Shown: piece after piece, positions 1 to 64,000 of the stretch
Numbering within the stretch: the stretch's first letter is position 1
How the letters are laid out: each line of letters starts with the position of its first letter
Source of the DNA: a virus
Length of the DNA stretch: 64,000 bases
IMG/VR virus record: IMGVR_UViG_3300027963_000048
Location: 51,615-115,614 of that record
Direction: 5' to 3' (one strand)
Translations under genes and position numbers: made by a program
Notes under the pieces: model-generated
What the model was told of the DNA's origin: nothing
Databases searched by the model: none
What the model saw: only the letters and a program-made list of their open reading frames with translations

Positions 1-9
1 GCCGTTAAT

Positions 10-558
10 TTGGTACCCGTGGATTTTGTAGAAGATGGCAATCTAAATCTGATATTAAATTACCTATGGGACCTCAAAGTTGGAGAATGGCCGGAAGGTG
101 AGAAAAGACTCCTTAACAGTGCTAGCTTAGAGGGTTTACGGTATGCTATACACGTACACAAACGTTCCATAGCCGTAGAGAATTGGCTGGCGGCAGAGTG
201 CTCAATCTTCCATGTCAAGGATTACGTAGCCCATGTGACGGATGGTAAACCGATTCCAGATTTCGAAGATAAAGCCATAGCGGCTATGAAGTCCTCTTTA
301 GCAACTAAGCCGCGTGATGGACAGTATCCGTATCCGGAACCTGTTTTCGCAGCGAGGTACGCACTTGAGGTATTAAAGCGACGGTGGCCTGCTGCTGAAA
401 ATATAATCTCGCTTGGTCGGCCTAACCATCCAGACATTGAAGCGTATTTTAAAGAATTCAATTATGCCATGGGTCATCAAGGCTTAACTAACCAACCGTC
501 AGGACGTACAGGAATGCCCGGCCAAAAGCCATGGGCTCTGTACAGCGAATCAAAGTAG
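10..558 (+). CDS. WPxAE-repeat protein, 5' end possibly outside window
   Basis: A 182-residue reading frame from a TTG; the frame stays open to the first base of the window, so the true start may lie upstream. It carries diverged copies of the repeat seen in the next two genes (a W-P-x-A/G-E core followed by Y-A): GEWPEGEK near residue 26 and RWPAAENI near 124. Function is unknown. It ends 13 nt before the next paralogue, so the three probably arose by tandem duplication and share transcription. Confidence 0.7.
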   Translation: MVPVDFVEDGNLNLILNYLWDLKVGEWPEGEKRLLNSASLEGLRYAIHVHKRSIAVENWLAAECSIFHVKDYVAHVTDGKPIPDFEDKAIAAMKSSLATKPRDGQYPYPEPVFAARYALEVLKRRWPAAENIISLGRPNHPDIEAYFKEFNYAMGHQGLTNQPSGRTGMPGQKPWALYSESK

Positions 559-571
559 GCACGGAGATCAC

Positions 572-2035
572 ATGAAACTATCACTCATACTAGAGGCTAA
601 ACTTAATCGCCCCTGGCTCGAAAAACAGCTCGGTATAGATAATCCAGCTGTTCAAAAAATCGTAGACACCGACCCAACTGGCGGATCTTATTACAAATGG
701 TTAACTGCGCTTTATCAAAAGTCGCAATCCGATGATTTTCTCACGCCCGAATTAAAAGCCGACATCGGAGAATGGGCCAATAACGCAAGAGCTATCAAAA
801 GTGCAGGATTAAGCTCAGACTTGAACGGTAAAGATCTCGCATACTTCTATGACGTGCTAGCAAAAATGCGGCAGTATAAAGCCATTAAAGCCTCACACAC
901 TAAAAATAGTGGGGCCTATTATTTATTCAATAATTATCCAGGGGCCGAAGCTATTTATAATGACGGCAATTATATCATGTTTAAAGTCGAAGGCAAGAAC
1001 GAAGAATCGATAGACAGCTTGCAGAAACTCGGAATCGGAACCGGATGGTGCACCAGGCTAGGCGGCGATGTGGAGGGTGCCGCTGAAGAATACTTATCTG
1101 ATACGCAATATGTGTTGTATAAAAATGGTGAGCCTATCTGTCAATTCAGTAGACAAGACTTTAAAGATGTGCGTGATGAAGAATACAAGCCACCTGCTGA
1201 TGTGTTACGATTAATACTTAAAGTGGTCGGCCCAATTAATGATCAATTAAAGACGCTAGAGATAGGACAAAGGATAGCTGAATCAAACAACTTCGCCGAT
1301 GCATCACCCGAAGACCTGTGTCGCTATGCTGTGGCCATGAAACAGCGGTGGCCAGAAGCTGAGCCAATCATTAAAACATCACCAAAGTGGGCCCGAGAAT
1401 ACGCATTAAACGTCTTAGGGGAAACGTGGCCTGACGCCGAACCGTATATCATGACAGACCCTCAGTCTGCCGTGGTTTATGCTATACATCTAAAGGGTCG
1501 ATGGCCGGAAGCTGAAAAATATATCAAGCAAGATCCCGGATATGCTATACTATACGCTAGAAAATTATTTAATAAAGGCGAACGATTTCTTGAAGCCGAG
1601 CCGTATATCGAAAAGGACGCTCGCATGGCGTTCGAATACGCCCAAAGAATCATAAAAGGTGAATGGCCAGACGCAGAAAAGTATATCATGCAGGATCCTC
1701 AGGTGGCCTACAATTATGCTGCTTACGTGAGGGAAGACCGCTGGCCAGCAGCTGAACCCATCATAATGCGAGATCCTCAGGTAGCATACAAGTATGCTTA
1801 TGCTTTCATAAATGGTGAATGGCCAGAGGCGGAACCATACATAATGACTGAACCATATACAGCATATGCTTACGCTAGGTTTCTAAAAAGGGAGCGATGG
1901 CCAGAGGCCGAACCGTACATCAAGAAGAATCCCGAGGCCGCTAAACTTTATTTTGATTGGGTTAATAAGGATATCAGCAGAGGTGCGGACGCCTATGATG
2001 ACTCGTCGAGTTGGGTTGATGCACGAAATATATAA
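572..2035 (+). CDS. WPxAE-repeat protein with WCT motif
   Basis: 487 residues. The N-terminus MKLSLILEA resembles phage capsid-targeting peptides, with an I-x-E/A site like that cut by T4-type prohead proteases (inference). Residues about 150-185 hold a G-T-x-W-C-T motif followed by YVLYKNGEPICQF, a pattern I associate with uncharacterised phage proteins. From about residue 265 come roughly eight 25-residue repeats of the form RWPEAEPYIxxDPxxAYxYA, predicted to be paired helices. Its first 100 residues closely match the gene at 2157. Possibly a virion-packaged protein; function unknown. Confidence 0.85.
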   Translation: MKLSLILEAKLNRPWLEKQLGIDNPAVQKIVDTDPTGGSYYKWLTALYQKSQSDDFLTPELKADIGEWANNARAIKSAGLSSDLNGKDLAYFYDVLAKMRQYKAIKASHTKNSGAYYLFNNYPGAEAIYNDGNYIMFKVEGKNEESIDSLQKLGIGTGWCTRLGGDVEGAAEEYLSDTQYVLYKNGEPICQFSRQDFKDVRDEEYKPPADVLRLILKVVGPINDQLKTLEIGQRIAESNNFADASPEDLCRYAVAMKQRWPEAEPIIKTSPKWAREYALNVLGETWPDAEPYIMTDPQSAVVYAIHLKGRWPEAEKYIKQDPGYAILYARKLFNKGERFLEAEPYIEKDARMAFEYAQRIIKGEWPDAEKYIMQDPQVAYNYAAYVREDRWPAAEPIIMRDPQVAYKYAYAFINGEWPEAEPYIMTEPYTAYAYARFLKRERWPEAEPYIKKNPEAAKLYFDWVNKDISRGADAYDDSSSWVDARNI

Positions 2036-2077
2036 GCGCTAGAGAAAGCCAAACAATATAGAGCCATCAAAGCCTAA
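2036..2077 (+). pseudogene. Remnant of a WPxAE-family gene
   Basis: Directly after the stop of the preceding gene and in the same frame, 13 codons read ALEKAKQYRAIKA before a TAA. This matches the segment ALEKIREHKAIKAS of the gene at 2157 and VLAKMRQYKAIKAS of the gene at 572. It looks like a scar of recombination or deletion between tandem paralogues. Confidence 0.6.
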
Positions 2078-2156
2078 ACCACCACGGCCACTAGCCGCTT
2101 CCTGCGCTCATATCATAGCAAATTTAACATGTACCCAATTTACAGGTATTCATAAA

Positions 2157-3563
2157 ATGAAGTTATCACTTATCCTAGAGGCGAAGCTTAATCATACTTG
2201 GCTCGAAAAACAGCTCGGTAAAGATCACCCAGCAGTGCAAAAAATCGTAGACACGGATCCGACCGGTGGCTTTTATTATGAATGGTTGGTGCAAAGATTT
2301 AAACAAGCGAACACAGACCAATTTCTAACACCGCAATTGCGAGATTCAATCGTCGAATGGGATAGAAACAAGCAAGTGCTGCGTAATCTAAATATCGATG
2401 CTGACTTAAATGGTAAAAATTTAGCTTATTTTAATGATGCTTTAGAAAAGATCCGAGAACATAAGGCCATTAAAGCATCATCAGTGCGCGGTTCAGGCGT
2501 GACGCACATGGGCACGGAGTACCCAGGCGCAAAGGTCATATATGATGATGGTCAGTATGTTCTCTTTAAAATCGAAGGTACGAGCCCAGAGGCAATCGAC
2601 AGCTTAGAGCGATTGGGAGTGGGTACTCGTTGGTGCACGAGAAGAGGCGGTAGAGTTAATAAGGCAGCTGAACATTTAAGCACAGACACACAGTATGTGC
2701 TTTACAAAGATAAAAAGCCATTATATCAATTCGACTCTAGTGAATTTAAGGACACTCACAATCTTCCCGAATATAGCATACCAGACAAAGCGTCAGCGCT
2801 CATAATGTTAGACTATGTGGGACCTATCAACGATACTCTAAAATTCGCCGCTGCAGTTTACGAATACGATACCTCAATGCTGTCTGAAGTGCCTGAAATT
2901 CTTGCTCGTTACCTGAGTGGAAACTTACCGACTTTCATTCAACCATCTGAAGTGATTGAGCAGTATCTATTACAACAATGCGAAAATGGCGAGGACGAAG
3001 AGGCAGCTTACCATCTCATCGATTATGCAAAACACTACAGAGTAGGCCGTTGGCCAGCGGCAGAGCCGTATTTGATACATGATCCTAAAACGGCATATGC
3101 TTACGCTGATAGAGTCATCGGTGGTCGATGGCTCGAAGCTGAATCTATCATTGCCAAAAGCGCTACTGCCGTTAGCTACGCCATTGCCTTCTTCGGGGGT
3201 GACAGATGGCTTGAAGCCGAACCATATCTGCTTAACGAAGGTGAGGTAATACATGCCATACTCTATGCTGGTAAAGTATTAGAAGGGCGCTGGCCAGCTC
3301 TAGAGCATCGTATCGCAAAAATGGATCAGCCGCTGTTTGCCATGATGGAATACACAAGGTTGGTACTCAATCGCCTTCCAAATGGCCCAAAGTCGCTGCC
3401 TGAATTTGAGCAAGCTGTGATCAACGATCCTTACAAAGCATATAATTATGCTAGGCGTGTTATTAACGCAAGGTGGCCAGAAGCAGAACCTATAATTATG
3501 GCGTCGAAATATGCAAATGATTACCAACACTGGCTAACAGCCAAAGAGGCGCTACCGTTTTAA
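2157..3563 (+). CDS. WPxAE-repeat protein with WCT motif, second copy
   Basis: 468 residues, paralogue of the gene at 572: same MKLSLILEAKLN start, same VGTRWCTRRGG motif near residue 160, and about five degenerate WPxAE repeats in the C-terminal half (RWPAAEPYL, RWLEAESII, RWLEAEPYL, RWPALEHRI, RWPEAEPII). Strong identity is confined to the first 180 residues; the repeat region has diverged more. No catalytic signature is recognised. Confidence 0.85.
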   Translation: MKLSLILEAKLNHTWLEKQLGKDHPAVQKIVDTDPTGGFYYEWLVQRFKQANTDQFLTPQLRDSIVEWDRNKQVLRNLNIDADLNGKNLAYFNDALEKIREHKAIKASSVRGSGVTHMGTEYPGAKVIYDDGQYVLFKIEGTSPEAIDSLERLGVGTRWCTRRGGRVNKAAEHLSTDTQYVLYKDKKPLYQFDSSEFKDTHNLPEYSIPDKASALIMLDYVGPINDTLKFAAAVYEYDTSMLSEVPEILARYLSGNLPTFIQPSEVIEQYLLQQCENGEDEEAAYHLIDYAKHYRVGRWPAAEPYLIHDPKTAYAYADRVIGGRWLEAESIIAKSATAVSYAIAFFGGDRWLEAEPYLLNEGEVIHAILYAGKVLEGRWPALEHRIAKMDQPLFAMMEYTRLVLNRLPNGPKSLPEFEQAVINDPYKAYNYARRVINARWPEAEPIIMASKYANDYQHWLTAKEALPF

Positions 3564-3607
3564 TAGTCGATCAATAAATAAAGCACACGCTACTGCAGGA
3601 TTTGATT

Positions 3608-4870
3608 ATGACTGATGCCGCAATTACCGTTATCCTTAACGGCTATAAACGACCACACGTGTTAGCCGAGCAGTTGCAAGCTATCGAAAGTCAGACAATC
3701 AAGCCCGTTCAAATTATGTTTTGGAAAAATGCCAGCGACGCCACCTTTGACCAAGACCTAATTGCCAGATGTCAATCATTTACCAGTAGCGTAAATGTGG
3801 GTGTATGGGGACGATTTGCGTTAGCCCTGCTAGCGGAAGGCGAATACGTTTGCGTCTTCGATGACGACACAGTTCCGGCCCCAAGATGGCTCGAAAACTG
3901 CGTGACCTCGATGAAAAAACGAAGGGGGCTCTTCGGTACCATCGGTGTCGTTTTCGACACAGACCAAGGCTACGATGGACAAATCAGGCGCTTCGGCTGG
4001 GATACTCCCATTGACGATATTAAACAAGTAGACATAGTCGGTCACAGTTGGTTCTTTGAAAAGAAAATGCTAGAATATTTCTGGCGAGAAATCCCAGACC
4101 GTAAATTTTACCTATGCGGCGAAGACATGCACTTCTCATACATGCTGCAAAAATATGCGAACTTGCCTACTTTAGTCCCACCGCATCCAGCTCAAGATCA
4201 ATCACTCTACGGTTCAATTCCGGAAAAAGCGATGAAATATGGGATGGAGCCGGTCGCAATTTCACATGGCACCAATTGCAACGTTAAATTCAACGATTAC
4301 CTGTTCAAGATACGAAGTGGAGGTTTCAAGCTGCTAAAAGATAATTACCAAAGACCATACTTAATAACACAATTTAAATTTATAGATGTTTACGATGCTA
4401 CGGTCTCAGATGGAGCGCCAGACTGGCGTACCCCATATGAATTGGGCCTTGCTTATAAATTCCTTGCTACGCTAGCACGCCTTAATACTACCATGTCAGT
4501 AAAGTATAATAGTGAGTCGATGTCGCTGGTAAACAAGCATCCGTTCCCACTGGATACTGAAAAACCAACCATTTACGTTGACGTGAAGGGAATAGATCTA
4601 AGCCAAGCGGACTGCATTGAGCGCTTGCGCAGTAAGATCGACCTGATTAATCACGGTGGTTACTATATTGGTTCAAGCCTTTTTAACGGAGCTACGGAAC
4701 ATCCCGAAAATGGCCAGCACATCGATATGCTTAAACAGTTAGAAGCTATGGTTGGGGCACCGGTTGAAGGCAAGAATTCTATCATCAAGCTAAATGGGTC
4801 AAATAGCACAAATCCAGACACAAATCATATGTTAGATTCGATCTTGTTCCTCATTATAAAGAAGATCTAA
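3608..4870 (+). CDS. GT2-like glycosyltransferase
   Basis: About 420 residues. ATG at 3608 is preferred over a TTG at 3602 because an AGGA lies 8 nt upstream. The N-terminal 230 residues are a GT-A fold: ITVILNGYKRP start, FDDDT as the metal-binding DxD motif, and CGEDMHFSYML as a likely catalytic-base region. The C-terminal 130 residues are not recognised. It converges on and overlaps the epimerase gene by 39 nt and belongs to the glycan island. Acceptor and donor are unknown. Confidence 0.82.
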   Translation: MTDAAITVILNGYKRPHVLAEQLQAIESQTIKPVQIMFWKNASDATFDQDLIARCQSFTSSVNVGVWGRFALALLAEGEYVCVFDDDTVPAPRWLENCVTSMKKRRGLFGTIGVVFDTDQGYDGQIRRFGWDTPIDDIKQVDIVGHSWFFEKKMLEYFWREIPDRKFYLCGEDMHFSYMLQKYANLPTLVPPHPAQDQSLYGSIPEKAMKYGMEPVAISHGTNCNVKFNDYLFKIRSGGFKLLKDNYQRPYLITQFKFIDVYDATVSDGAPDWRTPYELGLAYKFLATLARLNTTMSVKYNSESMSLVNKHPFPLDTEKPTIYVDVKGIDLSQADCIERLRSKIDLINHGGYYIGSSLFNGATEHPENGQHIDMLKQLEAMVGAPVEGKNSIIKLNGSNSTNPDTNHMLDSILFLIIKKI

Positions 4871-5836
4871 CAGTTTACCGGCTGCGAAACCATCACCGTA
4901 AGGTGACGGTAACACAACGCGATACTGTAATTTAGCTGAAAATAATTCATGTAATTGGCGTGGACTAGGACACAAGAATGCATGAGTATCGATACCCTCT
5001 ACGCGTTCCGTACTCGCACGACATACAATCGCTGTCTTCTTGAGAAATGAAGCCTCCTCCTGTATCCCACCAGAGTCGGTAATCACCAGCTTGCATCTCG
5101 CCAGCAAAGCAAGGCAGTCGTCATGAGGCAAAGGGTCCACAGCGTGCACTTTTCTTAAGATGCTCACGTGCTTGGTTACACTAGGGTTATGATGCGCTGG
5201 TAATATGAATTTAAGCTCCGGGTAAGCTAAGGCTAGATTTTCGAAAGCCTTAAACCATGCTTCTATATGCTGCAAGTTCTCACGACGATGCATGGTAATT
5301 AGCACTTCATCACCATAAGTGACGCTAAGATCCCTAAGATTATCGAGTGCCGTATTACCGATCACTGGTGCTAGAGCGTAAATCTTCTCATTACGTAGGT
5401 TGGTGGCAGCCCGTTGCGTAGGACAAAGATTGATCGTAGCTATTCGACTGATCATCTGCCTATATGCTTCTTCCGGATATGGACGCTTCAGATCGTACGT
5501 TCTAAGCCCAGCTTCTAGATGCAAAAGGATCTTGTTGCGATGAAACGCAGCCAGAGCGCAAGTTAATGCAGTAGCCGTATCGCCCTGCACAATCACATGG
5601 CTAATACCGTTGAAGATCTGGTCAGTCATAGCTCCAATTGAGCTAACTATTGCATCAAGTCTGTTATCAGCATACGATACTGAAAGCACGTGGTCAGCTG
5701 GTTCGGTCACCTCTAGATTATAGTGTTGGCCAATATATAATGTCCTGTAGGAAATGCTACGGGCTTTGCATTCCTTGATGATCGGTTTAAGCTTAATATA
5801 TTCAGGTCTGGTGCCGTAGCATAGTAAAATCGGCAT
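4832..5836 (-). CDS. wecB: UDP-N-acetylglucosamine 2-epimerase
   Basis: 334 residues, slightly shorter than the usual 370-380. Family motifs in order: CYGTRPEYIK, QGDTATAL, LHLEAGLRT, RPYPEEAYRQ, VIGNTALD, TMHRRENL, ITDSGGIQEEASF and STERVEGI. The family interconverts UDP-GlcNAc and UDP-ManNAc. One nucleotide separates it from the dehydrogenase gene upstream, so the two are translationally close. Together they could make UDP-ManNAc and its uronic acid (inference from WecB/WecC pairs). Confidence 0.9.
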   Translation of the reverse strand: MPILLCYGTRPEYIKLKPIIKECKARSISYRTLYIGQHYNLEVTEPADHVLSVSYADNRLDAIVSSIGAMTDQIFNGISHVIVQGDTATALTCALAAFHRNKILLHLEAGLRTYDLKRPYPEEAYRQMISRIATINLCPTQRAATNLRNEKIYALAPVIGNTALDNLRDLSVTYGDEVLITMHRRENLQHIEAWFKAFENLALAYPELKFILPAHHNPSVTKHVSILRKVHAVDPLPHDDCLALLARCKLVITDSGGIQEEASFLKKTAIVCRASTERVEGIDTHAFLCPSPRQLHELFSAKLQYRVVLPSPYGDGFAAGKLLDLLYNEEQDRI

Positions 5837-5837
5837 G

Positions 5838-6908
5838 TTATTCCTCTAAAGCGTATTCAAACTTCCAGCCATACATCTTTCTCAATTGATCTATGACCTG
5901 CTGACGTTCTACTATAGTGACCTTCGTGCCCTTAGCGGCGATTGCGTTAGCAAAAGCGAGACGCTGCGAATTATCTAATATAGTTGATTCATCTTTAAAG
6001 GTCACACGGTCCATCACAATGGACGTTTGGTCCTTAGCCTCGTCAACCATAAACATCAAGTGCGAGTCGTTTGCTTGATCTATGGCTACGTTTAGTTCAG
6101 CCGAGATTTTCACATCCTCAGAAGCTTTAATATAAGCTTTATTGTCGCGAGGTAAGCACGGTCCACCATAGCCAAATCCGTACTTAAGACAATGGTGATT
6201 TATTCTTCTGTCGTCGCCTATAGCATTTAGTACCACATCAGAGTTGCCTTTATATCTAGATACCATATCGCCTACTTTATTAGCATACGCTATCTTCATC
6301 GTCAGGAAAACATTGGTTGCTAATTTGGTAATTTCAGCCTCGGCAAACGACATCATCTTTACGGACGGCTTATTGAGACAAATGCTGCGATGTAATTCTG
6401 CAATTATGGACATCGACCTTGTGTCGGTGCCCCCGATCAACACCACGTCTTGGTTCTGCTGGTCTCGAATGATCGACCCCTGAGCGATGAATTCAGGGTT
6501 ATAAATGAGATGGTTATGATCCACTAGATTTAGCACAGTAGCGCAATAGCCTGGCATAACAGTAGAATTAATGGCTATTACTTTATCACGTAGCCCTAAG
6601 GCTCGGATATCACGCAGCGCCTGCGTGATCAAAGTGTGATCGTAAGACCCATCAGGCAAGCTGGGTGTGGGCAGGACTATGAAGATGACATCTGCCTCTG
6701 CGATGTGAGAGAGGTCATCTCCGATGATCAACCTTGAATCGGCAAGGTAACTCTCTACCATTGGCTCCGCAGTGTGTAGTGCTTTGGTCCTGATCGCCTC
6801 GACCAATTTAGCATCTGTGTCACATGCATAGATTTGGTGGCCCGCTTTGTCAAGATTAAGGGCAAGACATAAGCCTAATTTCCCAACACCTATGATGCCG
6901 ATCTTCAT
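5838..6908 (-). CDS. UDP-glucose/UDP-ManNAc 6-dehydrogenase family
   Basis: About 356 residues from ATG at 6908, chosen over GTG 6920 because GAGG sits 7 nt before it. Rossmann motif GVGKLG near the N-terminus, STVMPG, NPEFIAQGS, central KLATNVFLTMKIAYAN with the conserved Lys and Asn, and GYGGPCLPRD with the catalytic Cys. The C-terminal nucleotide-binding domain is shorter than in typical 420-residue members. NAD-dependent oxidation of a UDP-hexose is expected. Pairing with WecB suggests a UDP-ManNAc dehydrogenase (WecC-like). Confidence 0.88.
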   Translation of the reverse strand: MKIGIIGVGKLGLCLALNLDKAGHQIYACDTDAKLVEAIRTKALHTAEPMVESYLADSRLIIGDDLSHIAEADVIFIVLPTPSLPDGSYDHTLITQALRDIRALGLRDKVIAINSTVMPGYCATVLNLVDHNHLIYNPEFIAQGSIIRDQQNQDVVLIGGTDTRSMSIIAELHRSICLNKPSVKMMSFAEAEITKLATNVFLTMKIAYANKVGDMVSRYKGNSDVVLNAIGDDRRINHHCLKYGFGYGGPCLPRDNKAYIKASEDVKISAELNVAIDQANDSHLMFMVDEAKDQTSIVMDRVTFKDESTILDNSQRLAFANAIAAKGTKVTIVERQQVIDQLRKMYGWKFEYALEE

Positions 6909-6919
6909 AGCCAGCCTCA

Positions 6920-7528
6920 CTAGCTCACAAGACGCTGTATGGCCGAATGGACCTGGTCGGTCCAGCGATCGCCACGCACATCTGTTATGTGTTCAATATA
7001 TACATCTTGGTGTCTGCTCGCCATCTGCGGATTGTTAGTTAATAGTAATAGCTTACTATTAGGCCGACTGTGTATGAAATATTCCCATAATTTCACTCGA
7101 TCGTATGTTACAACAAATGGTAAAACTGACCAGCTTGATTTGGCATAATCGTTATATGGATCTTCGTCTATAGCGTGTCTACAGAACAATATTTCATCTG
7201 TGCTGTAGAATACGCTGAGCAAACGGTGTAATCTTCTCTGATACGTGGTTCTGACCTCGTCGTTCTCTACCCACCATGGTTCAACGCGTGCATATTCATG
7301 GAACAAGAAGGCATCATTGTCTGGAGACAATAGAAACCCGTCACGCAGGTAACGCATATTAAAATCGAAGAAATGCTTGCCGCCAGACGCAATACATTTG
7401 GTGACGAAGGATTGAGAAGTGATATTCCAGTCAAACGGGTACGCTGGTTGGTTAAACTTCCTAATTACAGTGGTTAACATGCAGCCGCCGTAGCCGCCTA
7501 GATTTACTATTATCACATTTTGATCCAA
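6920..7528 (-). CDS. DUF1796-like protein (putative papain-like fold)
   Basis: 202 residues. The start NLGGYGGCMLTTVIRKFNQPAYPFDWNITS matches the DUF1796 pattern of a small-residue turn with Cys followed by a YPFDW motif; FFDFN and FHEYAR follow, and LLLLTNNP near the C-terminus. Such proteins occur in surface-polysaccharide loci and were proposed to be cysteine-peptidase-like, but activity is unproven. It overlaps the fucosyltransferase gene by 16 nt, so it is part of the same operon. Confidence 0.65.
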   Translation of the reverse strand: MDQNVIIVNLGGYGGCMLTTVIRKFNQPAYPFDWNITSQSFVTKCIASGGKHFFDFNMRYLRDGFLLSPDNDAFLFHEYARVEPWWVENDEVRTTYQRRLHRLLSVFYSTDEILFCRHAIDEDPYNDYAKSSWSVLPFVVTYDRVKLWEYFIHSRPNSKLLLLTNNPQMASRHQDVYIEHITDVRGDRWTDQVHSAIQRLVS

Positions 7529-8370
7529 TTATCTAAATAAAGCCTACGATGCAATAAATCTGGCTCAGTACCCATGAAGTAATCTTTTGGCGCTACAATT
7601 GATTTTACGGGTTTGGCTAAATAACCAACCCATAGACCAAAAGTGGTGAATGGCGATAAGATGCTGCCATCACACAATTCCATTAGTTTAAAATCTTCAA
7701 GTGTGTTATTTCCGCTGGAAAAGATGAAATTATAACGATATTCTGCTAGGATCTGTTTTGCTGCAGTTAAATCACGGTCATGTTGGCCTTCCTTAACATC
7801 TCTTGACCCGCCAGCGAAGACGAAATAATCGGCATTACCGAAGTATTCGAAGGCTCTGTCTAGATAATTTTTCAATGGATCGCCCATCATCACAGCTTCG
7901 CACGTATCTTTCTGTGGGCTCATGAATATGTTATCGCCCAGGCGTAAATGCAGGCTAACGACTTTACTGTGCTTGCGTGACGGCGCTATTGCTTCAAACT
8001 TATGATGTGCGCTGGCGAACGTGTTAGAGTTAGCGTTAAGGCCTACACACTTCCTTATCTGAGGCAGATGCTGTTCGAAGTAGCGTACATCTTGAAAATA
8101 TCCAGCGATATCGACATTGTCAGGTGTTTGAAAAAATCCGTCAGTATATGTGCTAGCTTCTTCTACGGTGCAACCGGTTTTGACTTCTTTAAATTCTTCT
8201 GGGATGTTTAGATGCTTCAGTAGGCATTCTTGATTGTGCCATATTTTGGTGTCGGTGGGCGGTAAACACATTTCGTAGTTATTCGTCAGGGCTAAGCTTT
8301 TGAGTGCAGCGTACTGGAACAACTGGTTACCAAATCGACCCATAGTGCCGATTCTAGAAAACGTTATCAT
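7513..8370 (-). CDS. GT11 alpha-1,2-fucosyltransferase-like
   Basis: 285 residues. GT11 motifs: RIGTMGRFGNQLFQYAAL at the N-terminus, IAGYFQDVRYF in the middle, VVSLHLRLGDNI (the HxRxGD GDP-fucose-binding motif) near residue 140, and a C-terminal block around FSSGNNTLEDFKLMELC. The expected reaction is transfer of a deoxyhexose from a GDP-sugar onto a glycan. No GDP-fucose synthesis genes are in the window, so the host probably supplies the donor. Confidence 0.85.
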   Translation of the reverse strand: MITFSRIGTMGRFGNQLFQYAALKSLALTNNYEMCLPPTDTKIWHNQECLLKHLNIPEEFKEVKTGCTVEEASTYTDGFFQTPDNVDIAGYFQDVRYFEQHLPQIRKCVGLNANSNTFASAHHKFEAIAPSRKHSKVVSLHLRLGDNIFMSPQKDTCEAVMMGDPLKNYLDRAFEYFGNADYFVFAGGSRDVKEGQHDRDLTAAKQILAEYRYNFIFSSGNNTLEDFKLMELCDGSILSPFTTFGLWVGYLAKPVKSIVAPKDYFMGTEPDLLHRRLYLDNWIKM

Positions 8371-9011
8371 ATGGTCCTCATATTTTTAAAAACAGTGAAC
8401 TCAGTTAAATCTCGATAGCCATTGATCTCTTGGCTATCAGGAACATGCTCGGGATAATTGTGCATCAGCTCTAAGCCCCGGGCTGCGACAGAAGGCGCCA
8501 TGTACATGTTCCAGCCACAGAACGTGATATCATCTTCCTTGTAGAATTTCTCGGACCGTCCTTCATAACGCGCTTTTTTAAGCCAATTAACGGCATCTAT
8601 ATTATCAGTCAATATCATGCCGCCTTTGCCAATATTCAACTGCTTCTTAATATGAAAACTCAAGCAGTAAAACTGGCCTGCATTATACATTTTCGAGGTG
8701 AAACGTTTAGCACTGTCGTGGATAGGATACGGTTTAAGCTGGTATTGGCCAGTCCAGTGGTTTACGCTCCCACTCTTATCAAAGACTACTTCACCACCGG
8801 CGTGGATTATCGACATCGGCACGCTGAGGTAAGTCTTTGCTGGAATGGTGACAGTTTGCACATTCAAGTACTTGCAGCAAAGGAATATCGCATTTGTACA
8901 TGAATCTACGGAGACTGCATAAGGTGCTCCGGTATAATGTGCCACTTCATCTTCAAACATCTCAACGATTTTAAAAGGGTTATGCTTCGATAGATTAGCG
9001 GGCATCATCAC
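8367..9011 (-). CDS. DegT/DnrJ/EryC1-type aminotransferase, short
   Basis: 214 residues against about 370 for typical members. Preserved features: SVDSCTNAIFL (PLP-phosphate binding), VTIPAKTYLSVPMSIIHAGG, HDSAKRF at the PLP-pyridine Asp position, and SFHIKKQLNIGKGGMI with the Schiff-base Lys. The C-terminal domain is missing or strongly reduced. It could make an amino sugar from a keto sugar; the truncation makes activity uncertain. Its 3' end overlaps the fucosyltransferase start by 4 nt. Confidence 0.8.
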   Translation of the reverse strand: MMMPANLSKHNPFKIVEMFEDEVAHYTGAPYAVSVDSCTNAIFLCCKYLNVQTVTIPAKTYLSVPMSIIHAGGEVVFDKSGSVNHWTGQYQLKPYPIHDSAKRFTSKMYNAGQFYCLSFHIKKQLNIGKGGMILTDNIDAVNWLKKARYEGRSEKFYKEDDITFCGWNMYMAPSVAARGLELMHNYPEHVPDSQEINGYRDLTEFTVFKNMRTI

Positions 9012-9405
9012 GTTCCAGGATGTAATACTTCTGTTTAAAGCCAGCCTTTAGGAACAGCTGAAGACTAGCCTCGTTATCAACCTTCACCTTTGCGTAAAGT
9101 CCTTTGCGATTTTTTAGGTATTCGTTGATCATGAACGACGCTATGCCTTTGTTCTTGTGCTCGTGCACAACGCAAACCCTCAGGTCGCCATCTATGTCCC
9201 CCACGAAACCAACAGGCTCATCAGCATCTGTGACACAAATCTTGTAATCTTGATGATGATCCATCATATATGCTGTCTGCTGGTCTGGAGTAATTTGGAC
9301 TTGCTGTATAAACCCTTGGGCATTGCGTGGATCGTTCCTTAAGCTTCGGACGAAACCCCAATAATCAAGAGAGCAATTCACCAGTTTATACTTTACCATA
9401 TGCAT
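8995..9405 (-). CDS. GNAT-family N-acetyltransferase
   Basis: 136 residues. The acetyl-CoA loop VCVVHEHKNKGIASFMINEYL resembles the (R/Q)xxGxA motif, followed by VDNEASLQLFLKAGFKQK, the classic motif B end. Between an aminotransferase and glycosyltransferases, an N-acetyl-amino-sugar role is plausible (inference). ATG at 9405 or the one two codons later could start it. It overlaps both neighbours. Confidence 0.8.
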   Translation of the reverse strand: MHMVKYKLVNCSLDYWGFVRSLRNDPRNAQGFIQQVQITPDQQTAYMMDHHQDYKICVTDADEPVGFVGDIDGDLRVCVVHEHKNKGIASFMINEYLKNRKGLYAKVKVDNEASLQLFLKAGFKQKYYILERDDAR

Positions 9406-10163
9406 AGCTTCCTCATATCATCGTGCGTTTCACCTTTATGTATATGGAGGTAGCCCCTATTGCATGTAAGTCCAAGTAGATGATTCATCGTAGTGCCAAC
9501 ATTAATGTAAGTGTTCTGTGGATTAACTTGATGTAGTCTATGAATGAGCATTTGAGTCAAGCTAGACGCTGAGAAGATGAAAAGATGATTCGTTATTTGA
9601 GACTCCTGCACCCATTGGGTCATTTCCTCAATAAGTGGCTGATCATTCACTATACAGTTAGTGCCTACTTTAAACCATTTCACAGGCTTAACTGTAGGAT
9701 GCAGATTGGCGCTGCCGTTAGCTATTAAAACTAACGTGGGATGTGCAAGGATCAACGGCAATATGTGGTCTAAAAAATACGGATAATTGCCATTTACAAG
9801 AAGATTAGCCCAAGTCCAATATTTAGTCTCTGCACACAAGGTATCGAAGAACATCCTGTTCTCGTGGCCCACGCAACATTTGCATGATATACCTTTATAG
9901 TACTCTGGCGCATCGTACTTAAATGAAGCTATCAACTTGTCGACTATCTGTCGGTGAGCCACCGGATCTACGTCTTTGTGATCCTCTGGAGCCCAGGCAG
10001 CATGATACCTCTGATCGCCAACTATCGACTCATCTGCGCTAAGCCTTAAACGCTTTCCTTGCATGATAAACATTTCGCCATCGGAGTAGCGCGTGAATGC
10101 AAAGTTTTCACCATTTAGCATCTTGGTATGCAAATGGGTCAAATCTGACCTAAATTCTTTCAT
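9393..10163 (-). CDS. GT-D-fold (DUF1792-like) glycosyltransferase
   Basis: 256 residues. Residues 20-32 read FAFTRYSDGEMFI, matching the R-(Y/F)-x-D-G-E signature of the DUF1792/GT-D group. LVLIANGSANL and IFSASSLTQMLIHRL fit later Rossmann-like segments. It sits inside the glycan operon and overlaps the DUF268 gene by 14 nt. Sugar and acceptor cannot be inferred. Confidence 0.55.
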   Translation of the reverse strand: MKEFRSDLTHLHTKMLNGENFAFTRYSDGEMFIMQGKRLRLSADESIVGDQRYHAAWAPEDHKDVDPVAHRQIVDKLIASFKYDAPEYYKGISCKCCVGHENRMFFDTLCAETKYWTWANLLVNGNYPYFLDHILPLILAHPTLVLIANGSANLHPTVKPVKWFKVGTNCIVNDQPLIEEMTQWVQESQITNHLFIFSASSLTQMLIHRLHQVNPQNTYINVGTTMNHLLGLTCNRGYLHIHKGETHDDMRKLCIW

Positions 10164-10854
10164 GGTGTTTACCGTTCATCAGTACCAGCACAGGTTGATA
10201 TGGCGTCATCTCCACCGTATTTATCGTCTGCTCCCACCAATTCGCCGTAAGGCCGAATTGATCCAGAATATTCCACCGTTCACATAATTTTATCAGCCTT
10301 TTTCCGTAGATGCGGTGCACGTTGAAAACTGTAAGATCCCTACCGACTGGAACAGCTAAAAAATGCAAACCATTGGGCCTAACTAGGTCTACCAATTTTG
10401 TCATAGTCTTTAAATCGCCGTTAGCATCAATAGGATCGCCATATCTTCCAAGGCCATCATGTTCCACGGAAGAGATATTAAGGCAAGCGTCGAAGCGTCG
10501 GTTTAGGCTTTCGGGCTTCACATACTTAATGGCCTCATTGACAAATGGCCGATCGCCATATTCTGAGACGGTGACAGTAGCTGCTCCAAATACAAGGCAG
10601 ATAGCCTCATACCATGGGTTAGCTGAACCTATTAGTAGAACATCCATGCCAACTATAGGGTACTGCCTTAGTGCTTGATAGAGCCATGCGTCAGTTTCGC
10701 CGTAATAATAAGTCGCTCCGGTTCGGACCGCATCCATGTATTCGATAAATCTGGCTGGTGTATAGTTTAATGAATGGTCTAGCTTAGAGTCATCCCTCAC
10801 GTTAAATGCTATAGGCTCATCTAGTTGAGCCAGATATTGGTTTAAAGCACTCAT
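10150..10854 (-). CDS. DUF268 (methyltransferase-like) protein
   Basis: 234 residues, first gene of the minus-strand glycan operon. DUF268 features: VLLIGSANPWYEAICLVFGAATVT, SISSVEHDGLGRYGDPI-like segment (here NISSVEHDG), GDLKTMTKLVDLVRPNG, FLAVPVGRD and NVHRIYGKR. The fold resembles SAM-dependent methyltransferases, but the activity of the family is not established. Confidence 0.75.
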   Translation of the reverse strand: MSALNQYLAQLDEPIAFNVRDDSKLDHSLNYTPARFIEYMDAVRTGATYYYGETDAWLYQALRQYPIVGMDVLLIGSANPWYEAICLVFGAATVTVSEYGDRPFVNEAIKYVKPESLNRRFDACLNISSVEHDGLGRYGDPIDANGDLKTMTKLVDLVRPNGLHFLAVPVGRDLTVFNVHRIYGKRLIKLCERWNILDQFGLTANWWEQTINTVEMTPYQPVLVLMNGKHHERI

Positions 10855-10904
10855 TGCGACACCTTTAGTATTCTCTGTACTATATAATTACCCAAAATTA
10901 AAGG
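10855..10904. promoter_or_regulatory. Divergent intergenic promoter region
   Basis: The only gap between the minus-strand glycan operon and the plus-strand sigma-like gene. TATATAATTA at 10881-10890 supplies a TATAAT -10 candidate on the plus strand and an AT-rich box on the minus strand. No convincing -35 is visible in either direction. Confidence 0.35.
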
Positions 10905-11474
10905 ATGGGAAATAGATTTAGCTCTCCTGACATTCCTTCAGTAGAATGCAACTATATTGAATCGATCTTAGTAAAGTTGGTACATTACATAAATAAAGCC
11001 CTTAAGGTATCGTATAGGCCATGCGACTTTTGGGGCTTTGCATGGACTTGCTACCACAAGTGCAAAGTATACGAGACTCATTGGCGCTATTATTTTTTTA
11101 TCAGCTTATATCGTATAATCTATCAATTTATTCTTAAGGAAAATCAGAACGTAGCCCTGAGACTTAGGGGCAAGGATCTAGTTGATAAACTGGAGGCTAC
11201 ACAAATGAACACTTTAAACACCGCATGGCACAACTTCCTTAAAACAAACGGTGGAATAGAGCACGTTGTAGAAGTCTTGCTGTTTGACCAGCCAAAAGCC
11301 CAACGTCAAATGATAATAGATCACTACGTGAATGGAATGACGACTGAAGAAATCGGTAAGGCGTATGGGATTACCAAAAACAGAGTTAGACAGTTAATGA
11401 AAGCGAATTTAGCACTGCTTAAGGAATTCTTATATTATGTTAAGGATCTAGGTGAATTTTTATCTGAATTATAG
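10905..11474 (+). CDS. Sigma-70-like transcription factor (region 4)
   Basis: 189 residues. The C-terminal part (about 130-175) reads RQMIIDHYVNGMTTEEIG followed by ITKNRVRQLMKANLALLKEF, a sigma region 4 helix-turn-helix. Residues 40-80, with WGFAWTCYHK and aromatic-rich helices, resemble a degenerate region 2. A strong GGAGG precedes an in-frame ATG at 11205, so a 90-residue region-4-only product is an alternative. It may redirect host RNA polymerase to phage promoters, perhaps those of the module array (inference). Confidence 0.7.
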   Translation: MGNRFSSPDIPSVECNYIESILVKLVHYINKALKVSYRPCDFWGFAWTCYHKCKVYETHWRYYFFISLYRIIYQFILKENQNVALRLRGKDLVDKLEATQMNTLNTAWHNFLKTNGGIEHVVEVLLFDQPKAQRQMIIDHYVNGMTTEEIGKAYGITKNRVRQLMKANLALLKEFLYYVKDLGEFLSEL

Positions 11475-11852
11475 GACTCTTGCACCGAAGAAGCAAGGCC
11501 CCTCAGCTCCGAGCCAATCGTATAATCTATCGCCTGGTTCGAACGACATTGTTGTTCTGCTGCCATCTATCAATTGGAGATGGATGACCCCATTGTCATA
11601 CACCTTTTTAAACCTACGCATTCTGACGCCTTCTACTGACGGTCTCCGAGAGGCATCGCTCAAATAAAGTCTCAGACTAGCATATTCTGGTATAGTGCTG
11701 CCAAAGAACACCTTCACTCCTAAACTGCATAGCTTGTTGCAGCTGGCGAGTTCACCGTCAGGGAAGATAAAATCAAAACCAAAGTAATTGATATTACCTA
11801 TTACAGCGTCAAATTGTGGCGCTCTTTGGCAGTTCATAGGAATCTCGCGCAT
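11469..11852 (-). CDS. Hypothetical protein
   Basis: 127 residues with a GAGAGGAAG ribosome binding site. No family recognised. Contains FGFDFIFPDGELASCNKL and a C-terminal DWLGAEGPCFFGARVL. Its stop overlaps the end of the sigma-like gene by 6 nt in convergent orientation. Confidence 0.7.
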   Translation of the reverse strand: MREIPMNCQRAPQFDAVIGNINYFGFDFIFPDGELASCNKLCSLGVKVFFGSTIPEYASLRLYLSDASRRPSVEGVRMRRFKKVYDNGVIHLQLIDGSRTTMSFEPGDRLYDWLGAEGPCFFGARVL

Positions 11853-11870
11853 AGCTTCCTCTCTATGACG

Positions 11871-11909
11871 TGTATAAACAAAAACGCCCAGGATTATACA
11901 CCCTGGGCG
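11871..11909 (-). terminator. Rho-independent terminator
   Basis: Stem CGCCCAGG (11885-11892) and CCTGGGCG (11902-11909) with a 9-nt loop. Read on the minus strand it is followed by TTTTTGTTTA, so it ends transcription of the gene at 11917-12168. Confidence 0.8.
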
Positions 11910-11916
11910 ACGTCAT

Positions 11917-12168
11917 TTAATCGGCGTGAATCATATCAACTTGGTTGTCATTAACGCTAGCGAAATAACTACCTACCATCGTGCTACCGTAGGTGTTGGA
12001 TTTGAAGACGTTAATGCGATAATAGCGTCCGAATAAATGATGGCACAAGGATTTATCGAAAATCGGCTTATCAACCTTGGTCCAGAGTGACTCGACTATG
12101 TCGTCAACCGACACCTTGACTTTTATTTCTTTTTCTTTAGCCATGTTCGAACTCAATATCTCAGCCAT
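11917..12168 (-). CDS. Hypothetical small protein
   Basis: 83 residues from ATG 12168, chosen because GGGGAG lies 5 nt upstream; an ATG at 12189 would add seven residues. The charged KEKEIKVKV stretch is followed by a mixed domain. No family recognised. Confidence 0.65.
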   Translation of the reverse strand: MAEILSSNMAKEKEIKVKVSVDDIVESLWTKVDKPIFDKSLCHHLFGRYYRINVFKSNTYGSTMVGSYFASVNDNQVDMIHAD

Positions 12169-12215
12169 GATACTCCCCCTATATTCCACTCTGAACCCAA
12201 CTACATGTGGCAGTA

Positions 12216-12461
12216 TTATTGATCCTTGAGTATGGGCAACTTACGTCTCCTGTATTCCCTGACAAGTGCTAGATACATCGGATTTGGATCGCTGTCATAA
12301 TACATATCATCTGCACTAGGCCCGCTGCATCCATAGTGTATCTCATCATCGCCGTCTCTTTTTAATTTAGCAATGATGTTAGCAAGATGATCGTCCCCTA
12401 TCTCTCCAAGAGCTAGAGTGTGACCGTCTTTGGTCCTCCAACGCAGGTTATAACGTGGCAT
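12216..12461 (-). CDS. Hypothetical small protein
   Basis: 81 residues, opening MPRYNLRWRTKDGHTLALGEI with a beta-strand-rich look and ending in a basic helix REYRRRKLPIL. Its start overlaps the stop of the gene at 12461-12643, implying translational coupling. Confidence 0.6.
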   Translation of the reverse strand: MPRYNLRWRTKDGHTLALGEIGDDHLANIIAKLKRDGDDEIHYGCSGPSADDMYYDSDPNPMYLALVREYRRRKLPILKDQ

Positions 12462-12643
12462 CACACTAATTCCCGTTCGTAGCTGATGGGGGTAATGGTG
12501 TAGAGCATTATAGCTTTGCCTGTGGTATCGTAACCTACTATCTCGTTTTTACCATACTTCTCACCAACCTTTACACAATGCTCTTTGCTACCTTTATCAA
12601 TGATGCGATTGCCGTAGTCTCGTATCTCGTAACTCTTTTTCAT
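12461..12643 (-). CDS. Hypothetical small protein
   Basis: 60 residues, AAAGGTGG ribosome binding site. Sequence MKKSYEIRDYGNRIIDKGSK then IVGYDTTGKAIMLYTI suggests a small beta-rich fold. Function unknown. Confidence 0.6.
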   Translation of the reverse strand: MKKSYEIRDYGNRIIDKGSKEHCVKVGEKYGKNEIVGYDTTGKAIMLYTITPISYERELV

Positions 12644-12669
12644 AAATCCACCTTTCTACTAACAGGGGT

Positions 12670-12936
12670 TTAAAGGTAAATGAATTCTAACAATTCAATA
12701 CCGCACTTGACAATCGTCGCTCTATTAATGCCGGTGCTCATGAATGGCAAACCCGGGAAAGCAGTCCGAGCAGCCTCGATCGCTTCCATTACGTGACTGT
12801 AGCGAGTACCGGTGTAATCCAGTCCACATTCGCTTGCTAAGCCCCACAGATAGTCACCTTCATCTCTGTAGAGCATAATCGCATCATTCACCACTTGCAT
12901 TATAGTAGCCTTCCTAGCATCAAGTTGCTCTTCCAA
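12670..12936 (-). CDS. Hypothetical small protein
   Basis: 88 residues, mostly helical, acidic N-terminal half (LYRDEGDYLWGLASECGLDY) and hydrophobic C-terminus. Follows the DUF5672 gene by 9 nt in the same direction. Confidence 0.6.
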   Translation of the reverse strand: MEEQLDARKATIMQVVNDAIMLYRDEGDYLWGLASECGLDYTGTRYSHVMEAIEAARTAFPGLPFMSTGINRATIVKCGIELLEFIYL

Positions 12937-12945
12937 TACGGTGTC

Positions 12946-13668
12946 TTAAGAAAGAACTAATCCGTAGATTGATTTTAAAGCATCAAAATGTCGCGCACCG
13001 TGAAAGCCAAACTTGTTTCTAATCTCGTTATCACAATCAGGTAAATGCGCCTCCATCGAAAATTTAGCAGCGATCTCAAGCGGCGCAAATTTTATCCCGT
13101 GTTTCAAAAAGATAGGCTTGTCTATCAGACAAATATGCCAGTCTTCATTGCCGTAGACGTGCGCTTCTGGCTCCGATTGATGATGGCTGATCCTTTTAAC
13201 AGAAGGCTCCACGGCATCTGCGACCTTGCGGCCGTTGTATACCACGTTACAGGCGTCAATCAATTTTCTACTACGCAAGCTAAACCCACCATTGCCAACC
13301 CTGCATTCAGGACGTTGCGTCGAGTCGACGCTCCACGGAGCACCGATATAATCGTAATTCCAGAATCTATCATCCCAATTTTGCGTATTCAATATAAACC
13401 CGTCATGCTGAATCACTAAAGCATAATCAGTATCAACGTACTGGTGTAACTTTTTGCTTAATAGGTAGCTGTATTCGTGAATGTCGAATGGATCCATCTT
13501 ACGGTAGCCGAATCTGCCGTCACCATGTTGGTAACCTGACAAAAATTCGATCTTGGCGAAGTCGGCCTTAGAAGTACACTGCTCGATGGCGAACGCTGAC
13601 TGCCGGTAGGATAATTCATCGCTACGGCCGTCAGCCAAAAACAAGGTCACATTTTTTAAGTTTAACAT
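12946..13668 (-). CDS. DUF5672-like putative glycosyltransferase
   Basis: 240 residues from ATG 13668 (GTG 13680 also possible). Family features: ALVIQHDGFILNTQNWDDRFW, YDYIGAPW, VGNGGFSLRSRKL and EDWHICLI, matching DUF5672 glycosyltransferase-like proteins. It lies apart from the main glycan operon but probably serves the same surface-modification theme. Confidence 0.75.
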   Translation of the reverse strand: MLNLKNVTLFLADGRSDELSYRQSAFAIEQCTSKADFAKIEFLSGYQHGDGRFGYRKMDPFDIHEYSYLLSKKLHQYVDTDYALVIQHDGFILNTQNWDDRFWNYDYIGAPWSVDSTQRPECRVGNGGFSLRSRKLIDACNVVYNGRKVADAVEPSVKRISHHQSEPEAHVYGNEDWHICLIDKPIFLKHGIKFAPLEIAAKFSMEAHLPDCDNEIRNKFGFHGARHFDALKSIYGLVLS

Positions 13669-13726
13669 ATAGCACCCCACTTAACGTATGTATTTGAGAT
13701 TTTTTCCAAACCTACAGGAGGAATCG

Positions 13727-14173
13727 ATGGTTGTATTCATGTGTTTAGCGATCATAGGCAGCGATCTATATTCAGCTATAAGGAACAAGGATGTCTTACC
13801 CACAAGAGATGAAATTCGCATTATGAGAGACACAAACGAGGTAAGACGTGAACATGGTCTCAAGCCAGTCCGATTTGACCTACGTCTCTGCGCAGCAGCG
13901 AGGATGCACGCTAATAACATGGCCAGAGTGCGACGCATGAGCCATTACCTTCTTGGTGGGAACCCGGGCACCAGAGCCGCCAGCCACGGTTATACACATA
14001 TGGTTGGTGAGAATATTGCGTACGGTTACGTGCCAACTGAAGTGGTGCGTAACTCATGGATGCCGTCACCATCACATAGGCAAAATATATTAGACCCTGA
14101 CTGGACGACAATAGGTACTGGCCTTGGCGCAAACGGGGTCTGGTATCTCTGCCAAGTATTCGGTAAGGAATAG
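13727..14173 (+). CDS. Secreted CAP-domain (SCP/PR1-like) protein
   Basis: 148 residues from ATG 13727, which has AGGAGG 6 nt upstream. The first 17 residues (MVVFMCLAIIGSDLYSA) look like a signal peptide. CAP motifs: LRLCAAARMHANNMAR (His), GENIAYG (Glu), SPSHRQNIL (His) and IGTGLG. Exported CAP proteins are found in bacteria and some large phages; a role on the cell surface during infection or release is possible but unproven. Confidence 0.85.
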   Translation: MVVFMCLAIIGSDLYSAIRNKDVLPTRDEIRIMRDTNEVRREHGLKPVRFDLRLCAAARMHANNMARVRRMSHYLLGGNPGTRAASHGYTHMVGENIAYGYVPTEVVRNSWMPSPSHRQNILDPDWTTIGTGLGANGVWYLCQVFGKE

Positions 14174-14177
14174 AAAT

Positions 14178-14197
14178 GGGGGGCTAGGTAGCCCCCC
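14178..14197. terminator. Bidirectional terminator
   Basis: GGGGGGCTA (14178-14186) pairs with TAGCCCCCC (14189-14197), followed by a T-rich TCTTATTCTT. It lies between the convergent CAP gene and the gene at 14206. Confidence 0.75.
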
Positions 14198-14205
14198 TCT
14201 TATTC

Positions 14206-14538
14206 TTACTGATACCGCACGCAAGCATAAAACTTGCCATCTGATCCCACCGCTACACCTATCTCAGCAGGAACACGTTTCCCCCAGTAGCAGCAGTTAG
14301 AAACCGCCTCATCCGAGGTATTTCCACGACCCACCCCTTCGAATCCAGCAAACCCGCCACAATGCCCCAGGCGGCACCGAGCTGCTTGCATCAGAGCGAC
14401 ACCTTGAGCGGTTGAGTTATCGCCACCTTCATCAGCAGTGCTGACGGCGCGATGACGTAACAACCGTGGCCGAGCCTGTATACTGTCGGCGCACAATGTG
14501 AAAATAACACTAATTAACAAGATATTCCTTAATTTCAA
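14206..14538 (-). CDS. Exported Cys-rich small protein
   Basis: 110 residues. Signal peptide MKLRNILLISVIFTLCADSIQA, then a mature part rich in Cys and Gly: RCRLGHCGGFAGFEGVG, NCCYWGKR and FYACVRYQ. The spaced cysteines suggest disulfides outside the cytoplasm. No function assigned. Confidence 0.7.
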   Translation of the reverse strand: MKLRNILLISVIFTLCADSIQARPRLLRHRAVSTADEGGDNSTAQGVALMQAARCRLGHCGGFAGFEGVGRGNTSDEAVSNCCYWGKRVPAEIGVAVGSDGKFYACVRYQ

Positions 14539-14551
14539 GTTACTGCTCCAT

Positions 14552-14812
14552 TTAGACTATCGGGACGCTCGTCTTACCGTCCAGCTTAGACGGCTTAGAC
14601 TTAAATTGCTTGACCTCGTGAACAATTACAACTTTTAAACTCGGATATTTAACTTGCAAGCATCTTGCATCCTCCTTCAAAGAATCCAGCTGACTAACGT
14701 CCACTTTCTTTAGGCTATGTGGCCCAAGCGTGACATAGTATGGGGTGTCGCTTAAAGCAACTTGATTACCTATCCAGTAATGATCGATATAGTTAGCCAC
14801 TAATAGCTCCAA
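14552..14812 (-). CDS. Hypothetical small protein
   Basis: 86 residues, VVIVHEVKQFKSKPSKLDGKTSVPIV at the end split between a hydrophobic strand and a basic tail. Lies between two exported proteins; no signal peptide is visible. Confidence 0.55.
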   Translation of the reverse strand: MELLVANYIDHYWIGNQVALSDTPYYVTLGPHSLKKVDVSQLDSLKEDARCLQVKYPSLKVVIVHEVKQFKSKPSKLDGKTSVPIV

Positions 14813-14817
14813 TTATA

Positions 14818-14848
14818 TGTGCGCCGAATCGGTTAGACTCGACGCACA
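14818..14848 (-). terminator. Terminator-like hairpin
   Basis: TGTGCG (14818-14823) and CGCACA (14843-14848) form the base of a longer imperfect stem just downstream of the lipoprotein gene. No long U-tract follows on the minus strand. Confidence 0.45.
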
Positions 14849-14859
14849 ACTTATATATC

Positions 14860-15147
14860 CTAAGTGCCACGTGGTGCTGGACTTGCGCCAGTCGGCTTCA
14901 CCGTAGGCAATGGTGACGGAGTACCAAGTGACGGTGCCTGTGGCTGGCTAAAAACCGGTGGCGGAACTGTCTCCGCTGGTGCGGCGGGAACCGGCGCCGC
15001 AGGGTACACAGGAGGAAAATTAGGCGTCGGAATGATCGCCCCAGGAGGTGGTGGGCCCATGCTACTATCCCAAACCCGCGGTGGATTGTTATATTTGTTA
15101 ATGCAACCAACCAAAGAACACAAGGCTAAACCAGCTAACATTCGCAT
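14860..15147 (-). CDS. Proline-rich lipoprotein
   Basis: 95 residues. N-terminus MRMLAGLALCSLVGC ends in a lipobox (LVGC), then an almost pure Pro/Ala/Thr mature region (PPPPGAIIPTPNFPPVYP). Size and Pro content resemble outer-membrane spanin subunits (Rz1), but no partner inner spanin is recognised beside it, so this is only one option. A lipoprotein of this type would fit a diderm host. Confidence 0.65.
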   Translation of the reverse strand: MRMLAGLALCSLVGCINKYNNPPRVWDSSMGPPPPGAIIPTPNFPPVYPAAPVPAAPAETVPPPVFSQPQAPSLGTPSPLPTVKPTGASPAPRGT

Positions 15148-15239
15148 TTCTCATACCCTTGTTAAAGTTAACACTTCCATGTGGGTCAGTTCCTTACAGT
15201 GACCTGTGACATTGTTAAGCCACAAGAAAAATCTACTGT

Positions 15240-16040
15240 ATGAAGCTACAATACATTCTTGAAGCAGGTCACTGGGAAATCGCTCCCGGTAATTATCCCA
15301 ATTGTATTACCAAGCAGAAAAAAGGGAGGATGTCTCTCCTTGTGCATCCTAAGGATCGAGATAAGTTTATTAATTGGGGACGAAAGTCTAAGAATTCATT
15401 AAATGAAGACATTTATCCTAATAGGACAGCAGTAGTTTACCATAGAACCAAACCTGAAAATCTCGAAGCTATATTATCGAAATCATGGGATACAGGCGGC
15501 GGCACAGGTTTTGGTGCAGGGTTATACGCTACCTTATTCATCGATGATCAATTCGAGTCTATGATGGACAGAACATATGGATCCATGATATTGAAACTCA
15601 AAGTGACTGGCCTTGACAAATACTTGATAACTCCTCTGGGCGTCGCAAAGAAAATTCTGGGCACAGATTACAGTATCAGTTCGCAATTGGAGCGGCTTAA
15701 CGCCACCGATCTGTTTACGCCGGAGTCAATACAGCAATTTGATCGATTGATGTCTCGTCATTCAAGTAATCTGGGACAAGTCATATACGATACTAACCCT
15801 AAAATTCAAACTAAGGTCAGAGGGATGATATATCAAGCATTTGAAGGGTATTGCTTAGTCAAGTATCATCCTATCGAAGATGGCAGCGTTACTTTATTGG
15901 GTTACGCCGAAGCATACTGCGATAATCAAAGAAAATATGATGCTATAAAATCTAACCAGGTCGGCGCTTGGATTACGTCTACTGACAAGGCAGCTTTAAA
16001 ATCATTATTCAGGGCTAAAAGCAAAAGCACGTCCGTTTAA
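15240..16040 (+). CDS. Putative ADP-ribosyltransferase-like protein with capsid-targeting-like N-terminus
   Basis: 266 residues. Starts MKLQYILEAG, the same signature as the genes at 572 and 2157. Residues 66-98 read VVYHRTKPENLEAILS, then GTGFGAGLYATLF. This arrangement is like the His-Thr and G-x-G-L-Y segments of the ADP-ribosyltransferase fold. A catalytic Glu cannot be assigned with confidence. T4 Alt is a precedent for a packaged, injected ADP-ribosyltransferase. Alternative: an unrelated phage protein with a similar beta-alpha-beta start. Confidence 0.5.
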   Translation: MKLQYILEAGHWEIAPGNYPNCITKQKKGRMSLLVHPKDRDKFINWGRKSKNSLNEDIYPNRTAVVYHRTKPENLEAILSKSWDTGGGTGFGAGLYATLFIDDQFESMMDRTYGSMILKLKVTGLDKYLITPLGVAKKILGTDYSISSQLERLNATDLFTPESIQQFDRLMSRHSSNLGQVIYDTNPKIQTKVRGMIYQAFEGYCLVKYHPIEDGSVTLLGYAEAYCDNQRKYDAIKSNQVGAWITSTDKAALKSLFRAKSKSTSV

Positions 16041-16226
16041 TTGGTCCCTATTATTAGCCCCATCAGGTTTAAAGATGCAGCGAACGATCATTTTGCAACT
16101 GGTGCATTAGACCAGTGTCCGGTAATGAAGAAGAAGTATTAATAAAATGTGTCAGTGGATGGCCTGCTGATCGAAAGGTTTCGTGAGCCAACACCTCAAG
16201 AACTTTACTTTTAGAGAGGGGAAACG

Positions 16227-16571
16227 ATGATAATAACTTTTTGGAGATGGCTGATAGACCTATTGGTTGTGTATTATAACACCAAGCCGCCCCAGCCGCC
16301 CCGCAAATACCCACCCATGCCCAAATGTGTCGAGCCCGGGCAAGGCGTTCGTGGCGAGACCTTGGGGCCAAGGGAAACAATCAACCCACCCAAGGGAGGG
16401 AGCGGCACGGCTCACCTTTCCCTTGGCAGAGCGCACATTGACAGCCTTAGAAAGGGAGAGGGCCGACATTGTGGCGTACAAGGCCATCTGCACGGATCCT
16501 TTTGTCCGGGAGGTTTTACGGAGGTTTCTGGGAGCGCACAGTTCCACCGAGGGCTTGATCAAGTGCAATAA
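16227..16571 (+). CDS. Small membrane-anchored protein, possible frameshift
   Basis: GAGGGG precedes the ATG. The first 20 residues (MIITFWRWLIDLLVVYYNTK) look like a membrane anchor, then a Pro-rich stretch. The second half is compositionally odd, while another frame (16408-16584) reads AERTLTALERERADIV and EVLRRFLGAHSSTEGL, ending in CNNC, and looks more protein-like. Either a +1 shift joins them, or one frame is spurious. The region is GC-richer than its surroundings. Confidence 0.4.
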   Translation: MIITFWRWLIDLLVVYYNTKPPQPPRKYPPMPKCVEPGQGVRGETLGPRETINPPKGGSGTAHLSLGRAHIDSLRKGEGRHCGVQGHLHGSFCPGGFTEVSGSAQFHRGLDQVQ

Positions 16572-16613
16572 CTGTCGCCTGTAGGTAGTAGTCATTCCAG
16601 CCAGGTCGCTATC

Positions 16614-17150
16614 ATGGCAAAGCTTAAATTACCAGACGCAGATAAATATATCTTCGATTTCGATTATACGTTATTCAAGACCGTCGAAACAGTACTGATC
16701 AGTAGTCCACGTGGCACTCGGCGGTTGGGTGATAAGACCTATTGCGAAGTGACATCGCCGCAATTCGCAAATTATGTCATGGCACCCGATGAGTCATTTG
16801 ATGACAATAGTTTTATTAACTTTAGATCGGTGGACTTCACCAAGGCAACACCAATACAAGACGTACTTGACTTCTACGAGCAAATCAACAACAAGCTCAT
16901 CCTAAGTGCCAGACCGCATAAAGCGGCAGACGACATTCGAAAGCGTCTAGGAAAAGACACTGAATTCATAGGGCTAGGTCATAGTGATGCTTTAATGAAG
17001 ATGAACATTATTAAACATTATAATAAGCCACTAGTTTTCGAAGATTCTAGTAAATTAGTGGCCAAATTAATCTCCGATAAGATCAATTGCATTCATGTCA
17101 TCCACGAGTCTAAAGATGTGTACCATTTAAGACTATATCAATTCAATTAG
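16614..17150 (+). CDS. HAD-superfamily hydrolase
   Basis: 178 residues. HAD motif I DFDYTLF near residue 16, motif II KLILSARP, motif III Lys in the following helix, and motif IV VFEDSS. A phosphatase is expected; the short cap (about residues 35-75) gives no clue to substrate. Large phages often carry HAD phosphatases of the polynucleotide kinase-phosphatase or nucleotide type. Confidence 0.8.
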   Translation: MAKLKLPDADKYIFDFDYTLFKTVETVLISSPRGTRRLGDKTYCEVTSPQFANYVMAPDESFDDNSFINFRSVDFTKATPIQDVLDFYEQINNKLILSARPHKAADDIRKRLGKDTEFIGLGHSDALMKMNIIKHYNKPLVFEDSSKLVAKLISDKINCIHVIHESKDVYHLRLYQFN

Positions 17151-17192
17151 CCAATTGTTTAAATGGACCACACCTGCCGCCAAATCTATCTT

Positions 17193-17624
17193 ATGAAACT
17201 TAAACTTATAATTGAACAGACGGAATCACTCCCTTCTATTAGTAGCGTTAATACTGTGATGTCTTCACTACTAAGCGCCGCGCAAGCCGTGTACGACCAG
17301 TGGGAGCAAAACGAAGATGGCTACGATCATGAATACGGAGAAGGTGGTATCTGCCACGACATAGCCGACGCAATGGCTGCGGTGCTAAATGCTCATAATA
17401 TCGAGGCGGTGGCTTACTCGCAAATGATCGGCGATGTCCACGTCTATGTGATTGCCAAGTTCGCAGAAGGCGTTTACGAGATCAATATCCCTCCACATGT
17501 CTATGAGAGAGGCAGTGCATATACTTGGAGCAAAATTCCCAACATAACGTTAAAACCACACGACGTGAGCATAAATCAAGTTTATTCAGATCCTAACCAA
17601 TTCGACGAATATTTGGAAATGTAG
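17193..17624 (+). CDS. Papain/transglutaminase-like protein
   Basis: 143 residues from ATG 17193, preferred over 17163 because it gives the MKLKLIIE start shared with other genes here. GEGGICHDIADAMAAVL provides a candidate nucleophile Cys, and GDVHVYVIAKFAEGVYEINI a candidate His and acidic partner, the arrangement of cysteine peptidase or transglutaminase-like folds. Substrate unknown; no clear ribosome binding site for either start. Confidence 0.6.
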   Translation: MKLKLIIEQTESLPSISSVNTVMSSLLSAAQAVYDQWEQNEDGYDHEYGEGGICHDIADAMAAVLNAHNIEAVAYSQMIGDVHVYVIAKFAEGVYEINIPPHVYERGSAYTWSKIPNITLKPHDVSINQVYSDPNQFDEYLEM

Positions 17625-17632
17625 AGAAGTGC

Positions 17633-18736
17633 TTAGACGTACTTCTTTGTGATAGCATGAACATACTGATGACCCATACCAGCCCTTAAAATCGGCGGCA
17701 CATGAATAGTCGCGTTATTCTCCACATCTCTCATCGCTGCGTGAATTGCATTAAACGCAGTCTTATCACGTTCAGACCGTGCCATCTCAACAGTAGCCAA
17801 AGCCATCGGAATCATGCACTCTGGCATACCGGTCTTTTCGGTAGTATAGCAAGCAGCCATAGCCGTTGTAACGGCATGAGGATTACTAGCGCAATCCTCA
17901 AAAGCAGTAATTAACATCCTACGACAAATATAAGCCGGATCCTCACCACTAGAAAGCCACTTAGCTAACCAATAAATTGCAGCATCCACATCACTATGCT
18001 GAATACTCTCCTGGTAACAGTGGGCCAAATCAAAATGATCATTGCCACTAGAATCGAAGCATAAATTCTTATGTGGCATCGCTACGTCTAATGCCGCACA
18101 AGTGATATGGCCGTCCTCGCAGAGGATCTCGACCAGAGTCTCTAACACCAAAACCAACTTCCGCGCATCCCCACTGCAACGATTAATTAAAGACTTAGCT
18201 GCATCTACTTCTATCTTGACTGCTTTCCCGCTAGACTTGTAGTAATCCTTAACTCGATGGATTAACTTAACCAATGCTGCGTTATCTAAAGGCTTCGTCT
18301 CCTGCACCAGACAGCGAGAAAGCAACGCCTTATTCACAGCAAATCGTGCGGATTCGACAGTCAGGCCGATCAGCGTCACCTCGTTATTTTCAATCGCTGG
18401 CAGCAGGATATCCTGAACGTTCTTAGACCAGCGATGGATTTCATCCACTAAAACGATCGTGCGCTTCTCGGAAGCTGCGGCTTGCTTTAAGACAGCCTTA
18501 AGCTCCTTTGTGCCGTCCGCAGTCGCATTCATCTTAGCAAAAGCGCAGTCCGTGTCGTTAGCCAACGCAAACGCTATGCTCGTTTTACCGGTACCAGGAG
18601 GACCCCAAAGCAGCACGTGCTGCAGACGTTTGCCCTCGGCCATCTTGCTAAAGATCATGCCGGGCCCTACAAGATGATCCTGGCCTAAGACCGCAGATAA
18701 CGTTTGCGGTCTGAGTACTGTCGCTAAGCAATTCAT
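17633..18736 (-). CDS. rarA: RarA/MgsA-like AAA+ ATPase
   Basis: 367 residues. N-terminal LRPQTLSAVLGQDHLVGPG is the RarA signature, followed by Walker A GPPGTGKTS, Walker B VLVDEIHRW and a sensor/arginine-finger LLSRCLV. The C-terminal MgsA domain is complete: CYQESIQHSDVDAAIYWLAKWL, GEDPAYICRRMLI and HVPPILR. RarA proteins act at stalled replication forks and bind SSB. At 367 residues it is shorter than cellular forms (about 440). Likely helps phage replication or recombination. Confidence 0.9.
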   Translation of the reverse strand: MNCLATVLRPQTLSAVLGQDHLVGPGMIFSKMAEGKRLQHVLLWGPPGTGKTSIAFALANDTDCAFAKMNATADGTKELKAVLKQAAASEKRTIVLVDEIHRWSKNVQDILLPAIENNEVTLIGLTVESARFAVNKALLSRCLVQETKPLDNAALVKLIHRVKDYYKSSGKAVKIEVDAAKSLINRCSGDARKLVLVLETLVEILCEDGHITCAALDVAMPHKNLCFDSSGNDHFDLAHCYQESIQHSDVDAAIYWLAKWLSSGEDPAYICRRMLITAFEDCASNPHAVTTAMAACYTTEKTGMPECMIPMALATVEMARSERDKTAFNAIHAAMRDVENNATIHVPPILRAGMGHQYVHAITKKYV

Positions 18737-18794
18737 AAATAGCCAATCTGTAAAAATTTATTAAACGAAGGCACGAAACCTTGATCCTAGCGTT

Positions 18795-18866
18795 AGACTA
18801 GACTAGTTGATATCGCTTTTGATCAATTGGGCTTCCTGATCAATTGGGCATCCACTAGTCTAGTCT
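18795..18866. repeat. Inverted repeat enclosing a direct repeat
   Basis: AGACTAGACTAGT (18795-18807) and ACTAGTCTAGTCT (18854-18866) are perfect inverse copies. Between them TGATCAATTGGGC occurs twice (18820-18832, 18837-18849). The right half lies inside the 3' end of the gene at 18823. Position downstream of that gene and upstream of rarA suggests a terminator or operator. Confidence 0.6.
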
Positions 18867-19077
18867 TAATCAGTTGATAAAGATCGGGATCAGAGAGCTC
18901 CGCCTGCAGCACTTTGAATTCTTCGATACTAAAAACTGATGACGAGTAATCAAAACGCATACACTGAAAGGCATCACTGCCAATACGAACATGCCAGACT
19001 TCATCGGGCCGCAATTCTCCAAGTATTCCAGTAATGAAATCAGCACACTTACAAGTAACATCATCGACAATCATCAT
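18823..19077 (-). CDS. Hypothetical small protein
   Basis: 84 residues, MMIVDDVTCKCADFITGILGEL then VWHVRIGSDAFQCMRFDYSSS. Mixed alpha/beta, no family recognised. Stop lies within the inverted repeat. Separated by 3 nt from the next upstream gene. Confidence 0.6.
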   Translation of the reverse strand: MMIVDDVTCKCADFITGILGELRPDEVWHVRIGSDAFQCMRFDYSSSVFSIEEFKVLQAELSDPDLYQLIKTRLVDAQLIRKPN

Positions 19078-19080
19078 ATC

Positions 19081-19272
19081 TCACTTTTCATTAGCCTTAG
19101 CCTTCTGCATAACAATCGTAGGTTTGGCAGTAGGTTTAGCAACCAAAACAGGCTTAGCCTGCCTAGGCGACCTAACCAGCAATCCAGTCAATAACCCTAA
19201 TGAATGCACGAACAAGGTCGTAAACACTATAATCAACATGGTAGTAGTCTGATCAGCGGATAAAACAGGCAT
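19081..19272 (-). CDS. Single-pass membrane protein
   Basis: 63 residues with GGAGGT ribosome binding site. One hydrophobic helix (MLIIVFTTLFVHSLGLLTGLLV) followed by a basic Ala/Lys/Pro tail (KPTAKPTIVMQKAKANEK). Confidence 0.65.
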   Translation of the reverse strand: MPVLSADQTTTMLIIVFTTLFVHSLGLLTGLLVRSPRQAKPVLVAKPTAKPTIVMQKAKANEK

Positions 19273-19308
19273 AGCGCACCTCCTATTATACCACCAATAC
19301 AGATGAGA

Positions 19309-19605
19309 TCAACTTCCCCTTATAACCCAGTATGCAAACCGACATAACAACCAACCTACCGCCAAAACACCCAAGAGCATGAAAAACGCCTTAGCCAATC
19401 CGAAGTGAGCGATAGCGTACACGATCCAGACGAATGGCGCCAGAGCCGCAGCGCAAGCGCAAGCAACAAGCGCTATCACTAAAGCCGACCCATAGAACCA
19501 TACAGTAACAAGACTTCCTACCATAAATAGGCGTGTGCCTGCAGCTTCAAGCTGCTCATAAGAACCAGGATTGCCACGCCTATCATTAACGCTTTGCCAA
19601 CTCAT
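19309..19605 (-). CDS. Multi-pass membrane protein
   Basis: 98 residues. Two to three hydrophobic segments between residues 25 and 93 (LVTVWFYGSALVIALVACAC, IVYAIAHFGLAKAFFMLLGV). Soluble N-terminus of about 20 residues. Function unknown. Confidence 0.65.
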   Translation of the reverse strand: MSWQSVNDRRGNPGSYEQLEAAGTRLFMVGSLVTVWFYGSALVIALVACACAAALAPFVWIVYAIAHFGLAKAFFMLLGVLAVGWLLCRFAYWVIRGS

Positions 19606-19607
19606 AC

Positions 19608-19874
19608 CTAACTCCCAACGTGCTTAATAAGACTGCCTAGTAGCCACTTACTACCTTTGGCAGTAATCACATATCGTTGAGAAATGCCATTTCGCTCCAG
19701 CACCTTGCGAATTCCACCAGCAGGCAGATGAGGTTTTATAACCGAGACCAGACCATCACGACGCAAACGCCATAGGTACGTCGGTACCGACACCGATCTC
19801 AGTGATCGCGCCAAATCAGTAGCTGTGAAACTGCCATCAGTTAACTTTGCAAGAATCTTAACTCGTAAATTCAT
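19608..19874 (-). CDS. Winged-helix DNA-binding protein
   Basis: 88 residues. ILAKLTDGSFTATDLARSL, then VPTYLWRLRRDGLVSVIKPH, fits helix-turn-helix followed by a wing, ending RYVITAKGSKWL as in many phage and archaeal-type winged helices. Divergent from the MoxR gene, so it may regulate that promoter region. Confidence 0.65.
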   Translation of the reverse strand: MNLRVKILAKLTDGSFTATDLARSLRSVSVPTYLWRLRRDGLVSVIKPHLPAGGIRKVLERNGISQRYVITAKGSKWLLGSLIKHVGS

Positions 19875-20009
19875 CTCAGCCCTCCAAGAATTAAAGTGAA
19901 TTGAACCGATAACCCGTGGCAGTATTTATGGTTCGTAGCAATACCATTTCCCAGCAGCTTGCAATCTGTTACACTGCCGAGGACGATAACATTCAAAGGA
20001 GATAAGACG

Positions 20010-21332
20010 ATGGCTACGATAGCGACGATTAAAGAAGCTGTGACCCTGTGTGCCAAGGCGAAAATAACCGCCTTCATTTGGGGAGATAGAGGACTCGGAA
20101 AGTCGAGCCTTGTTAAGCAAATGTGTGAAACTGGCAAAATGGGCTTTATCGATTTTAGAGCTTCGCAAATCGAAGCAAGTGATCTCCGAGGACTACCGGA
20201 CAAAGAAGACGGTAGAACGGTATACCGGCCGCCAGCAGACCTGCCCACAGGCGATCTCGACGAAGAACAATTCCAATTGCTAGTAACTACCACCAGCCAC
20301 GACATGATTACTAAACGCATCGAAGCGTTTCCCGAAGGCACCAAAATTAGCGACGAACAATTGGCAGATATGCAAGCATTCGAACGACAAGCAGCGACAG
20401 ATAGACTAGCATATCGACGTAATAAAGGCATTCTCTTCCTAGACGAAGTAAACCGAGCACAAGACGACGTAACCCAAGCTATATTTCAATTAGTCCTAGA
20501 CCGTAGGATCGGCCAGTATATCTTACCGGATGGTTGGAGTATCGTCTGCGCAGGTAACTTCATGGAAGGTTATCAAGTGTCGGGATTCAGCGACCCAGCT
20601 TTCGTCAATCGCTTCTGCCACTTAATATTATCAGGAGGTCAAAGTACCTACGACGAATGGATCGAATTTATGATGTCAAAGTACGGATCAAGCTGCCAAT
20701 CTATCGTCGACTTCACGGCAAATGACATCAAATACCTAGATGGCGACCTTGGAGCAAAAGATCTGGGTTTCAGCATCCAGCCAAGTCGTAGAACTTGGGA
20801 GATGGTCCAAAAAATCGAACTGGTCTGCTCCAAAGAAACGTACACCGATGTTACCAAGCTGGAAGTTATATCTGGTCTTATAGGTAGAGAAATAGCAATA
20901 TCGTACACCAGATACAATTGCCCACTAAAGCCGACGCAACTGCTGAAAGACGGCATTAAAGCTCACGCCAAGACCCTATCGTCGCTAACTCGAAACCAAA
21001 GCGTCGGGCTCATGTGGGGTCTAAGCAACGCCGCAAAGGACGACATCGATAAAAAAGCAACCGCCACAATATGCCTCGACTACGCCGAGCATCTGTTAAA
21101 GAACGCCAAAGACCAAGACCTAGTGGTAGCGTTCCTCAGATCTTGCGTCAGGTCAAGCAACAACAACGGAGATAGCAAAAGCAATCTAGCTACCGCCGCA
21201 CTCACCAACATAAAACTAGCCAAAATGTTCGCAGAAGCCACCAAAACCAAGCCCACATTCCTGAATCATTTACACGACAGACCAGAACTGCAAAAAATGG
21301 TGTCGGAAGCCGCATGGGGCTCTGCCAACTAG
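20010..21332 (+). CDS. MoxR-type AAA+ ATPase
   Basis: 440 residues from ATG 20010, with AAGGAGA 9 nt upstream. Walker A GDRGLGKSS near residue 25, a MoxR-like segment FIDFRASQIEASDLRGLP, Walker B ILFLDEVNRAQ near residue 145, and NRFCHLIL as sensor/arginine region. MoxR ATPases work with a VWA-domain partner, here encoded at 21799, as chaperone-like remodelling pairs (RavA-ViaA type). Confidence 0.88.
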   Translation: MATIATIKEAVTLCAKAKITAFIWGDRGLGKSSLVKQMCETGKMGFIDFRASQIEASDLRGLPDKEDGRTVYRPPADLPTGDLDEEQFQLLVTTTSHDMITKRIEAFPEGTKISDEQLADMQAFERQAATDRLAYRRNKGILFLDEVNRAQDDVTQAIFQLVLDRRIGQYILPDGWSIVCAGNFMEGYQVSGFSDPAFVNRFCHLILSGGQSTYDEWIEFMMSKYGSSCQSIVDFTANDIKYLDGDLGAKDLGFSIQPSRRTWEMVQKIELVCSKETYTDVTKLEVISGLIGREIAISYTRYNCPLKPTQLLKDGIKAHAKTLSSLTRNQSVGLMWGLSNAAKDDIDKKATATICLDYAEHLLKNAKDQDLVVAFLRSCVRSSNNNGDSKSNLATAALTNIKLAKMFAEATKTKPTFLNHLHDRPELQKMVSEAAWGSAN

Positions 21333-21364
21333 AGCTAAAGAACCAAACGTATCAGGAGGATACA

Positions 21365-21436
21365 ATGGTATTTTGGACAGTGCTAGCAATCTGCATCTTA
21401 CAAGACATACTTACTAACAAGGACGTTACACAATGA
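21365..21436 (+). CDS. Short hydrophobic peptide, coupled to next gene
   Basis: 23 residues, MVFWTVLAICILQDILTNKD and three more. AGGAGG precedes the ATG by 5 nt, and the stop overlaps the next ATG (ATGA). Either a leader peptide driving coupled translation or a small membrane peptide. Confidence 0.5.
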   Translation: MVFWTVLAICILQDILTNKDVTQ

Positions 21437-21780
21437 AAGAGACAATATTCATAGCTAGAGCAGTCACCTGCGCTACAATCATCACGGTAAACTACATAGA
21501 CCACATCGATAAAACGATGAGCACCTACCTAGCCATCCAAGAACTAAACGCAGCCTGGATGGCAATGGAATGGCTACAAGCAACACTCAAAAGCGGCCAA
21601 AAAGACGTAGTTAGCGACACCATAATCCCCGGTATCGCAACGCTACTTACCTTTGTAAAAAACACAAGTATCCTACTCATCCTCCTCACCACAGGATGCA
21701 TAAAAACCCTTGAAATCCAAGGAAACGGCACCCCAACCCACATTAACGCTAACGCAAGCATTACCGCCCTCACATGGTAA
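21433..21780 (+). CDS. Hypothetical membrane-associated protein
   Basis: 115 residues, two hydrophobic stretches (near residues 5-20 and 66-90) flanking an amphipathic middle. Sits between the MoxR and VWA genes, suggesting a membrane adaptor for that pair (inference). Confidence 0.55.
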   Translation: MKETIFIARAVTCATIITVNYIDHIDKTMSTYLAIQELNAAWMAMEWLQATLKSGQKDVVSDTIIPGIATLLTFVKNTSILLILLTTGCIKTLEIQGNGTPTHINANASITALTW

Positions 21781-21798
21781 TAAACAAAGGAGCACAAC

Positions 21799-23004
21799 AT
21801 GCAAGCACACGAAAAATTGATGAACGCCCGATGCCGCCTCATCACCAGAGAACCCTTCTACGGCTCATTCGCCATGGGACTCACATACCAACCATACGAC
21901 TTCCCCAACATGCAAGAGGAAGCTAAAACCATAGCAGTACGCATGATGTCCACCGGCAACATCGACATCGTATACTATCCCAATTTCATAGACAACCTAA
22001 CCATAGAAGAATGCTACGGAGTCATAATGCACGAAATCGAACACGTCATACGACTCCACTGCCTCAGAGGATCCACCCTACATCAAATGCAATACAATAT
22101 CGCCGCCGACATGACAGTAAACGGCGTAAAAAGAAACCCACGAGTCGGCTACCCAACAACCAGCCTAGGATCAGGAGAATATGGCGGACGAACCCTCCCA
22201 CACGAAGACAAACTCGTATGGATCCCCCTAGGATGGCCAGAAGACGCAAGCGCAGAAGAATACTACAAACGACTCACCAACCAAGCACAAGACTGCAAAA
22301 AACACGGCAAAAACAAAGACCAACACCCAAAATGCACATGCACCCAAGGCCAAACACTAGACAACCACGACATCTGGCAACAAAGCGACATAAGCGAAGA
22401 CGAAGCCAGACAAATAATCAAAGAAATGACAAACCAAGCTATCACCAGAAACCAAGGCAAATACCCAAGCCACCTCACAGAAGCAATAAAAGAACTATCC
22501 ACACCAAAAATACGATGGCGCGAACTCCTACGCCGCTACATAGGCCAACACCTAGGCAACAAACGATACACCCACAGCCGCCGCAACAGACGAACCGACC
22601 AATTCGGCATCAAAGGCACAAGCCACCACGCAGCCGCCACAGTCAACATCATCATCGACACAAGCGGAAGCATAAACCAAAAAGACCTAGCCACATTCTT
22701 CGCCGAAATCGACACAATATCAAGCAAAACCAAAACACACATCCTACAATGGGACATGCAATACCAGGGCTACACCCAATACCGAAGAGGAGACTGGAAA
22801 AAAATAAACATCAACGGCAGAGGAGGAACCGACATGGCAACACCATACGAATGGCTCGAAAACAACAACCTCATCGCAGACCTACAAATACTCCTAACAG
22901 ACGGACACACCAACTGGGCCCCACCCAAACCATACCCATCAATAGTCATCATCACCACAAACCAAAAAGGACCAACATGGGGACACAACATCCACATCAA
23001 CTAA
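21799..23004 (+). CDS. VWA-like metallopeptidase-domain protein (DUF2201-like)
   Basis: 401 residues, AAAGGAG upstream. Zinc motif HEIEHVIRLH near residue 78, then an unstructured middle, then a C-terminal VWA-like domain: VNIIIDTSGSIN (MIDAS DxSxS), GGTDMATPYEW and LQILLTDGHTNW. This matches DUF2201/VWA-like proteins that pair with MoxR ATPases. Codons end almost entirely in C or A. Target of the pair is unknown. Confidence 0.85.
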   Translation: MQAHEKLMNARCRLITREPFYGSFAMGLTYQPYDFPNMQEEAKTIAVRMMSTGNIDIVYYPNFIDNLTIEECYGVIMHEIEHVIRLHCLRGSTLHQMQYNIAADMTVNGVKRNPRVGYPTTSLGSGEYGGRTLPHEDKLVWIPLGWPEDASAEEYYKRLTNQAQDCKKHGKNKDQHPKCTCTQGQTLDNHDIWQQSDISEDEARQIIKEMTNQAITRNQGKYPSHLTEAIKELSTPKIRWRELLRRYIGQHLGNKRYTHSRRNRRTDQFGIKGTSHHAAATVNIIIDTSGSINQKDLATFFAEIDTISSKTKTHILQWDMQYQGYTQYRRGDWKKININGRGGTDMATPYEWLENNNLIADLQILLTDGHTNWAPPKPYPSIVIITTNQKGPTWGHNIHIN

Positions 23005-23006
23005 CA

Positions 23007-23243
23007 ATGCACACACCAACAATAAACTACATCACCCAAATCCTCCAACAATACAGAGGAACCAAACCATACGTCTACTACTTCACACAACACACCACAA
23101 AATCCCACTTCACCCTAACCATTAAAACACCAACCCACACACAAAAGATCAACGGCAACCAACTGCCAATAGAAAACCACCAACAAACAGAACAAATGAT
23201 ACAACAACTCATAGACCACCCGATAAATAACCACACAACCTAG
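23007..23243 (+). CDS. Hypothetical small protein
   Basis: 78 residues, MHTPTINYITQILQQYRGTK onward with a YVYYFTQ strand and a polar C-terminus. Starts 2 nt after the VWA gene stop; no ribosome binding site is visible in the G-poor DNA, so expression would rely on coupling. Confidence 0.5.
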   Translation: MHTPTINYITQILQQYRGTKPYVYYFTQHTTKSHFTLTIKTPTHTQKINGNQLPIENHQQTEQMIQQLIDHPINNHTT

Positions 23244-23253
23244 GAGCATAAGA

Positions 23254-23376
23254 ATGACTAAACCCAATAGTGATGAAATCGCTAAAATTCTGATTTCAAT
23301 GACCATTACAGCACCGATTGCATTGATTATAATCATCAATCTCTGGAAACTGGCATATCTTAGCCTTATGTGGTAA
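23254..23376 (+). CDS. Small single-pass membrane protein
   Basis: 40 residues with AGGAG 6 nt before the ATG: polar start MTKPNSDEIAKIL, then one hydrophobic helix of about 20 residues. Confidence 0.55.
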   Translation: MTKPNSDEIAKILISMTITAPIALIIIINLWKLAYLSLMW

Positions 23377-23418
23377 GCAGATGACTGAGATTAAGCTAGA
23401 CAAACACGAATGGTGGCT

Positions 23419-23475
23419 ATGATATGCTGCAAAAAATGCGGAATGATCAAAGGTACCATGCAAAGGCAATGTTAA
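23419..23475 (+). CDS. Tiny Cys-rich peptide (doubtful)
   Basis: 18 residues, MICCKKCGMIKGTMQRQC, with CxxC-like spacing. It starts on an ATGA overlap with a 13-codon frame at 23381 and ends 1 nt before the next ATG. Arrangement suggests a coupled chain of mini-genes, but size makes it doubtful. Confidence 0.25.
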   Translation: MICCKKCGMIKGTMQRQC

Positions 23476-23476
23476 A

Positions 23477-23824
23477 ATGACCACTAAAGAGATATACGAT
23501 ACCTATCTAGCACCAATACTACACGAAATCCTACATCCAGAATATACCCATGAATATCACATCGATGATTTAGATCAATTCGAATATGTATCACTAACGC
23601 TTAAATCCAATTCAAACATCCCCATAGGCTTCATAGAACTATCAAAAATAGACATCACGACAGATCACACGGTTTTACCCAGTCTAATTAAAAATCTAGC
23701 TATCTTCAACCATCGGCCTGCTGTTTTCAGCTCAATCGACATCAGAACAGCACTCACCCACAAATTCCACACTTATCAACGAAGCTCATACCTGTCACAA
23801 CAAAAACACAAAGGTACCAAATAA
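23477..23824 (+). CDS. Hypothetical protein
   Basis: 115 residues, acidic N-terminal half with HEILHPEYTHEYHIDDLDQF and a basic C-terminus. No family recognised. Confidence 0.6.
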   Translation: MTTKEIYDTYLAPILHEILHPEYTHEYHIDDLDQFEYVSLTLKSNSNIPIGFIELSKIDITTDHTVLPSLIKNLAIFNHRPAVFSSIDIRTALTHKFHTYQRSSYLSQQKHKGTK

Positions 23825-23831
23825 CAAAAAA

Positions 23832-23927
23832 ATGGACAAAACCAACCACCACAAAGGATCCCCAACAATCAACGGAAAGAACGACCACAACCAACCAGAT
23901 ACAATAAACAAAAGGAAAACCAAATAA
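23832..23927 (+). CDS. Small hydrophilic peptide
   Basis: 31 residues rich in Asn, His and Lys with no hydrophobic core and no ribosome binding site. Could be chance in this stop-poor segment. Confidence 0.25.
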   Translation: MDKTNHHKGSPTINGKNDHNQPDTINKRKTK

Positions 23928-24012
23928 ACACAATAAAAACATAGCACTACCAACTCACCTCATCATAAATAATCAAACAACTAACCCACCCGACCACCAA
24001 AAAGGAAGACAT

Positions 24013-24144
24013 ATGACCACAACAAAGAAAAAAACAGACTGCGCAGAATACCAAATCAAACAAGGCATAAGCTGCAAAAACTGCCCCACATGCCACCAAG
24101 AAGCATACCAACTTATAGAAAAGCTACAAGCAACGACACAATAA
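24013..24144 (+). CDS. Small Cys-rich protein
   Basis: 43 residues, AAAGGAAG upstream. CKNCPTCH in the middle plus an earlier Cys suggests a metal knuckle; ends in a short helix AYQLIEKLQAT. Confidence 0.5.
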   Translation: MTTTKKKTDCAEYQIKQGISCKNCPTCHQEAYQLIEKLQATTQ

Positions 24145-24221
24145 CAGACCACGAAAAAGAAATCGAAAGACTACAATACGACCTCTAATACAATAAGCTA
24201 AACTAAGCAAAGGAACTAAAA

Positions 24222-24500
24222 ATGAACATAAAAAACCAAGACACCAAAAAAGACCAAAAAACCCCAATCATAAAAACATACTACCTAGACAACCGGCAAG
24301 ACATACTCGAAATCGCATTTGACGAAAAAACCGTAGCAATCGCAAATCCCGAAGGAATATGGGTAACAGATTCAGCCCAAAACATCAGAAAAATCTCAGC
24401 ACTCCTCACCAAATACGCAGATATGATAGAAACAAAACCCAAAGACCCGGAAGCCAACATACTACCACCAAGAGACTGCACCAGCTACATAGGATGGTAA
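24222..24500 (+). CDS. Hypothetical protein
   Basis: 92 residues, AGGAAC upstream. Basic N-terminus, beta-rich core (ILEIAFDEKTVAIANPEGIWV) and acidic helix. No family recognised. Its stop overlaps the next ATG (TAATG). Confidence 0.6.
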   Translation: MNIKNQDTKKDQKTPIIKTYYLDNRQDILEIAFDEKTVAIANPEGIWVTDSAQNIRKISALLTKYADMIETKPKDPEANILPPRDCTSYIGW

Positions 24501-24595
24501 TGCGAGAAAAAAAGGAAAAATTAAAAAAGTTAGCGGGAACGGGAGAAGGAACTCAGTGGCCATCTCATCGCCTCGGTGAAATCAGAAGAAAATGA
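24500..24595 (+). CDS. Small lysine-rich protein
   Basis: 31 residues, MREKKEKLKKLAGTGEGTQW onward, starting on the TAATG of the previous gene. Last gene before the composition switch. Confidence 0.4.
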   Translation: MREKKEKLKKLAGTGEGTQWPSHRLGEIRRK

Positions 24596-24780
24596 AGTGA
24601 GGAAAAAGAATAACACAAAAATGTTCGTTTATAGCCCGTTAATTCTCAGAACATTCGACTCTTATAAGTGCAGCCCGATAATATTCTATAAACCCCGTCG
24701 TATAGAATAATAATCCATCCCTTTGGAGGCTGCGAAAATACATGACAGGTATCTTATTTTTAATCGTCGATAGTTCCGAT
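24596..24780. other. Strand-composition switch and palindrome, candidate replication origin
   Basis: Noncoding. To the left the plus strand is C/A-rich, to the right G/T-rich. TATTCTATA (24682-24690) and TATAGAATA (24701-24709) form a perfect 9-bp inverted repeat with a 10-nt loop. AGCCCG followed by TTAAT or ATAAT occurs twice just before it (about 24636 and 24672). A negative-to-positive skew change marks origins in many bacterial and phage genomes. Confidence 0.5.
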
Positions 24781-25025
24781 GAGTAGTTTAATTTTCGTCG
24801 GGGAGTACCTCAGGTCACTCCTGGAGAGTCGGGTGGCTCATCTTACTTTTCACATCCATGGCGTCTATAGCCCCCTACCTAGGATGGTATGTGTCTCTTT
24901 AATTGATCCGCTGTGTCGGGTCGATTATTCAGATGATGCGTCACATGTGTTGATTGTTTTGTTTTTTGATTGGGTGAAGTTCCATTCGAGTTCAATTTCG
25001 TGTGCGCTATGTGAGATTGATTTTT

Positions 25026-25220
25026 CTAGTGATGACAGTGTGGTTGATTCTGTTTTACGTTTTGGTGTGTTTCATTCGGTGCCGAGGGGAGTAGGCTAAT
25101 CTGGGGGCGGTGTCGGTAGATGTATCTATTGCCTATTTGGTCGCGGGTCCAGTCGCCGTTTGGGTCTTCTATCCAGAAGGGGCTGTTGATGTCGGTGTTT
25201 GGGTTGATTGTATATCGCAT
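25026..25220 (-). CDS. Doubtful small protein
   Basis: 64 residues, MRYTINPNTDINSPFWIEDP and GDWTRDQIGNRYIYRH look protein-like, but no ribosome binding site is visible and the downstream half is low complexity. A 40-bp repeat (25233-25272) lies just upstream, as it does near the gene at 27374. Confidence 0.3.
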   Translation of the reverse strand: MRYTINPNTDINSPFWIEDPNGDWTRDQIGNRYIYRHRPQISLLPSAPNETHQNVKQNQPHCHH

Positions 25221-25232
25221 TTTATTGGGCCA

Positions 25233-25272
25233 CTGGGGAACTTCTGCTTGACACCATTCGCCTTCGGCAGTT
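25233..25272. repeat. 40-bp direct repeat, copy 1
   Basis: Identical to 27625-27664. Contains TTGACACCATTCG on the plus strand. Both copies sit just upstream of minus-strand reading frames (at 25220 and 27601), so a shared promoter or leader RNA is possible. Confidence 0.7.
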
Positions 25273-25360
25273 GTTTATGGGATGACAGGAAATGGTGAAA
25301 ACATCCCTCCCTACCCCAGTGGTTATTTTATTTATGTGGTTATGCGGGGCCGGGTTTGCC

Positions 25361-25690
25361 GTGGTGTTTTTCCAGCCAGCATTTGGTTTGCTCTTGTCTC
25401 TGTGTTTCCTTTGTGGAACGGAGGTCGTAACTGATGTGAAGTTGGTTTGGTTTGGTTTGGTTTGGTTTGGTTTGGTTTGGTTTGGTTAGGTTGGATGGTA
25501 TATTTACCGATTGCGGATTTATGCTGTGGTGTTTTTCCAGCCAGCATTTGGTTTGCTCTTGTCTCTGTGTTTCCTTTGTGGAACGGAGGTCGTAACTGAT
25601 GTGAAGTTGGTTTGGTTTGGTTTGGTTTGGTTTGGTTTGGTTTGGTTAGGTTGGATGGTATATTTACCGATTGCGGATTTATGCTGTCAC
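25361..25690 (+). repeat. Tandem duplication with (TTTGG)n arrays
   Basis: A unit of about 165 bp beginning GTGGTGTTTTTCCAGCC occurs at 25361 and again at 25526. Each copy contains one GTTTCCTNNNTGGAAC motif and an array of TTTGG pentamers ending in TTAGG: eight in the first copy, seven in the second. Otherwise the copies are nearly identical. Noncoding on inspection; the span 24596-25728 holds no convincing gene. Confidence 0.85.
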
Positions 25691-25728
25691 ATAGTAAAGT
25701 TACTGCTTAATTTTTAAGGAGTTTGGTT

Positions 25729-25851
25729 ATGGCAGTTGATCCTAGATATATCGCAAAGTTGATTAGTGAAGATCCGAATGGTCCTTCTGATTTGGCTGAG
25801 ATGAGAGTGCTGGCGAGTGGTACATGTGTTAGTATAAGTGATTTTAATTAA
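25729..25851 (+). CDS. Small hypothetical protein
   Basis: 40 residues, AAGGAG 8 nt upstream of ATG. MAVDPRYIAKLISEDPNGPS then LAEMRVLASGTCVSISDFN. A TGTCACA box lies 44 nt before the start, the first copy of the array module. Confidence 0.55.
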   Translation: MAVDPRYIAKLISEDPNGPSDLAEMRVLASGTCVSISDFN

Positions 25852-26052
25852 TTTGTTTGGTCAAATCTATCATTCTATAATAGATTTGACTGGAATAGTG
25901 TTCTATTTATCTATGGCTTGTCGGGTTGTTTGTTCTGTGGATATGTCGATTTTGATCAGTTCGTGGGTGATTGGGTTGGTGTCGAACGGTTCAGGGTCTG
26001 CTTGTGGACTTTATACACTTCAGCTAAATCTTCAATTGCATTTACCATGTCC

Positions 26053-26268
26053 TCATGTACTGAAAATTATATAGATCATCTCCTTAACGAATTTTTTATG
26101 TTTGGCAATGGCTTCTTCCAATTGCTTTATTCGTAGCCTAGATGCCTTTAATTCGATTTCGTCTTTTGGCACATTACACCACTGACATATTTTGTGCGCA
26201 TTAAACAAATGCTTATGAGCACGTATGCATGGAACAATATTAAGATCCATTTTTTTACTCATGCTCAT
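26053..26268 (-). CDS. Small protein with Cys pair
   Basis: 71 residues, GGAGG upstream. HKICQWCNVPKDE resembles a half zinc knuckle, followed by a Lys-rich helix (KQLEEAIAKHKKFVKEM). ATGA overlap with the gene upstream implies coupling. Confidence 0.6.
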   Translation of the reverse strand: MSMSKKMDLNIVPCIRAHKHLFNAHKICQWCNVPKDEIELKASRLRIKQLEEAIAKHKKFVKEMIYIIFST

Positions 26269-26678
26269 TCCTTTTCCTCCACATAGATTTTACCACCAGC
26301 ACTACGGATCAACCTCTTGAATTCCGTGATGGTTACACCAGCGTGAATGACTACTTTGGGATCACTAGAATACTTTGCCGTTGCCAACCATGGTACATAC
26401 TTAGCGTTGATATCTTCAACACAGTATGATGAATTACCGTAATGATATTCCTCTGGGGTTACCAAGTCAGTTTTAAATATGACTTGACTTATCTCCCATT
26501 TAGGTGTTCCATCTTCATTCCAATCTTCCGGAATAGAACGAAAAGGGCTGTAGGGTCTCCCAGCATTATGCTCATACGGAGCATCATTCCAGTCGTCACC
26601 TGTCTGCTTACTCAATTCTTGCGTAGTAAAATACGCTGTGTTGTCTTTAATAAAACACAATACTGGTTCATTCATCAT
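26265..26678 (-). CDS. Phage hypothetical protein
   Basis: 137 residues. CFIKDNTAYFTTQEL, GDDWNDAPYEHNAG and PYSPFRSIPEDW form a pattern I have the impression of seeing in other phage proteins; no function known. Overlaps both neighbours by a few bases, an operon with 26053 and 26675. Confidence 0.65.
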   Translation of the reverse strand: MMNEPVLCFIKDNTAYFTTQELSKQTGDDWNDAPYEHNAGRPYSPFRSIPEDWNEDGTPKWEISQVIFKTDLVTPEEYHYGNSSYCVEDINAKYVPWLATAKYSSDPKVVIHAGVTITEFKRLIRSAGGKIYVEEKE

Positions 26679-26950
26679 TCACCTCGTATTTCCGGCTTTA
26701 GCGTATATGAGTATTGCTTCGTCGTGCTTTGCGGACCGCCAGTTTCAATGACCAATCCAGCGGCCACCATCTCGTCGCAGGCATCGGCGACGTCTTGTGA
26801 ATACGGTCCGAAGCGATGGAGCATGTAGTGGCACCCTAAATCACAACCTGCTTGCTGAAGGAAGAAAACGACTTTTTGCAGGCGCTTGCGCCCAGAAAAT
26901 CCTTGTTCCCCGGTCCAAGAAAGTAGTGTGGCCAATTGGTGTCTGTTCAT
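26675..26950 (-). CDS. SocA/DUF4065-like winged-helix protein
   Basis: 91 residues. GRKRLQKVVFFLQQAG then HYMLHRFGPYSQDVADACDEM and VAAGLV match the pattern G-R-K-x-L-Q-K ... F-G-P-Y-S of DUF4065/YwgA-like proteins, found among antitoxin or adaptor proteins. A regulatory or adaptor role is likely. Confidence 0.6.
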   Translation of the reverse strand: MNRHQLATLLSWTGEQGFSGRKRLQKVVFFLQQAGCDLGCHYMLHRFGPYSQDVADACDEMVAAGLVIETGGPQSTTKQYSYTLKPEIRGE

Positions 26951-26975
26951 GCCATCACCCCAGTTCTGATGAGGG

Positions 26976-27056
26976 CTATGAGTATTGCGCTGTAGCAGAA
27001 GATGAGCATTGTTGGGGTCCTTTCAGTTTTGGTCGTCGTTCTTCTAGTTCGTCCAT
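26976..27056 (-). CDS. Possible 26-residue peptide
   Basis: MDELEERRPKLKGPQQCSSS plus six residues. No clear ribosome binding site, but a GTTTCCTNNNTGGAAC motif lies 28 nt upstream, similar to the spacing before the genes at 44248 and 48190. Confidence 0.3.
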   Translation of the reverse strand: MDELEERRPKLKGPQQCSSSATAQYS

Positions 27057-27097
27057 GGTTTGGTAAGTGTTTCCTAGGTGGAACGCAGGGTTATTGC

Positions 27098-27337
27098 TTA
27101 CGGGGTTTGGGGGTACGCTGCTGGCGGTAAAACCTTAAAGGAAGACTCGCCGCAATCCATTGGAGGCTCAATCTCATTCGCTAACTCGACCAATGCTCTA
27201 CCAATCTTCCTAGCTTCTTGTGCAGAAAAATACATGGTAAATCGGCGTTCACAGGGTTCGATTATGATGATTTCGGCATATGCTTCAACACGATCTGTGC
27301 AGAGTGTAGTATCCCATTTATCCTTGAAAGTCTGCAT
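27098..27337 (-). CDS. Hypothetical protein
   Basis: 79 residues: MQTFKDKWDTTLCTDRVEAY, then CERRFTMYFSAQEARKIGRALVELAN as a strand-helix pair. No family recognised. Confidence 0.6.
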   Translation of the reverse strand: MQTFKDKWDTTLCTDRVEAYAEIIIIEPCERRFTMYFSAQEARKIGRALVELANEIEPPMDCGESSFKVLPPAAYPQTP

Positions 27338-27373
27338 TTCTTTGGACTCCAGTCTAGTTTCCCTGTTTGGCTA

Positions 27374-27601
27374 TTATCTCGAAGTTGTTCTGGTCCATGT
27401 GGGTCGTTTCATGTTGTATAAGGGTGATCCTTTTACGAATCTTCGGTGCCATTCTAGGCTGTTTTCTATGGCTTCTTTGATTTTTAGGATGGTTTTTGGG
27501 TTTGTTGGTAGGGTGTTGTTGGTTTCATAAGTGTCCTTTAGGATATCTAGGAGTTGTGTGGTTTGGGTTTCGTTTAGTTTGATGGTGATTTTGTTGGCCA
27601 T
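27374..27601 (-). CDS. Hypothetical small protein
   Basis: 75 residues from ATG 27601. ITIKLNETQTTQLLDILKD and LKIKEAIENSLEWHRR are helical. The 40-bp repeat ends about 24 nt upstream of the start. Confidence 0.6.
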   Translation of the reverse strand: MANKITIKLNETQTTQLLDILKDTYETNNTLPTNPKTILKIKEAIENSLEWHRRFVKGSPLYNMKRPTWTRTTSR

Positions 27602-27624
27602 TGTGGTTCTTTTAGTATCGGTGT

Positions 27625-27664
27625 CTGGGGAACTTCTGCTTGACACCATTCGCCTTCGGCAGTT
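27625..27664. repeat. 40-bp direct repeat, copy 2
   Basis: Identical to 25233-25272. It separates the gene starting at 27601 from the 3' end of the ligase-like gene. Confidence 0.7.
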
Positions 27665-27675
27665 AAGTTTGATTT

Positions 27676-28413
27676 TCAATATCGATGCCTGCCGGTTTGC
27701 ACTCGGGTTTTGGCCATCCAGGTGGTGTTGTTGTTAACTTGGTGGCCGTAGGTGAGTTTGCCTTGCATTTGTTTAAATACTAGACCTTCTATGAGTGGTT
27801 GTTGATATGGTTTGTTTAGGGTGAGGATTTGATCCCAGGTTTGTTGCCATTTTTTTGGTGGGATGAGATCTGGTATGATGATGTTGTCTGTAGCTTTGGT
27901 GCCTAGGTTGAACACGCCAGCGGAGTTTTTGAATTCGTATGTTTCCTCTGTGGAACATGTGTTGCGTAGGAGGTCGTATCTTTCTTGATATGTGGTGTCT
28001 ATGAGGTGGTTTCCATTTAACACTAGGATATCCCAGATGGCGAAGTGATCTTTGATAGCTTTGTGTTTGCAATCTATGACACCTCCGTCAATTAGCGTCC
28101 ATGAGTCGGGATCTATAGCTAGGCGTTCGCGAAGTTCGTGAAATTGTGGCTCTAGCCATTCTGGTAGGTTGTAGTCTTTTAGACGTTCGCCATGTCTGCT
28201 CCAAAGTTGCAGTTGGTTATTTGGTAGTAGTTTGTATAGGGTTCTGGTGTCGTTGTATTTTAATTGAGCCTGATAACCTAGAGTGGCATATAGGTTCATA
28301 TCTTCTGGTGGGATGGCTTCCTTAGCGCGTGGCGGGAAGATGTATTTGCTCTGTTGTGCGATCATAGGTCGCCCTCCCTTTTTAATATATTCCAATTGAG
28401 TATTCATTGCCAT
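27676..28413 (-). CDS. ATP-dependent DNA ligase-like nucleotidyltransferase
   Basis: 245 residues from ATG 28413, with AAGGAG upstream. Motif I AQLKYNDTRTL (Lys as candidate AMP acceptor), motif III-like LIDGGVIDCKHKAIKDHFAIWDIL, motif IV EGLVFK and motif V WMAKTR. Only the adenylation domain is evident; no OB-fold follows, so it may be minimal or defective. A GTTTCCTNNNTGGAAC motif lies inside the frame (27941-27956) and encodes part of CSTEET. Confidence 0.7.
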   Translation of the reverse strand: MAMNTQLEYIKKGGRPMIAQQSKYIFPPRAKEAIPPEDMNLYATLGYQAQLKYNDTRTLYKLLPNNQLQLWSRHGERLKDYNLPEWLEPQFHELRERLAIDPDSWTLIDGGVIDCKHKAIKDHFAIWDILVLNGNHLIDTTYQERYDLLRNTCSTEETYEFKNSAGVFNLGTKATDNIIIPDLIPPKKWQQTWDQILTLNKPYQQPLIEGLVFKQMQGKLTYGHQVNNNTTWMAKTRVQTGRHRY

Positions 28414-28456
28414 GGATTCTCCTTCAAATGATAAAATATACGATGGGGAAGTGATC

Positions 28457-28678
28457 ATGTCACCCTTGAATACTATTGTCAGTTATAATCCTAGAATAAC
28501 ATGTGGCAAATACCTGGTTGAGGGAGAATTGGATGACTGGTACAGTGATGATGAGATAGCTGGTCAATTGGCTGGCAACCTGTGTGTTGGTGATGTGGTG
28601 AATGTTCAAGGTGGAGCTGTTAAAATTATTCAAATTATTGACCATAAGAGTGGTGTCCGTCGACAATTTATCGAATGA
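28457..28678 (+). CDS. Hypothetical small protein
   Basis: 73 residues from ATG 28457, divergent from the ligase-like gene. YLVEGELDDWYSDDEIAGQL then VGDVVNVQGGAVKIIQII ends beta-rich. Confidence 0.6.
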   Translation: MSPLNTIVSYNPRITCGKYLVEGELDDWYSDDEIAGQLAGNLCVGDVVNVQGGAVKIIQIIDHKSGVRRQFIE

Positions 28679-28725
28679 TGTATTAAATTAAGAACAAAAT
28701 TATCTGACGGTTCATGGAGGGATCT

Positions 28726-28950
28726 ATGAGGAAGAATCGCGCTTCTGTCGAATTCGCTTTGCACTATGCAATCTATCGTTTGAATTATCATCATGAATCC
28801 GGAATGGCAGAAAAGGTGGATAACTTGTTGCGTGAGCTGGCATCCATTGACGCTGATGAGGCCGGCGAGTTCGTGACACGTGATAGATTGGAAACTACAA
28901 GACAAACTGCTTTGACTATTGTAGAATATGCCAATGGATCGCTTGTGTAG
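28726..28950 (+). CDS. Hypothetical helical protein
   Basis: 74 residues from ATG 28726, GGAGGG 6 nt upstream. Nearly all helical (VEFALHYAIYRLNYHHESG, LLRELASIDADEA). A GTTTCC motif follows 12 nt after the stop. Confidence 0.6.
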   Translation: MRKNRASVEFALHYAIYRLNYHHESGMAEKVDNLLRELASIDADEAGEFVTRDRLETTRQTALTIVEYANGSLV

Positions 28951-28988
28951 TTAATCTCGTATGTTTCCTCGGTGGAACCATGCGAGAT

Positions 28989-29537
28989 TTAGTCTAAGTT
29001 GTCAAACCAGGACATATCTGGCTCTTCGGATTCTAAATTAAAGTCTGTACCTATAGCTTTTTTCAATGCCATGAGGTCATCTGTGGCTATTTTCTCGTGA
29101 TGATCAACGATAGCTTTCACCTTGCCTTTGCGGTTTAATTCTCTTAGACTGTAAGCATTGATTACAGCATCAAGGGTGTGCGGTGGTGGTGAGTTGTCGC
29201 CATGTAGGATGGTGTAGACTCCGTCAGCTGTAAGGCCTACGCGGCCTCGCGGTAGAGCGGTATGTGACATTCCTAGATTTCGTAAGTTGGTTTTTGGTAT
29301 TTTCAAATTATATGCTAGGGTTTCTAGTGCTTCAGGCCATATACTGAGGTGCGTAATGTCATCATTGCTATCTTTCTCAAACCATGGGTAAATGTCCCAA
29401 TCTATTTGGATACCGTTTTTGGTTTTTTTAACCTCTTTAGGTATCCAATAATATGGTCCTTGTTTTGGTGCGCGACTTTCTTCGATAGCCTTTTTTTGGG
29501 CTAGTAATGAACTTTTAAGCATGTCATCAATTTTCAT
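28989..29537 (-). CDS. Hypothetical protein
   Basis: 182 residues. N-terminal helix MKIDDMLKSSLLAQKKAIEE, a WIPKEVKKTKNGIQIDWDIY segment and an acidic tail SEEPDMSWFDNLD. No family recognised. Coding strand is C/A-rich although on the minus strand, consistent with replication-linked skew. Confidence 0.65.
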   Translation of the reverse strand: MKIDDMLKSSLLAQKKAIEESRAPKQGPYYWIPKEVKKTKNGIQIDWDIYPWFEKDSNDDITHLSIWPEALETLAYNLKIPKTNLRNLGMSHTALPRGRVGLTADGVYTILHGDNSPPPHTLDAVINAYSLRELNRKGKVKAIVDHHEKIATDDLMALKKAIGTDFNLESEEPDMSWFDNLD

Positions 29538-29577
29538 TGTTATCTCCTTTACATGTATTTTCGATGGTAAATGATCG

Positions 29578-29829
29578 CTAGTCGATGATTGTAAGTTCCT
29601 CTGGTTTGTAGCCGATTATGAGTACTTCTCCGCATCTGCCTTTCCAGGATATGATAGCGTAGCCGTCTTTTAGCGCGGTGATTGCGTCTGTTACTGTTTC
29701 GGTGACGTCGTCTCCGTTGTATTTTGGTTTTCCATTGGTTTGTCCTACGATTAATGGGCGTATGTCGAACTTGATGAGTGGTTCATCGTTTAAGGTTTTC
29801 CATAATGCTTTTTTGGTGATCTGGGTCAT
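29578..29829 (-). CDS. Hypothetical protein
   Basis: 83 residues. KALWKTLNDEPLIKFDIRPL and DAITALKDGYAIISWKGRCG suggest a small alpha/beta fold. Divergent from the helicase gene. Confidence 0.6.
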   Translation of the reverse strand: MTQITKKALWKTLNDEPLIKFDIRPLIVGQTNGKPKYNGDDVTETVTDAITALKDGYAIISWKGRCGEVLIIGYKPEELTIID

Positions 29830-29981
29830 TGTGATGCTCCGTTTGTGATGTTGTGACTGGCTAATTGTAGCAGGTTTGATATTGTTTAATAATTATGTGT
29901 GTTGTATTGGAGGGTTATTTTTCCTATGTTCGTGGTCTGTCACATCATGCCGGGAAATTCACCAGTACTTGGAGTGATGAA

Positions 29982-31130
29982 ATGAACTTTGCAGCTGGCA
30001 CTGGCTTTGAGTTGCGACCTTATCAGCAGAGGATTATAAAGAAAGTGACAGACATGTTCAAGGGTGAATATGTCAAGAATGACCAGAAGCAGGTTTATAA
30101 TAGCGTTGTGATTGAGAGTCCTACTGGGTCTGGTAAGACTTGTATGATGCTTCTTACCGCTAGAGAAATGCAGAAGAGTATTCCCGGCTTGTATGTTTGT
30201 TGGTTTGCTATGCGTCGCAATTTGTTGCGGCAGGCAGCTGAGGAGAATACGCGTCGTGGTGTTGGAGTTGACATTCAGTTCTTTTCTATGTTTGGGAAAG
30301 AATTCGAAGATGTTTTGAGAGCTAAGGCTGAGGGTCGTAAGATCCTTGTGGTGTTGGATGAATATCAGCATGATAGTTGTAATACTATGGCTAATATTCA
30401 CAATGTGATACAGCCTGATTTTGTACTTGGTGGTACTGCTACACCTTACCGTACTGATAGCGCTAGTTTGAGCTATCAGGCGATTGTGAAGGATGCTGGG
30501 ATTCATACGTTGATTACTGAGGGTTTTTTGAGTCAGTATGATCATTATTGTATAGAGGATTGGAAGCCTGAGACGGTAGCTCGTCATTACTTGGCTGATC
30601 GTAGTAAGTGGGGCAAGAGTTTATTTTATTTCGTTAACACGAATTTGTGCCAGGAATTCCATGCGATTTTGCAGGCTAACGGTGTTGAGTCTGAGGTTGT
30701 CACTGCTAATAGTGATGATGAGGCGCAGATAGCTCGGTTTGAGTCTGGTGAGATTGATGTTTTGATTAATTGTATGAAGCTTACGGAGGGTTTTGATTGC
30801 CCTGCTCTTAGAACTGTATGGGTGCGTGATAGTGTGAAGGGTCCAACTGTGCAGATGGGTGGTCGGGTGCTTCGGAAGTTTGGTAATTTGCCTGTTAAGC
30901 AGATTGTGCAGAGTGTTGCCACACGTGTGCCATTCACTAGGGTTGCTAAGCCTCGCTATCAGACTTTGTTTAAGGATGGTAAGTGGTCGAGTTTGACTAT
31001 TAATCCTAAGATGGAGCAGATATCGATTATGAGTCGTGTTGCTTGCGCTAGCGCTATTACTGAGATGCCTCAGTTTATTACCAAGAATAAGCGTAAGAAG
31101 TCTCGGATCTTTGGAGCTCCTTTGGATTAA
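29982..31130 (+). CDS. SF2 DEAD/DEAH-type helicase
   Basis: 382 residues from ATG 29982 (TTGGAG upstream); an ATG at 29895 would add 29 residues. FELRPYQQRII Q-motif-like start, Walker A SPTGSGKT, motif II VLDEYQHD, motif III GGTATPYR, and C-terminal INCMKLTEGFDCP and QMGGRVLRK (motif VI). Resembles type III-restriction/UvsW-like helicases used in phage replication and recombination. Confidence 0.88.
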   Translation: MNFAAGTGFELRPYQQRIIKKVTDMFKGEYVKNDQKQVYNSVVIESPTGSGKTCMMLLTAREMQKSIPGLYVCWFAMRRNLLRQAAEENTRRGVGVDIQFFSMFGKEFEDVLRAKAEGRKILVVLDEYQHDSCNTMANIHNVIQPDFVLGGTATPYRTDSASLSYQAIVKDAGIHTLITEGFLSQYDHYCIEDWKPETVARHYLADRSKWGKSLFYFVNTNLCQEFHAILQANGVESEVVTANSDDEAQIARFESGEIDVLINCMKLTEGFDCPALRTVWVRDSVKGPTVQMGGRVLRKFGNLPVKQIVQSVATRVPFTRVAKPRYQTLFKDGKWSSLTINPKMEQISIMSRVACASAITEMPQFITKNKRKKSRIFGAPLD

Positions 31131-31207
31131 GTATTATCCTATAATATCTTTTGTGTTTCGATATTGTCATATAGTATTGTGGTTTTGGTGATTTTTAACA
31201 AGAGGAG

Positions 31208-32338
31208 ATGATGATGATGACGACTTTTAATTACGTGACCACCAATGTTAAGTCTTTGCGAGCTCACGTTGATGAGCAGCGGACGAAAACCGGTCGGTTG
31301 TTACGCAAGACTTGCGACAAGATTGAGATTGATGGTCAGGCTGCCCATCCGACCTCTAGGTTTTGGAATAGCTTGTATAGCATGTACGGGTTCAATGGTG
31401 CGTTTTTCAAGTACTTCAGCCATGATGAAGTGTTCACGCGTCTCCAGGAGCGTGATGATGATAGGGAGATTCGGGTGTGTGTGGAGAGCGATAATGGGGT
31501 TGATAAGTTGCTTGCTTGTACAAATCCCAATTCTGGTCTGATCACTTATGATGAGTTGATGGATTTGACTAGCACCTTGGGTGGTGACAAGGTTCGTTAT
31601 GCCAATGGTGTGGTTGAGTCGTGTCACAAACCTGCGGTTGGTGCTGGTGATGTGTCGATTGGTGGTGATCAGTTTACACCACATGTTACGCTTTCAGCAC
31701 CTATCGATGGTTATGGGTTGCCTAGTTTGTATTTGAGCTTGCTGCGTCAGGTGTGTTCGAATGGGTTGGTTGCTATGGATAAGGCTTTCCAGAGTCGGAT
31801 TTCGGTTGGTAAGAAGGATGGCAATGTTTCTTATAGCATTGCTCGCCATTTGCAAGGTTATGGTAATGATGAGGGTTATTCTGCGATCAGGCAGCGGATT
31901 TCGTCGTCGCAGACTTCTAGAGCGTCGTTGTTTGAGGTGACTGATCTTTATAACGCTATCAGCCGTGTTAAGGAGAATATTTCTAGTGTTGCACCAGAGG
32001 ATACCGCTGGTTCGATGGTGCAGCAGGAATACGGGATGAGCAATCGGTTTAGCGTGTCGAGATCTTTGGTTAATCTGGCTGGTGATGTGTCGAGCTTGTA
32101 TGGTTTAGCGTCCACTAGCATGGTTAATACTAAGAAATTGAAGACGTTGCCAGCTAAGTGTAGTGTGTATGACTTGATCAATTTTGCTACTGAGGTAGCT
32201 ACTCACCATTCTGATACTACTGCTGCTCGGCGTTTGCATGGGTGGGTTGGTAGTTTGATTAGTAACGAGTATGATCTTGAGGGTGCTAAGATGACTTTGG
32301 ATAGCAATGGCTTCAAGGAATTACACCTTAGTGCATAA
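31208..32338 (+). CDS. DUF932-like phage/plasmid protein
   Basis: 376 residues; start is one of four consecutive ATGs (31208-31217) after AGAGGAG. LYLSLLRQVCSNGLVAMDKAF near the middle and the overall length fit the DUF932 family found on phages and plasmids. Molecular role unknown. A module-type hairpin follows it. Confidence 0.65.
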   Translation: MMMMTTFNYVTTNVKSLRAHVDEQRTKTGRLLRKTCDKIEIDGQAAHPTSRFWNSLYSMYGFNGAFFKYFSHDEVFTRLQERDDDREIRVCVESDNGVDKLLACTNPNSGLITYDELMDLTSTLGGDKVRYANGVVESCHKPAVGAGDVSIGGDQFTPHVTLSAPIDGYGLPSLYLSLLRQVCSNGLVAMDKAFQSRISVGKKDGNVSYSIARHLQGYGNDEGYSAIRQRISSSQTSRASLFEVTDLYNAISRVKENISSVAPEDTAGSMVQQEYGMSNRFSVSRSLVNLAGDVSSLYGLASTSMVNTKKLKTLPAKCSVYDLINFATEVATHHSDTTAARRLHGWVGSLISNEYDLEGAKMTLDSNGFKELHLSA

Positions 32339-32428
32339 TATTTATTGGTTTAGGTGCGAGGGGGATTGCCCTCTCGCACTTTCTTTGTCACATGTGGTCG
32401 GTGGTTCACGTGTTAGGAGGGGTGTGTT

Positions 32429-32920
32429 ATGGCGTTTACTAAGATTTGGGAAGATTTTAAAGCGTGCAAGGAGCCGTATTTTCGACTCGAATTGCCTAAG
32501 CCGTCGATGGAGTTAACTGCTGCTGCGCCTCCTCGTATTAGGAAGATACATGAGGAAGCACCTAATTTGACGATTGTGGAAATTAAGACTGATTTGCTGG
32601 ATGATGGGCGGTTTGCATGTCTGAAGGCAATGCGCGATTTGGATGATCAGAGTGCTTTTGGATTGCTGTTGACGTGGTGGAGTATGTTCGCTTTGGGCAT
32701 TGGGATGAAGCAGGTTATCCCTATTGATAGGCTCTCTGGAAAGGGGTTGGCAGAGGATTTACATCAATGTGGTTTTGCTAATGTGGTTAAAAGAAAGAAA
32801 TCGGGTGCTGGATTGTACACTTATCATAGTGTACTGTCCAAGGTGGGGAAGCATACTAAAATTATTGGTGTGGATATTGAAGCTGCCGATTGCCCTTGTA
32901 AATTTTCAAGGAGTGCGTAA
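32429..32920 (+). CDS. Hypothetical protein
   Basis: 163 residues after a module copy. N-terminal MAFTKIWEDFKACKEPYFRL; hydrophobic AFGLLLTWWSMFALGIGM in the middle could be a buried helix. First gene of a three-gene overlapping unit (32429-33383). Confidence 0.6.
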   Translation: MAFTKIWEDFKACKEPYFRLELPKPSMELTAAAPPRIRKIHEEAPNLTIVEIKTDLLDDGRFACLKAMRDLDDQSAFGLLLTWWSMFALGIGMKQVIPIDRLSGKGLAEDLHQCGFANVVKRKKSGAGLYTYHSVLSKVGKHTKIIGVDIEAADCPCKFSRSA

Positions 32921-33171
32921 TGCCTAGTTTTAAGTTGACTATTGGTGTTGAGGTGGATGTTGATAATGTGATGGATCCTACTACTAGTTTGAATGTTATT
33001 AACAATAGGATCTATGATAAATGTATTGCTCGGGATGATGTAGAGTTCGATGGTATGGGTTTTACAAATGGGCAGTGCGAATTCGGGTTCACAGTTGAAG
33101 CGGTTGAATTGGCTGATGCTTTGAGTGTGGTTGTTGAATGTATTAGGAATTCTAACATTGGAGGTGTATGA
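32920..33171 (+). CDS. Hypothetical small protein
   Basis: 83 residues, TAATG overlap with the upstream gene. MPSFKLTIGVEVDVDNVMDP onward, beta-rich, acidic. Confidence 0.6.
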   Translation: MPSFKLTIGVEVDVDNVMDPTTSLNVINNRIYDKCIARDDVEFDGMGFTNGQCEFGFTVEAVELADALSVVVECIRNSNIGGV

Positions 33172-33383
33172 TGGGTAGAGCTAAGGTTGGTGGCGTAGGT
33201 GCACGTGATAATCGTGAATCTATTTTACTGCGGGTTGAGCCGTCTGTGGCTGCTTTGATTCGTGAGGCTGCTAGGCGTGAGGAGCGTACTCTTACTGCTG
33301 TAATGACGCGTGCTTTGCGATCTTATTTGAAGACCGAGCATGGTCCTGCTGCTGTCGATGAATATTGTAATTCTGCAGGGTGA
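33168..33383 (+). CDS. Ribbon-helix-helix-like protein
   Basis: 71 residues. SILLRVEPSVAALIREAA followed by ERTLTAVMTRALRSYLK is a ribbon-helix-helix pattern (strand, helix, turn, helix), as in CopG/Arc-type regulators and antitoxins. Could be a local regulator of the array. Confidence 0.65.
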   Translation: MMGRAKVGGVGARDNRESILLRVEPSVAALIREAARREERTLTAVMTRALRSYLKTEHGPAAVDEYCNSAG

Positions 33384-33474
33384 TAGGGGATTTCTTGCTC
33401 ATCTGATTTCTGTCACAATTGGTTGGTGAGGGAGAACGGTTTTTCCTCACCAAATGCGAAAGCGGGAGGTTGCG

Positions 33475-34116
33475 ATGAGTTTCTTGAATAATCTAAAGTC
33501 CAAGTCGGTTAACAAGGCTACTAAGACTGGTGCAAAGAAGGGCACCAGTTGGATGCTAACTGAGGCAGCTCATATTGACGCGGTCAACGAGATCGTGAAG
33601 CTCGACCGTGAGGTTGATGCTATCAATGCCAAGATTAATGTTCGGAAGAACATTCTTAAGGGTGTTGCTCAGGAAAAATGGCTTTCTGATTATGTCCGTG
33701 AATCTGGATCTCCAGAATCTCCGATGAAGCTGTTGACTCCTGAGGGAGAGAGCTTGACCTATGTGGTGCAGGATCGCAGCGGCCAGGTGAAGGTCTCTGA
33801 TGATCTTCGTGAGCAGCTCGTAGTTGAGATTGGGTCGGATGCGGTTGATCGTCTCTTGTACGAGGAGACCACGTTCAGCTTCAATCGTGTGGCGTTGATG
33901 AACCCACAGATTGAGAAGGCTGTTAGCAAGGCCCTTGAGGCCTTGGTTGAGCAGGTGGCCTCTATCGATCCTGAGATTTCGTTGTTGGATGTCGAGCAGA
34001 AGGTGGCTTATAAGAAGCTTGATAATTTGACTGAGATTTGTGGTCATGATAGGGGTGCTATCTCCCGATTCGTTGAATTAATCGGCAGTGCTTTGGTCCG
34101 ATATTTGAAGGTTTAA
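33475..34116 (+). CDS. Hypothetical coiled-coil-like protein
   Basis: 213 residues from ATG 33475, GGGAGG upstream. Lys-rich N-terminus, then long helices (VNEIVKLDREVDAINAKINV, IEKAVSKALEALVEQVASID). A GGTGAGG/CCTCACC hairpin sits in its leader (33425-33450). No family recognised. Confidence 0.65.
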   Translation: MSFLNNLKSKSVNKATKTGAKKGTSWMLTEAAHIDAVNEIVKLDREVDAINAKINVRKNILKGVAQEKWLSDYVRESGSPESPMKLLTPEGESLTYVVQDRSGQVKVSDDLREQLVVEIGSDAVDRLLYEETTFSFNRVALMNPQIEKAVSKALEALVEQVASIDPEISLLDVEQKVAYKKLDNLTEICGHDRGAISRFVELIGSALVRYLKV

Positions 34117-34130
34117 GGTCGTCCCTTGAT

Positions 34131-34157
34131 GGGGTGGGGGGATTTCTCTCCCACCCC
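34131..34157 (+). terminator. Module stem-loop, well-formed example
   Basis: GGGGTGGG (34131-34138) pairs with CCCACCCC (34150-34157) around GGGATTTCTCT, then TTTATTGTCACA. Shows the typical module: stem-loop, short T-rich stretch, TGTCACA at 34163, then AAGGAGG before the next gene. Confidence 0.65.
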
Positions 34158-34207
34158 TTTATTGTCACATCGAATTGTCAGTTTGATAATAATAAGGAGG
34201 CGCAACG

Positions 34208-34411
34208 ATGGAAGCTGCTGTTTGGGCTAATCAGTTGGATTGTAACAGCATTATCAAGCACCTTGATGTTGGTGCGTTGTTTAAATTTCCAAATGATGAT
34301 ATGGTGATGTTATATCACGGGCGCGGGTGGTATTCAAATCCGACCCATCCCAGGAATCCTTTGATTCGGTTTAAGACTGGGATGAATACTGGAGTTATTA
34401 GAATTAATTAA
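34208..34411 (+). CDS. Hypothetical small protein
   Basis: 67 residues, AAGGAGG upstream. DVGALFKFPNDDMVMLYHGR and a C-terminal VIRIN suggest a small beta barrel. Confidence 0.55.
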   Translation: MEAAVWANQLDCNSIIKHLDVGALFKFPNDDMVMLYHGRGWYSNPTHPRNPLIRFKTGMNTGVIRIN

Positions 34412-34425
34412 TTGGAGGGTGTGCG

Positions 34426-34680
34426 ATGGCTGTTAATGCGGTGAAGGTTACTGATCGTGTTTCTGGAATTGCTGGCATGAATGCCAAGTTGAAAGAGGCG
34501 TTGGCTTCCGTGTGGGTTTTGGAAGGGCACGATGGCTTTTGGTCTTATCAAGTTGGCGCCAAGCCTGATACTACTCCACCAAGTGGTGCTGTGTTGGGGA
34601 ATGTGGGTGGTGGTATGGTTGCCTTATTTGTTGAGAATCAGGTATTTAATCATTTGGTTGAGATTGGTAGTGGTGCGTAG
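34426..34680 (+). CDS. Hypothetical small protein
   Basis: 84 residues, TGGAGG upstream; 14 nt after the previous gene with no module of its own, so co-transcribed. SGIAGMNAKLKEALASVWVL then GFWSYQVGAKPDTTP. Confidence 0.55.
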   Translation: MAVNAVKVTDRVSGIAGMNAKLKEALASVWVLEGHDGFWSYQVGAKPDTTPPSGAVLGNVGGGMVALFVENQVFNHLVEIGSGA

Positions 34681-34746
34681 TAGGGATTTCTCTCCTCTCT
34701 CAACCCTGTCACAATTTTGTGTGGTGGTAATAACAAGGAGTGAGAA

Positions 34747-34953
34747 ATGACAACTTACATGATAGTTCGAAGATATCAGAATGCCTGTAGGGGGGGGGTG
34801 GTAGAGCGTGGTTTGAGCCTTGAGGAGGCTCAGGCTCACTGCCGTAACCCAGAAACGTCCTCTAAAACTGCCACATCCTCATGGGCTGTGACATTAACTG
34901 AGAAACGTGGCCCGCGGTTCGACGGGTACGAGGACGAGGGTTCGTTTCTATAA
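34747..34953 (+). CDS. GLSLEEAQ-family small protein, copy 1
   Basis: 68 residues. Paralogue of the gene at 39024: both have GLSLEEAQxHC, a P-x-T-S-S-x-T-A segment, SWAVxLT and a FDGYE end. Polypurine/GGGGGGG tract near the start could be slippery. Function unknown. Confidence 0.6.
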   Translation: MTTYMIVRRYQNACRGGVVERGLSLEEAQAHCRNPETSSKTATSSWAVTLTEKRGPRFDGYEDEGSFL

Positions 34954-34964
34954 GGAGTATGGTG

Positions 34965-35144
34965 ATGTGGCAAGATTGGTCAGCGATCCTCAATAGTGGG
35001 GATCGCACTGCGATTATCAGTTGGCTTGCCTGGAATGATCCAAGTGGGGTTTATCTGGATAGTGATTGCGAGCTTGAAGGCTTGCCTTGTCTAGATATTG
35101 ATGCTGCTAGGGATTATATGCGTCGGGCATTGGAGAATGGATAG
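34965..35144 (+). CDS. Hypothetical small protein
   Basis: 59 residues from ATG 34965, AAGGAG 7 nt upstream. Its C-terminal WLAWNDPSGVYLDSDCELEG resembles the end of the gene at 39303 (YLRWNHDCDLEELPRL). Co-transcribed with 34747. Confidence 0.55.
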   Translation: MWQDWSAILNSGDRTAIISWLAWNDPSGVYLDSDCELEGLPCLDIDAARDYMRRALENG

Positions 35145-35210
35145 TGGGGGGGGGATTTTCATCCTCTTCTGGTTGTGCCACAATATCGTGTCCTTTTTTG
35201 GAGGTGAGCG

Positions 35211-35417
35211 ATGATAAAGAAGCAATCGTTGTCGGTGTGGCGTAAGCAGTTTGCTGCTGAATACTTGCGTCGCGTCGGTATTACCATTGAGGATGGTGGT
35301 GCTGATGGGGTTGTTGAAAATTATTTTTCTGATAGCTTCACGCCAGCGGAGGCGGTGGAGCGTGAGATAGAGAAGTATGATTTGGCTGATATGTCTAACA
35401 TGTTTGGGTGGATGTAA
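35211..35417 (+). CDS. Hypothetical small protein
   Basis: 68 residues, TTGGAGG upstream, own module (TGCCACA 35176). Basic N-terminal helix WRKQFAAEYLRRVGI, then acidic helices. Confidence 0.55.
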   Translation: MIKKQSLSVWRKQFAAEYLRRVGITIEDGGADGVVENYFSDSFTPAEAVEREIEKYDLADMSNMFGWM

Positions 35418-35437
35418 ACACTTAGAAAGGGGTTAAT

Positions 35438-35713
35438 ATGTCATCTGATACTGCTGGTAAGTGTGTTGAAACAATGTCGAATGTTTCGCAAGATGATTTT
35501 GAGGGTTTGTTTGAATGTGAGGATGTGTTTCGTAGTGATATAGATAAAGCGATACAGTGTGTTTATTATTTTGATGGAGTTGGTGGTGAGGTGGCTCATT
35601 ATTTTCCGTCGTTGAAGAGTGGCACGATTTTTAAAGTGCCACGGATTTGGCATGAGTCTTTTAAACCCAATCTTACTTTCGTTAGGAAATGGTTTGAAGG
35701 CGAGGAGATATAA
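35438..35713 (+). CDS. Hypothetical small protein
   Basis: 91 residues, 20 nt after the previous gene and without a module. Acidic; FECEDVFRSDIDKAIQCVYY and VRKWFEGEEI are the clearest segments. Confidence 0.55.
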   Translation: MSSDTAGKCVETMSNVSQDDFEGLFECEDVFRSDIDKAIQCVYYFDGVGGEVAHYFPSLKSGTIFKVPRIWHESFKPNLTFVRKWFEGEEI

Positions 35714-35773
35714 ATATATTCTCCCATGTCGTTTGGGCTGTCACAATTTGATGTAACCAAAGGAGATTTTGCG

Positions 35774-36124
35774 ATGAAAGTGATGAATCACGCTGAATAC
35801 CAAAAGAACCTCCAGAAGAAAAGCTGGAGTGCGTTGTGGTACACTGCAAAGGACGCAATGGAGGCTGCGCAGGCCTACCCTGAGGGAGAGAACGCGTCGT
35901 ATTACCTCGATGAGGTCAATTATTGCCTGGATGAGATTGCCAGGCGTAACAGGCTTGAATTGAAGGTGAAGGTGAAAGATCAAGACACCATTCACACGAT
36001 CTACTCCGACTTGTCGAAGGTGGGTTTTGTGATGAGGGAGATTTACCCTACTGGTCACTTGGTCAGTTGCAGAGCTTTCGATAAGGCTGCTGCTACTGAG
36101 TTGTTGTGTGGTGGGCTCAAATAG
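35774..36124 (+). CDS. NHAEYQ-family protein, long copy
   Basis: 116 residues from ATG 35774. Residues 1-60 (NHAEYQKNLQKKS, KDAMEAAQAYPEGENASYYL, DEVNYCLDEIARRN) are almost identical to the minus-strand gene at 49014, which lacks the last 50 residues present here. Function unknown. Confidence 0.65.
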   Translation: MKVMNHAEYQKNLQKKSWSALWYTAKDAMEAAQAYPEGENASYYLDEVNYCLDEIARRNRLELKVKVKDQDTIHTIYSDLSKVGFVMREIYPTGHLVSCRAFDKAAATELLCGGLK

Positions 36125-36470
36125 TGGGGAATCTCTCGCACCCCTTTCTTTAGTGCTTTGTGTGCAAATGGTACGATTACTGCGGATTTGTAGATTAGGG
36201 TAAAGCGTCGCTTTGATTTGTTGCGACAGTTGCGTGAGCTTGATGCGTAACGGCACCCAGTTGCCGAGCCACCTTGTACTTGTGGGGTGGAGCTGGAGGT
36301 ATAGCCCCTGAGCCTTACGTTGTTCGGTGCAATCACCTGTGCCTTATATCGGGGGATGGTGTTGGCGCGAACAGACTCTCCGTCTGTTACAAGCCCTAGG
36401 TTAGGTGCGTACTGCGTTGGTATTAAACACTAAACCTAGATTCAAGTAATTGAGAGATTCTTGGAGCTTT
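36125..36470 (+). ncRNA. Noncoding stretch with several hairpins
   Basis: No convincing gene. Hairpins: CGGCA/TGCCG around 36253-36268, CCACC/GGGTGG around 36270-36292, and a perfect AACAGAC/GTCTGTT with 5-nt loop around 36370-36388, then CCTA/TAGG. The third looks like a tRNA anticodon arm, but no T-arm or acceptor pairing is visible. Candidate structured RNA or decayed tRNA. Confidence 0.35.
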
Positions 36471-36523
36471 GATGGGGTGCCACAATTGAGAGGTCAGCAA
36501 TTGGAGCTGTGTGGCACCCCATC
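36471..36523 (+). promoter_or_regulatory. 14-bp perfect inverted repeat containing both module cores
   Basis: GATGGGGTGCCACA (36471-36484) and TGTGGCACCCCATC (36510-36523) are exact inverse copies, followed by ATTTTTG. The left arm contains TGCCACA and the right its complement. It directly precedes the gene at 36541. Could act as terminator, as a double promoter, or as an RNA switch. Confidence 0.6.
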
Positions 36524-36540
36524 ATTTTTGGAGATGAACA

Positions 36541-36825
36541 ATGGATACTGATGAATCTTACTCGAAGTTGAAAACTCGTGCAGAGCGATTGTTGGTATTA
36601 GTGCGTCAAAACGCGCCCTTTGAAATTATTTTCAATGAGATTATGCTGTTGCATAATATGATGCCTGAGTTTGAGGAAGCTTACATTAAATGGGTTGTAA
36701 GCCAGGCGAAACGTACAATTGAGAAGAATAGGAATACACGCGGGTTATGTTCAGAATGCCCGGCACAGTTGGGGGATGGTGAGGAGATCTGGTGTGAAGC
36801 GTGTGGCAAGCAATATGATGTGTAA
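36541..36825 (+). CDS. Small zinc-ribbon protein
   Basis: 94 residues, TTGGAG upstream. Helical N-terminal 65 residues, then CSECPAQLGDGEEIWCEACG, two CxxC knuckles 11 residues apart forming a zinc ribbon. Possibly nucleic-acid binding. Confidence 0.65.
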   Translation: MDTDESYSKLKTRAERLLVLVRQNAPFEIIFNEIMLLHNMMPEFEEAYIKWVVSQAKRTIEKNRNTRGLCSECPAQLGDGEEIWCEACGKQYDV

Positions 36826-36831
36826 TTGATG

Positions 36832-36863
36832 GGGAGGCAGCCGAGAGGCTGCCTCCCTTTTTA
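36832..36863 (+). terminator. Rho-independent terminator
   Basis: GGGAGGCAGCC (36832-36842), GAGA loop, GGCTGCCTCCC (36847-36857), then TTTTTATT. Ends the zinc-ribbon gene. A second hairpin (GCTGGGCG at 36881 with GCCCAGC ending 36908) and a GTTTCC motif follow. Confidence 0.85.
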
Positions 36864-36936
36864 TTCATATATATAAGGATGCTGGGCGAGGATTTCTCCC
36901 CGCCCAGCGTGTTTCCTCTCTGGAACATGTAGTATG

Positions 36937-37236
36937 CTACTGGATGAGGGAATTAAATATATGCATTCCATGGCCGCGGACAATAAAACTAGCGTAATCG
37001 GTTGCAATGTCGAAGTTTTCGAAAATATGTTTGGTCAATTCGCCCTTCATAATTAATGGGATGTGTTTTTCTCTTTTTAAAAGAGCAATTTGGTCTGGTC
37101 CTGTTCTTGCTTCGTTTCGCCTATCGAAAATGCCGACGAGGCCATCGCATAGGGTGACAAAATCTGGTTCATCCATCACAACCGTAGTGATATGTCGGCC
37201 ATTTACATTGAATTCTTTTTTGAATGGTGCGCTCAT
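36937..37236 (-). CDS. Hypothetical protein
   Basis: 99 residues from ATG 37236, AGGAG upstream. Mixed alpha/beta: MDEPDFVTLCDGLVGIFDRR then IPLIMKGELTKHIFENFDIA. No family recognised. Confidence 0.6.
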   Translation of the reverse strand: MSAPFKKEFNVNGRHITTVVMDEPDFVTLCDGLVGIFDRRNEARTGPDQIALLKREKHIPLIMKGELTKHIFENFDIATDYASFIVRGHGMHIFNSLIQ

Positions 37237-37360
37237 ATTGCTCCTGTGGTTAAGTCGTGTCCGTTTCATTTTGGCATCAGCCGGGTGGTAGAGTAATTAC
37301 TCCACCACCGTTTTTGTTAAGCGAAGAGTGGAAAGCCTGGGACTTTTCCAGAGCTGTTGG

Positions 37361-37660
37361 TTACGAGGCGGCCCAGAGCTGTTGGTTGGCGCTGTGAGAT
37401 ATGCGGTCGGTTACATTCTCCGCCACTACGATCTCTAGGATCTTATTAGCGACGCGTGTTAGGGTGTCTCGGTCTGTGTGCCAACTGTAGCTAGTGCACG
37501 CTGATCCGTCTTGAATTGGCTCGTCTTTGTAGTAGATGGTATAGCGGACGAGTGGTTGGTCATTGTCTGCTTCGCCATAGTCTCCATTTAATCCTTCTCC
37601 GTCATATGAGAGGATAACTTGATGGTCGCCGGTGCTACTTACTATGTCATCGAAATGCAT
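37361..37660 (-). CDS. Hypothetical protein
   Basis: 99 residues. HQVILSYDGEGLNGDYGEAD and VRYTIYYKDEPIQDGSACTS look beta-rich; C-terminal helix RVANKILEIVVAENV. Follows the zinc-finger gene by 1 nt. Confidence 0.6.
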   Translation of the reverse strand: MHFDDIVSSTGDHQVILSYDGEGLNGDYGEADNDQPLVRYTIYYKDEPIQDGSACTSYSWHTDRDTLTRVANKILEIVVAENVTDRISHSANQQLWAAS

Positions 37661-37661
37661 G

Positions 37662-37817
37662 TTAGCTCCTTTGGGGTAGGTTGTTGTGGGCGTCTTGTGG
37701 CACCTTAGGTGCTACTGCGAATTTCTCTGGCCACTTGGGTGCCTCCGGGCAATCTTTGGCGTGAAATTGAACGTCAAAGAAGAAACTATACTCGTATTTG
37801 CAATGCGGGCAGCTCAT
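37662..37817 (-). CDS. Small zinc-finger protein
   Basis: 51 residues from ATG 37817, AAGGAG upstream. MSCPHCKYEYSFFFDVQFHA then KDCP gives a CxxC...HxxxC site. Preceded by a reverse module (TGTGACA 37851). Confidence 0.6.
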   Translation of the reverse strand: MSCPHCKYEYSFFFDVQFHAKDCPEAPKWPEKFAVAPKVPQDAHNNLPQRS

Positions 37818-37948
37818 TTGATCTCCTTGTGTTGGATCACCTCGATTGTTTGTGACAGCGCAGTTGATGTGGGATAATGGGTTTTCCCCTGTCGTTATGT
37901 CTGTCACAATTTGATGCAGTTTGATTCCCAGTAACCGCGGAGGCTAAG

Positions 37949-38239
37949 ATGAGATATCGTGAGTTCATCAAACCTTGGATCGTGGGCCCGATGGCAGAGT
38001 GGGAAATCATGGAGATCGGTCGGGCATGCCGCACGCCAAATGGTAAGGGCATCAACCTTACGTGTCTCACCGACGGAGGTGAGAGGGTGTTGAGTGTGCG
38101 AAAAACCGGCGGCGAAAAATACAACAACGTTGCCATCACAGAATGGTGGGACAAATACCTTGGCCTGATGCCATCGCGTCTGGACTGCCCTAAGACCCCA
38201 AAGGGAAGCGTGGTAGTGAAGGTGGTCCCGATAGAATAG
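37949..38239 (+). CDS. Hypothetical protein
   Basis: 96 residues, GGAGGC upstream. MRYREFIKPWIVGPMAEWEI then GINLTCLTDGGERVLSVRKT; basic C-terminal strand GSVVVKVVPIE. Confidence 0.6.
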   Translation: MRYREFIKPWIVGPMAEWEIMEIGRACRTPNGKGINLTCLTDGGERVLSVRKTGGEKYNNVAITEWWDKYLGLMPSRLDCPKTPKGSVVVKVVPIE

Positions 38240-38329
38240 TGGACAGGCATGTTGGTGGGGGGATTTCTCTCCCCGCCTTTGACTGTCACAGGAGGGAGTG
38301 ACGGGACGAATGACACACGGAGAAACGGA

Positions 38330-38596
38330 ATGCTAGACCAAATTGCGGAAATTGCGAATATGGTACAAGCTCAACCAATCATCAAGTTTGTCGAGACAAT
38401 CGACGACGAGTGGCACCGGTGGGTTTTGTCTGGCGCCAGAGTTGGGTCCGCTGCCCCTTGGGCTCTCACGTTCGATACTGAAATAGATGGTCGAGATCTT
38501 GTTGTGGAGAGTGCTGTTGGGCTTTCTGAACCAGAGAGTCAAGAATTGTTGCTCCAGATCCATCAGCTTGTCGAATTCCCAGAAGTGCCAGAGTAG
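38330..38596 (+). CDS. FVETIDDEW-family protein, forward copy
   Basis: 88 residues from ATG 38330. Shares IKFVETIDDEWHRWVLSG, TFDTEIDGRDL and VESAVGLSEPESQELLLQIH with the minus-strand gene at 46346 (about three quarters identical by eye). Acidic, probably a small alpha/beta protein. Confidence 0.65.
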   Translation: MLDQIAEIANMVQAQPIIKFVETIDDEWHRWVLSGARVGSAAPWALTFDTEIDGRDLVVESAVGLSEPESQELLLQIHQLVEFPEVPE

Positions 38597-38666
38597 GGGG
38601 ATTTTTCTCCCCTCGCCTTTGGCTGCCACAGAATTATGTAACCGACCTCAAACCAAGGAGACGACG

Positions 38667-38951
38667 ATGGAATTCAAAAAAGGCATCCTTTGGGGCGGGA
38701 AATTTGGACGCCCACCCACGGTCGAGCTCCCCACGCCGGGAGCCAATCAGGGGAAGATCATTGATTACATTCAAGAGGAACACAGGATTTTTTTCGAGGT
38801 CGGCTATTTTGCCGACGGGCTCTGGTGTTCCTTCGAAAGGGCTTTCGACCATGAGGAAGCATTAGAGAAACAAGCTAGGCTGGCATATAGTCACCAGCGT
38901 GACTGGGCAATCGTACAGGTTGACATCAAGATCACACGAAAGTTTGTGTAG
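38667..38951 (+). CDS. Hypothetical protein
   Basis: 94 residues from ATG 38667, CAAGGAG upstream. MEFKKGILWGGKFGRPPTVE then HRIFFEVGYFADGLWCSFER. Shares its leader with the genes at 39844 and 42956 (GTAACCGAC ... CCAAGGAG). Confidence 0.6.
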   Translation: MEFKKGILWGGKFGRPPTVELPTPGANQGKIIDYIQEEHRIFFEVGYFADGLWCSFERAFDHEEALEKQARLAYSHQRDWAIVQVDIKITRKFV

Positions 38952-39023
38952 GGGGGGATTTCTCCCTATTTGGCAGACTGTCACAATTTACTGGTGGTGA
39001 AATTGGTGTCAGGGAGTGCGACA

Positions 39024-39224
39024 ATGACTTACAGTATTACGCGTTTTTTTGAAAACGGCAGCCGGGAATCGATCGCTACGGGTTTGAGCCTAGAGGAGGC
39101 GCAGACTCACTGCAAGGATCCGCAGACAAGTTCCAGGACTGCGTCGGAGTCCTGGGCTGTGGCTCTGACTGCTGAGCGCGGAAGGTGGTTTGATGGGTAC
39201 GAGTCAGAGGATAATTTTATCTAG
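39024..39224 (+). CDS. GLSLEEAQ-family small protein, copy 2
   Basis: 66 residues from ATG 39024. Paralogue of 34747: TGLSLEEAQTHC, SESWAVALTAERG and FDGYESEDNFI. Confidence 0.6.
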   Translation: MTYSITRFFENGSRESIATGLSLEEAQTHCKDPQTSSRTASESWAVALTAERGRWFDGYESEDNFI

Positions 39225-39302
39225 GGGTGATTATCCTATTCATGGGACCCTGCCACAATTTGTTGTGGTGGGGCTTGTGGGTCATAGAAAGGGATATTAG
39301 CT

Positions 39303-39584
39303 ATGGCTGTGTGGCGTTATCGTGACTGTGTCAGTACGTTTAACGTTGGCGGTCAAGACCGCCAAGTTCGTATCCACTGGATCGAACATCGTCGTAATGT
39401 CGATAATGTCGAGCTCGACTATTATGAGTTCGTGGACGGGTTAGACCCAGTAGAACTGGATCTAGACTTGGTGGAGTTCGAAGCGGTTCAAAATTCGACC
39501 CATTATTTGAGGTGGAATCATGATTGCGATTTGGAAGAATTGCCTAGGTTAAATTTAGAAGAAGGAGATGGTAATGTACGGTGA
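39303..39584 (+). CDS. Hypothetical acidic protein
   Basis: 93 residues. DLDLVEFEAVQNSTHYLRWN and HDCDLEELPRLNLEEGDG. The C-terminal segment resembles the gene at 34965. Overlaps the next gene by 11 nt. Confidence 0.6.
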   Translation: MAVWRYRDCVSTFNVGGQDRQVRIHWIEHRRNVDNVELDYYEFVDGLDPVELDLDLVEFEAVQNSTHYLRWNHDCDLEELPRLNLEEGDGNVR

Positions 39585-39756
39585 ACCCTCATCTTATTAT
39601 GATTTCTTCACACCTACGTTTAGCGAGCTAATTCATGATTACGCTCGTGGCGTAGGTGACCAACATCCTGATCGCTGTTGGCTCACCACCCCTTATGACA
39701 CCTTTGTACGTAACCCATTTTATGCCGGACCGGAACAGCCTTGCCCTGAACTTTAA
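39574..39756 (+). CDS. Hypothetical small protein
   Basis: 60 residues from ATG 39574; an ATG at 39568 abuts the AAGGAG and is unlikely. Aromatic-rich: SSYYDFFTPTFSELIHDYAR. Confidence 0.55.
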   Translation: MYGEPSSYYDFFTPTFSELIHDYARGVGDQHPDRCWLTTPYDTFVRNPFYAGPEQPCPEL

Positions 39757-39843
39757 TCGAACGCAAACGGGTGGGGGGGATTTCTTCCCCCACCTTCTAC
39801 TGCCACAAAATAATGTAACCGACCAATAACCAAGGAGGCCAAA

Positions 39844-40011
39844 ATGATCGAGCTAGAATTTGACATGTCTGTGCAGTTAACTGACACCGAGAAGCTGTCG
39901 GCCATGCTCAGGTCGATTGCTGACCAAATCGACAGCGGCGCGTGTGGCAGCAAGATCATTAAGGATGGCTTGGCCGGCCAGTGGAGACTCTACGACCCAT
40001 ACGAGCAATAG
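39844..40011 (+). CDS. DGLxGxW-family small protein, forward copy
   Basis: 55 residues, CAAGGAGG upstream. SAMLRSIADQIDSGACGSK and DGLAGQWRLYDPYEQ match the minus-strand gene at 47598 (LRKIADEIENGNCGK, DGLSGHWCCYDPYEE). Function unknown. Confidence 0.6.
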   Translation: MIELEFDMSVQLTDTEKLSAMLRSIADQIDSGACGSKIIKDGLAGQWRLYDPYEQ

Positions 40012-40121
40012 TGGAGGGGGGATTTCTTCATCTGGCTTCTATTGTCATAATTTGGTGTAACCAAGGTAGTCGGGCTGTCACAGCTCGATGGGGACGGAAA
40101 GCTAACGTTAGGAGGTCTGGG

Positions 40122-40514
40122 ATGTCTTACTTGGAAGCTGCGTTTGATGCGGTGATCAAGGACAGCAAGCCGTCGGAGAAGTGGTATGTGGTCCTCATGG
40201 AGGATAGCTCCTATTATGGAGGCCCGGAAGAAGGGGGCTGGTGGGGACATGATACTGACGTGCTGAAGTACGCGGTATTTAATAACGAGGAAGCGGCTTT
40301 GCAAGCCAAGGAGCGCGTGAAGGAGTTGGCTGCTGAGTTGGAGGCCCAAGCTCGCACTGAGTATGGTGAGGGGTGTTTACGGCAGTTGGAGTGGTTGGAT
40401 GCTCGCGGCTTGGATGCGGATTTCTTTCCTGAGGATGATGGTCCGAGTAGGTATTGGGTTTATTGTGGCCAGGAGATTCCTCAGCCCTCGGTTGGTCCGA
40501 GGCATTATGAGTAA
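40122..40514 (+). CDS. Hypothetical acidic protein
   Basis: 130 residues from ATG 40122, TTAGGAGG upstream. WYVVLMEDSSYYGGPEEGGW and a helix EEAALQAKERVKELAAELEA. Two module cores precede it (40043 variant and 40076), as if one gene between them had been lost. Confidence 0.6.
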   Translation: MSYLEAAFDAVIKDSKPSEKWYVVLMEDSSYYGGPEEGGWWGHDTDVLKYAVFNNEEAALQAKERVKELAAELEAQARTEYGEGCLRQLEWLDARGLDADFFPEDDGPSRYWVYCGQEIPQPSVGPRHYE

Positions 40515-40525
40515 ATAGGTTATTG

Positions 40526-40608
40526 CTCACCGTGGTGTAATGGCAGCCACAACGGACTTAAAATCCGTTGCTCGAAAGGGCGTATGGGTTCGAGTCCCAT
40601 CGGTGAGA
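40526..40608 (+). tRNA. tRNA-Leu (anticodon TAA)
   Basis: Acceptor CTCACCG (40526-40532) pairs with CGGTGAG (40601-40607), discriminator A. Anticodon stem ACGGA/TCCGT with loop CTTAAAA, anticodon TAA at 40559-40561. Long variable arm (GCTCGAAAGGGC), as in class II tRNA-Leu, and T-arm ATGGG-TTCGAGT-CCCAT. CCA is not encoded. UUA codons are frequent in the AT-rich genes, so it may top up the host pool. Confidence 0.93.
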
Positions 40609-40626
40609 TTTGAAAGGATGTCAAGG

Positions 40627-41001
40627 ATGGTTAAGGTTCGGTTTCATTTGGCGCGTGGTGCCAATTTTAAGACGTGGCAGGTTATTGATAATGGTGTGGT
40701 TCGGTATTACGATCCAGATGCGGTGTGTTTAAGGATGTTCGGTTGTCGTTTGAAGAATCGTCGTCGAGTGGCAGATAAGATTTTTGCTGGCGAGGATAAG
40801 ACGGTGTGTGCTTGGATTGATTGTGAGCGGGTTGAGGTGGGCGATAGTTCCTCCTTGGAAACACGAGATAATCAGAATATATTGTCTTTTAATCCGAAGG
40901 TTGTACCTTATTGGGTTCGCGATGGTGAGTGTGCTGAGAATCTCGATGGGATGGTATTTTCTGAAATAATTAGTAGGGGTCGTCGTCTTATTGTAATCTA
41001 A
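40627..41001 (+). CDS. Hypothetical protein
   Basis: 124 residues from ATG 40627 (ATG 40618 adds MSR). Basic N-terminal domain (MVKVRFHLARGANFKTWQVI, CRLKNRRRVADKIFAG) and a second half ending RGRRLIVI. Starts 18 nt after the tRNA. Confidence 0.55.
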   Translation: MVKVRFHLARGANFKTWQVIDNGVVRYYDPDAVCLRMFGCRLKNRRRVADKIFAGEDKTVCAWIDCERVEVGDSSSLETRDNQNILSFNPKVVPYWVRDGECAENLDGMVFSEIISRGRRLIVI

Positions 41002-41003
41002 TG

Positions 41004-41028
41004 GGAATGGGTGGAGTTCACCCATTCC
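41004..41028 (+). terminator. Terminator hairpin
   Basis: GGAATGGGTG (41004-41013) pairs with CACCCATTCC (41019-41028), loop GAGTT. Directly follows the stop at 41001. Confidence 0.65.
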
Positions 41029-41061
41029 ACATTGTTCGTTTAGTCCAGGGTCTTGTGGTGG

Positions 41062-41292
41062 TTAGTTGGTGCCCCATGGGTTGGAAGGCAACAAGTGCCT
41101 ATACGCTTTGCACAAGTATTCTTCAAGGTCTTCATCCTCCTGGAGGGCTTTCATGGCGTCAGAAGTGTTGCCATGCACGCGTTCACTTATTACACCATTC
41201 GGGTAAGATACTTGCACGATGCGGAAACTGAGACCTTCCCATTCCACTGGCTTTCTGAAGATTCTGACTTTATCACTGGCGTAATCGAACAT
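41062..41292 (-). CDS. Hypothetical small protein
   Basis: 76 residues, AAGGAG upstream. DKVRIFRKPVEWEGLSFRIV then an acidic helix. A variant reverse module (TATGACA, 41360) precedes it. Confidence 0.6.
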   Translation of the reverse strand: MFDYASDKVRIFRKPVEWEGLSFRIVQVSYPNGVISERVHGNTSDAMKALQEDEDLEEYLCKAYRHLLPSNPWGTN

Positions 41293-41421
41293 CAGTCTTC
41301 TCCTTGTGGCTGGGGGCGGCTTGCCGGTCGTCAGCTCGCTCCCCCCGGCCCCGCTTTATTATGACAGCCCCCGGCGCCGGGGGAAATCCCCCCCCGCAGC
41401 GCGGCGGAGGGGCATCACCTG

Positions 41422-41640
41422 TTATTGCTCGGCATTGGCACAGAATTGTGACAACTTCCAGGACGCTTCACTGCCGAGGACGTCGGCTAGTGCTCTGTGA
41501 ATTTCCGTCGTGGGTCCTCCGGCGGAGACCCACGAGTGGTATTCGTTGAGGTGTTTCAATGTTTGGCCATATTCGCTGATTGCGTACGCTTCGTACGCTT
41601 CTAGCAGGCAAGCTTCAGGGTCCAACTCTTCAGGGTCCAT
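41422..41640 (-). CDS. Hypothetical small acidic protein
   Basis: 72 residues, AAGGAGG upstream. MDPEELDPEACLLEAYEAYA onward, all-helical. Its module and that of the gene at 41785 are back to back at 41677-41747. Confidence 0.6.
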   Translation of the reverse strand: MDPEELDPEACLLEAYEAYAISEYGQTLKHLNEYHSWVSAGGPTTEIHRALADVLGSEASWKLSQFCANAEQ

Positions 41641-41784
41641 CTTAAACCTCCTTATTCTAGTGCCGTCACATCATTCTGTGGCAGTGCGTGCGAGATAGGA
41701 GAATCCCTATATGGGGGGGATTTCCTCCTGGCGTGACGGGTGTCACAGATGGGTGTGACCGAAGTAACCCTAGGAGACCCAACG

Positions 41785-41973
41785 ATGGAATTCTTGAAAT
41801 CAGTCGAATTCGAGTTTGAAGGCAGCCTCTTCATTGCCACTCTGACTGACTCGGACGCGATGTCGGTGGCGGAGATCGATGTGTTTGGGCGAGACGATGA
41901 CGCAAGAAATCGTCTCGAAGATGACGATTTCTATGACAGGATCTATCAGCATGTGAACAATCGTTTCGTTTAA
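41785..41973 (+). CDS. Hypothetical small acidic protein
   Basis: 62 residues from ATG 41785, TAGGAG upstream. VEFEFEGSLFIATLTDSDAM then FYDRIYQHVNNRFV. Confidence 0.6.
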   Translation: MEFLKSVEFEFEGSLFIATLTDSDAMSVAEIDVFGRDDDARNRLEDDDFYDRIYQHVNNRFV

Positions 41974-42052
41974 TGTTGCGTGTGGTGGAGGGGGGGATTT
42001 TTCCCCTCCACCATTGCTGTCACAGTAAATCGTTAATGCAAAGGGGACTGCG

Positions 42053-42241
42053 ATGGAAAGAAAAAGTGGCGTACCGGTGTTGCACTTCTGCGATGAGGAC
42101 CTGACACTCATCGGAATCGATCCAGAGCGCGTTGATGACGAAGCGTTCGAGCGCATCCTAGACGGGTTACGCGAATATTACAACACATCCTTCACGGATG
42201 TGTTGCAGGACATTGTGGCAGGTGTGTTGGACGGAGATTAG
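42053..42241 (+). CDS. Hypothetical small acidic protein
   Basis: 62 residues. MERKSGVPVLHFCDEDLTLI then an acidic helical half with EAFERILDGLREYY. AAGGGG upstream. Confidence 0.6.
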   Translation: MERKSGVPVLHFCDEDLTLIGIDPERVDDEAFERILDGLREYYNTSFTDVLQDIVAGVLDGD

Positions 42242-42309
42242 CCAACTGGCGGCAGTGGGGATTCCTCCCTCACCTGCCGACTGCCATAAGTTGGTATAAG
42301 GAGATGATG

Positions 42310-42480
42310 ATGAAAAACGTCAGCGCACCGAAGCGTGTAGAACGCAAAATCACGATTGTTATCGACCAGACTCGCGTGAGCCGTGGCCACTTGGCAACGA
42401 GTGGGGCTGGGACTCACCAAGATCGTCGCCAAAGGCGGCGAAAGACTCGGTCGGCGGCACTTATGGCTTGCATGGAATAG
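42310..42480 (+). CDS. Small arginine-rich protein
   Basis: 56 residues (one of three successive ATGs after AAGGAG). Basic C-terminal part QDRRQRRRKTRSAAL suggests nucleic-acid binding. GC-richer than neighbours. Confidence 0.55.
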   Translation: MKNVSAPKRVERKITIVIDQTRVSRGHLATSGAGTHQDRRQRRRKTRSAALMACME

Positions 42481-42591
42481 GGGGATTTCTCACCTGCCTT
42501 TTGTCTGTCACAATTGGTTATGAGAAGCCAAGCCGAGTGACGCTTGGCTAGTGGGTTACTTGTCAGACCAATCATTCACATGGAGCCGAAC

Positions 42592-42777
42592 ATGACCAAG
42601 CACCAGACAGCGCTATACGAAGCAACTACCACACTGATGGCTAAGCTCTCCATAATCTCAAACTATTTGGGTGTCGCCCTTATGTATAACGACGACGGTA
42701 AACTCAAAAAGGCGATCGAACAACTCGATGAGGCCCAGAATCTCGCCATCACCATCCACAACAGTACCTCCCGATAA
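42592..42777 (+). CDS. Hypothetical small helical protein
   Basis: 61 residues from ATG 42592, GGAG 7 nt upstream. LYEATTTLMAKLSIISNYLG and KKAIEQLDEAQNLAI. About 180 nt of apparently noncoding sequence with the next module follow. Confidence 0.55.
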   Translation: MTKHQTALYEATTTLMAKLSIISNYLGVALMYNDDGKLKKAIEQLDEAQNLAITIHNSTSR

Positions 42778-42955
42778 AGGCATAATCTCCCCCACGGCAT
42801 CTAAAGCTTGCGTAAATGCTTCCGCAAAAACGTCGACACAAATGTAGTTGCGCACTAACCTTGGAAACGGTGCGCGAGTTCAGGTGGGGGGATTTCTCCC
42901 CCACCATTTGGCTGCCACAGTTTAACGTAACCGACCCAAAACCAAGGAGACGAAA

Positions 42956-43357
42956 ATGAGCATCAGCGATTACAACATGATGACAGTCGGCAAAGCTAAT
43001 TTCACACTTGCTAATGACAAACACCGATGGACATATCAGATCAACCAAAGCAAAGACGGAAGATGCTACTTCGTCAGTGTCCTGTCCGGCGCGGACAATA
43101 ACGCTGACTATGCGTACCTTGGCATCTTCAAGCCTGAGAACGGGTCAGTCAGTCTCACAAAGGCATCGCGGTTCACGCCAGAATCAATGCCCTTCAGGGC
43201 TGTAGCCTGGCTAGTGCAAACACTCAAAAAAGGCGAGCCGCTAACTCATAACTTCGAGCTAAAATGGGCCGACCAATGCCAACGATGTGGCAGGACACTT
43301 ACTGTCCCATCATCGATAGATAGTAGAATTGGGCCAGAATGCGCTAAGAAGGTGTAA
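42956..43357 (+). CDS. DUF6011-like protein with zinc knuckle
   Basis: 133 residues. The C-terminal CQRCGRTLTVPSSIDSRIGP followed by ECAKK is the DUF6011 pattern (C-x2-C...G-x-x-C). N-terminal part is beta-rich. Common in actinobacterial and phage proteins; function unknown. Confidence 0.7.
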   Translation: MSISDYNMMTVGKANFTLANDKHRWTYQINQSKDGRCYFVSVLSGADNNADYAYLGIFKPENGSVSLTKASRFTPESMPFRAVAWLVQTLKKGEPLTHNFELKWADQCQRCGRTLTVPSSIDSRIGPECAKKV

Positions 43358-43359
43358 CC

Positions 43360-44004
43360 GTGAGGCTACCCGATGATGTTAAAGATGTGCATCTCCTTGG
43401 AGACATCCATGGAGATTATGGTAGGCATGATCGCGTTGCTAAAAAGCACCATTATACCATTCAATTGGGTGACTTTGGTTTCAAGTATGATTCCTTAAGA
43501 AAACACGACCCGAGTTATCACAAAGTGCTTGGTGGTAATCATGATAATTATGATCTGATTGGTAATATGCCTCACTACTTGGGTGACTTTGGTACTTTTG
43601 AATTAAGCTCACCGGAGTTCACTTATAGTGTTATTAAAGTGTTTTATATTAGGGGTGCAGATAGCATTGATAAACAGTTGCGTACGATTGGTGTAGATTG
43701 GTGGCAAGATGAGCAATTGACTATGGCGAGGATGAATGAGGCTTTGGATTTGTATGGTAGCTACAGGCCGGATGTTTTGTTAAGTCATTCTCCGCCGTCG
43801 TTTGCGATTGAGTGGTTTTGTGTTCCCAGGTTACCTTTTGCGTTGACTGAGTATTGCTTGGATGTTATGCATGAGGTTTATGCTCCGAAGTTGCATATTT
43901 TTGGGCATATGCATAAGACGAAGGTTAAGAAGTTTGGATCTACTAAGTTTGTTTGTGTTGATATTAATCAGACTATCAGTTTGGTAAAGTCTTTTCGTGG
44001 GTAG
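43360..44004 (+). CDS. Metallophosphoesterase
   Basis: 214 residues with GTG start. Calcineurin-like motifs in order: GDIHGD, QLGDFGF, GGNHDN, LSHSPPS and FGHMH, with the metal ligands present. Hydrolyses a phosphoester, possibly cyclic nucleotides, dinucleotides or phosphoproteins. Follows the DUF6011 gene by 2 nt with no module, so co-transcribed. Confidence 0.85.
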   Translation: MRLPDDVKDVHLLGDIHGDYGRHDRVAKKHHYTIQLGDFGFKYDSLRKHDPSYHKVLGGNHDNYDLIGNMPHYLGDFGTFELSSPEFTYSVIKVFYIRGADSIDKQLRTIGVDWWQDEQLTMARMNEALDLYGSYRPDVLLSHSPPSFAIEWFCVPRLPFALTEYCLDVMHEVYAPKLHIFGHMHKTKVKKFGSTKFVCVDINQTISLVKSFRG

Positions 44005-44049
44005 GGTTGGGTGTCACAGTTGTTTGTGGTCAAAGTGTGGAGGTGTTGA

Positions 44050-44226
44050 ATGGAGTGTTTGGGGTGCGGTAAGACGATTCCGGCTGGTCGGTTGGAGATT
44101 TTCCCTCACACGCGGTTTTGTGTGGGGTGTGTTGATAAGCACCCGCAGGGGGTTAGTTATGATTATTCGCATGTGGTGGCGCAGTCGTCGTCATCTGGGC
44201 GTAATGGGTTTGCTAAGTCGGATTAG
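44050..44226 (+). CDS. DksA/TraR-like zinc-finger protein
   Basis: 58 residues, GGAGG upstream. CLGCGKTIPAGRLEIFPHTR followed by FCVGC is the C4 zinc finger of the DksA/TraR family. It lacks the long coiled coil of DksA, as do short phage TraR-type proteins. May act on RNA polymerase (family knowledge, not shown here). TGTCACA module 38 nt upstream. Confidence 0.7.
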   Translation: MECLGCGKTIPAGRLEIFPHTRFCVGCVDKHPQGVSYDYSHVVAQSSSSGRNGFAKSD

Positions 44227-44247
44227 ATAAGAGTTGCTGTGTTGTGG

Positions 44248-44589
44248 TTAGCAGTCCCATTTTCTGAGGGCTTTGCAGATGTCTTTGTCTGGGTTGGCTC
44301 GACAGTCGATGTTGTGCATTTTCTTTTGGCCTTCCATTCTTGCGCAGAATGATTTTCGGCGTTTTGCTTTGGCTGGTGATTTTTTGGCTGCTTTGGCACT
44401 TACGGGTGGTTTGAGGTTTGCACCTTCGGTGCGTTTGAAGTGGGCGCGGCCTTTGGCGTTTAGGCCTCCATCTTTGGCCTGGTATTTTTTGGCTACTCCT
44501 TCAGCTACCGGTTTGATGCTAGTTTGTTCTGCACCCGGGTGTAAACTATTTAAAAGTTCTGCGTATGCGGCTGTGTAAGCGTGTTTCAT
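44248..44589 (-). CDS. DUF6321-like basic protein
   Basis: 113 residues from ATG 44589, GGAGG upstream. DGGLNAKGRAHFKRTEGANL, then KAAKKSPAKAKRRKSFCARM and CKALRKWDC fit the DUF6321 pattern of small basic phage proteins. Preceded not by the TGTCACA module but by a GTTTCC motif at 44614. Confidence 0.65.
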   Translation of the reverse strand: MKHAYTAAYAELLNSLHPGAEQTSIKPVAEGVAKKYQAKDGGLNAKGRAHFKRTEGANLKPPVSAKAAKKSPAKAKRRKSFCARMEGQKKMHNIDCRANPDKDICKALRKWDC

Positions 44590-44641
44590 GTTGTCCTCCG
44601 GTATGGTATATTTGTTTCCTCCCTGGAACATGGGGGGTCCC

Positions 44642-44665
44642 TTATCGCCCGATATCAGGCGATAA
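44642..44665. terminator. Perfect 8-bp inverted repeat
   Basis: TTATCGCC (44642-44649) and GGCGATAA (44658-44665). Lies downstream of the gene at 44694 on the minus strand and at the left edge of the composition-inverted segment. Confidence 0.5.
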
Positions 44666-44693
44666 CCTTACCAGCCGTTCACAACACAAACCC

Positions 44694-44993
44694 CTACCGC
44701 AAAACCAACACCCTCACTCGCTCCTCGTCCTCTTCTCGGTCGTCGTCGTCCTCATCGTTCTCAATCAAAGCAATACCGCTTTTGCTGTAGCCGCTCGTCT
44801 TAATGTTCGACGTTTGGATACCCAAAGCGTCCCTGATCGGCAAAAGCTGCTGCGTGTGGCTGATATCGCCGTAATCACAGCACAAAAGGACAGGCTGATC
44901 ATCGTCAACGTCCTCAATCAGCCGTTTCAGTTCACCAGCAGTCATCGTGGCGTGCAAAACTTGCTTGATCTCGTAGTTATTAGAAGCTTTCAT
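44694..44993 (-). CDS. Hypothetical protein
   Basis: 99 residues, GAGGAG upstream. TMTAGELKRLIEDVDDDQPV then LLCCDYGDISHTQQLLPIRD resembles small proteins that start T-x-x-x-L-x-x-x-I and bind nothing known. Very acidic region (NDEDDDDREEDEE) near the C-terminus. Confidence 0.6.
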   Translation of the reverse strand: MKASNNYEIKQVLHATMTAGELKRLIEDVDDDQPVLLCCDYGDISHTQQLLPIRDALGIQTSNIKTSGYSKSGIALIENDEDDDDREEDEERVRVLVLR

Positions 44994-45087
44994 CGCTATC
45001 TCCTCTTCTTTCGCCAGGTGGGGTGTCCGCCCCTCCCTCCCCTCTGTGGCAGGGGGAGGGGCTCCCGTTAATTGTTAGCGCCTGATA

Positions 45088-45294
45088 TCAAGTGCTCCGC
45101 CGTTTGATGCTGTCTCTCATAGCGACGCAATCCTCGATGCAAAAGCCGGTGCCAAGGATATCACCGCTATCCGCCAGAAGCCAGCGATCCGGGTGTCTTT
45201 CGCTGCTTTCATGCGTCCCTGGTGCAAAAGCAACCATCCGGTTCGGGTTGGTGGTCCATGCTTTTCTCGCTTGTTCCATGCTCATCGGTTTCAT
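45088..45294 (-). CDS. Hypothetical small protein
   Basis: 68 residues from ATG 45294, AAGGAG upstream. SMEQARKAWTTNPNRMVAFA and ILGTGFCIEDCVAMRDSI. Confidence 0.6.
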   Translation of the reverse strand: MKPMSMEQARKAWTTNPNRMVAFAPGTHESSERHPDRWLLADSGDILGTGFCIEDCVAMRDSIKRRST

Positions 45295-45459
45295 GTCTTC
45301 TCTCCTTTTCGTCACCAGGAGAGGTGTCCGCCCCTCCCTCCCCTCTGTGGCAGCCCGCCGGGGCGCGGAAAATCCCCACCGCCGCAGCAGCTCGCAGCGC
45401 CGGGAGAAAAGCCCCCGCTGGGTGGGGTTTCTCCGGCCCTTACCGACTGATATCAAGGA

Positions 45460-45579
45460 CAGGGGAGAAAACCCCCCACCAGAACCGACTTGTTACTCGT
45501 CTGCACTTCCAGACCTGGACAGGTTCGGATTTTACCACCGGGTTTAGATTGCATCGTTATCCGTGTATTTAAAAGTTTT
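45460..45579 (-). pseudogene. Degenerate cassette
   Basis: GAAGAGGT precedes an ATG at 45579 but the frame stops after 12 codons; it continues past two TAA codons to a final stop at the position expected from neighbouring cassettes. A second frame from 45550 stays open for 33 codons into the stem-loop. Looks like a broken cassette. Confidence 0.35.
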
Positions 45580-45584
45580 CATAG

Positions 45585-45782
45585 TTACCTCTTCCACTCC
45601 CTACTTACAGTTACCTTAGCAATACCATATTGAGCTTCGCTCATTTTCTTTAAGGCATCATGTACAAATTGAGTTCGTTTACTAGGGCAAATGGCAAACT
45701 CCAAACGAATACGGTCGTCATCCCTTTCATCAAACTCAAAGATTAAACAATCCTTTAGATCTAGCACTAGATGCTGCTCCAT
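45585..45782 (-). CDS. Hypothetical small protein
   Basis: 65 residues, TAGGAGG upstream. MEQHLVLDLKDCLIFEFDER then FVHDALKKMSEAQYGIAKVT: strand, helix, strand. Confidence 0.6.
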   Translation of the reverse strand: MEQHLVLDLKDCLIFEFDERDDDRIRLEFAICPSKRTQFVHDALKKMSEAQYGIAKVTVSREWKR

Positions 45783-45869
45783 CGTGACCTCCTAATCTTT
45801 ATTCCCGACCACTCCCTCCTGTGGCACCAAAGAGGCAGGGGAGAAACCCCCCTGCCTCCAGCCAACCCG

Positions 45870-46271
45870 TTACTCTTCGTCGTCTTCGTCCTCGTACGCG
45901 TGGTGAGGGTCGTCTTCCTCACTTCCGTCGTCCCCTTCCCACAAGACAGTGTAGCCGACGCTCTCGTCAGCGGCTGCGGCTACCAAAAGCTTAAGCTGTG
46001 CTACTGCGTCTTCAGCCTCTTTGAGCTCAAGACGCAACCGCCCAAGAGCGTCGCTCTTGGTTGGGCAGTGAACAAAGGCGTCCTTGTCCTCGCCTTCACC
46101 GTAGTTCTCAAAGTCGTTACAAACGCTTCGAGGGTAACCGGTACCGTAAAAAAGCGTCCCCTTGTGAAGAGAAAAGACCTCCTCCTGCGGGAACTCACCA
46201 CCGTCGTGGCCCCCTGGGTGTTCAACCAGGTCACAGAAAACCACTTCACCGACTTTACTTCCCTTTAACAC
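45870..46271 (-). CDS. Hypothetical acidic protein
   Basis: 133 residues, GTG start with AAGGAG 8 nt upstream. Helix LRLELKEAEDAVAQLKLLVA and a highly acidic tail (EEDDPHHAYEDEDDEE). Confidence 0.6.
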   Translation of the reverse strand: MLKGSKVGEVVFCDLVEHPGGHDGGEFPQEEVFSLHKGTLFYGTGYPRSVCNDFENYGEGEDKDAFVHCPTKSDALGRLRLELKEAEDAVAQLKLLVAAAADESVGYTVLWEGDDGSEEDDPHHAYEDEDDEE

Positions 46272-46345
46272 TTAGGTCTCCTTTGTTAGTGCCACTCGTC
46301 CCCGTCACTCCCTCCTGTGACAGCACACAAGAGGGAGAAAAACCC

Positions 46346-46612
46346 CTACTCCGTAACTTCTGGAAACTCCACCAGCGTGTGGATCTCCAGCAGGAGCTCT
46401 TGGCTCTCGTCCTCGGAGAGCCCCACAGCACTCTCCACTGCTAGATCTCGTCCCTCGATCTCAGTGTCGAACGTGAGCGTCCAAAACGCGTTGGAGCCGA
46501 CCCGAAAGCCAGACAGCTCCCACCGATACCACTCGTCGTCGATCGTCTCGACGAACTTGATAGTCGGCTTAGTCTGTGCTAAGGGCCTGATATCTGCGAA
46601 AAATGCCGCCAT
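46346..46612 (-). CDS. FVETIDDEW-family protein, reverse copy
   Basis: 88 residues, paralogue of the forward gene at 38330: IKFVETIDDEWYRWELSG, TFDTEIEGRDL and VESAVGLSEDESQELLLEIH. Present in opposite orientation inside the segment whose composition is inverted. Confidence 0.65.
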   Translation of the reverse strand: MAAFFADIRPLAQTKPTIKFVETIDDEWYRWELSGFRVGSNAFWTLTFDTEIEGRDLAVESAVGLSEDESQELLLEIHTLVEFPEVTE

Positions 46613-46732
46613 TTCATTCTCTTGTGTGTCGTTCGCGTCCCCATCTCACTGTGACAGCCACGGGAGCCGGGAGAAATCCCCCCCAGCCCCAGAATCAAAC
46701 CGCTATTCCTCAATCCTCAGCTCGCACACCGG

Positions 46733-46888
46733 CTAATCTTCTGGTATGTGAATCTGCAATCTTGCCTTAGCAGCCAACGCTTTCAATAACGCGTCTTTGC
46801 GTTTCTGCCAACAATCCTTGTGATCAGCTAAGCAGACCATACGGTCCGCTATCGGCGTGTCTCTCAGACAAGGCGGTAAATTTTCCAC
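46733..46888 (-). CDS. Hypothetical small protein
   Basis: 51 residues from GTG 46888, GGGAGG 6 nt upstream. CLRDTPIADRMVCLADHKDC then a basic helix KRKDALLKALAAKARL. A GTTTCC motif (46968) replaces the TGTCACA module upstream. Confidence 0.5.
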   Translation of the reverse strand: MENLPPCLRDTPIADRMVCLADHKDCWQKRKDALLKALAAKARLQIHIPED

Positions 46889-47030
46889 AAGACCTCCCGT
46901 AATGAATGCCTTTCGATCCCGTTTTCTGTAACAGTTTACTTGATGGTAAGATACCCCTATACCCCCTGTTTCCTCGCTGGAACATGGGGGGTATATATAG
47001 AGGCCTGAAAGCGCCGTGGAGCCACGCCTC

Positions 47031-47228
47031 CTACTCTTCGAGATAATCGTTCTCAAACAAGTAATCAAGAGCCCACATGATCTGCTTAGCCGTGTAGCCA
47101 AGAGAACCTAGCTTCTCTCCCATCTCGAAATAGAACCAACCGTCACCACCTCTTCGATGAAGGATGGGCCTGGCAGTTCTCAGCGCTATTGTCAGCAATA
47201 CCCGTTTTTCCGCAGTGCACATTACCAT
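47031..47228 (-). CDS. Hypothetical small protein
   Basis: 65 residues, AGGAGAC upstream. The end YTAKQIMWALDYLFENDYLE is reminiscent of the second half of a winged helix. Reverse module at 47270. Confidence 0.55.
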   Translation of the reverse strand: MVMCTAEKRVLLTIALRTARPILHRRGGDGWFYFEMGEKLGSLGYTAKQIMWALDYLFENDYLEE

Positions 47229-47329
47229 CGCTGTCTCCTGTGTTGGGTGTCATTCCGTCTCAGTTAGTCTGTGACAGCCAGAAAGGGTGGGGGGGAATCC
47301 CCCCACCATGGCCGCCATGTACTACCCGA

Positions 47330-47494
47330 CTAGCACTTTCGTCGTGCCATTACCGATGATAGGCTATTCGCAAGGCCCACTAGAATTAGTGTTTTTAATG
47401 GTTCAATCCAAGGAGTGTTTGATATGAAAATTTCTTGCAACGTTAACGCCTTGCAGAGATCGATCATCTGTTGCCAGTCTTGTAGGTCGGCCAT
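47330..47494 (-). CDS. Small hydrophobic protein
   Basis: 54 residues from ATG 47494, AAGGAG upstream. MADLQDWQQMIDLCKALTLQ then WIEPLKTLILVGLANSLSSV, a possible membrane-associated helix. Confidence 0.55.
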   Translation of the reverse strand: MADLQDWQQMIDLCKALTLQEIFISNTPWIEPLKTLILVGLANSLSSVMARRKC

Positions 47495-47597
47495 TCGTCG
47501 TCTCCTTGTGGGCCCCGGGCTCCGCCCTGCTGTGGCAGCCCGCCGGGCGGGAGAAAAGCCCCCCCGCCGCAACAGCCCCCGGCGCCGAGAGAAATCC

Positions 47598-47816
47598 CTA
47601 TTCGGCAGGTGCTGTGATGCCAATTGCTGCCAACTCCTCCTCGTAGGGGTCGTAACAGCACCAGTGGCCTGATAGGCCATCCCGCGAGACCTGCTTACCA
47701 CAGTTCCCGTTCTCGATTTCATCTGCGATTTTCCGCAGTGCCGCCACCAAGACGGTCGAGTCGGTGTACTGCAAAGACACTTCGAGTTTCAATTCTTCGA
47801 GCTTGTGCCATCCCAT
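47598..47816 (-). CDS. DGLxGxW-family small protein, reverse copy
   Basis: 72 residues from ATG 47816, AAAGGAG upstream. LRKIADEIENGNCGKQV and DGLSGHWCCYDPYEE match the forward gene at 39844. Confidence 0.6.
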   Translation of the reverse strand: MGWHKLEELKLEVSLQYTDSTVLVAALRKIADEIENGNCGKQVSRDGLSGHWCCYDPYEEELAAIGITAPAE

Positions 47817-47915
47817 GGTCGACTCCTTTTGTTGCTGGTCTCTCGTTCCCAATCTATTGTGGCAGCCAAAAAGCAGGGAAGAAATCCCCCCCGGAGGCTG
47901 GAGCTACGAAAATTA

Positions 47916-48116
47916 TCATACATGCAACAACTGCGGTTCCTCAAAATCCCACTGCCAACCACTCCCAACCCACCGACACCAACAGCCCTGCGGAATACCC
48001 CAAAACTGAAACGGATCCTTGTCATACCCACGACCCGCGGCCTTCGCACGACATTCACTCAAAGAATCACCCGTAAACGCCATATCATCCACAGTCATCA
48101 CGTAGTACTTGAACAT
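47916..48116 (-). CDS. Hypothetical small protein
   Basis: 66 residues from ATG 48116, GGAGGG upstream. KYYVMTVDDMAFTGDSLSEC then a Trp/Cys-rich end (CWCRWVGSGWQWDFEEP). Confidence 0.6.
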   Translation of the reverse strand: MFKYYVMTVDDMAFTGDSLSECRAKAAGRGYDKDPFQFWGIPQGCWCRWVGSGWQWDFEEPQLLHV

Positions 48117-48189
48117 CACACCCTCCATCGTTGATGCCACCACACAAAACTGTGACAGTAAAAACAAGGAGGAAAAATCCCCCACAAAA

Positions 48190-48474
48190 TCACGCAATAC
48201 CACCATTATCAGCAATAATACGCTCCACCAAATCAACAGGAACCCAACCGTAAACCGTACGAGTCGGCTCCTCCGCATCCTCCGCAAAAGGCATCAGCTC
48301 ATCAACTACAAGATTAGGAAAACCAACCTCCACTTCACTAAAAGGACCAACATTATCCCGCGGAGCACAATAATGCGCATGGCTAGCCTGCACAGAAAAA
48401 CGCAACCCACTCTTGCAAACAACCTCACGCGCCAAAACCCCAGCACGATTACTACAAAGATAATCATTCAACAT
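48190..48474 (-). CDS. Hypothetical protein
   Basis: 94 residues, GAGGAGG upstream. AREVVCKSGLRFSVQASHAH and GWVPVDLVERIIADNGG. Preceded by GTTTCC motif 48500 rather than TGTCACA. Confidence 0.6.
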   Translation of the reverse strand: MLNDYLCSNRAGVLAREVVCKSGLRFSVQASHAHYCAPRDNVGPFSEVEVGFPNLVVDELMPFAEDAEEPTRTVYGWVPVDLVERIIADNGGIA

Positions 48475-48569
48475 AGCACAATCCTCCTCGTATAGTGTTG
48501 TTTCCTAGTTGGAACACAGGGGGGGTGTCGGCAGGGCGGGGAGACGATCCGCCCCACCGACACAAGGGA

Positions 48570-48926
48570 TCATATCCCAAACTCAGCACACACCTCATCC
48601 ACCACACCATTCGTGGCAGCCAAAACTTCCTCCAAATTCACCGTATAATCCGAAATCACATCCCAGCCATCATTCCCATACACAAGATTCACATAACCAA
48701 CACGAACACCGTCCTTATAGAAAAAGATCGACTCCTCATCCACCGTCCTACAAGCCTCCCAAAGCTCAGTCGCATCGGTGGACTTGTGAACGGTGACTTC
48801 CTCACCATTGAAAACCGACAGCGCAAACCCCTGCTTGATCGCATCCTCCATCATGAAGGTTACTATCCGACGCTCCATCTGCATGCGATTCTGAAGCTGC
48901 TTGCAAGTGATTTCCTCGTACGCCAT
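48570..48926 (-). CDS. Hypothetical protein
   Basis: 118 residues. Helix ITCKQLQNRMQMERRIVTFM, then YKDGVRVGYVNLVYGNDGWD beta region. Downstream lies a GTGTCGG/CCGACAC hairpin (about 48525-48562). Confidence 0.6.
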   Translation of the reverse strand: MAYEEITCKQLQNRMQMERRIVTFMMEDAIKQGFALSVFNGEEVTVHKSTDATELWEACRTVDEESIFFYKDGVRVGYVNLVYGNDGWDVISDYTVNLEEVLAATNGVVDEVCAEFGI

Positions 48927-48938
48927 GTCAAGCCTCCG

Positions 48939-49002
48939 GAAAAGGTGTCCTTCATTCCCAACTCACTGTGACAGTCAAAAGGCGGGAGGAGAAACCCCCC
49001 GC
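48939..49002. repeat. 64-bp direct repeat, copy 1
   Basis: Identical to 49231-49294. Contains a complete reverse module with its stem-loop. Perfect identity implies recent duplication or conversion of the module itself. Confidence 0.8.
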
Positions 49003-49013
49003 TCGGTGCCACC

Positions 49014-49217
49014 TTACTTGGTGGGCTTACCATTACGTCTGGCAATCTCGTCCAGACAATAATTAACCTCGTCGAGGTAATAGGACGCGTTCTCTCCCTC
49101 AGGGTAGGCCTGCGCAGCCTCCATCGCGTCCTTTGCGTTGAACCACAACGCACTGTTACTTTTCTTCTGGAGGTTCTTTTGGTATTCAGCGTGATTCATC
49201 GCTTTCATCGCTTTCAT
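49014..49217 (-). CDS. NHAEYQ-family protein, short copy
   Basis: 67 residues from ATG 49217, CAGGAG upstream. Nearly identical to the first 60 residues of the gene at 35774 but ends at NGKPTK, lacking the C-terminal 50 residues. Sits between two identical 64-bp module copies. Confidence 0.65.
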   Translation of the reverse strand: MKAMKAMNHAEYQKNLQKKSNSALWFNAKDAMEAAQAYPEGENASYYLDEVNYCLDEIARRNGKPTK

Positions 49218-49230
49218 CGCAAAATCTCCT

Positions 49231-49294
49231 GAAAAGGTGTCCTTCATTCCCAACTCACTGTGACAGTCAAAAGGCGGGAGGAGAAACCCCCCGC
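49231..49294. repeat. 64-bp direct repeat, copy 2
   Basis: Identical to 48939-49002, 292 bp apart; together they bracket the gene at 49014 like a cassette. Confidence 0.8.
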
Positions 49295-49310
49295 GCCGAT
49301 GAGCCGGTTG

Positions 49311-49505
49311 TTACTTGGTAGTGGGGGCGCCGTAGAACCGGGTCATTCCACCACGGGCCTTGGCGCCCTGCGAGCCACGCAACACGCCGCGTTTTGCCTG
49401 CGACTTGGTGCACGCACGATCCATTGCGAAGATCTTCCCGAAAGTGCGGATCGCACTGCCTTCACGCATGGCTTCAAGATCGATTGCGTCTAGGTGACGT
49501 TCCAT
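49311..49505 (-). CDS. Small basic protein
   Basis: 64 residues. SAIRTFGKIFAMDRACTKSQ then RGVLRGSQGAKARGG; basic and Gly-rich end. Last minus-strand gene of the array. Confidence 0.6.
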   Translation of the reverse strand: MERHLDAIDLEAMREGSAIRTFGKIFAMDRACTKSQAKRGVLRGSQGAKARGGMTRFYGAPTTK

Positions 49506-49566
49506 TGTCTCTCTCCATTTCGGGCTGGACCGGATGTCGGTCGCTCGTTCCCATATATCTGTGGCA

Positions 49567-49788
49567 CCCAGAGGGGATCGGGAGAATATGGGGGAGGGGG
49601 GGATATACTAAGTCCGGGAGGGGGATAGTATATATATATTGCAATATATCCCCAATATGCTCTCTCTATTTCGATATATTTTTCCGTGCGCGGGCGACTA
49701 TATATCCCCCTTCGGGGATAGCGTAGTGGGTTTCGAATTGGTAGGGTTCTGCAGTGGGTAGGGTTCTGCAGTGGGTAGGTTGTCGAAA
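49567..49788. other. Second composition switch with palindromes, candidate origin or inversion edge
   Basis: Noncoding. Plus strand changes from C-rich to G/T-rich. ATATACTA (49603-49610) pairs with TAGTATAT (49626-49633); a perfect 16-bp palindrome ATATATTGCAATATAT lies at 49634-49649; ATCCCC-CTTC-GGGGAT hairpin at 49704-49719. A 17-bp unit GTAGGGTTCTGCAGTGG repeats near 49742-49775. Confidence 0.55.
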
Positions 49789-50110
49789 ATGGTGCTTGTG
49801 CTACTTATTGTAGTCACGATTTTGGGGGGTGTGATGGGTTGTATTAATTCTGATGCTGTGATTGGTGTGAAGCTGCCGAGGCCTGGTGGTGGCGGTTCGG
49901 AATGTGTGGAGCGTTCGAAAGTTGAGAATGTGTGTAAGGGTGGGAATGGTGTGGATGGGTTCGGGGAGGTTTTGGGGGCTGTATCGGGTTTGGCGTTGTT
50001 AGGAGCGTTTGATGGTGTTGATTTTTCCCCGCCGTAGGATGATTTAATTTTTTGGGCCGGGGGACCCGTTCTGGGTTTTAAAAATATTTTCCGTGCGCGG
50101 GCGATTATAT
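49684..50110 (+). repeat. Direct repeat CCGTGCGCGGGCGA, two copies
   Basis: CCGTGCGCGGGCGA followed by CTATAT (49684) or TTATAT (50091), each preceded by an A/T-rich ATATTTT. The two copies flank the lipoprotein-like gene at 49789 and the switch region. Confidence 0.6.
49789..50037 (+). CDS. Small lipoprotein-like protein
   Basis: 82 residues from ATG 49789. MVLVLLIVVTILGGVMGC looks like a signal with a weak lipobox (VMGC); then a Gly/Ser-rich mature part with a second Cys. Ribosome binding site weak. Confidence 0.45.
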   Translation: MVLVLLIVVTILGGVMGCINSDAVIGVKLPRPGGGGSECVERSKVENVCKGGNGVDGFGEVLGAVSGLALLGAFDGVDFSPP

Positions 50111-50167
50111 TTTACGATTGGGGGGGGTGTGTATGCTGCGGTTTATTGAGGATGATGTTCTTGGCTG

Positions 50168-50491
50168 GTGGATCGTGATGATGGTTGTTATGTGGAGACT
50201 CCTTCTGCTTGGGAGGTGCGGATGGTGTCGTCTGCTGAGGAGCGGCGTAAGTTTTTAGGTTTGGGTGAGGGGCCACCGAGTGTGTTGAAGTCTTTGAAGC
50301 GTACTAAGTTGGGGTTGTCTGGTGATGAGATGGTGCGGTTGGGCATGAATGTTAGGGAGTTACGTTTGCGGGCTGAGGAGACGCAGTATGTTTTAGCTGA
50401 GCGTACGGAGATTTTTCAGACTTATATTAGTATGCTTGAGCGTGGTGTGTTGGATGTTTCTGAGGAGTTGCTTTCTATTATTATGGGGTGA
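50168..50491 (+). CDS. XRE-family helix-turn-helix regulator
   Basis: 107 residues from GTG 50168, start uncertain. The last 50 residues (VRELRLRAEETQYVLAERTE, then FQTYISMLERG) are a Cro/C1-type helix-turn-helix. An ATG at 50133 with GGGGGG upstream opens a different frame (MLRFIEDDVLGWW), so a frameshift near 50160 is possible. The phrase VDRDDGCY also occurs in the gene at 60220. May regulate the RuBisCO-like operon. Confidence 0.6.
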   Translation: MDRDDGCYVETPSAWEVRMVSSAEERRKFLGLGEGPPSVLKSLKRTKLGLSGDEMVRLGMNVRELRLRAEETQYVLAERTEIFQTYISMLERGVLDVSEELLSIIMG

Positions 50492-50609
50492 GTTTGGATT
50501 ATCTGTTGGGTCGGGATTCTCCTGTGTCGTCTGCTAGTTGAATCTGTAGTTGTAGTTGTCGTAGATTAGCTCCAAAGATAATGAGTATCCAGTGCGAGGA
50601 GTTTAAGCT

Positions 50610-51791
50610 ATGAGAATCTACCGATCCGAATGCGATTTAGAGAATTACTTTGTAGTAGATTATTATCTAGAATCGAAAACCACTTTAGCTGAAGCTGCTT
50701 GGAATCTGGCTATAGGGCAAAGTGTAGGTAATCCAAATCAAAGAAACGCCTGGGAATCTGACGAGCTTTTCGATAAGCACTCTTGTATAGTGCTAGGTGA
50801 AGAAGCGGAACTGCGGAATCTCTTCAAAGGGCATGTGAGTATCGCTTTTCCAGTTGTAAACACTAATTGGAAGGAAGATGGTATAAGTCATCTTTTATGT
50901 CAGATTATGGGAGGGCAACTAGATATTGATATCATCACGAAATGCCATGTCGACCGTATTCGTTTTCCGAAGTCGATTGAATCACAGTTTAATAAACCGA
51001 CGTTTGGTATAGACGGCATTAGGTCATTCACTGGCGTGCACGGTAAGCCTTTGTTGGGTGGAATTGTGAAGCCGAAAACTGGCGTTTCGGCTGATGTTTT
51101 GTTGGAAATGGTGAAGCAGATGGTCGATGGCGGTGTCAATTTTATTAAGGAAGACGAAATCCTGTCTAATCCCGCCTTTTGTTCAATAGAGGAACGTGTT
51201 CCGAAGATTATGAAATATCTGGATGGCAAGAGGGTCATCTATTCCGTGTGTATTAACAGTGATCCGGCTTATAGTGTTAAGCGTGCTCAATTGGTCCATG
51301 AGTTGGGTGGTAATTCGGTCCATATTAATTTTTGGAGCGGCCTTGGTGTCTACAAGTCTATTCGCGATTTGCAATTGCCACTTTTTATACATTTTCAGAA
51401 GAGTGGCGATAAAATACTCACCAATCAAAACCACGATTTTCATATCAGTTGGAATGTTGTGTGTGATTTAGCTGGGTTAATGGGTGTCGATTTTATTCAC
51501 GCTGGTATGAGTGGCGGTTATTCAACTACATCAGATTTAGAGTTACGACTTGCCATTGACAGATTGCATAAGCGGAATGTTATGCCAGCTTTATCTTGTG
51601 GGATGCATCCTGGATTGGTGCAATCTATCAATGGTAAATTCGGCTTAGATTATATGGCGAATGTGGGTGGTGCGATACATGGTCATCCGATGGGCACGTC
51701 AGGTGGTGCTCGTGCTATGCGTCAAGCGATAGATGGCTGTCACGGTGATGAGTATAAACTTGCTATTGAGAAATGGGGATTGTATGAATGA
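50610..51791 (+). CDS. RuBisCO-like protein (form IV-like large subunit homologue)
   Basis: 393 residues, GAGGAG upstream. N-terminal domain about 1-135 ends in FGIDGIRSFTGVHGKPLLGG; then KPK (K154, K156, equivalent to spinach K175/K177), FIKEDE (K180, D182, E183, equivalent to the carbamylated Lys and Mg ligands K201/D203/E204), H261, FIHAG at 298, LSCG (S329) and a GGAIHGHPMG phosphate loop near 354. The loop-6 Lys (K334) appears replaced (MSGGY), as in RuBisCO-like enolases and related enzymes that do not fix CO2. Substrate unknown. It shares an operon with a methyltransferase and a glycosyltransferase-like gene. Confidence 0.88.
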   Translation: MRIYRSECDLENYFVVDYYLESKTTLAEAAWNLAIGQSVGNPNQRNAWESDELFDKHSCIVLGEEAELRNLFKGHVSIAFPVVNTNWKEDGISHLLCQIMGGQLDIDIITKCHVDRIRFPKSIESQFNKPTFGIDGIRSFTGVHGKPLLGGIVKPKTGVSADVLLEMVKQMVDGGVNFIKEDEILSNPAFCSIEERVPKIMKYLDGKRVIYSVCINSDPAYSVKRAQLVHELGGNSVHINFWSGLGVYKSIRDLQLPLFIHFQKSGDKILTNQNHDFHISWNVVCDLAGLMGVDFIHAGMSGGYSTTSDLELRLAIDRLHKRNVMPALSCGMHPGLVQSINGKFGLDYMANVGGAIHGHPMGTSGGARAMRQAIDGCHGDEYKLAIEKWGLYE

Positions 51792-52386
51792 TTTCATTAA
51801 AGATTTTAGATTTGGCGACGACCGAGATGACCGTGATCATCCTTTTCACACTACATGTCCGGCGGTTGAGTTTAGCGATTGCAATAGGAATGCTCTTCTG
51901 GCGAGCTTTACTGAAGTAAGAGACCGGGCGAAAGCTATTTTGGAAATCGGAGTGTGTCGAAACGGTTTTGCATCTTCAACGTTTGTCTTTTTGAATAATA
52001 AAAAAGACGATACGATTTATCTTGGTGTAGATTTAGAGTCTAAAGCCGCATTGAATAACGCGGCTAAAAACGTGCATACTTTGGTTGGTGATTCTAGTGA
52101 CACTGAATTGATTATGCGTTATGCTAATTCTTTAAAGATTGAGCGATTCGATTATATTTTTATTGATGGCTTCCATTCCGTTAACCAAGTTATTAGAGAT
52201 TGGGCTTTTGTAGAGCATTTGGCTGACGGTGGTATTGTTGGCTTGCACGACACGAATAGGCATCCTGGTCCAGTGGCCTTATTGGAGAGCATTAACGAGA
52301 GTAAATGGGAGGTGATTCGTCTATGTCAAGACGATTCAATGAACGTCACAGACAATGGTATTGCGTTTTTGAGGAAGCGAGTGTAG
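51784..52386 (+). CDS. Class I SAM-dependent methyltransferase
   Basis: 200 residues, ATG inside the end of the RuBisCO-like gene (8-nt overlap). ILEIGVCRNGFASSTFVF is motif I, LGVDLESKA motif II, and FDYIFIDGFHSVNQVIRDW, then GGIVGLHDT, motifs IV-V, as in TylF/Methyltransf_24 sugar or small-molecule O-methyltransferases. Tight coupling suggests it acts in the same pathway as the RuBisCO-like enzyme. Confidence 0.82.
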   Translation: MNDFIKDFRFGDDRDDRDHPFHTTCPAVEFSDCNRNALLASFTEVRDRAKAILEIGVCRNGFASSTFVFLNNKKDDTIYLGVDLESKAALNNAAKNVHTLVGDSSDTELIMRYANSLKIERFDYIFIDGFHSVNQVIRDWAFVEHLADGGIVGLHDTNRHPGPVALLESINESKWEVIRLCQDDSMNVTDNGIAFLRKRV

Positions 52387-52392
52387 GATATT

Positions 52393-53607
52393 ATGCCAGT
52401 ATTTATAAACCACAATGCGTACAACGTTATTTTACATGGTCCGCAAGGCCAGCCCACTTTATTATCTAGTAAGCAGATAATAGAGTTACCAGATTTTTAT
52501 TTACGGTACGTTAAAAGGGGTTATGTCAGACAGCTTGCCGCACATAAAGCTTCGCCTAATCAAATTCTTAATTCGATGCCAAAAAGGCCGCAGCCTAACC
52601 CGATAAGGCCTGCAATATCTACCACTTTAGCTCCAGCTACCACTTTAGCTCCAGCTACCACTTTAGCTCCAGCTACCACTTTAGCTCCAGCTACCACTAC
52701 AAGTCGGCCTTTTGTTGCTACTGGTAAACCAGTCACTGCAGCTCCTACAGCGCCGGAGTTTCAAAGTGGTAAGATACTGCATTACAATGATTTTAGGGCT
52801 CCTGACTATTTGAATGATATGATTTTCCATGGTGGTAAGTCGTTATTTGGCGCTAACTATATTGACTTCTGTGACGCTAGCTACATGTACGACGACTACG
52901 TTGGCTTAAGTAAGTTGTATGGTCGCGGGTTTACGGTTTATGGTAAGTTGCGCAGGCATAGGCACGTCGAAACTGACATTGACGAGAAAATAAAGTCTAG
53001 ATACTATGATTATATTATCATAGGGTCAGTGTTTCGGTATCGGCACAAGTTAGACTTTATTAGAAGCATATATCCTAAGAATAGAATCATAGTGATAGAT
53101 GGCGAGGATGAAACCCATTATTATCCGGAGTACACGTCAGACACTTTGTATTTCAAACGTGAACTGCAGCCGGGGATAAAAGACGTTTTGCCCATTTCAT
53201 TTAGTGTTCCTAAAGAATTGTTCGTTAATTTCATTCCTGATAAAGATCAAATGATCTCAGATACGCAACCAGCTGGCCCTAGTTCGTATATATATGACGA
53301 CGAGAAATTGTATTATAGCAATTATCAGAGGTCATATCATGGTCTTACAAGGAAAAAGGCTGGCTGGGATTGCTGTCGCCATTATGAGATCATTATGAAT
53401 TACTGTATGCCACAGTTTTATGATTTGGAATCATGTCCACCTACCACTATGGTGCATTTTCCTAAGCGACAGATATTGGAGTACGCTCAATATGCAGATT
53501 TCGAAAAAAATCGATATTTTGATACTATGTCTGATATTTTTGAATACAGTAAGAAGCATCTTACGACAGAAGCTATGATGAAGTATGTTTTAAGCTTCAC
53601 TGCTTAG
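52393..53607 (+). CDS. Putative glycosyltransferase-like protein with TTLAPA repeats
   Basis: 404 residues. N-terminal 65 residues form a small domain (PVFINHNAYNVILHGPQGQP), then a linker with four perfect 18-bp repeats encoding TTLAPA (52618-52695). The C-terminal 270 residues include YDYIIIGSVFRYRHKLDFI, IIVIDGEDETHYYPEY, FSVPKELF and KAGWDCCRHYEIIMNYCMPQ, typical of uncharacterised glycosyltransferase-like proteins. Could attach a sugar to a virion or host structure. Ends overlapping the polymerase gene by 11 nt (convergent). Confidence 0.65.
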   Translation: MPVFINHNAYNVILHGPQGQPTLLSSKQIIELPDFYLRYVKRGYVRQLAAHKASPNQILNSMPKRPQPNPIRPAISTTLAPATTLAPATTLAPATTLAPATTTSRPFVATGKPVTAAPTAPEFQSGKILHYNDFRAPDYLNDMIFHGGKSLFGANYIDFCDASYMYDDYVGLSKLYGRGFTVYGKLRRHRHVETDIDEKIKSRYYDYIIIGSVFRYRHKLDFIRSIYPKNRIIVIDGEDETHYYPEYTSDTLYFKRELQPGIKDVLPISFSVPKELFVNFIPDKDQMISDTQPAGPSSYIYDDEKLYYSNYQRSYHGLTRKKAGWDCCRHYEIIMNYCMPQFYDLESCPPTTMVHFPKRQILEYAQYADFEKNRYFDTMSDIFEYSKKHLTTEAMMKYVLSFTA

Positions 53608-55306
53608 AATTGGAGCTAATTTTGGGAGCCTTGTGCAGTCTGAAATTATTCACCTTTACGGAAGTGCTATTTATAGATCCTTCGCCTTCTACAAAGTCAT
53701 ATGACGAATAGTGAACGTACCCATTTAGTACTAATTCTAGATATTTGCCAGTGTCATAGCCGACAGTCATAAATGTTATTTTCCTCTTATCGACACCATG
53801 GTGTCTGCCGGTGGCTATTAAACCTCTGAATTTTACTTGGTTGCCATTGCGTTCACAAAAGCACCCGGGCATGAATTTCTCACTAATCCAGTAGCCACGT
53901 CTGTTATATTGCCATAATCCTTTGCCTCGTTCCTCTACGATAGACGGGGTTAAAACATTGCCGTCTAGTTTCCAAGGGCCTTTACCAAAGGCTCCAAAGA
54001 CCAGTCCAGCTGCTTTAGCTTCCTGCACATGAACCCATGGCCTGTACATGCTCTCAGCGTGATTGAGGACACTACACCAAAATTTAAATGGCTGATGTGC
54101 CTTTTCGTAGGCTAAAGCCCAAACTAGTTGGCCGTAATTTACTGCGTGGGCACGGCAGAAACTATACAAGCTAAAACGATTTAGATCGTTGACAATTTGT
54201 GCTTGATTTGGATGGTATTTGGTCTTCTCGATGAATTCTGCGATTTTGTCATATTTCTTCTTACTGAACGCATTCCTGTAAAGTTCCGCTTCAGATTCAG
54301 AACAATTTAACAGATCTCGAATGTAAAATATCCCGTCATCGTCGTAGACCATTTGGCCCAAGTAATTGCCATGTTGCCTCAACTGCCGCAAAATCTGCAT
54401 TCTTTTACCGTCAGCTGATGGTAAAGGTCTGATTAGAGCCAAAGAGAAAATGATATCATCACGGCATTTCGGCTGTAATTCAACATGCAGCTTCCTCTGA
54501 GCTGGACTCTCGCCGAAATTAACACCCCAAGCGCAACCATCCGAAAAGATTCTAGCTGTAGCTTCGTCATCGGCAGGATAGTTTTCCAGTGGCCTATTTG
54601 ACAACTCATTGAGCTGTGCCAAGCCACGATTACACAAGATGTCGATTTTAAATAATTTATGATCTTCTACTTCATCTTTATTCAATTTGATTTGAAAGTC
54701 ATTGAGTTTCAATTCTTCAGGTACTGAATCTGGGAAAATCACTATTCCACCGCAGTGTAGACTATAATTCTTGAAATCGCCAACTATCTCAGCTGCCCTG
54801 TTTAACACTTCATCGGATCTGTCACCGACTACATCTTTGAGATTAAATCCTTTTGGTAGGAATCTATGTAAGCCTATTTCACGTAAAGCTTGTCTGATAG
54901 CTGACGTAGATTTATAGGTGACATGGTTAGAGATTCTAGCGACACGCCCGGGATATTTTAGCATCACGCGTCTAATCACTTCATCTCTCTGATTGTAAGC
55001 GAAATCTAAATCTACGTCTGGGAGATCTAATCTTCCTTCGTGCATAAAACGGCTCAGGGCGAAGCCATGCTCGACCGGATCCATATTGTGGATACCTAGC
55101 AAATATCCTATCAAACTGCAGCCAGCAGACCCACGAGTGACATATCTGAATTCGGGTACAAGATCTAAAATAGATCGCACTTGCAAAAACACATCTTTAA
55201 AGTTATTTTGTTCGACAAGACGCATTTCTCTTGCAAAGCGATCAGCGTATGAACGCCCAGTGGGCAAAGGCCTACGAAATGCGGAGGTCAATTCCATATA
55301 TGTCAC
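53597..55306 (-). CDS. DnaE-type DNA polymerase III alpha, catalytic core without PHP
   Basis: 569 residues against about 1,100 for DnaE. Begins inside the palm: RYVTRGSAGCSLIGYLLGI (residues 54-72), catalytic Asp pair in LPDVDLDF (D99, D101), HCGGIVIF near 184, third Asp in LFKIDIL (D222), fingers segment LYSFCRAHAVNYGQLVWALA, and an OB-like end around GLIATGRHHGVDKRKITFMTVG. The PHP domain and first palm strands are absent and would have to be encoded elsewhere. Active residues are intact. A tRNA gene lies 18 nt upstream. Confidence 0.85.
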   Translation of the reverse strand: MTYMELTSAFRRPLPTGRSYADRFAREMRLVEQNNFKDVFLQVRSILDLVPEFRYVTRGSAGCSLIGYLLGIHNMDPVEHGFALSRFMHEGRLDLPDVDLDFAYNQRDEVIRRVMLKYPGRVARISNHVTYKSTSAIRQALREIGLHRFLPKGFNLKDVVGDRSDEVLNRAAEIVGDFKNYSLHCGGIVIFPDSVPEELKLNDFQIKLNKDEVEDHKLFKIDILCNRGLAQLNELSNRPLENYPADDEATARIFSDGCAWGVNFGESPAQRKLHVELQPKCRDDIIFSLALIRPLPSADGKRMQILRQLRQHGNYLGQMVYDDDGIFYIRDLLNCSESEAELYRNAFSKKKYDKIAEFIEKTKYHPNQAQIVNDLNRFSLYSFCRAHAVNYGQLVWALAYEKAHQPFKFWCSVLNHAESMYRPWVHVQEAKAAGLVFGAFGKGPWKLDGNVLTPSIVEERGKGLWQYNRRGYWISEKFMPGCFCERNGNQVKFRGLIATGRHHGVDKRKITFMTVGYDTGKYLELVLNGYVHYSSYDFVEGEGSINSTSVKVNNFRLHKAPKISSNSKQ

Positions 55307-55324
55307 GGAGGATAGGTGATGTAA

Positions 55325-55397
55325 TGGGCCCTCCGGGATTCGAACCCGGAACCAAGGGATTATGAGTCCCCTGCTCTGACCGTTGAGCTAAAGGCCC
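55325..55397 (-). tRNA. tRNA with CAT anticodon (likely Ile2, or elongator Met)
   Basis: Minus strand, acceptor GGGCCTT pairs with AGGGCCC (one T-G pair), discriminator A at 55325, no encoded CCA. Anticodon loop CTCATAA with CAT at 55362-55364; T-arm CCGGG-TTCGAAT-CCCGG. The anticodon-stem and CTTGGT variable region resemble bacterial tRNA-Ile2, which needs lysidine modification to read AUA; elongator Met is the alternative. Confidence 0.92.
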
Positions 55398-55474
55398 GGA
55401 TATGTAGTCAATACTATCAAATTTTCGAAATATTGGTAGCGAACCATGCCTTTTCAGCCAGTAGATGGGTTGGT

Positions 55475-57502
55475 TTAGAGGCCGTATCTGGTGCTGTATG
55501 CGTTGTAGTTTTGGGTTATTTCGGTTGCGGTGAGTTGGCGGTTGTAGATTTGGGCTAGGGCGATTCGTCCTGAGAATACGCCATCTGTGTTACCGTTGAC
55601 GTTACCGATTAGGAATTTTGTCCATGCGTAGGTGGCGGTGGTTGATCCTGTTGCGGTTGTGATTAGGTTGCCGTTGATGTATAGTGTGATGGTGCGGTTG
55701 GTGCTGTAGTTGTATATTATTGTTAGGTTGTACCAGTTGTTTGCTGTTAGTTGGGTAAGTAGGCTGATTGTTGGGCTGGCGTTCCACCATTCTATGAGGC
55801 CGTTGTAGATTCTTAGGACGTTTGAGCTGTTGGGGGCGGTGTCGTATAGGTTGAGTTTGGTGGCGGTGACGTTGGTTGGGTATATCCAGAAGTTTATGGT
55901 GATTGGTAGGGTTGGGGTTGGGACTGCGGTGTCGATATATTGGTTGATGGTTGCGCCGCTGTTGATTGTGAAGTAGCTGGCTGTTCCGCTGGATGTGTAT
56001 GTGGGGGTGCCGCTGATGGTGCCGTTGTTTCCGTTTCCTGAGAGGTCGGTCCAGGTGGTTCCGGTTCCGGGGTAGCTTGCTGCGTTGCCTGCGTCGAGGT
56101 TTAGGATGAGGCCTGCGGTGATTGGTGGTTGGGTTTGTGGTTTGCTGTAGGTGGGGGCTTGGGTGTTGTAGTTTTGGGTGACTTCTGCTTGGGTTAGTGC
56201 GCGGTTGTAGATTTGGGCTGCGGATATTTTGCAGGCGTTGTATTCGCTGCCGTAGCCGTTGTGGATGTTTAGGATTTGGGCTGTGAAGTTGTTGGTGAAT
56301 GCGGTTTTGGTGGTTTTGAGTAGGCCGTCGAGGTAGGCGTATCCTATGGATGATTGGCGTACGAATACTACGTGGTGCCATGTGTTGACTGATAGTTTCC
56401 ATGTGGATGCGGCGGCGTAGTTGTCCCATGTTGGGGTGTAGAGGTAGAGTATGCCGTCACTGTTGTTGGCTTTTAGGGCGAGGGTGCTTTGGCTTGGTAG
56501 GGCTATGAGGTGTGTGTATTGGCCGTAGGCTGTTATGTTTATCCAGCAGCAGAAGGTGAAGTCGCCGGTTCCGAATGCGTAGCTGGCGTTTGATGGGCTG
56601 GTGGCGTAGTTGCTTGCGAAGGAGATGCTGCCGTTGTTGGATGAGTTGTAGGTTGGGCTGCTGGTGAGTGTTGCGTGGTTGGCTGTGGTGGATAGGTCGG
56701 TCCAGGTGGTTCCGGTTCCGGGGTAGCTGGCTGTGTTGGTGGCGTCGAGGTTTAGGATGAGGCCGGTTGTGGCGATTTGGGTGGCATTGTATCGGTCTTT
56801 GGTTGCGTTGTAGTTTTGGAGGATTTCGGTGGCGGTGAGTGCTCGGTTGTATACTTGGGTGGCGGCTATGTTGCCTGGGAAGACGGCTCCGTTGCCTCTT
56901 GCTGCTATGTTGAAGTTGCAGCTGGTGTAGTCGATTGATGTTGGGCTGGCGTTGCCTCTTACGGTGGTGGATGCTAGTGTGCCGTTGATGTAGACGGCTA
57001 GTCCTGCTGCGGTGTTGGCGCCGCTGTTGGTTCCGACGATGTTGACCCATTGGTTTGTTGGGAGGGTGTTGGCGTTGCCTTGTATTCCTATGAAGTTGGT
57101 GCCGTCGAAGTAGTCGAAGAAGAATGATTTGGCGCGGATTGATCCGTTGTCTGCTTGGAGGTAGTAGCCTTTGCCTCCTGCTACGCCGTATGAGGCTATT
57201 GTTGTGATGGCTGCGGCTGTTGGTCTCCAGTAGATCCAGGCTGAGATGGTGTATGCTTGGGTGTTGGTGAATTGCAGTCTGGTTTGCGTGCCGAATTGGA
57301 TGTAGTCGTCTGTGCCGTCGAATGTGATGCTTCCACCGTTTGCGCTTGTGTAGGTTGGGCCGAGGGTTAGGATTCCGTTTATTGCGTTTCCTGAGAGGTC
57401 GGTCCAGGTGGTTCCGGTTCCGGGGTAGCTTCTTGTGTTTGCTGCGTCTACGGCGAGTATTAGTCCGGATTCGTTTATTTCGGGGCCGCTATATGATGCC
57501 AT
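55475..57502 (-). CDS. Triple LamG-domain adhesin
   Basis: 675 residues made of three concanavalin A-like/LamG modules of about 215-225 residues. Each starts GLILxxDAxNxxSYPGTGTT then WTDLS, and each ends near IAxAQIYNRxLTxxEIxQNY. Typical of phage tail or surface adhesins that bind glycans. No signal peptide. The coding strand is C/A-rich, following the regional skew. Confidence 0.85.
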   Translation of the reverse strand: MASYSGPEINESGLILAVDAANTRSYPGTGTTWTDLSGNAINGILTLGPTYTSANGGSITFDGTDDYIQFGTQTRLQFTNTQAYTISAWIYWRPTAAAITTIASYGVAGGKGYYLQADNGSIRAKSFFFDYFDGTNFIGIQGNANTLPTNQWVNIVGTNSGANTAAGLAVYINGTLASTTVRGNASPTSIDYTSCNFNIAARGNGAVFPGNIAATQVYNRALTATEILQNYNATKDRYNATQIATTGLILNLDATNTASYPGTGTTWTDLSTTANHATLTSSPTYNSSNNGSISFASNYATSPSNASYAFGTGDFTFCCWINITAYGQYTHLIALPSQSTLALKANNSDGILYLYTPTWDNYAAASTWKLSVNTWHHVVFVRQSSIGYAYLDGLLKTTKTAFTNNFTAQILNIHNGYGSEYNACKISAAQIYNRALTQAEVTQNYNTQAPTYSKPQTQPPITAGLILNLDAGNAASYPGTGTTWTDLSGNGNNGTISGTPTYTSSGTASYFTINSGATINQYIDTAVPTPTLPITINFWIYPTNVTATKLNLYDTAPNSSNVLRIYNGLIEWWNASPTISLLTQLTANNWYNLTIIYNYSTNRTITLYINGNLITTATGSTTATYAWTKFLIGNVNGNTDGVFSGRIALAQIYNRQLTATEITQNYNAYSTRYGL

Positions 57503-57598
57503 TTTGTGGTCCTGTGTTTATTTGATTTTTGTTAGGGTCGTGTTGGGTCGATTCTTTGGTGTGATGCATGGTGTATTTATTTTGGTAGGTGGGGGTGT

Positions 57599-57916
57599 AT
57601 GGTGGTTGATAATGAGTTGGTCATGGATTATTTGGTGCCTTTGTTGGAGCGGGTGTTGCCGTCTGGTTGGTCTTTTGATAGGACGGTTGCTGATTCGTGT
57701 GGTTTGCATTTTCGGGTGTATGATCAGTTGGGTGGTGAGTGGTTGGTGTTTTTTGATGATTTGGGGTGGGACTGCGAGTCGGCCACTGTTGATTCGTTGG
57801 CGTTTGTGGTTGGTCGTATTAGGGATTTTTCTGATGTGTCGAAGTTTTTAAGGTCTTTGGAGGAGGTTGATGTGTCGAAGTGTTTAAATGCTCCGGAGGA
57901 GGTGGGGGATGTCTGA
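57599..57916 (+). CDS. Hypothetical acidic protein
   Basis: 105 residues, GGTGGGGGT upstream. LVPLLERVLPSGWSFDRTVA then HFRVYDQLGGEWLVFFDDLG. No family recognised. Overlaps the next gene by 8 nt. Confidence 0.6.
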   Translation: MVVDNELVMDYLVPLLERVLPSGWSFDRTVADSCGLHFRVYDQLGGEWLVFFDDLGWDCESATVDSLAFVVGRIRDFSDVSKFLRSLEEVDVSKCLNAPEEVGDV

Positions 57917-58097
57917 GATAGAGCGGCGGGTTTTGGTTGGTGATGTGTCGAGGTTGGCTAAGGTTTTTGCTGTTTGGCAGAGGGTGTGTAGGTGTCGTCC
58001 TGTGGTGGATAAGCGTAGGGTTGAATTACGTTTGAGTCAGGTTAGTAGGGCGTTAGAACAGGTTGAATCTGCTACGTGTGGCGGTGATGCTCATTAG
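57909..58097 (+). CDS. Hypothetical small basic protein
   Basis: 62 residues from ATG 57909, GGAGG upstream. All-helical and basic (MSEIERRVLVGDVSRLAKVF, KRRVELRLSQVSRALEQVES). Ends one base before the convergent LamG gene. Confidence 0.6.
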   Translation: MSEIERRVLVGDVSRLAKVFAVWQRVCRCRPVVDKRRVELRLSQVSRALEQVESATCGGDAH

Positions 58098-58748
58098 TTA
58101 TAGGCCATATCTACTACGGCTTGCGGTGTAATACGTGATGATTTCTGATGCTGTTAATACTCTGTTGTATAGTGAGACTGACGCTATGTTGCCGTTAAAT
58201 GGATAGTTATATGCCGCGCTACCTTCTGCGCCTATTCCGAATGCGGCTATTGGATTTGTGAGAGTTCCACTATTCAAATTGGTAGAGCTGAGCAGATACC
58301 AGTTACCTACTGTTAGAACTAACGTATTGTTGGGTGTCGCCTGATAATCATTATAGTATAGTGTAGAACCGTCCTCTTGGTAGTAATTCGTAGTGCCAGT
58401 TCTTAGATACAGATCAATATAGTTATCAGTATCGCCATTGCCGATTATTTTTTGCCACCCTGCTGTACCATTCGCTTTACACCACACCAACGTGGTGTAG
58501 CCATTTCCTCCCTGCGATGTTTTTAAACTCGTCGGGAATCCAGTGCGGTAGAATCTGTTGGTTTGAGTGAAGCCACTGAATCCGTTTGTTTGTGAATATG
58601 TGAGAGTGCCATTTAGGGTAAAATGGTTATTATTGCCACTCAGATCATACCATATCGCTCCGCTGCCTGGATAACTTTTGATGTTACCGGCATCTAGCTG
58701 TAATAGTAGCCCTGTGGTAGGTACGTTTGGCCCATCGAAACAACTCAT
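58098..58748 (-). CDS. Single LamG-domain adhesin
   Basis: 216 residues, one module like those of the gene at 55475: GLLLQLDAGNIKSYPGSGAI, YDLSGNNNHFTL and IASVSLYNRVLTASEIITYY. Base composition is closer to average than in the triple-LamG gene, suggesting later arrival or different history. Confidence 0.8.
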   Translation of the reverse strand: MSCFDGPNVPTTGLLLQLDAGNIKSYPGSGAIWYDLSGNNNHFTLNGTLTYSQTNGFSGFTQTNRFYRTGFPTSLKTSQGGNGYTTLVWCKANGTAGWQKIIGNGDTDNYIDLYLRTGTTNYYQEDGSTLYYNDYQATPNNTLVLTVGNWYLLSSTNLNSGTLTNPIAAFGIGAEGSAAYNYPFNGNIASVSLYNRVLTASEIITYYTASRSRYGL

Positions 58749-58861
58749 TTTATGATCTCTGGATAGATAACACGATAAATTTGCAAAAGGCTTACCATGG
58801 ACCTTACAGCGATAGATTTCATTGCTCCACCATTAAGGCATTCATTCTCTAGTGCGACTGA

Positions 58862-58993
58862 CTATTGCCGCTGACCCAAGTTATGATTCACCAATGCCAT
58901 GTCTGACCATGTGGTTCCAATTCCTGAATAGCTTTTTGTGTTCCCAGCATTTAATCTGGAAGCGGCGCTATTTGGTCCTTCGAACACGCTCAT
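58862..58993 (-). pseudogene. Decayed LamG gene fragment
   Basis: From ATG 58993 the frame reads MSVFEGPNSAASRLNAGNTK then SYSGIGTTWSDM, clearly matching the start of the gene at 58098 (MSCFDGPN...LDAGNIKSYPGSG), but it then ends after 43 codons. A deleted and shortened third LamG gene. Confidence 0.6.
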
Positions 58994-59017
58994 TGTACAT
59001 AGATTTGTAATAGCGTT

Positions 59018-59251
59018 ATGGTGAATGATATGTTTACTGCAAGTATCAATGGCGTACCTGGTTCTTTGATGTCGCTTCCATCTTACACGTGTAGCGACCA
59101 TTTTACTATTTCGTGCAGCGATGTGGCTCCTCCGGAGCGTAAGAAATTGCAGCGAGCGTTTTTGGAGCTTTTGGATGATGCAGAATTCAGGGCGGAGGTG
59201 CTGGGTAAGTTGTTGCAGGATGCTGCTGATCCTTCTTATCCTAAGGTTTAA
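59018..59251 (+). CDS. Hypothetical small protein
   Basis: 77 residues. Second half is a helix LQRAFLELLDDAEFRAEVLG. No ribosome binding site is obvious; start lies just outside the LamG fragment. Confidence 0.5.
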   Translation: MVNDMFTASINGVPGSLMSLPSYTCSDHFTISCSDVAPPERKKLQRAFLELLDDAEFRAEVLGKLLQDAADPSYPKV

Positions 59252-59580
59252 TCTTTGTGTAACCAGTGTTGATTGTAGATCTGTGGGGTTTGCATTTGTG
59301 TGAGATATTGTCGTAGGTCGTTTGGGATGGCTTCGTTAATTTGAGATCTGTGTTGTCCTGGGATGTATGTTTCTTTTAAGTAGTCATAGGTGGTGTAGCC
59401 GTAGTATTCGCTGTCATCGATAGATAAAATGGCGTGATGTTGGCCTTGACGCCATTCTAGGATTACTTCTGTTTGGTCGTCTGTAATACTTACTGTTGGT
59501 TTCGGTAGGGTTGTTTCGTAGTGCTGGGTGAATACCATTGCGTTTTTGATGACTTGCGGTAGGTATAATATTTGAGCCAT
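59248..59580 (-). CDS. Hypothetical protein
   Basis: 110 residues from ATG 59580, AGGA upstream. VSITDDQTEVILEWRQGQHH then AILSIDDSEYYGYTTYDYLK, beta-rich. No family recognised. Confidence 0.6.
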   Translation of the reverse strand: MAQILYLPQVIKNAMVFTQHYETTLPKPTVSITDDQTEVILEWRQGQHHAILSIDDSEYYGYTTYDYLKETYIPGQHRSQINEAIPNDLRQYLTQMQTPQIYNQHWLHKD

Positions 59581-59625
59581 TGTGGTGTCCTGTATTTGGT
59601 TATTCAAATTTTATGTGAGGGCATT

Positions 59626-59793
59626 ATGCAAACTGTTGAAATGGTGTTGTCTTGGCGTGATGCTTCTGCGGCAATCAATACTTATGTGGACGGTGGGTTT
59701 GTTTTGGTTATGATAGAGCCGGTGTGTCAGTGGCGTGGCTGGTGGTGGACTTATTTGTGTCATTTGCGGTTCGTTCGTCACGAGGCGATTTGA
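59626..59793 (+). CDS. Hypothetical small protein
   Basis: 55 residues, MQTVEMVLSWRDASAAINTY then Trp-rich MIEPVCQWRGWWWTYL. Its last base region overlaps the next ATG (TGATGG). Confidence 0.5.
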   Translation: MQTVEMVLSWRDASAAINTYVDGGFVLVMIEPVCQWRGWWWTYLCHLRFVRHEAI

Positions 59794-59882
59794 TGGATGT
59801 GACACAGGTTGCTATCTGTGTACTATCTGCTTTGGTTATCGTAATTATAGTATGGTTAGATCGTCATCCTTCTAATGATTAG
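59793..59882 (+). CDS. Tiny membrane peptide
   Basis: 29 residues: MDVTQVAICVLSALVIVIIV then WLDRHPSND. One membrane helix; starts on the stop of the previous gene, so translationally coupled. Confidence 0.45.
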   Translation: MDVTQVAICVLSALVIVIIVWLDRHPSND

Positions 59883-59890
59883 GTGTGTAT

Positions 59891-60223
59891 ATGTCGAATA
59901 TTGAAGCTTCAGATGCGACAGTTATTCCGCCAACAGCTCCTCCTGTTTTAAATATGTGGTTCTTAGAGAATTTCACGATTCGTGGTAATCCTGATCGTAC
60001 TCAGCCGATTATGCTATCTGCTATGTTTGTGAAGGGTGCAGAGTTAAAGGATGAAAGTGGTAATCTGACTGGTTACTTTACTGATCCTAATTTTCGTACT
60101 CATTATGAGGTGCGTGATGTTTTTAATCCAGCTACTTTGGAGAGGCATCCCGAGATAGCTGCTTTAATGCCGCAGTTTTTGACTGCTCTTGATGCGGTTG
60201 GTAAGCGTTTGGGGGTTCTATGA
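59891..60223 (+). CDS. Hypothetical protein
   Basis: 110 residues from ATG 59891. PPVLNMWFLENFTIRGNPDR and GYFTDPNFRTHYEVRDVFNP look like a beta-rich virion-associated protein, but nothing is proven. Confidence 0.6.
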   Translation: MSNIEASDATVIPPTAPPVLNMWFLENFTIRGNPDRTQPIMLSAMFVKGAELKDESGNLTGYFTDPNFRTHYEVRDVFNPATLERHPEIAALMPQFLTALDAVGKRLGVL

Positions 60224-60603
60224 TTTTTCCGTGCGATGGGCGTGTGGTGGATCGTGATGATGGCTGCTGGTACGCTGTTTTTTACAACGATGGCTCTTTA
60301 AATGCCAATGATATCGTGAATGAGTTTATCCCATCACATGAAGTGCCAGTGGTGGTGTGGCGGCGGGGTGATGTGGTTTATATGCCAGTGTTCAGGTCTG
60401 GTAAAGAGGTGGTGAAGTTCGCTAGGCGTAATATTATTAGTCCTTCCCGCGAGTTTGCCTATATCACGGTTGCTAGTCTTAGCATTAAAAGCTTAGACGA
60501 TGTTGAGCCTATTTGCTTGCTTTTATCTTACCCAGGTAAAGTGGATAATTTATCTAGTGAGATTTTTTCTCTAGATGCTGACACTGAATTGGTGGCTTTA
60601 TGA
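60220..60603 (+). CDS. Hypothetical protein
   Basis: 127 residues, ATGA overlap with the previous gene. RVVDRDDGCWYAVFYNDGSL then a series of short strands. Shares VDRDDGC with the gene at 50168. Confidence 0.6.
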   Translation: MIFPCDGRVVDRDDGCWYAVFYNDGSLNANDIVNEFIPSHEVPVVVWRRGDVVYMPVFRSGKEVVKFARRNIISPSREFAYITVASLSIKSLDDVEPICLLLSYPGKVDNLSSEIFSLDADTELVAL

Positions 60604-60722
60604 TACTTTTTGAAATCATGTTAGATTTGCCACTGTATTTGTGTTTCATTGTGTGTGTGGCCAATAATCTTATTTTAGCGTGGAATTTACTATGTCTCAA
60701 GCTAAGGATTACACTTATTTGA
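60600..60722 (+). CDS. Possible small membrane protein
   Basis: 40 residues starting on ATGA of the previous stop; hydrophobic MILFEIMLDLPLYLCFIVCV throughout. Its 3' end overlaps the next gene in another frame. Confidence 0.35.
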   Translation: MILFEIMLDLPLYLCFIVCVANNLILAWNLLCLKLRITLI

Positions 60723-61279
60723 TCGGCACTAAGGTTAATAAGTGGTCTGTTATTAGCATTCATAAGCGTTTTATCGGTGATAGGAAGAGAGTGCTGGCTA
60801 GGGCTACCTGTGAATGTGGTAAGATTAAATCGGTGTTGGTTGAGAACATTATAAGTGGTCATAGTAAGAGTTGCGGTTGTAGGGTTTTCCCTTATCAGCG
60901 TAAAAACTGCGTGGTGGTGGCGTATTACAATGGCAAGTTTGATGGCTTTTGTACTTGTGGGCTACCTTTCAAGGCTAAGTCTCGTGCACAGGTCAATAAG
61001 GGCTTCTGCTGTCATGCGCCGGTGAACAAAGGTGTGAAAGGCAAGTATGATTGCTTGAATTTATCTAAAGTCACTTTAAGGTCTCTTCACGATCGTTGGC
61101 GTGCTATGAGACAGCGGTGTCGGCAGGATGGCGTTGAATTGGAGCCATCGTGGTGTGATTTTAAGGAATGGGTGGCGGATGTTGGGGTGCCTGACTCATT
61201 GAGTTATTGGTTTATGAGGCTAGATCCCAATCGTGGATGGGTGAACGGCAATTGCGGTTGGTTTAAGGGGCAAAATTAA
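60692..61279 (+). CDS. HNH-like / Cys-rich DNA-binding protein
   Basis: 195 residues from ATG 60692. Cys clusters CECGKIKSVLVENIISGHSK with SCGC, then CTCGLPF, then C-terminal LHDRWRAMRQRCRQDG, SWCDFKEWVADVG and LDPNRGWVNGNCGWF, a pattern of phage HNH-type endonuclease or AP2-like DNA-binding proteins. The canonical HNH histidines are not all present, so catalysis is uncertain. Confidence 0.6.
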   Translation: MSQAKDYTYLIGTKVNKWSVISIHKRFIGDRKRVLARATCECGKIKSVLVENIISGHSKSCGCRVFPYQRKNCVVVAYYNGKFDGFCTCGLPFKAKSRAQVNKGFCCHAPVNKGVKGKYDCLNLSKVTLRSLHDRWRAMRQRCRQDGVELEPSWCDFKEWVADVGVPDSLSYWFMRLDPNRGWVNGNCGWFKGQN

Positions 61280-61310
61280 ATTTTATACGATCGGGTATAT
61301 GGGGTTTATG

Positions 61311-62882
61311 ATGTCCATTAACAAATCATCTAGGTTTTTAGAAACGCTCGACGAAGTATTATCTAGTGGGATTGCAGAAAATCTAGCTCCTGCGATGGCG
61401 CCTACTATTGCTCCTAAGCCAAAAACCAACCCCGGAACGGCTCCTAAAACTGCTCCGGCTAAGCCCTCTCCTTTTGCGCCGCCTCGTCCTTCTAAATTGC
61501 CTGCACCAAAGGCTGAGACACCTCGTGGAGCACCGGCTACGGCACCTAGTAGGCCAAAAACTGCACCTGCGACAGTTCCAGCTCCCGCTAAGCCTTCTCC
61601 TTTTGCGCCGCCTCGTCCTTCTATATTGCCTAAGCCTAAGGCTGTGGAGTCTAGGGCTAATGGTCATTCATTTACTGAAGCATTTGATCGGTCTGTAAAT
61701 CCATATGTGCAAAATTTCTTCGACCCGAAGAAGCGAACTGACCATCCTTTACATCAGCATCCCATTTTTGGTCTATACGGCTCCGAATTAGCTGGTAGAC
61801 AATATGCAGGGTCGAAAGAAGGATATCGGCGTCATTTTAATACTACCAATCCTGGCCAGATTGGAATGAATACACATGCTGCATTCATGTTATGCAGAAA
61901 TGTCGAGAGCAAGCATGTTGCTGAATTAGAACGATTAGCCGTTGAGCTAGTCAGCAAAGCGACCGGAGTGCCAATTGAAACGTTTATGCCATATCTGGGC
62001 CAGCACTCCCCGCCACAAGAGACAGAAGATGATGAAGATTATGCTGGCGATGATGAGTCTTTTGGAGGAGACGAGGAGGAGTCAACACACCTGCTTACGT
62101 CTGGCCAAACGCAAAGATCTCAGCCATTGTCTGGAGAATCACTTAAGGGTGAAATAAACAAGCGCATTACGATGAATGCTTTAACACAGGGTCATGCTTT
62201 ACATGCCATGGATAGCATGCATCACCTAATCAACAATGAATTAAGCGCCATCGACCCAAGATTGTTAAAAGCCTATAGTCAGTTTTCAACCGGATCACGT
62301 AGTCAATTTTATTTCACCCCATTGATTAGTAGCCTGCAAAACGCTGCAGTGCGTGAAATGGGGCGCGCTGGGTTTTGCCAGCTTACAAGAGACGCCGATG
62401 GTCAATTGAAGGTCATTGCCTATGGCGCAGTGTTCCCCGTGTTAGTGCAAGAATTGGTCAAAGGTGCCATGGAATTGATCTCGATGCATCAGTTCGGTAA
62501 AATATCCGCTCAAGATGCTACGAAGATTTATGATGTTGCTGATCGGGCTGAAGATGAGGCTTGGCATTTTCTTGTAGGTCCACAATTGTGGAAGTTATTT
62601 TTGAAGGTAGTGCCTGATCACAGTCGTATCCCAGAATTGGTCATGCAGTTAGCTAGATCTAAGCCGGAAGTGGTTCATCGACTGTTATCTAATCTTATTG
62701 AGGAAATCCATGCTGATCGATCTGTCGATCACATTAAAGAGGAATTAAAGGAACTCCTTCACGAATTAGATAATATGGGCGCTGATGTGGAAGCAAGCGA
62801 TTTTGTAAATATCGATGATGAATTTGAAGATGATGAATATGGAGATGATGAAGATGATTTGACTCCATATGAGGATCGATAA
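61311..62882 (+). CDS. Large Pro/Ala-rich and acidic protein
   Basis: 523 residues from ATG 61311. Residues 20-115 are Pro/Ala/Lys-rich with a duplicated PAKPSPFAPPRPS block. A globular part follows (HPLHQHPIFGLYGSELAGRQ; DAVA-like helices around residue 300-430), with a DEDYAGDDESFGGDEEE insert, ending in an acidic tail rich in DD and ED. Composition suggests a structural or scaffold-like virion protein, but this is not proven. Confidence 0.6.
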   Translation: MSINKSSRFLETLDEVLSSGIAENLAPAMAPTIAPKPKTNPGTAPKTAPAKPSPFAPPRPSKLPAPKAETPRGAPATAPSRPKTAPATVPAPAKPSPFAPPRPSILPKPKAVESRANGHSFTEAFDRSVNPYVQNFFDPKKRTDHPLHQHPIFGLYGSELAGRQYAGSKEGYRRHFNTTNPGQIGMNTHAAFMLCRNVESKHVAELERLAVELVSKATGVPIETFMPYLGQHSPPQETEDDEDYAGDDESFGGDEEESTHLLTSGQTQRSQPLSGESLKGEINKRITMNALTQGHALHAMDSMHHLINNELSAIDPRLLKAYSQFSTGSRSQFYFTPLISSLQNAAVREMGRAGFCQLTRDADGQLKVIAYGAVFPVLVQELVKGAMELISMHQFGKISAQDATKIYDVADRAEDEAWHFLVGPQLWKLFLKVVPDHSRIPELVMQLARSKPEVVHRLLSNLIEEIHADRSVDHIKEELKELLHELDNMGADVEASDFVNIDDEFEDDEYGDDEDDLTPYEDR

Positions 62883-63115
62883 TGAAGCTGTCGGTCATTT
62901 CTGAAGGTATTCGGTTGGTGATGGCCAGTGAACGTGGTCGTCTGCCGATGGTTAAGTTTACTACTGGCAAAGCATACTTAAATTATGAAATCTGCGATCA
63001 CGAGCATTATACGACTGTTTGTGATCAGGCTAGATATACACCGGGTAAAGCGCTTAACACTGTGAAGAAGTTGGTTGCGATTGGTAAGGCATTTTATATT
63101 AACGGGGTTAAATAA
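62882..63115 (+). CDS. Hypothetical small protein
   Basis: 77 residues, TAATG overlap. Starts MKLSVISEG, a further relative of the MKLxxI-x-E N-termini. Contains MVKFTTGKAYLNYEICDHEH and is basic at the end. Confidence 0.6.
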   Translation: MKLSVISEGIRLVMASERGRLPMVKFTTGKAYLNYEICDHEHYTTVCDQARYTPGKALNTVKKLVAIGKAFYINGVK

Positions 63116-63324
63116 TGGCGATAAATGAAGTTGGTCCTGCTAAATCTTGGAGACTTGTGCATAATGGCGTTGAAGTCATAATGCTAGAGGAATTGAGTGG
63201 GATCACCACCACACAGCATGAGATTTTTACCGCAGCAACTGAGCAAGAGTGTTTAGACAAGATCAAGGAGCTAAATCTGATACCTTTGCCTGTTGATCCG
63301 CCAGAATCTTCTGATCCGATATAG
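63115..63324 (+). CDS. Hypothetical small protein
   Basis: 69 residues, TAATG overlap with the previous gene. SWRLVHNGVEVIMLEELSGI and TEQECLDKIKELNLIPLPVD. Confidence 0.6.
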   Translation: MAINEVGPAKSWRLVHNGVEVIMLEELSGITTTQHEIFTAATEQECLDKIKELNLIPLPVDPPESSDPI

Positions 63325-63333
63325 GAGCGTCAG

Positions 63334-64000
63334 ATGAGCGCCACCAGCGTACACATAGCTCGTGTTGGTCTATTCACCACTGATGTGAATGGTATTAGGA
63401 TCGATAAGAATAGTAATACTACCACTATCAATCAATTAAAGAACACCAAGCAGGAGTTTCTTATAATTCCTGACTTGGTAAACGCACCTAATAGTGCTGG
63501 TTATCCAACTATTGCTGAGTACGTGCAATCTGAGGGCACCAGTGGGTTTATGGTAAAGCATTTGGATCAGTCTTATTGTATTACTGCTCCAGCTTCGACC
63601 CCTGTGGCGATTGATCCTGTCTCATATACTTATACTGGTACTTTGACTGTTGTCCCAGTGATATTAGCCACGCCGACGCCAATACAAGTCGGTAATAGCG
63701 TGGCTGATTATTCTGGCAAATGGGCATCTACGATTGTGCTCAGTGCTGCCAATCTGTCACTTACTTCGATTAGTTTTACTGATTTACAGGGTATGAGTGG
63801 TAATTTTGTTCCTAGCGGCTTGTCTGCTCTTTCTTCGTTGAGTTTGCCAGCGTTAACAACAGTTGGCGGTAACTTTTTTCCTAATACTATGGCTGCTCTT
63901 ACTTCGTTGAGTGCTCCAGCGTTGACAACAGTTGGTAGTAACTTTAATCCTAATACTATGGCTGCTCTAACTTCGTTGAGTGCTCCAGCGTTGACAACAG
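63334..64000 (+). CDS. Repeat adhesin, truncated by window end
   Basis: At least 222 residues, AGGAG upstream. An N-terminal domain of about 125 residues, a LATPTPIQVG linker and then 23-residue repeats of the form NPNTMAALTSLSAPALTTVG, nearly identical at DNA level (69-bp unit). Resembles BspA-type leucine-rich repeat surface proteins. Probably a tail or surface protein; the repeats run off the window. Confidence 0.7.
   Translation, partial: MSATSVHIARVGLFTTDVNGIRIDKNSNTTTINQLKNTKQEFLIIPDLVNAPNSAGYPTIAEYVQSEGTSGFMVKHLDQSYCITAPASTPVAIDPVSYTYTGTLTVVPVILATPTPIQVGNSVADYSGKWASTIVLSAANLSLTSISFTDLQGMSGNFVPSGLSALSSLSLPALTTVGGNFFPNTMAALTSLSAPALTTVGSNFNPNTMAALTSLSAPALTT

Follow-up and report, generated by a model that had tools for sequence, protein, structure and literature searches.

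The window that we analyzed (i.e., the whole 64-kb stretch of DNA) is the terminal part of a linear IMG/VR record of 115,614 bp and carries three consecutive genes on the plus strand. The first (50610 to 51791) is an intact open reading frame for a RuBisCO-like protein of 393 aa, and a ribosome-binding-site-like hexamer (GAGGAG; 50596 to 50601, plus strand) is located 8 nt upstream of its ATG. The second gene (51784 to 52386), read from the ATG at 51784, overlaps the first by 8 nt and encodes a SAM-dependent methyltransferase of the Methyltransf_24 family (PF13578; 32.9 bits against a cutoff of 26.3). The third gene (52393 to 53607; 404 aa) starts after a gap of 6 nt. The overlap, the spacing, and the methyltransferase assignment all agree with the original prediction, while its description of the third gene product as glycosyltransferase-like is unconfirmed and such an identity is only suspected, as searches of Pfam, PHROG, PDB, INPHARED, and IMG/VR returned no match. 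This protein consists of an N-terminal part, a TTLAPA-repeat linker, and a C-terminal domain with 28 to 41% identity to proteins from five other phage loci, where the corresponding genes precede the RuBisCO-like gene by 4 to 10 positions. A Glyco_trans_1_2 match was obtained for one of six relatives of the third gene and was weak (E = 0.053), and a single-sequence structure model of the protein reached a pLDDT of only 35.

The 115.6-kb contig encodes a terminase, a portal protein, and a T4-type major head protein, which identify it as part of a T4-like phage; the nearest INPHARED relative of the head protein (39%) belongs to an uncultured 595-kb phage. These genes bear out the phage origin that had been presumed and rule out a chimeric or cellular contig; a further argument against such a contig is that relatives of the RuBisCO-like gene turned up in other viral loci, 35 of them initially and at least 289 later. 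Several other regions of the contig were annotated. A second glycan cluster (window positions 3602 to 10854) contains genes for a GT2 and a GT11 glycosyltransferase, a UDP-GlcNAc 2-epimerase, a UDP-glucose/GDP-mannose dehydrogenase, a short DegT-type aminotransferase, and DUF268 and DUF1796 proteins. Three tandem proteins with the common start MKLxLILEAKLN are encoded at positions 50496 to 55177 of the record (G000:C1; about 1 to 3563 of the window). Downstream of the three-gene stretch, a 569-aa DNA polymerase III alpha-like protein (53597 to 55306, minus strand), which matches the family in its NTPase/finger parts only, is possibly the product of a split polymerase gene and adjoins a tRNA-Met gene (55325 to 55397). 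It is followed by a large repeat protein with three Laminin_G_3 domains (55475 to 57502, minus strand) and a shorter relative (58098 to 58748, minus strand), both of which resemble adhesive virion proteins.

The 393-aa protein is a member of the RuBisCO large-chain superfamily. It matched PF00016 well above the Pfam cutoff (E = 3.3e-34; 119 bits against 30.1), and its best match in a PDB sequence search was 8dht (E = 8e-39); a 21-letter RuBisCO-like peptide used as a PDB query gave no match. An AlphaFold2 model based on 25 homologues (pLDDT, 85.4; pTM, 0.86) has the RuBisCO fold, with 2oem (MtnW) and 2d69 (form III) as the top Foldseek matches in the PDB (E, about 3e-29; TM score, about 0.8). 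The motifs previously recognized in the sequence (i.e., KPKxG, the metal-site motif, here reading KEDE, and GGxxxGHP) are all present.

The reference alignment separates the two halves of the active site. Residues for carbamylation, metal binding, and enolization are retained in the clade to which the protein belongs (Lys175, Lys177, Lys201, Asp203, Glu204, Ser379, and Gly381), and the window protein itself keeps the equivalents of Lys175, Lys177, Lys201, Asp203, Glu204, His327, and Ser379. The substitutions are Lys334 to Tyr, His294 to Gln, Glu60 to Gly, Thr65 to Asn, and Asn123 to Gly. The loss of the loop-6 Lys that had been noted earlier is a change to Tyr, and Lys334, Glu60, His294, and Asn123 are all substituted in each tabulated representative of the clade. 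Across 129 clade members, KEDE and GQSxGNP are invariant, KPKxG and SCG occur in 128, position 294 is always Gln, the loop-6 Lys is always missing, and position 334, as located by motif, is Tyr in 127. A viral subgroup departs further from this pattern: His327 is replaced by Gln in 35 of the 129 members, most of which also have Ser for Arg295, and at the latter site Lys-Ser-Gly-Asp is replaced by Ser-Ser-Gly-Ala in 31 members. These changes suggest an altered phosphate site or substrate; since they affect about one-quarter of the members, one substrate need not suit all of them. Another RuBisCO homologue in the data set, from an archaeon, is very divergent and lacks the Lys201 site altogether (L108; G078:C51).

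The phage proteins and their cellular relatives formed a single clade with full support (100/100) both in a 65-row tree and in a 40-row tree to which Deep-Ykr was added and from which long branches were removed. The clade is located outside forms I and III, MtnW, and OiaX in both trees and outside Deep-Ykr in the 40-row tree; for form II, the only sequence was a long-branch one in the 65-row tree. The sister group in both trees comprises OiaX and the four-carbon-acid-sugar RuBisCO-like proteins (93/87 and 97/91, respectively). NCBIfam scores are far below the cutoffs for form III (179 against 497 bits), MtnW (154.9 against 409 and 126.3 against 513.6 bits), and OiaX (134 against 700 bits), and the protein is separate from proteins of the 3qfw type, which we take to be Deep-Ykr. 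As judged from its aligned residues, the protein is of form IV in the broad sense (i.e., a RuBisCO fold with the carboxylation residues lost), as had been predicted, but it belongs to none of the named subgroups tested (MtnW, Deep-Ykr, and OiaX). MtnW, the DK-MTP-1-P enolase of form IV-Ykr, shares the fold, the Lys201 carbamate site, and the lack of carboxylation with the phage protein and is its best Foldseek match; it differs in forming a separate clade, at Lys177, His294, and other aligned residues, and in its genomic context, which is methionine salvage rather than a nucleotidyltransferase. Unplaced RuBisCO-like groups were reported from the Global Ocean Sampling data (PMC1821046) and were later named IV-GOS. 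An overlap of the phage/SAR11 clade with these aquatic groups is plausible, the trees containing no reference sequences of IV-GOS, IV-Photo, or IV-NonPhoto.

A RuBisCO homologue in a phage had been regarded as rare. This view does not hold: 35 IMG/VR loci with a relative were found in a first scan and at least 289 in a profile scan, although none was found in the annotated phage references (i.e., INPHARED, PHROGs, and BFVD). Among 21 long contigs carrying the gene, a T4-type head protein was detected in 11 and a terminase match in 13. Cellular relatives occur in SAR11 single cells, in nanoarchaeal and other metagenome-assembled genomes, and in Legionella and Azospirillum; among the nearest relatives, contigs classed as cellular may in some cases be of viral origin. 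In cells it is an accessory gene, being present in 3 of 297 SAR11-order genomes and 4 of 22 genomes of the genus Legionella.

The members of this distinct and widespread clade of phages and microbes have a conserved nucleotidyltransferase partner. The usual cassette comprises a sugar-nucleotidyltransferase, a cupin, the RuBisCO-like protein, and a GDPD-like protein of about 150 aa. At a distance of up to four genes from the RuBisCO-like gene, we found the nucleotidyltransferase in 104 of 107 viral loci, the cupin in 75, the GDPD-like gene in 82, and relatives of the Methyltransf_24 gene in 46. The first three families are concentrated near the RuBisCO-like gene relative to positions farther away (transferase, 136 of 967 versus 5 of 1,812 genes; cupin, 79 of 967 versus 1 of 1,812; GDPD-like, 95 of 967 versus 3 of 1,812), these counts being nonindependent samples because the viral loci are related to one another. 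A related transferase is also located near the RuBisCO-like gene in Legionella, Azospirillum, Elusimicrobia, SAR11, and Verrucomicrobia, whose RuBisCO-like proteins are only 36 to 45% identical to that of the window. The nearest solved relative of the transferase is 4evw, annotated as an NDP-sugar pyrophosphorylase; in the GDPD-like family, the HRG, E-x-D, and HD motifs are conserved and the match to GDPD structures is weak, and the cupin is divergent. Glycosyltransferases of several families and epimerases surround the phage loci, and three Legionella loci have an adjacent LicD gene in divergent orientation. A sugar-activation context for the clade is therefore well supported, and sugar biosynthesis, proposed earlier from the three genes of the window, remains the best reading of the neighboring genes.

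Cultured Synechococcus phages encode related transferases, and no RuBisCO-like gene was found near the transferase in the four that were inspected. In phage Bellamy, gp206 is a transferase fused to ribose-5-phosphate isomerase B (RpiB; PF02502, E = 4e-32) and is followed by a cupin. This fusion occurs in 30 IMG/VR loci, Bellamy among them, mostly followed by cupin and GDPD-like genes. The partner families of this cassette are those of the RuBisCO-like cassette, usually in the same order, but an RpiB domain stands where the latter has the RuBisCO-like protein. Over flanks of about 8 to 10 kb on each side, the 30 fusion loci were all devoid of a RuBisCO-like gene, and RpiB was absent from all 128 RuBisCO-like loci. 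Such exclusion is a suggestive contextual argument for a shared reaction, although RpiB could act at another step. Another fusion partner of the transferase, in Synechococcus phage S-SKS1 and ten IMG/VR contigs, is DHBP synthase (PF00926, E = 5e-65), which acts on ribulose-5-phosphate; the S-SKS1 gene (L189:7001-8428) is annotated as DHBP synthase and is really a nucleotidyltransferase-RibB fusion. No cupin or GDPD-like gene accompanies this fusion, its transferases branch within those associated with RuBisCO-like genes, and in one further locus (L187) DHBP synthase lies three genes from a RuBisCO-like gene. HAD-transferase fusions were found as well. Read together, these arrangements point to a slot in the cassette for a sugar-phosphate enediol enzyme, whose occupant is the RuBisCO-like protein in some loci and RpiB or DHBP synthase in others.

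Given the loss of the carboxylation residues and the position of the family beside a sugar-activating enzyme, synthesis of an unusual sugar is probable, rather than carbon fixation. With moderate confidence, we propose that the RuBisCO-like protein is a non-carboxylating sugar-phosphate isomerase or epimerase that feeds an activated sugar into glycan synthesis. The proposed chemistry is inferred from established RuBisCO chemistry, with enediolate formation kept and CO2 addition lost. Because neither the metal site with its carbamylated lysine nor the base lysine has been lost, the enzyme would be expected to bind a ketose phosphate, presumably pentulose-phosphate-like, and to form a Mg-enediolate as in the first step of RuBisCO; with Lys334, Glu60, His294, and Asn123 gone, addition of CO2 would not be expected. 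Reprotonation of the enediolate would then amount to isomerase or epimerase activity. A biochemical precedent for isomerization of a ribulose-type phosphate comes from the Rhodospirillum rubrum RuBisCO-like protein (Deep-Ykr; 3qfw group), an isomerase that has a cupin enzyme as its partner (PMC4958253). The product would be activated by the partner nucleotidyltransferase and processed further by the cupin, the GDPD-like protein, and the methyltransferase, and glycosyltransferases would move the sugar onto a virion or host-surface glycan. More tentatively, the clade could represent a phage-disseminated branch of the RuBisCO superfamily with new catalysis, making a ketose- or tetrulose-type phosphate for a novel nucleotide-activated sugar, with RpiB and DHBP synthase swaps varying the sugar; this broader possibility is the less likely of the two.

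For the window phage itself, the same role would be an extrapolation, because the partner genes are missing: transferase, cupin, and GDPD-like genes were found nowhere across the 115.6-kb contig, and the methyltransferase is the only cassette-associated family in the window. Part of the genome may be absent from the contig; alternatively, this member may act by itself or together with enzymes of the host. That the gene is an orphan, acting with the methyltransferase alone or losing its function, is rather unlikely, since the open reading frame is intact with every clade-conserved residue present, it is tightly coupled to the methyltransferase gene, and a linear contig may be a fragment.

The reading as an isomerase or epimerase for a surface sugar also has to be weighed against other sugar substrates and destinations. 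The sister position of OiaX and the four-carbon-acid-sugar proteins, whose substrates are sugar-derived phosphates, would fit a decarboxylase or other enzyme acting on sugar-acid phosphates. We regard this as improbable, because both reference groups hold Lys334, His294, and Arg295, which are missing in the clade, the OiaX cutoff is far above the score obtained, and no four-carbon-acid kinase was recognized in the cassette. Some relatives of T4-like phages glycosylate their DNA, and many of the contigs carrying the gene are from T4-like phages, so the cassette sugar might be destined for hypermodified phage DNA instead of a surface glycan. The cellular relatives in SAR11 genomes and beside LicD in Legionella, together with the several glycosyltransferase families around the phage loci, make that destination no more probable than a sugar-acid substrate.

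Fainter still is the prospect of a thio-sugar enzyme, in which an isomerase and a cupin lyase would serve methionine or isoprenoid salvage like the MTA-isoprenoid shunt of R. rubrum. In its favor, a cupin stands beside the RuBisCO-like protein in most phage cassettes, which is the pairing known from R. rubrum (PMC4958253). However, the clade lies outside Deep-Ykr and MtnW with full support and has an active-site pattern other than that of Deep-Ykr, its most constant partner is the nucleotidyltransferase with glycosyltransferases and epimerases around it, and the resemblance is weak, cupins being diverse. Least credible by a wide margin is the reading that automatic annotation (rbcL, EC 4.1.1.39) would give, namely, a functional RuBisCO engaged in CO2 fixation during infection: despite the superfamily membership (PF00016) and reports of other viral rbcL genes, carbon fixation and catalytic forms I to III are contradicted by the Tyr, Gly, Gly, and Gln at Lys334, Glu60, Asn123, and His294, by the form III score, and by the clade's position outside forms I to III, which upholds the earlier expectation of a protein outside the catalytic forms, and the neighbors are glycan genes.

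Viral rbcL genes have been interpreted as CO2 fixation genes (PMC12615777; PMC8506154), and one showed activity when coexpressed with rbcS (PMC12615777). The available part of a study on landfill phages describes RbcL clustering with RbcL-like proteins, mentions that rbcL was also called in IMG/VR viruses taken at random, and gives CO2 fixation as the only function, with neither a cassette nor an analysis of the active site (PMC12607003). In the accessible portions of the open-licence literature, the pairing of a RuBisCO-like protein with a nucleotidyltransferase matched only a review on phototrophic sulfur bacteria. RuBisCO homologues from viral metagenomes are easily labeled as carbon fixation genes, and the present clade, which lacks the carboxylation residues and is located in sugar-activation cassettes, should therefore not be counted toward viral CO2 fixation. 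The RpiB version of the cassette in cultured cyanophages makes the pathway testable. If the isomerase reading is true, the RuBisCO superfamily would gain a function, and unusual sugars of phages or cell surfaces would gain a route of synthesis.
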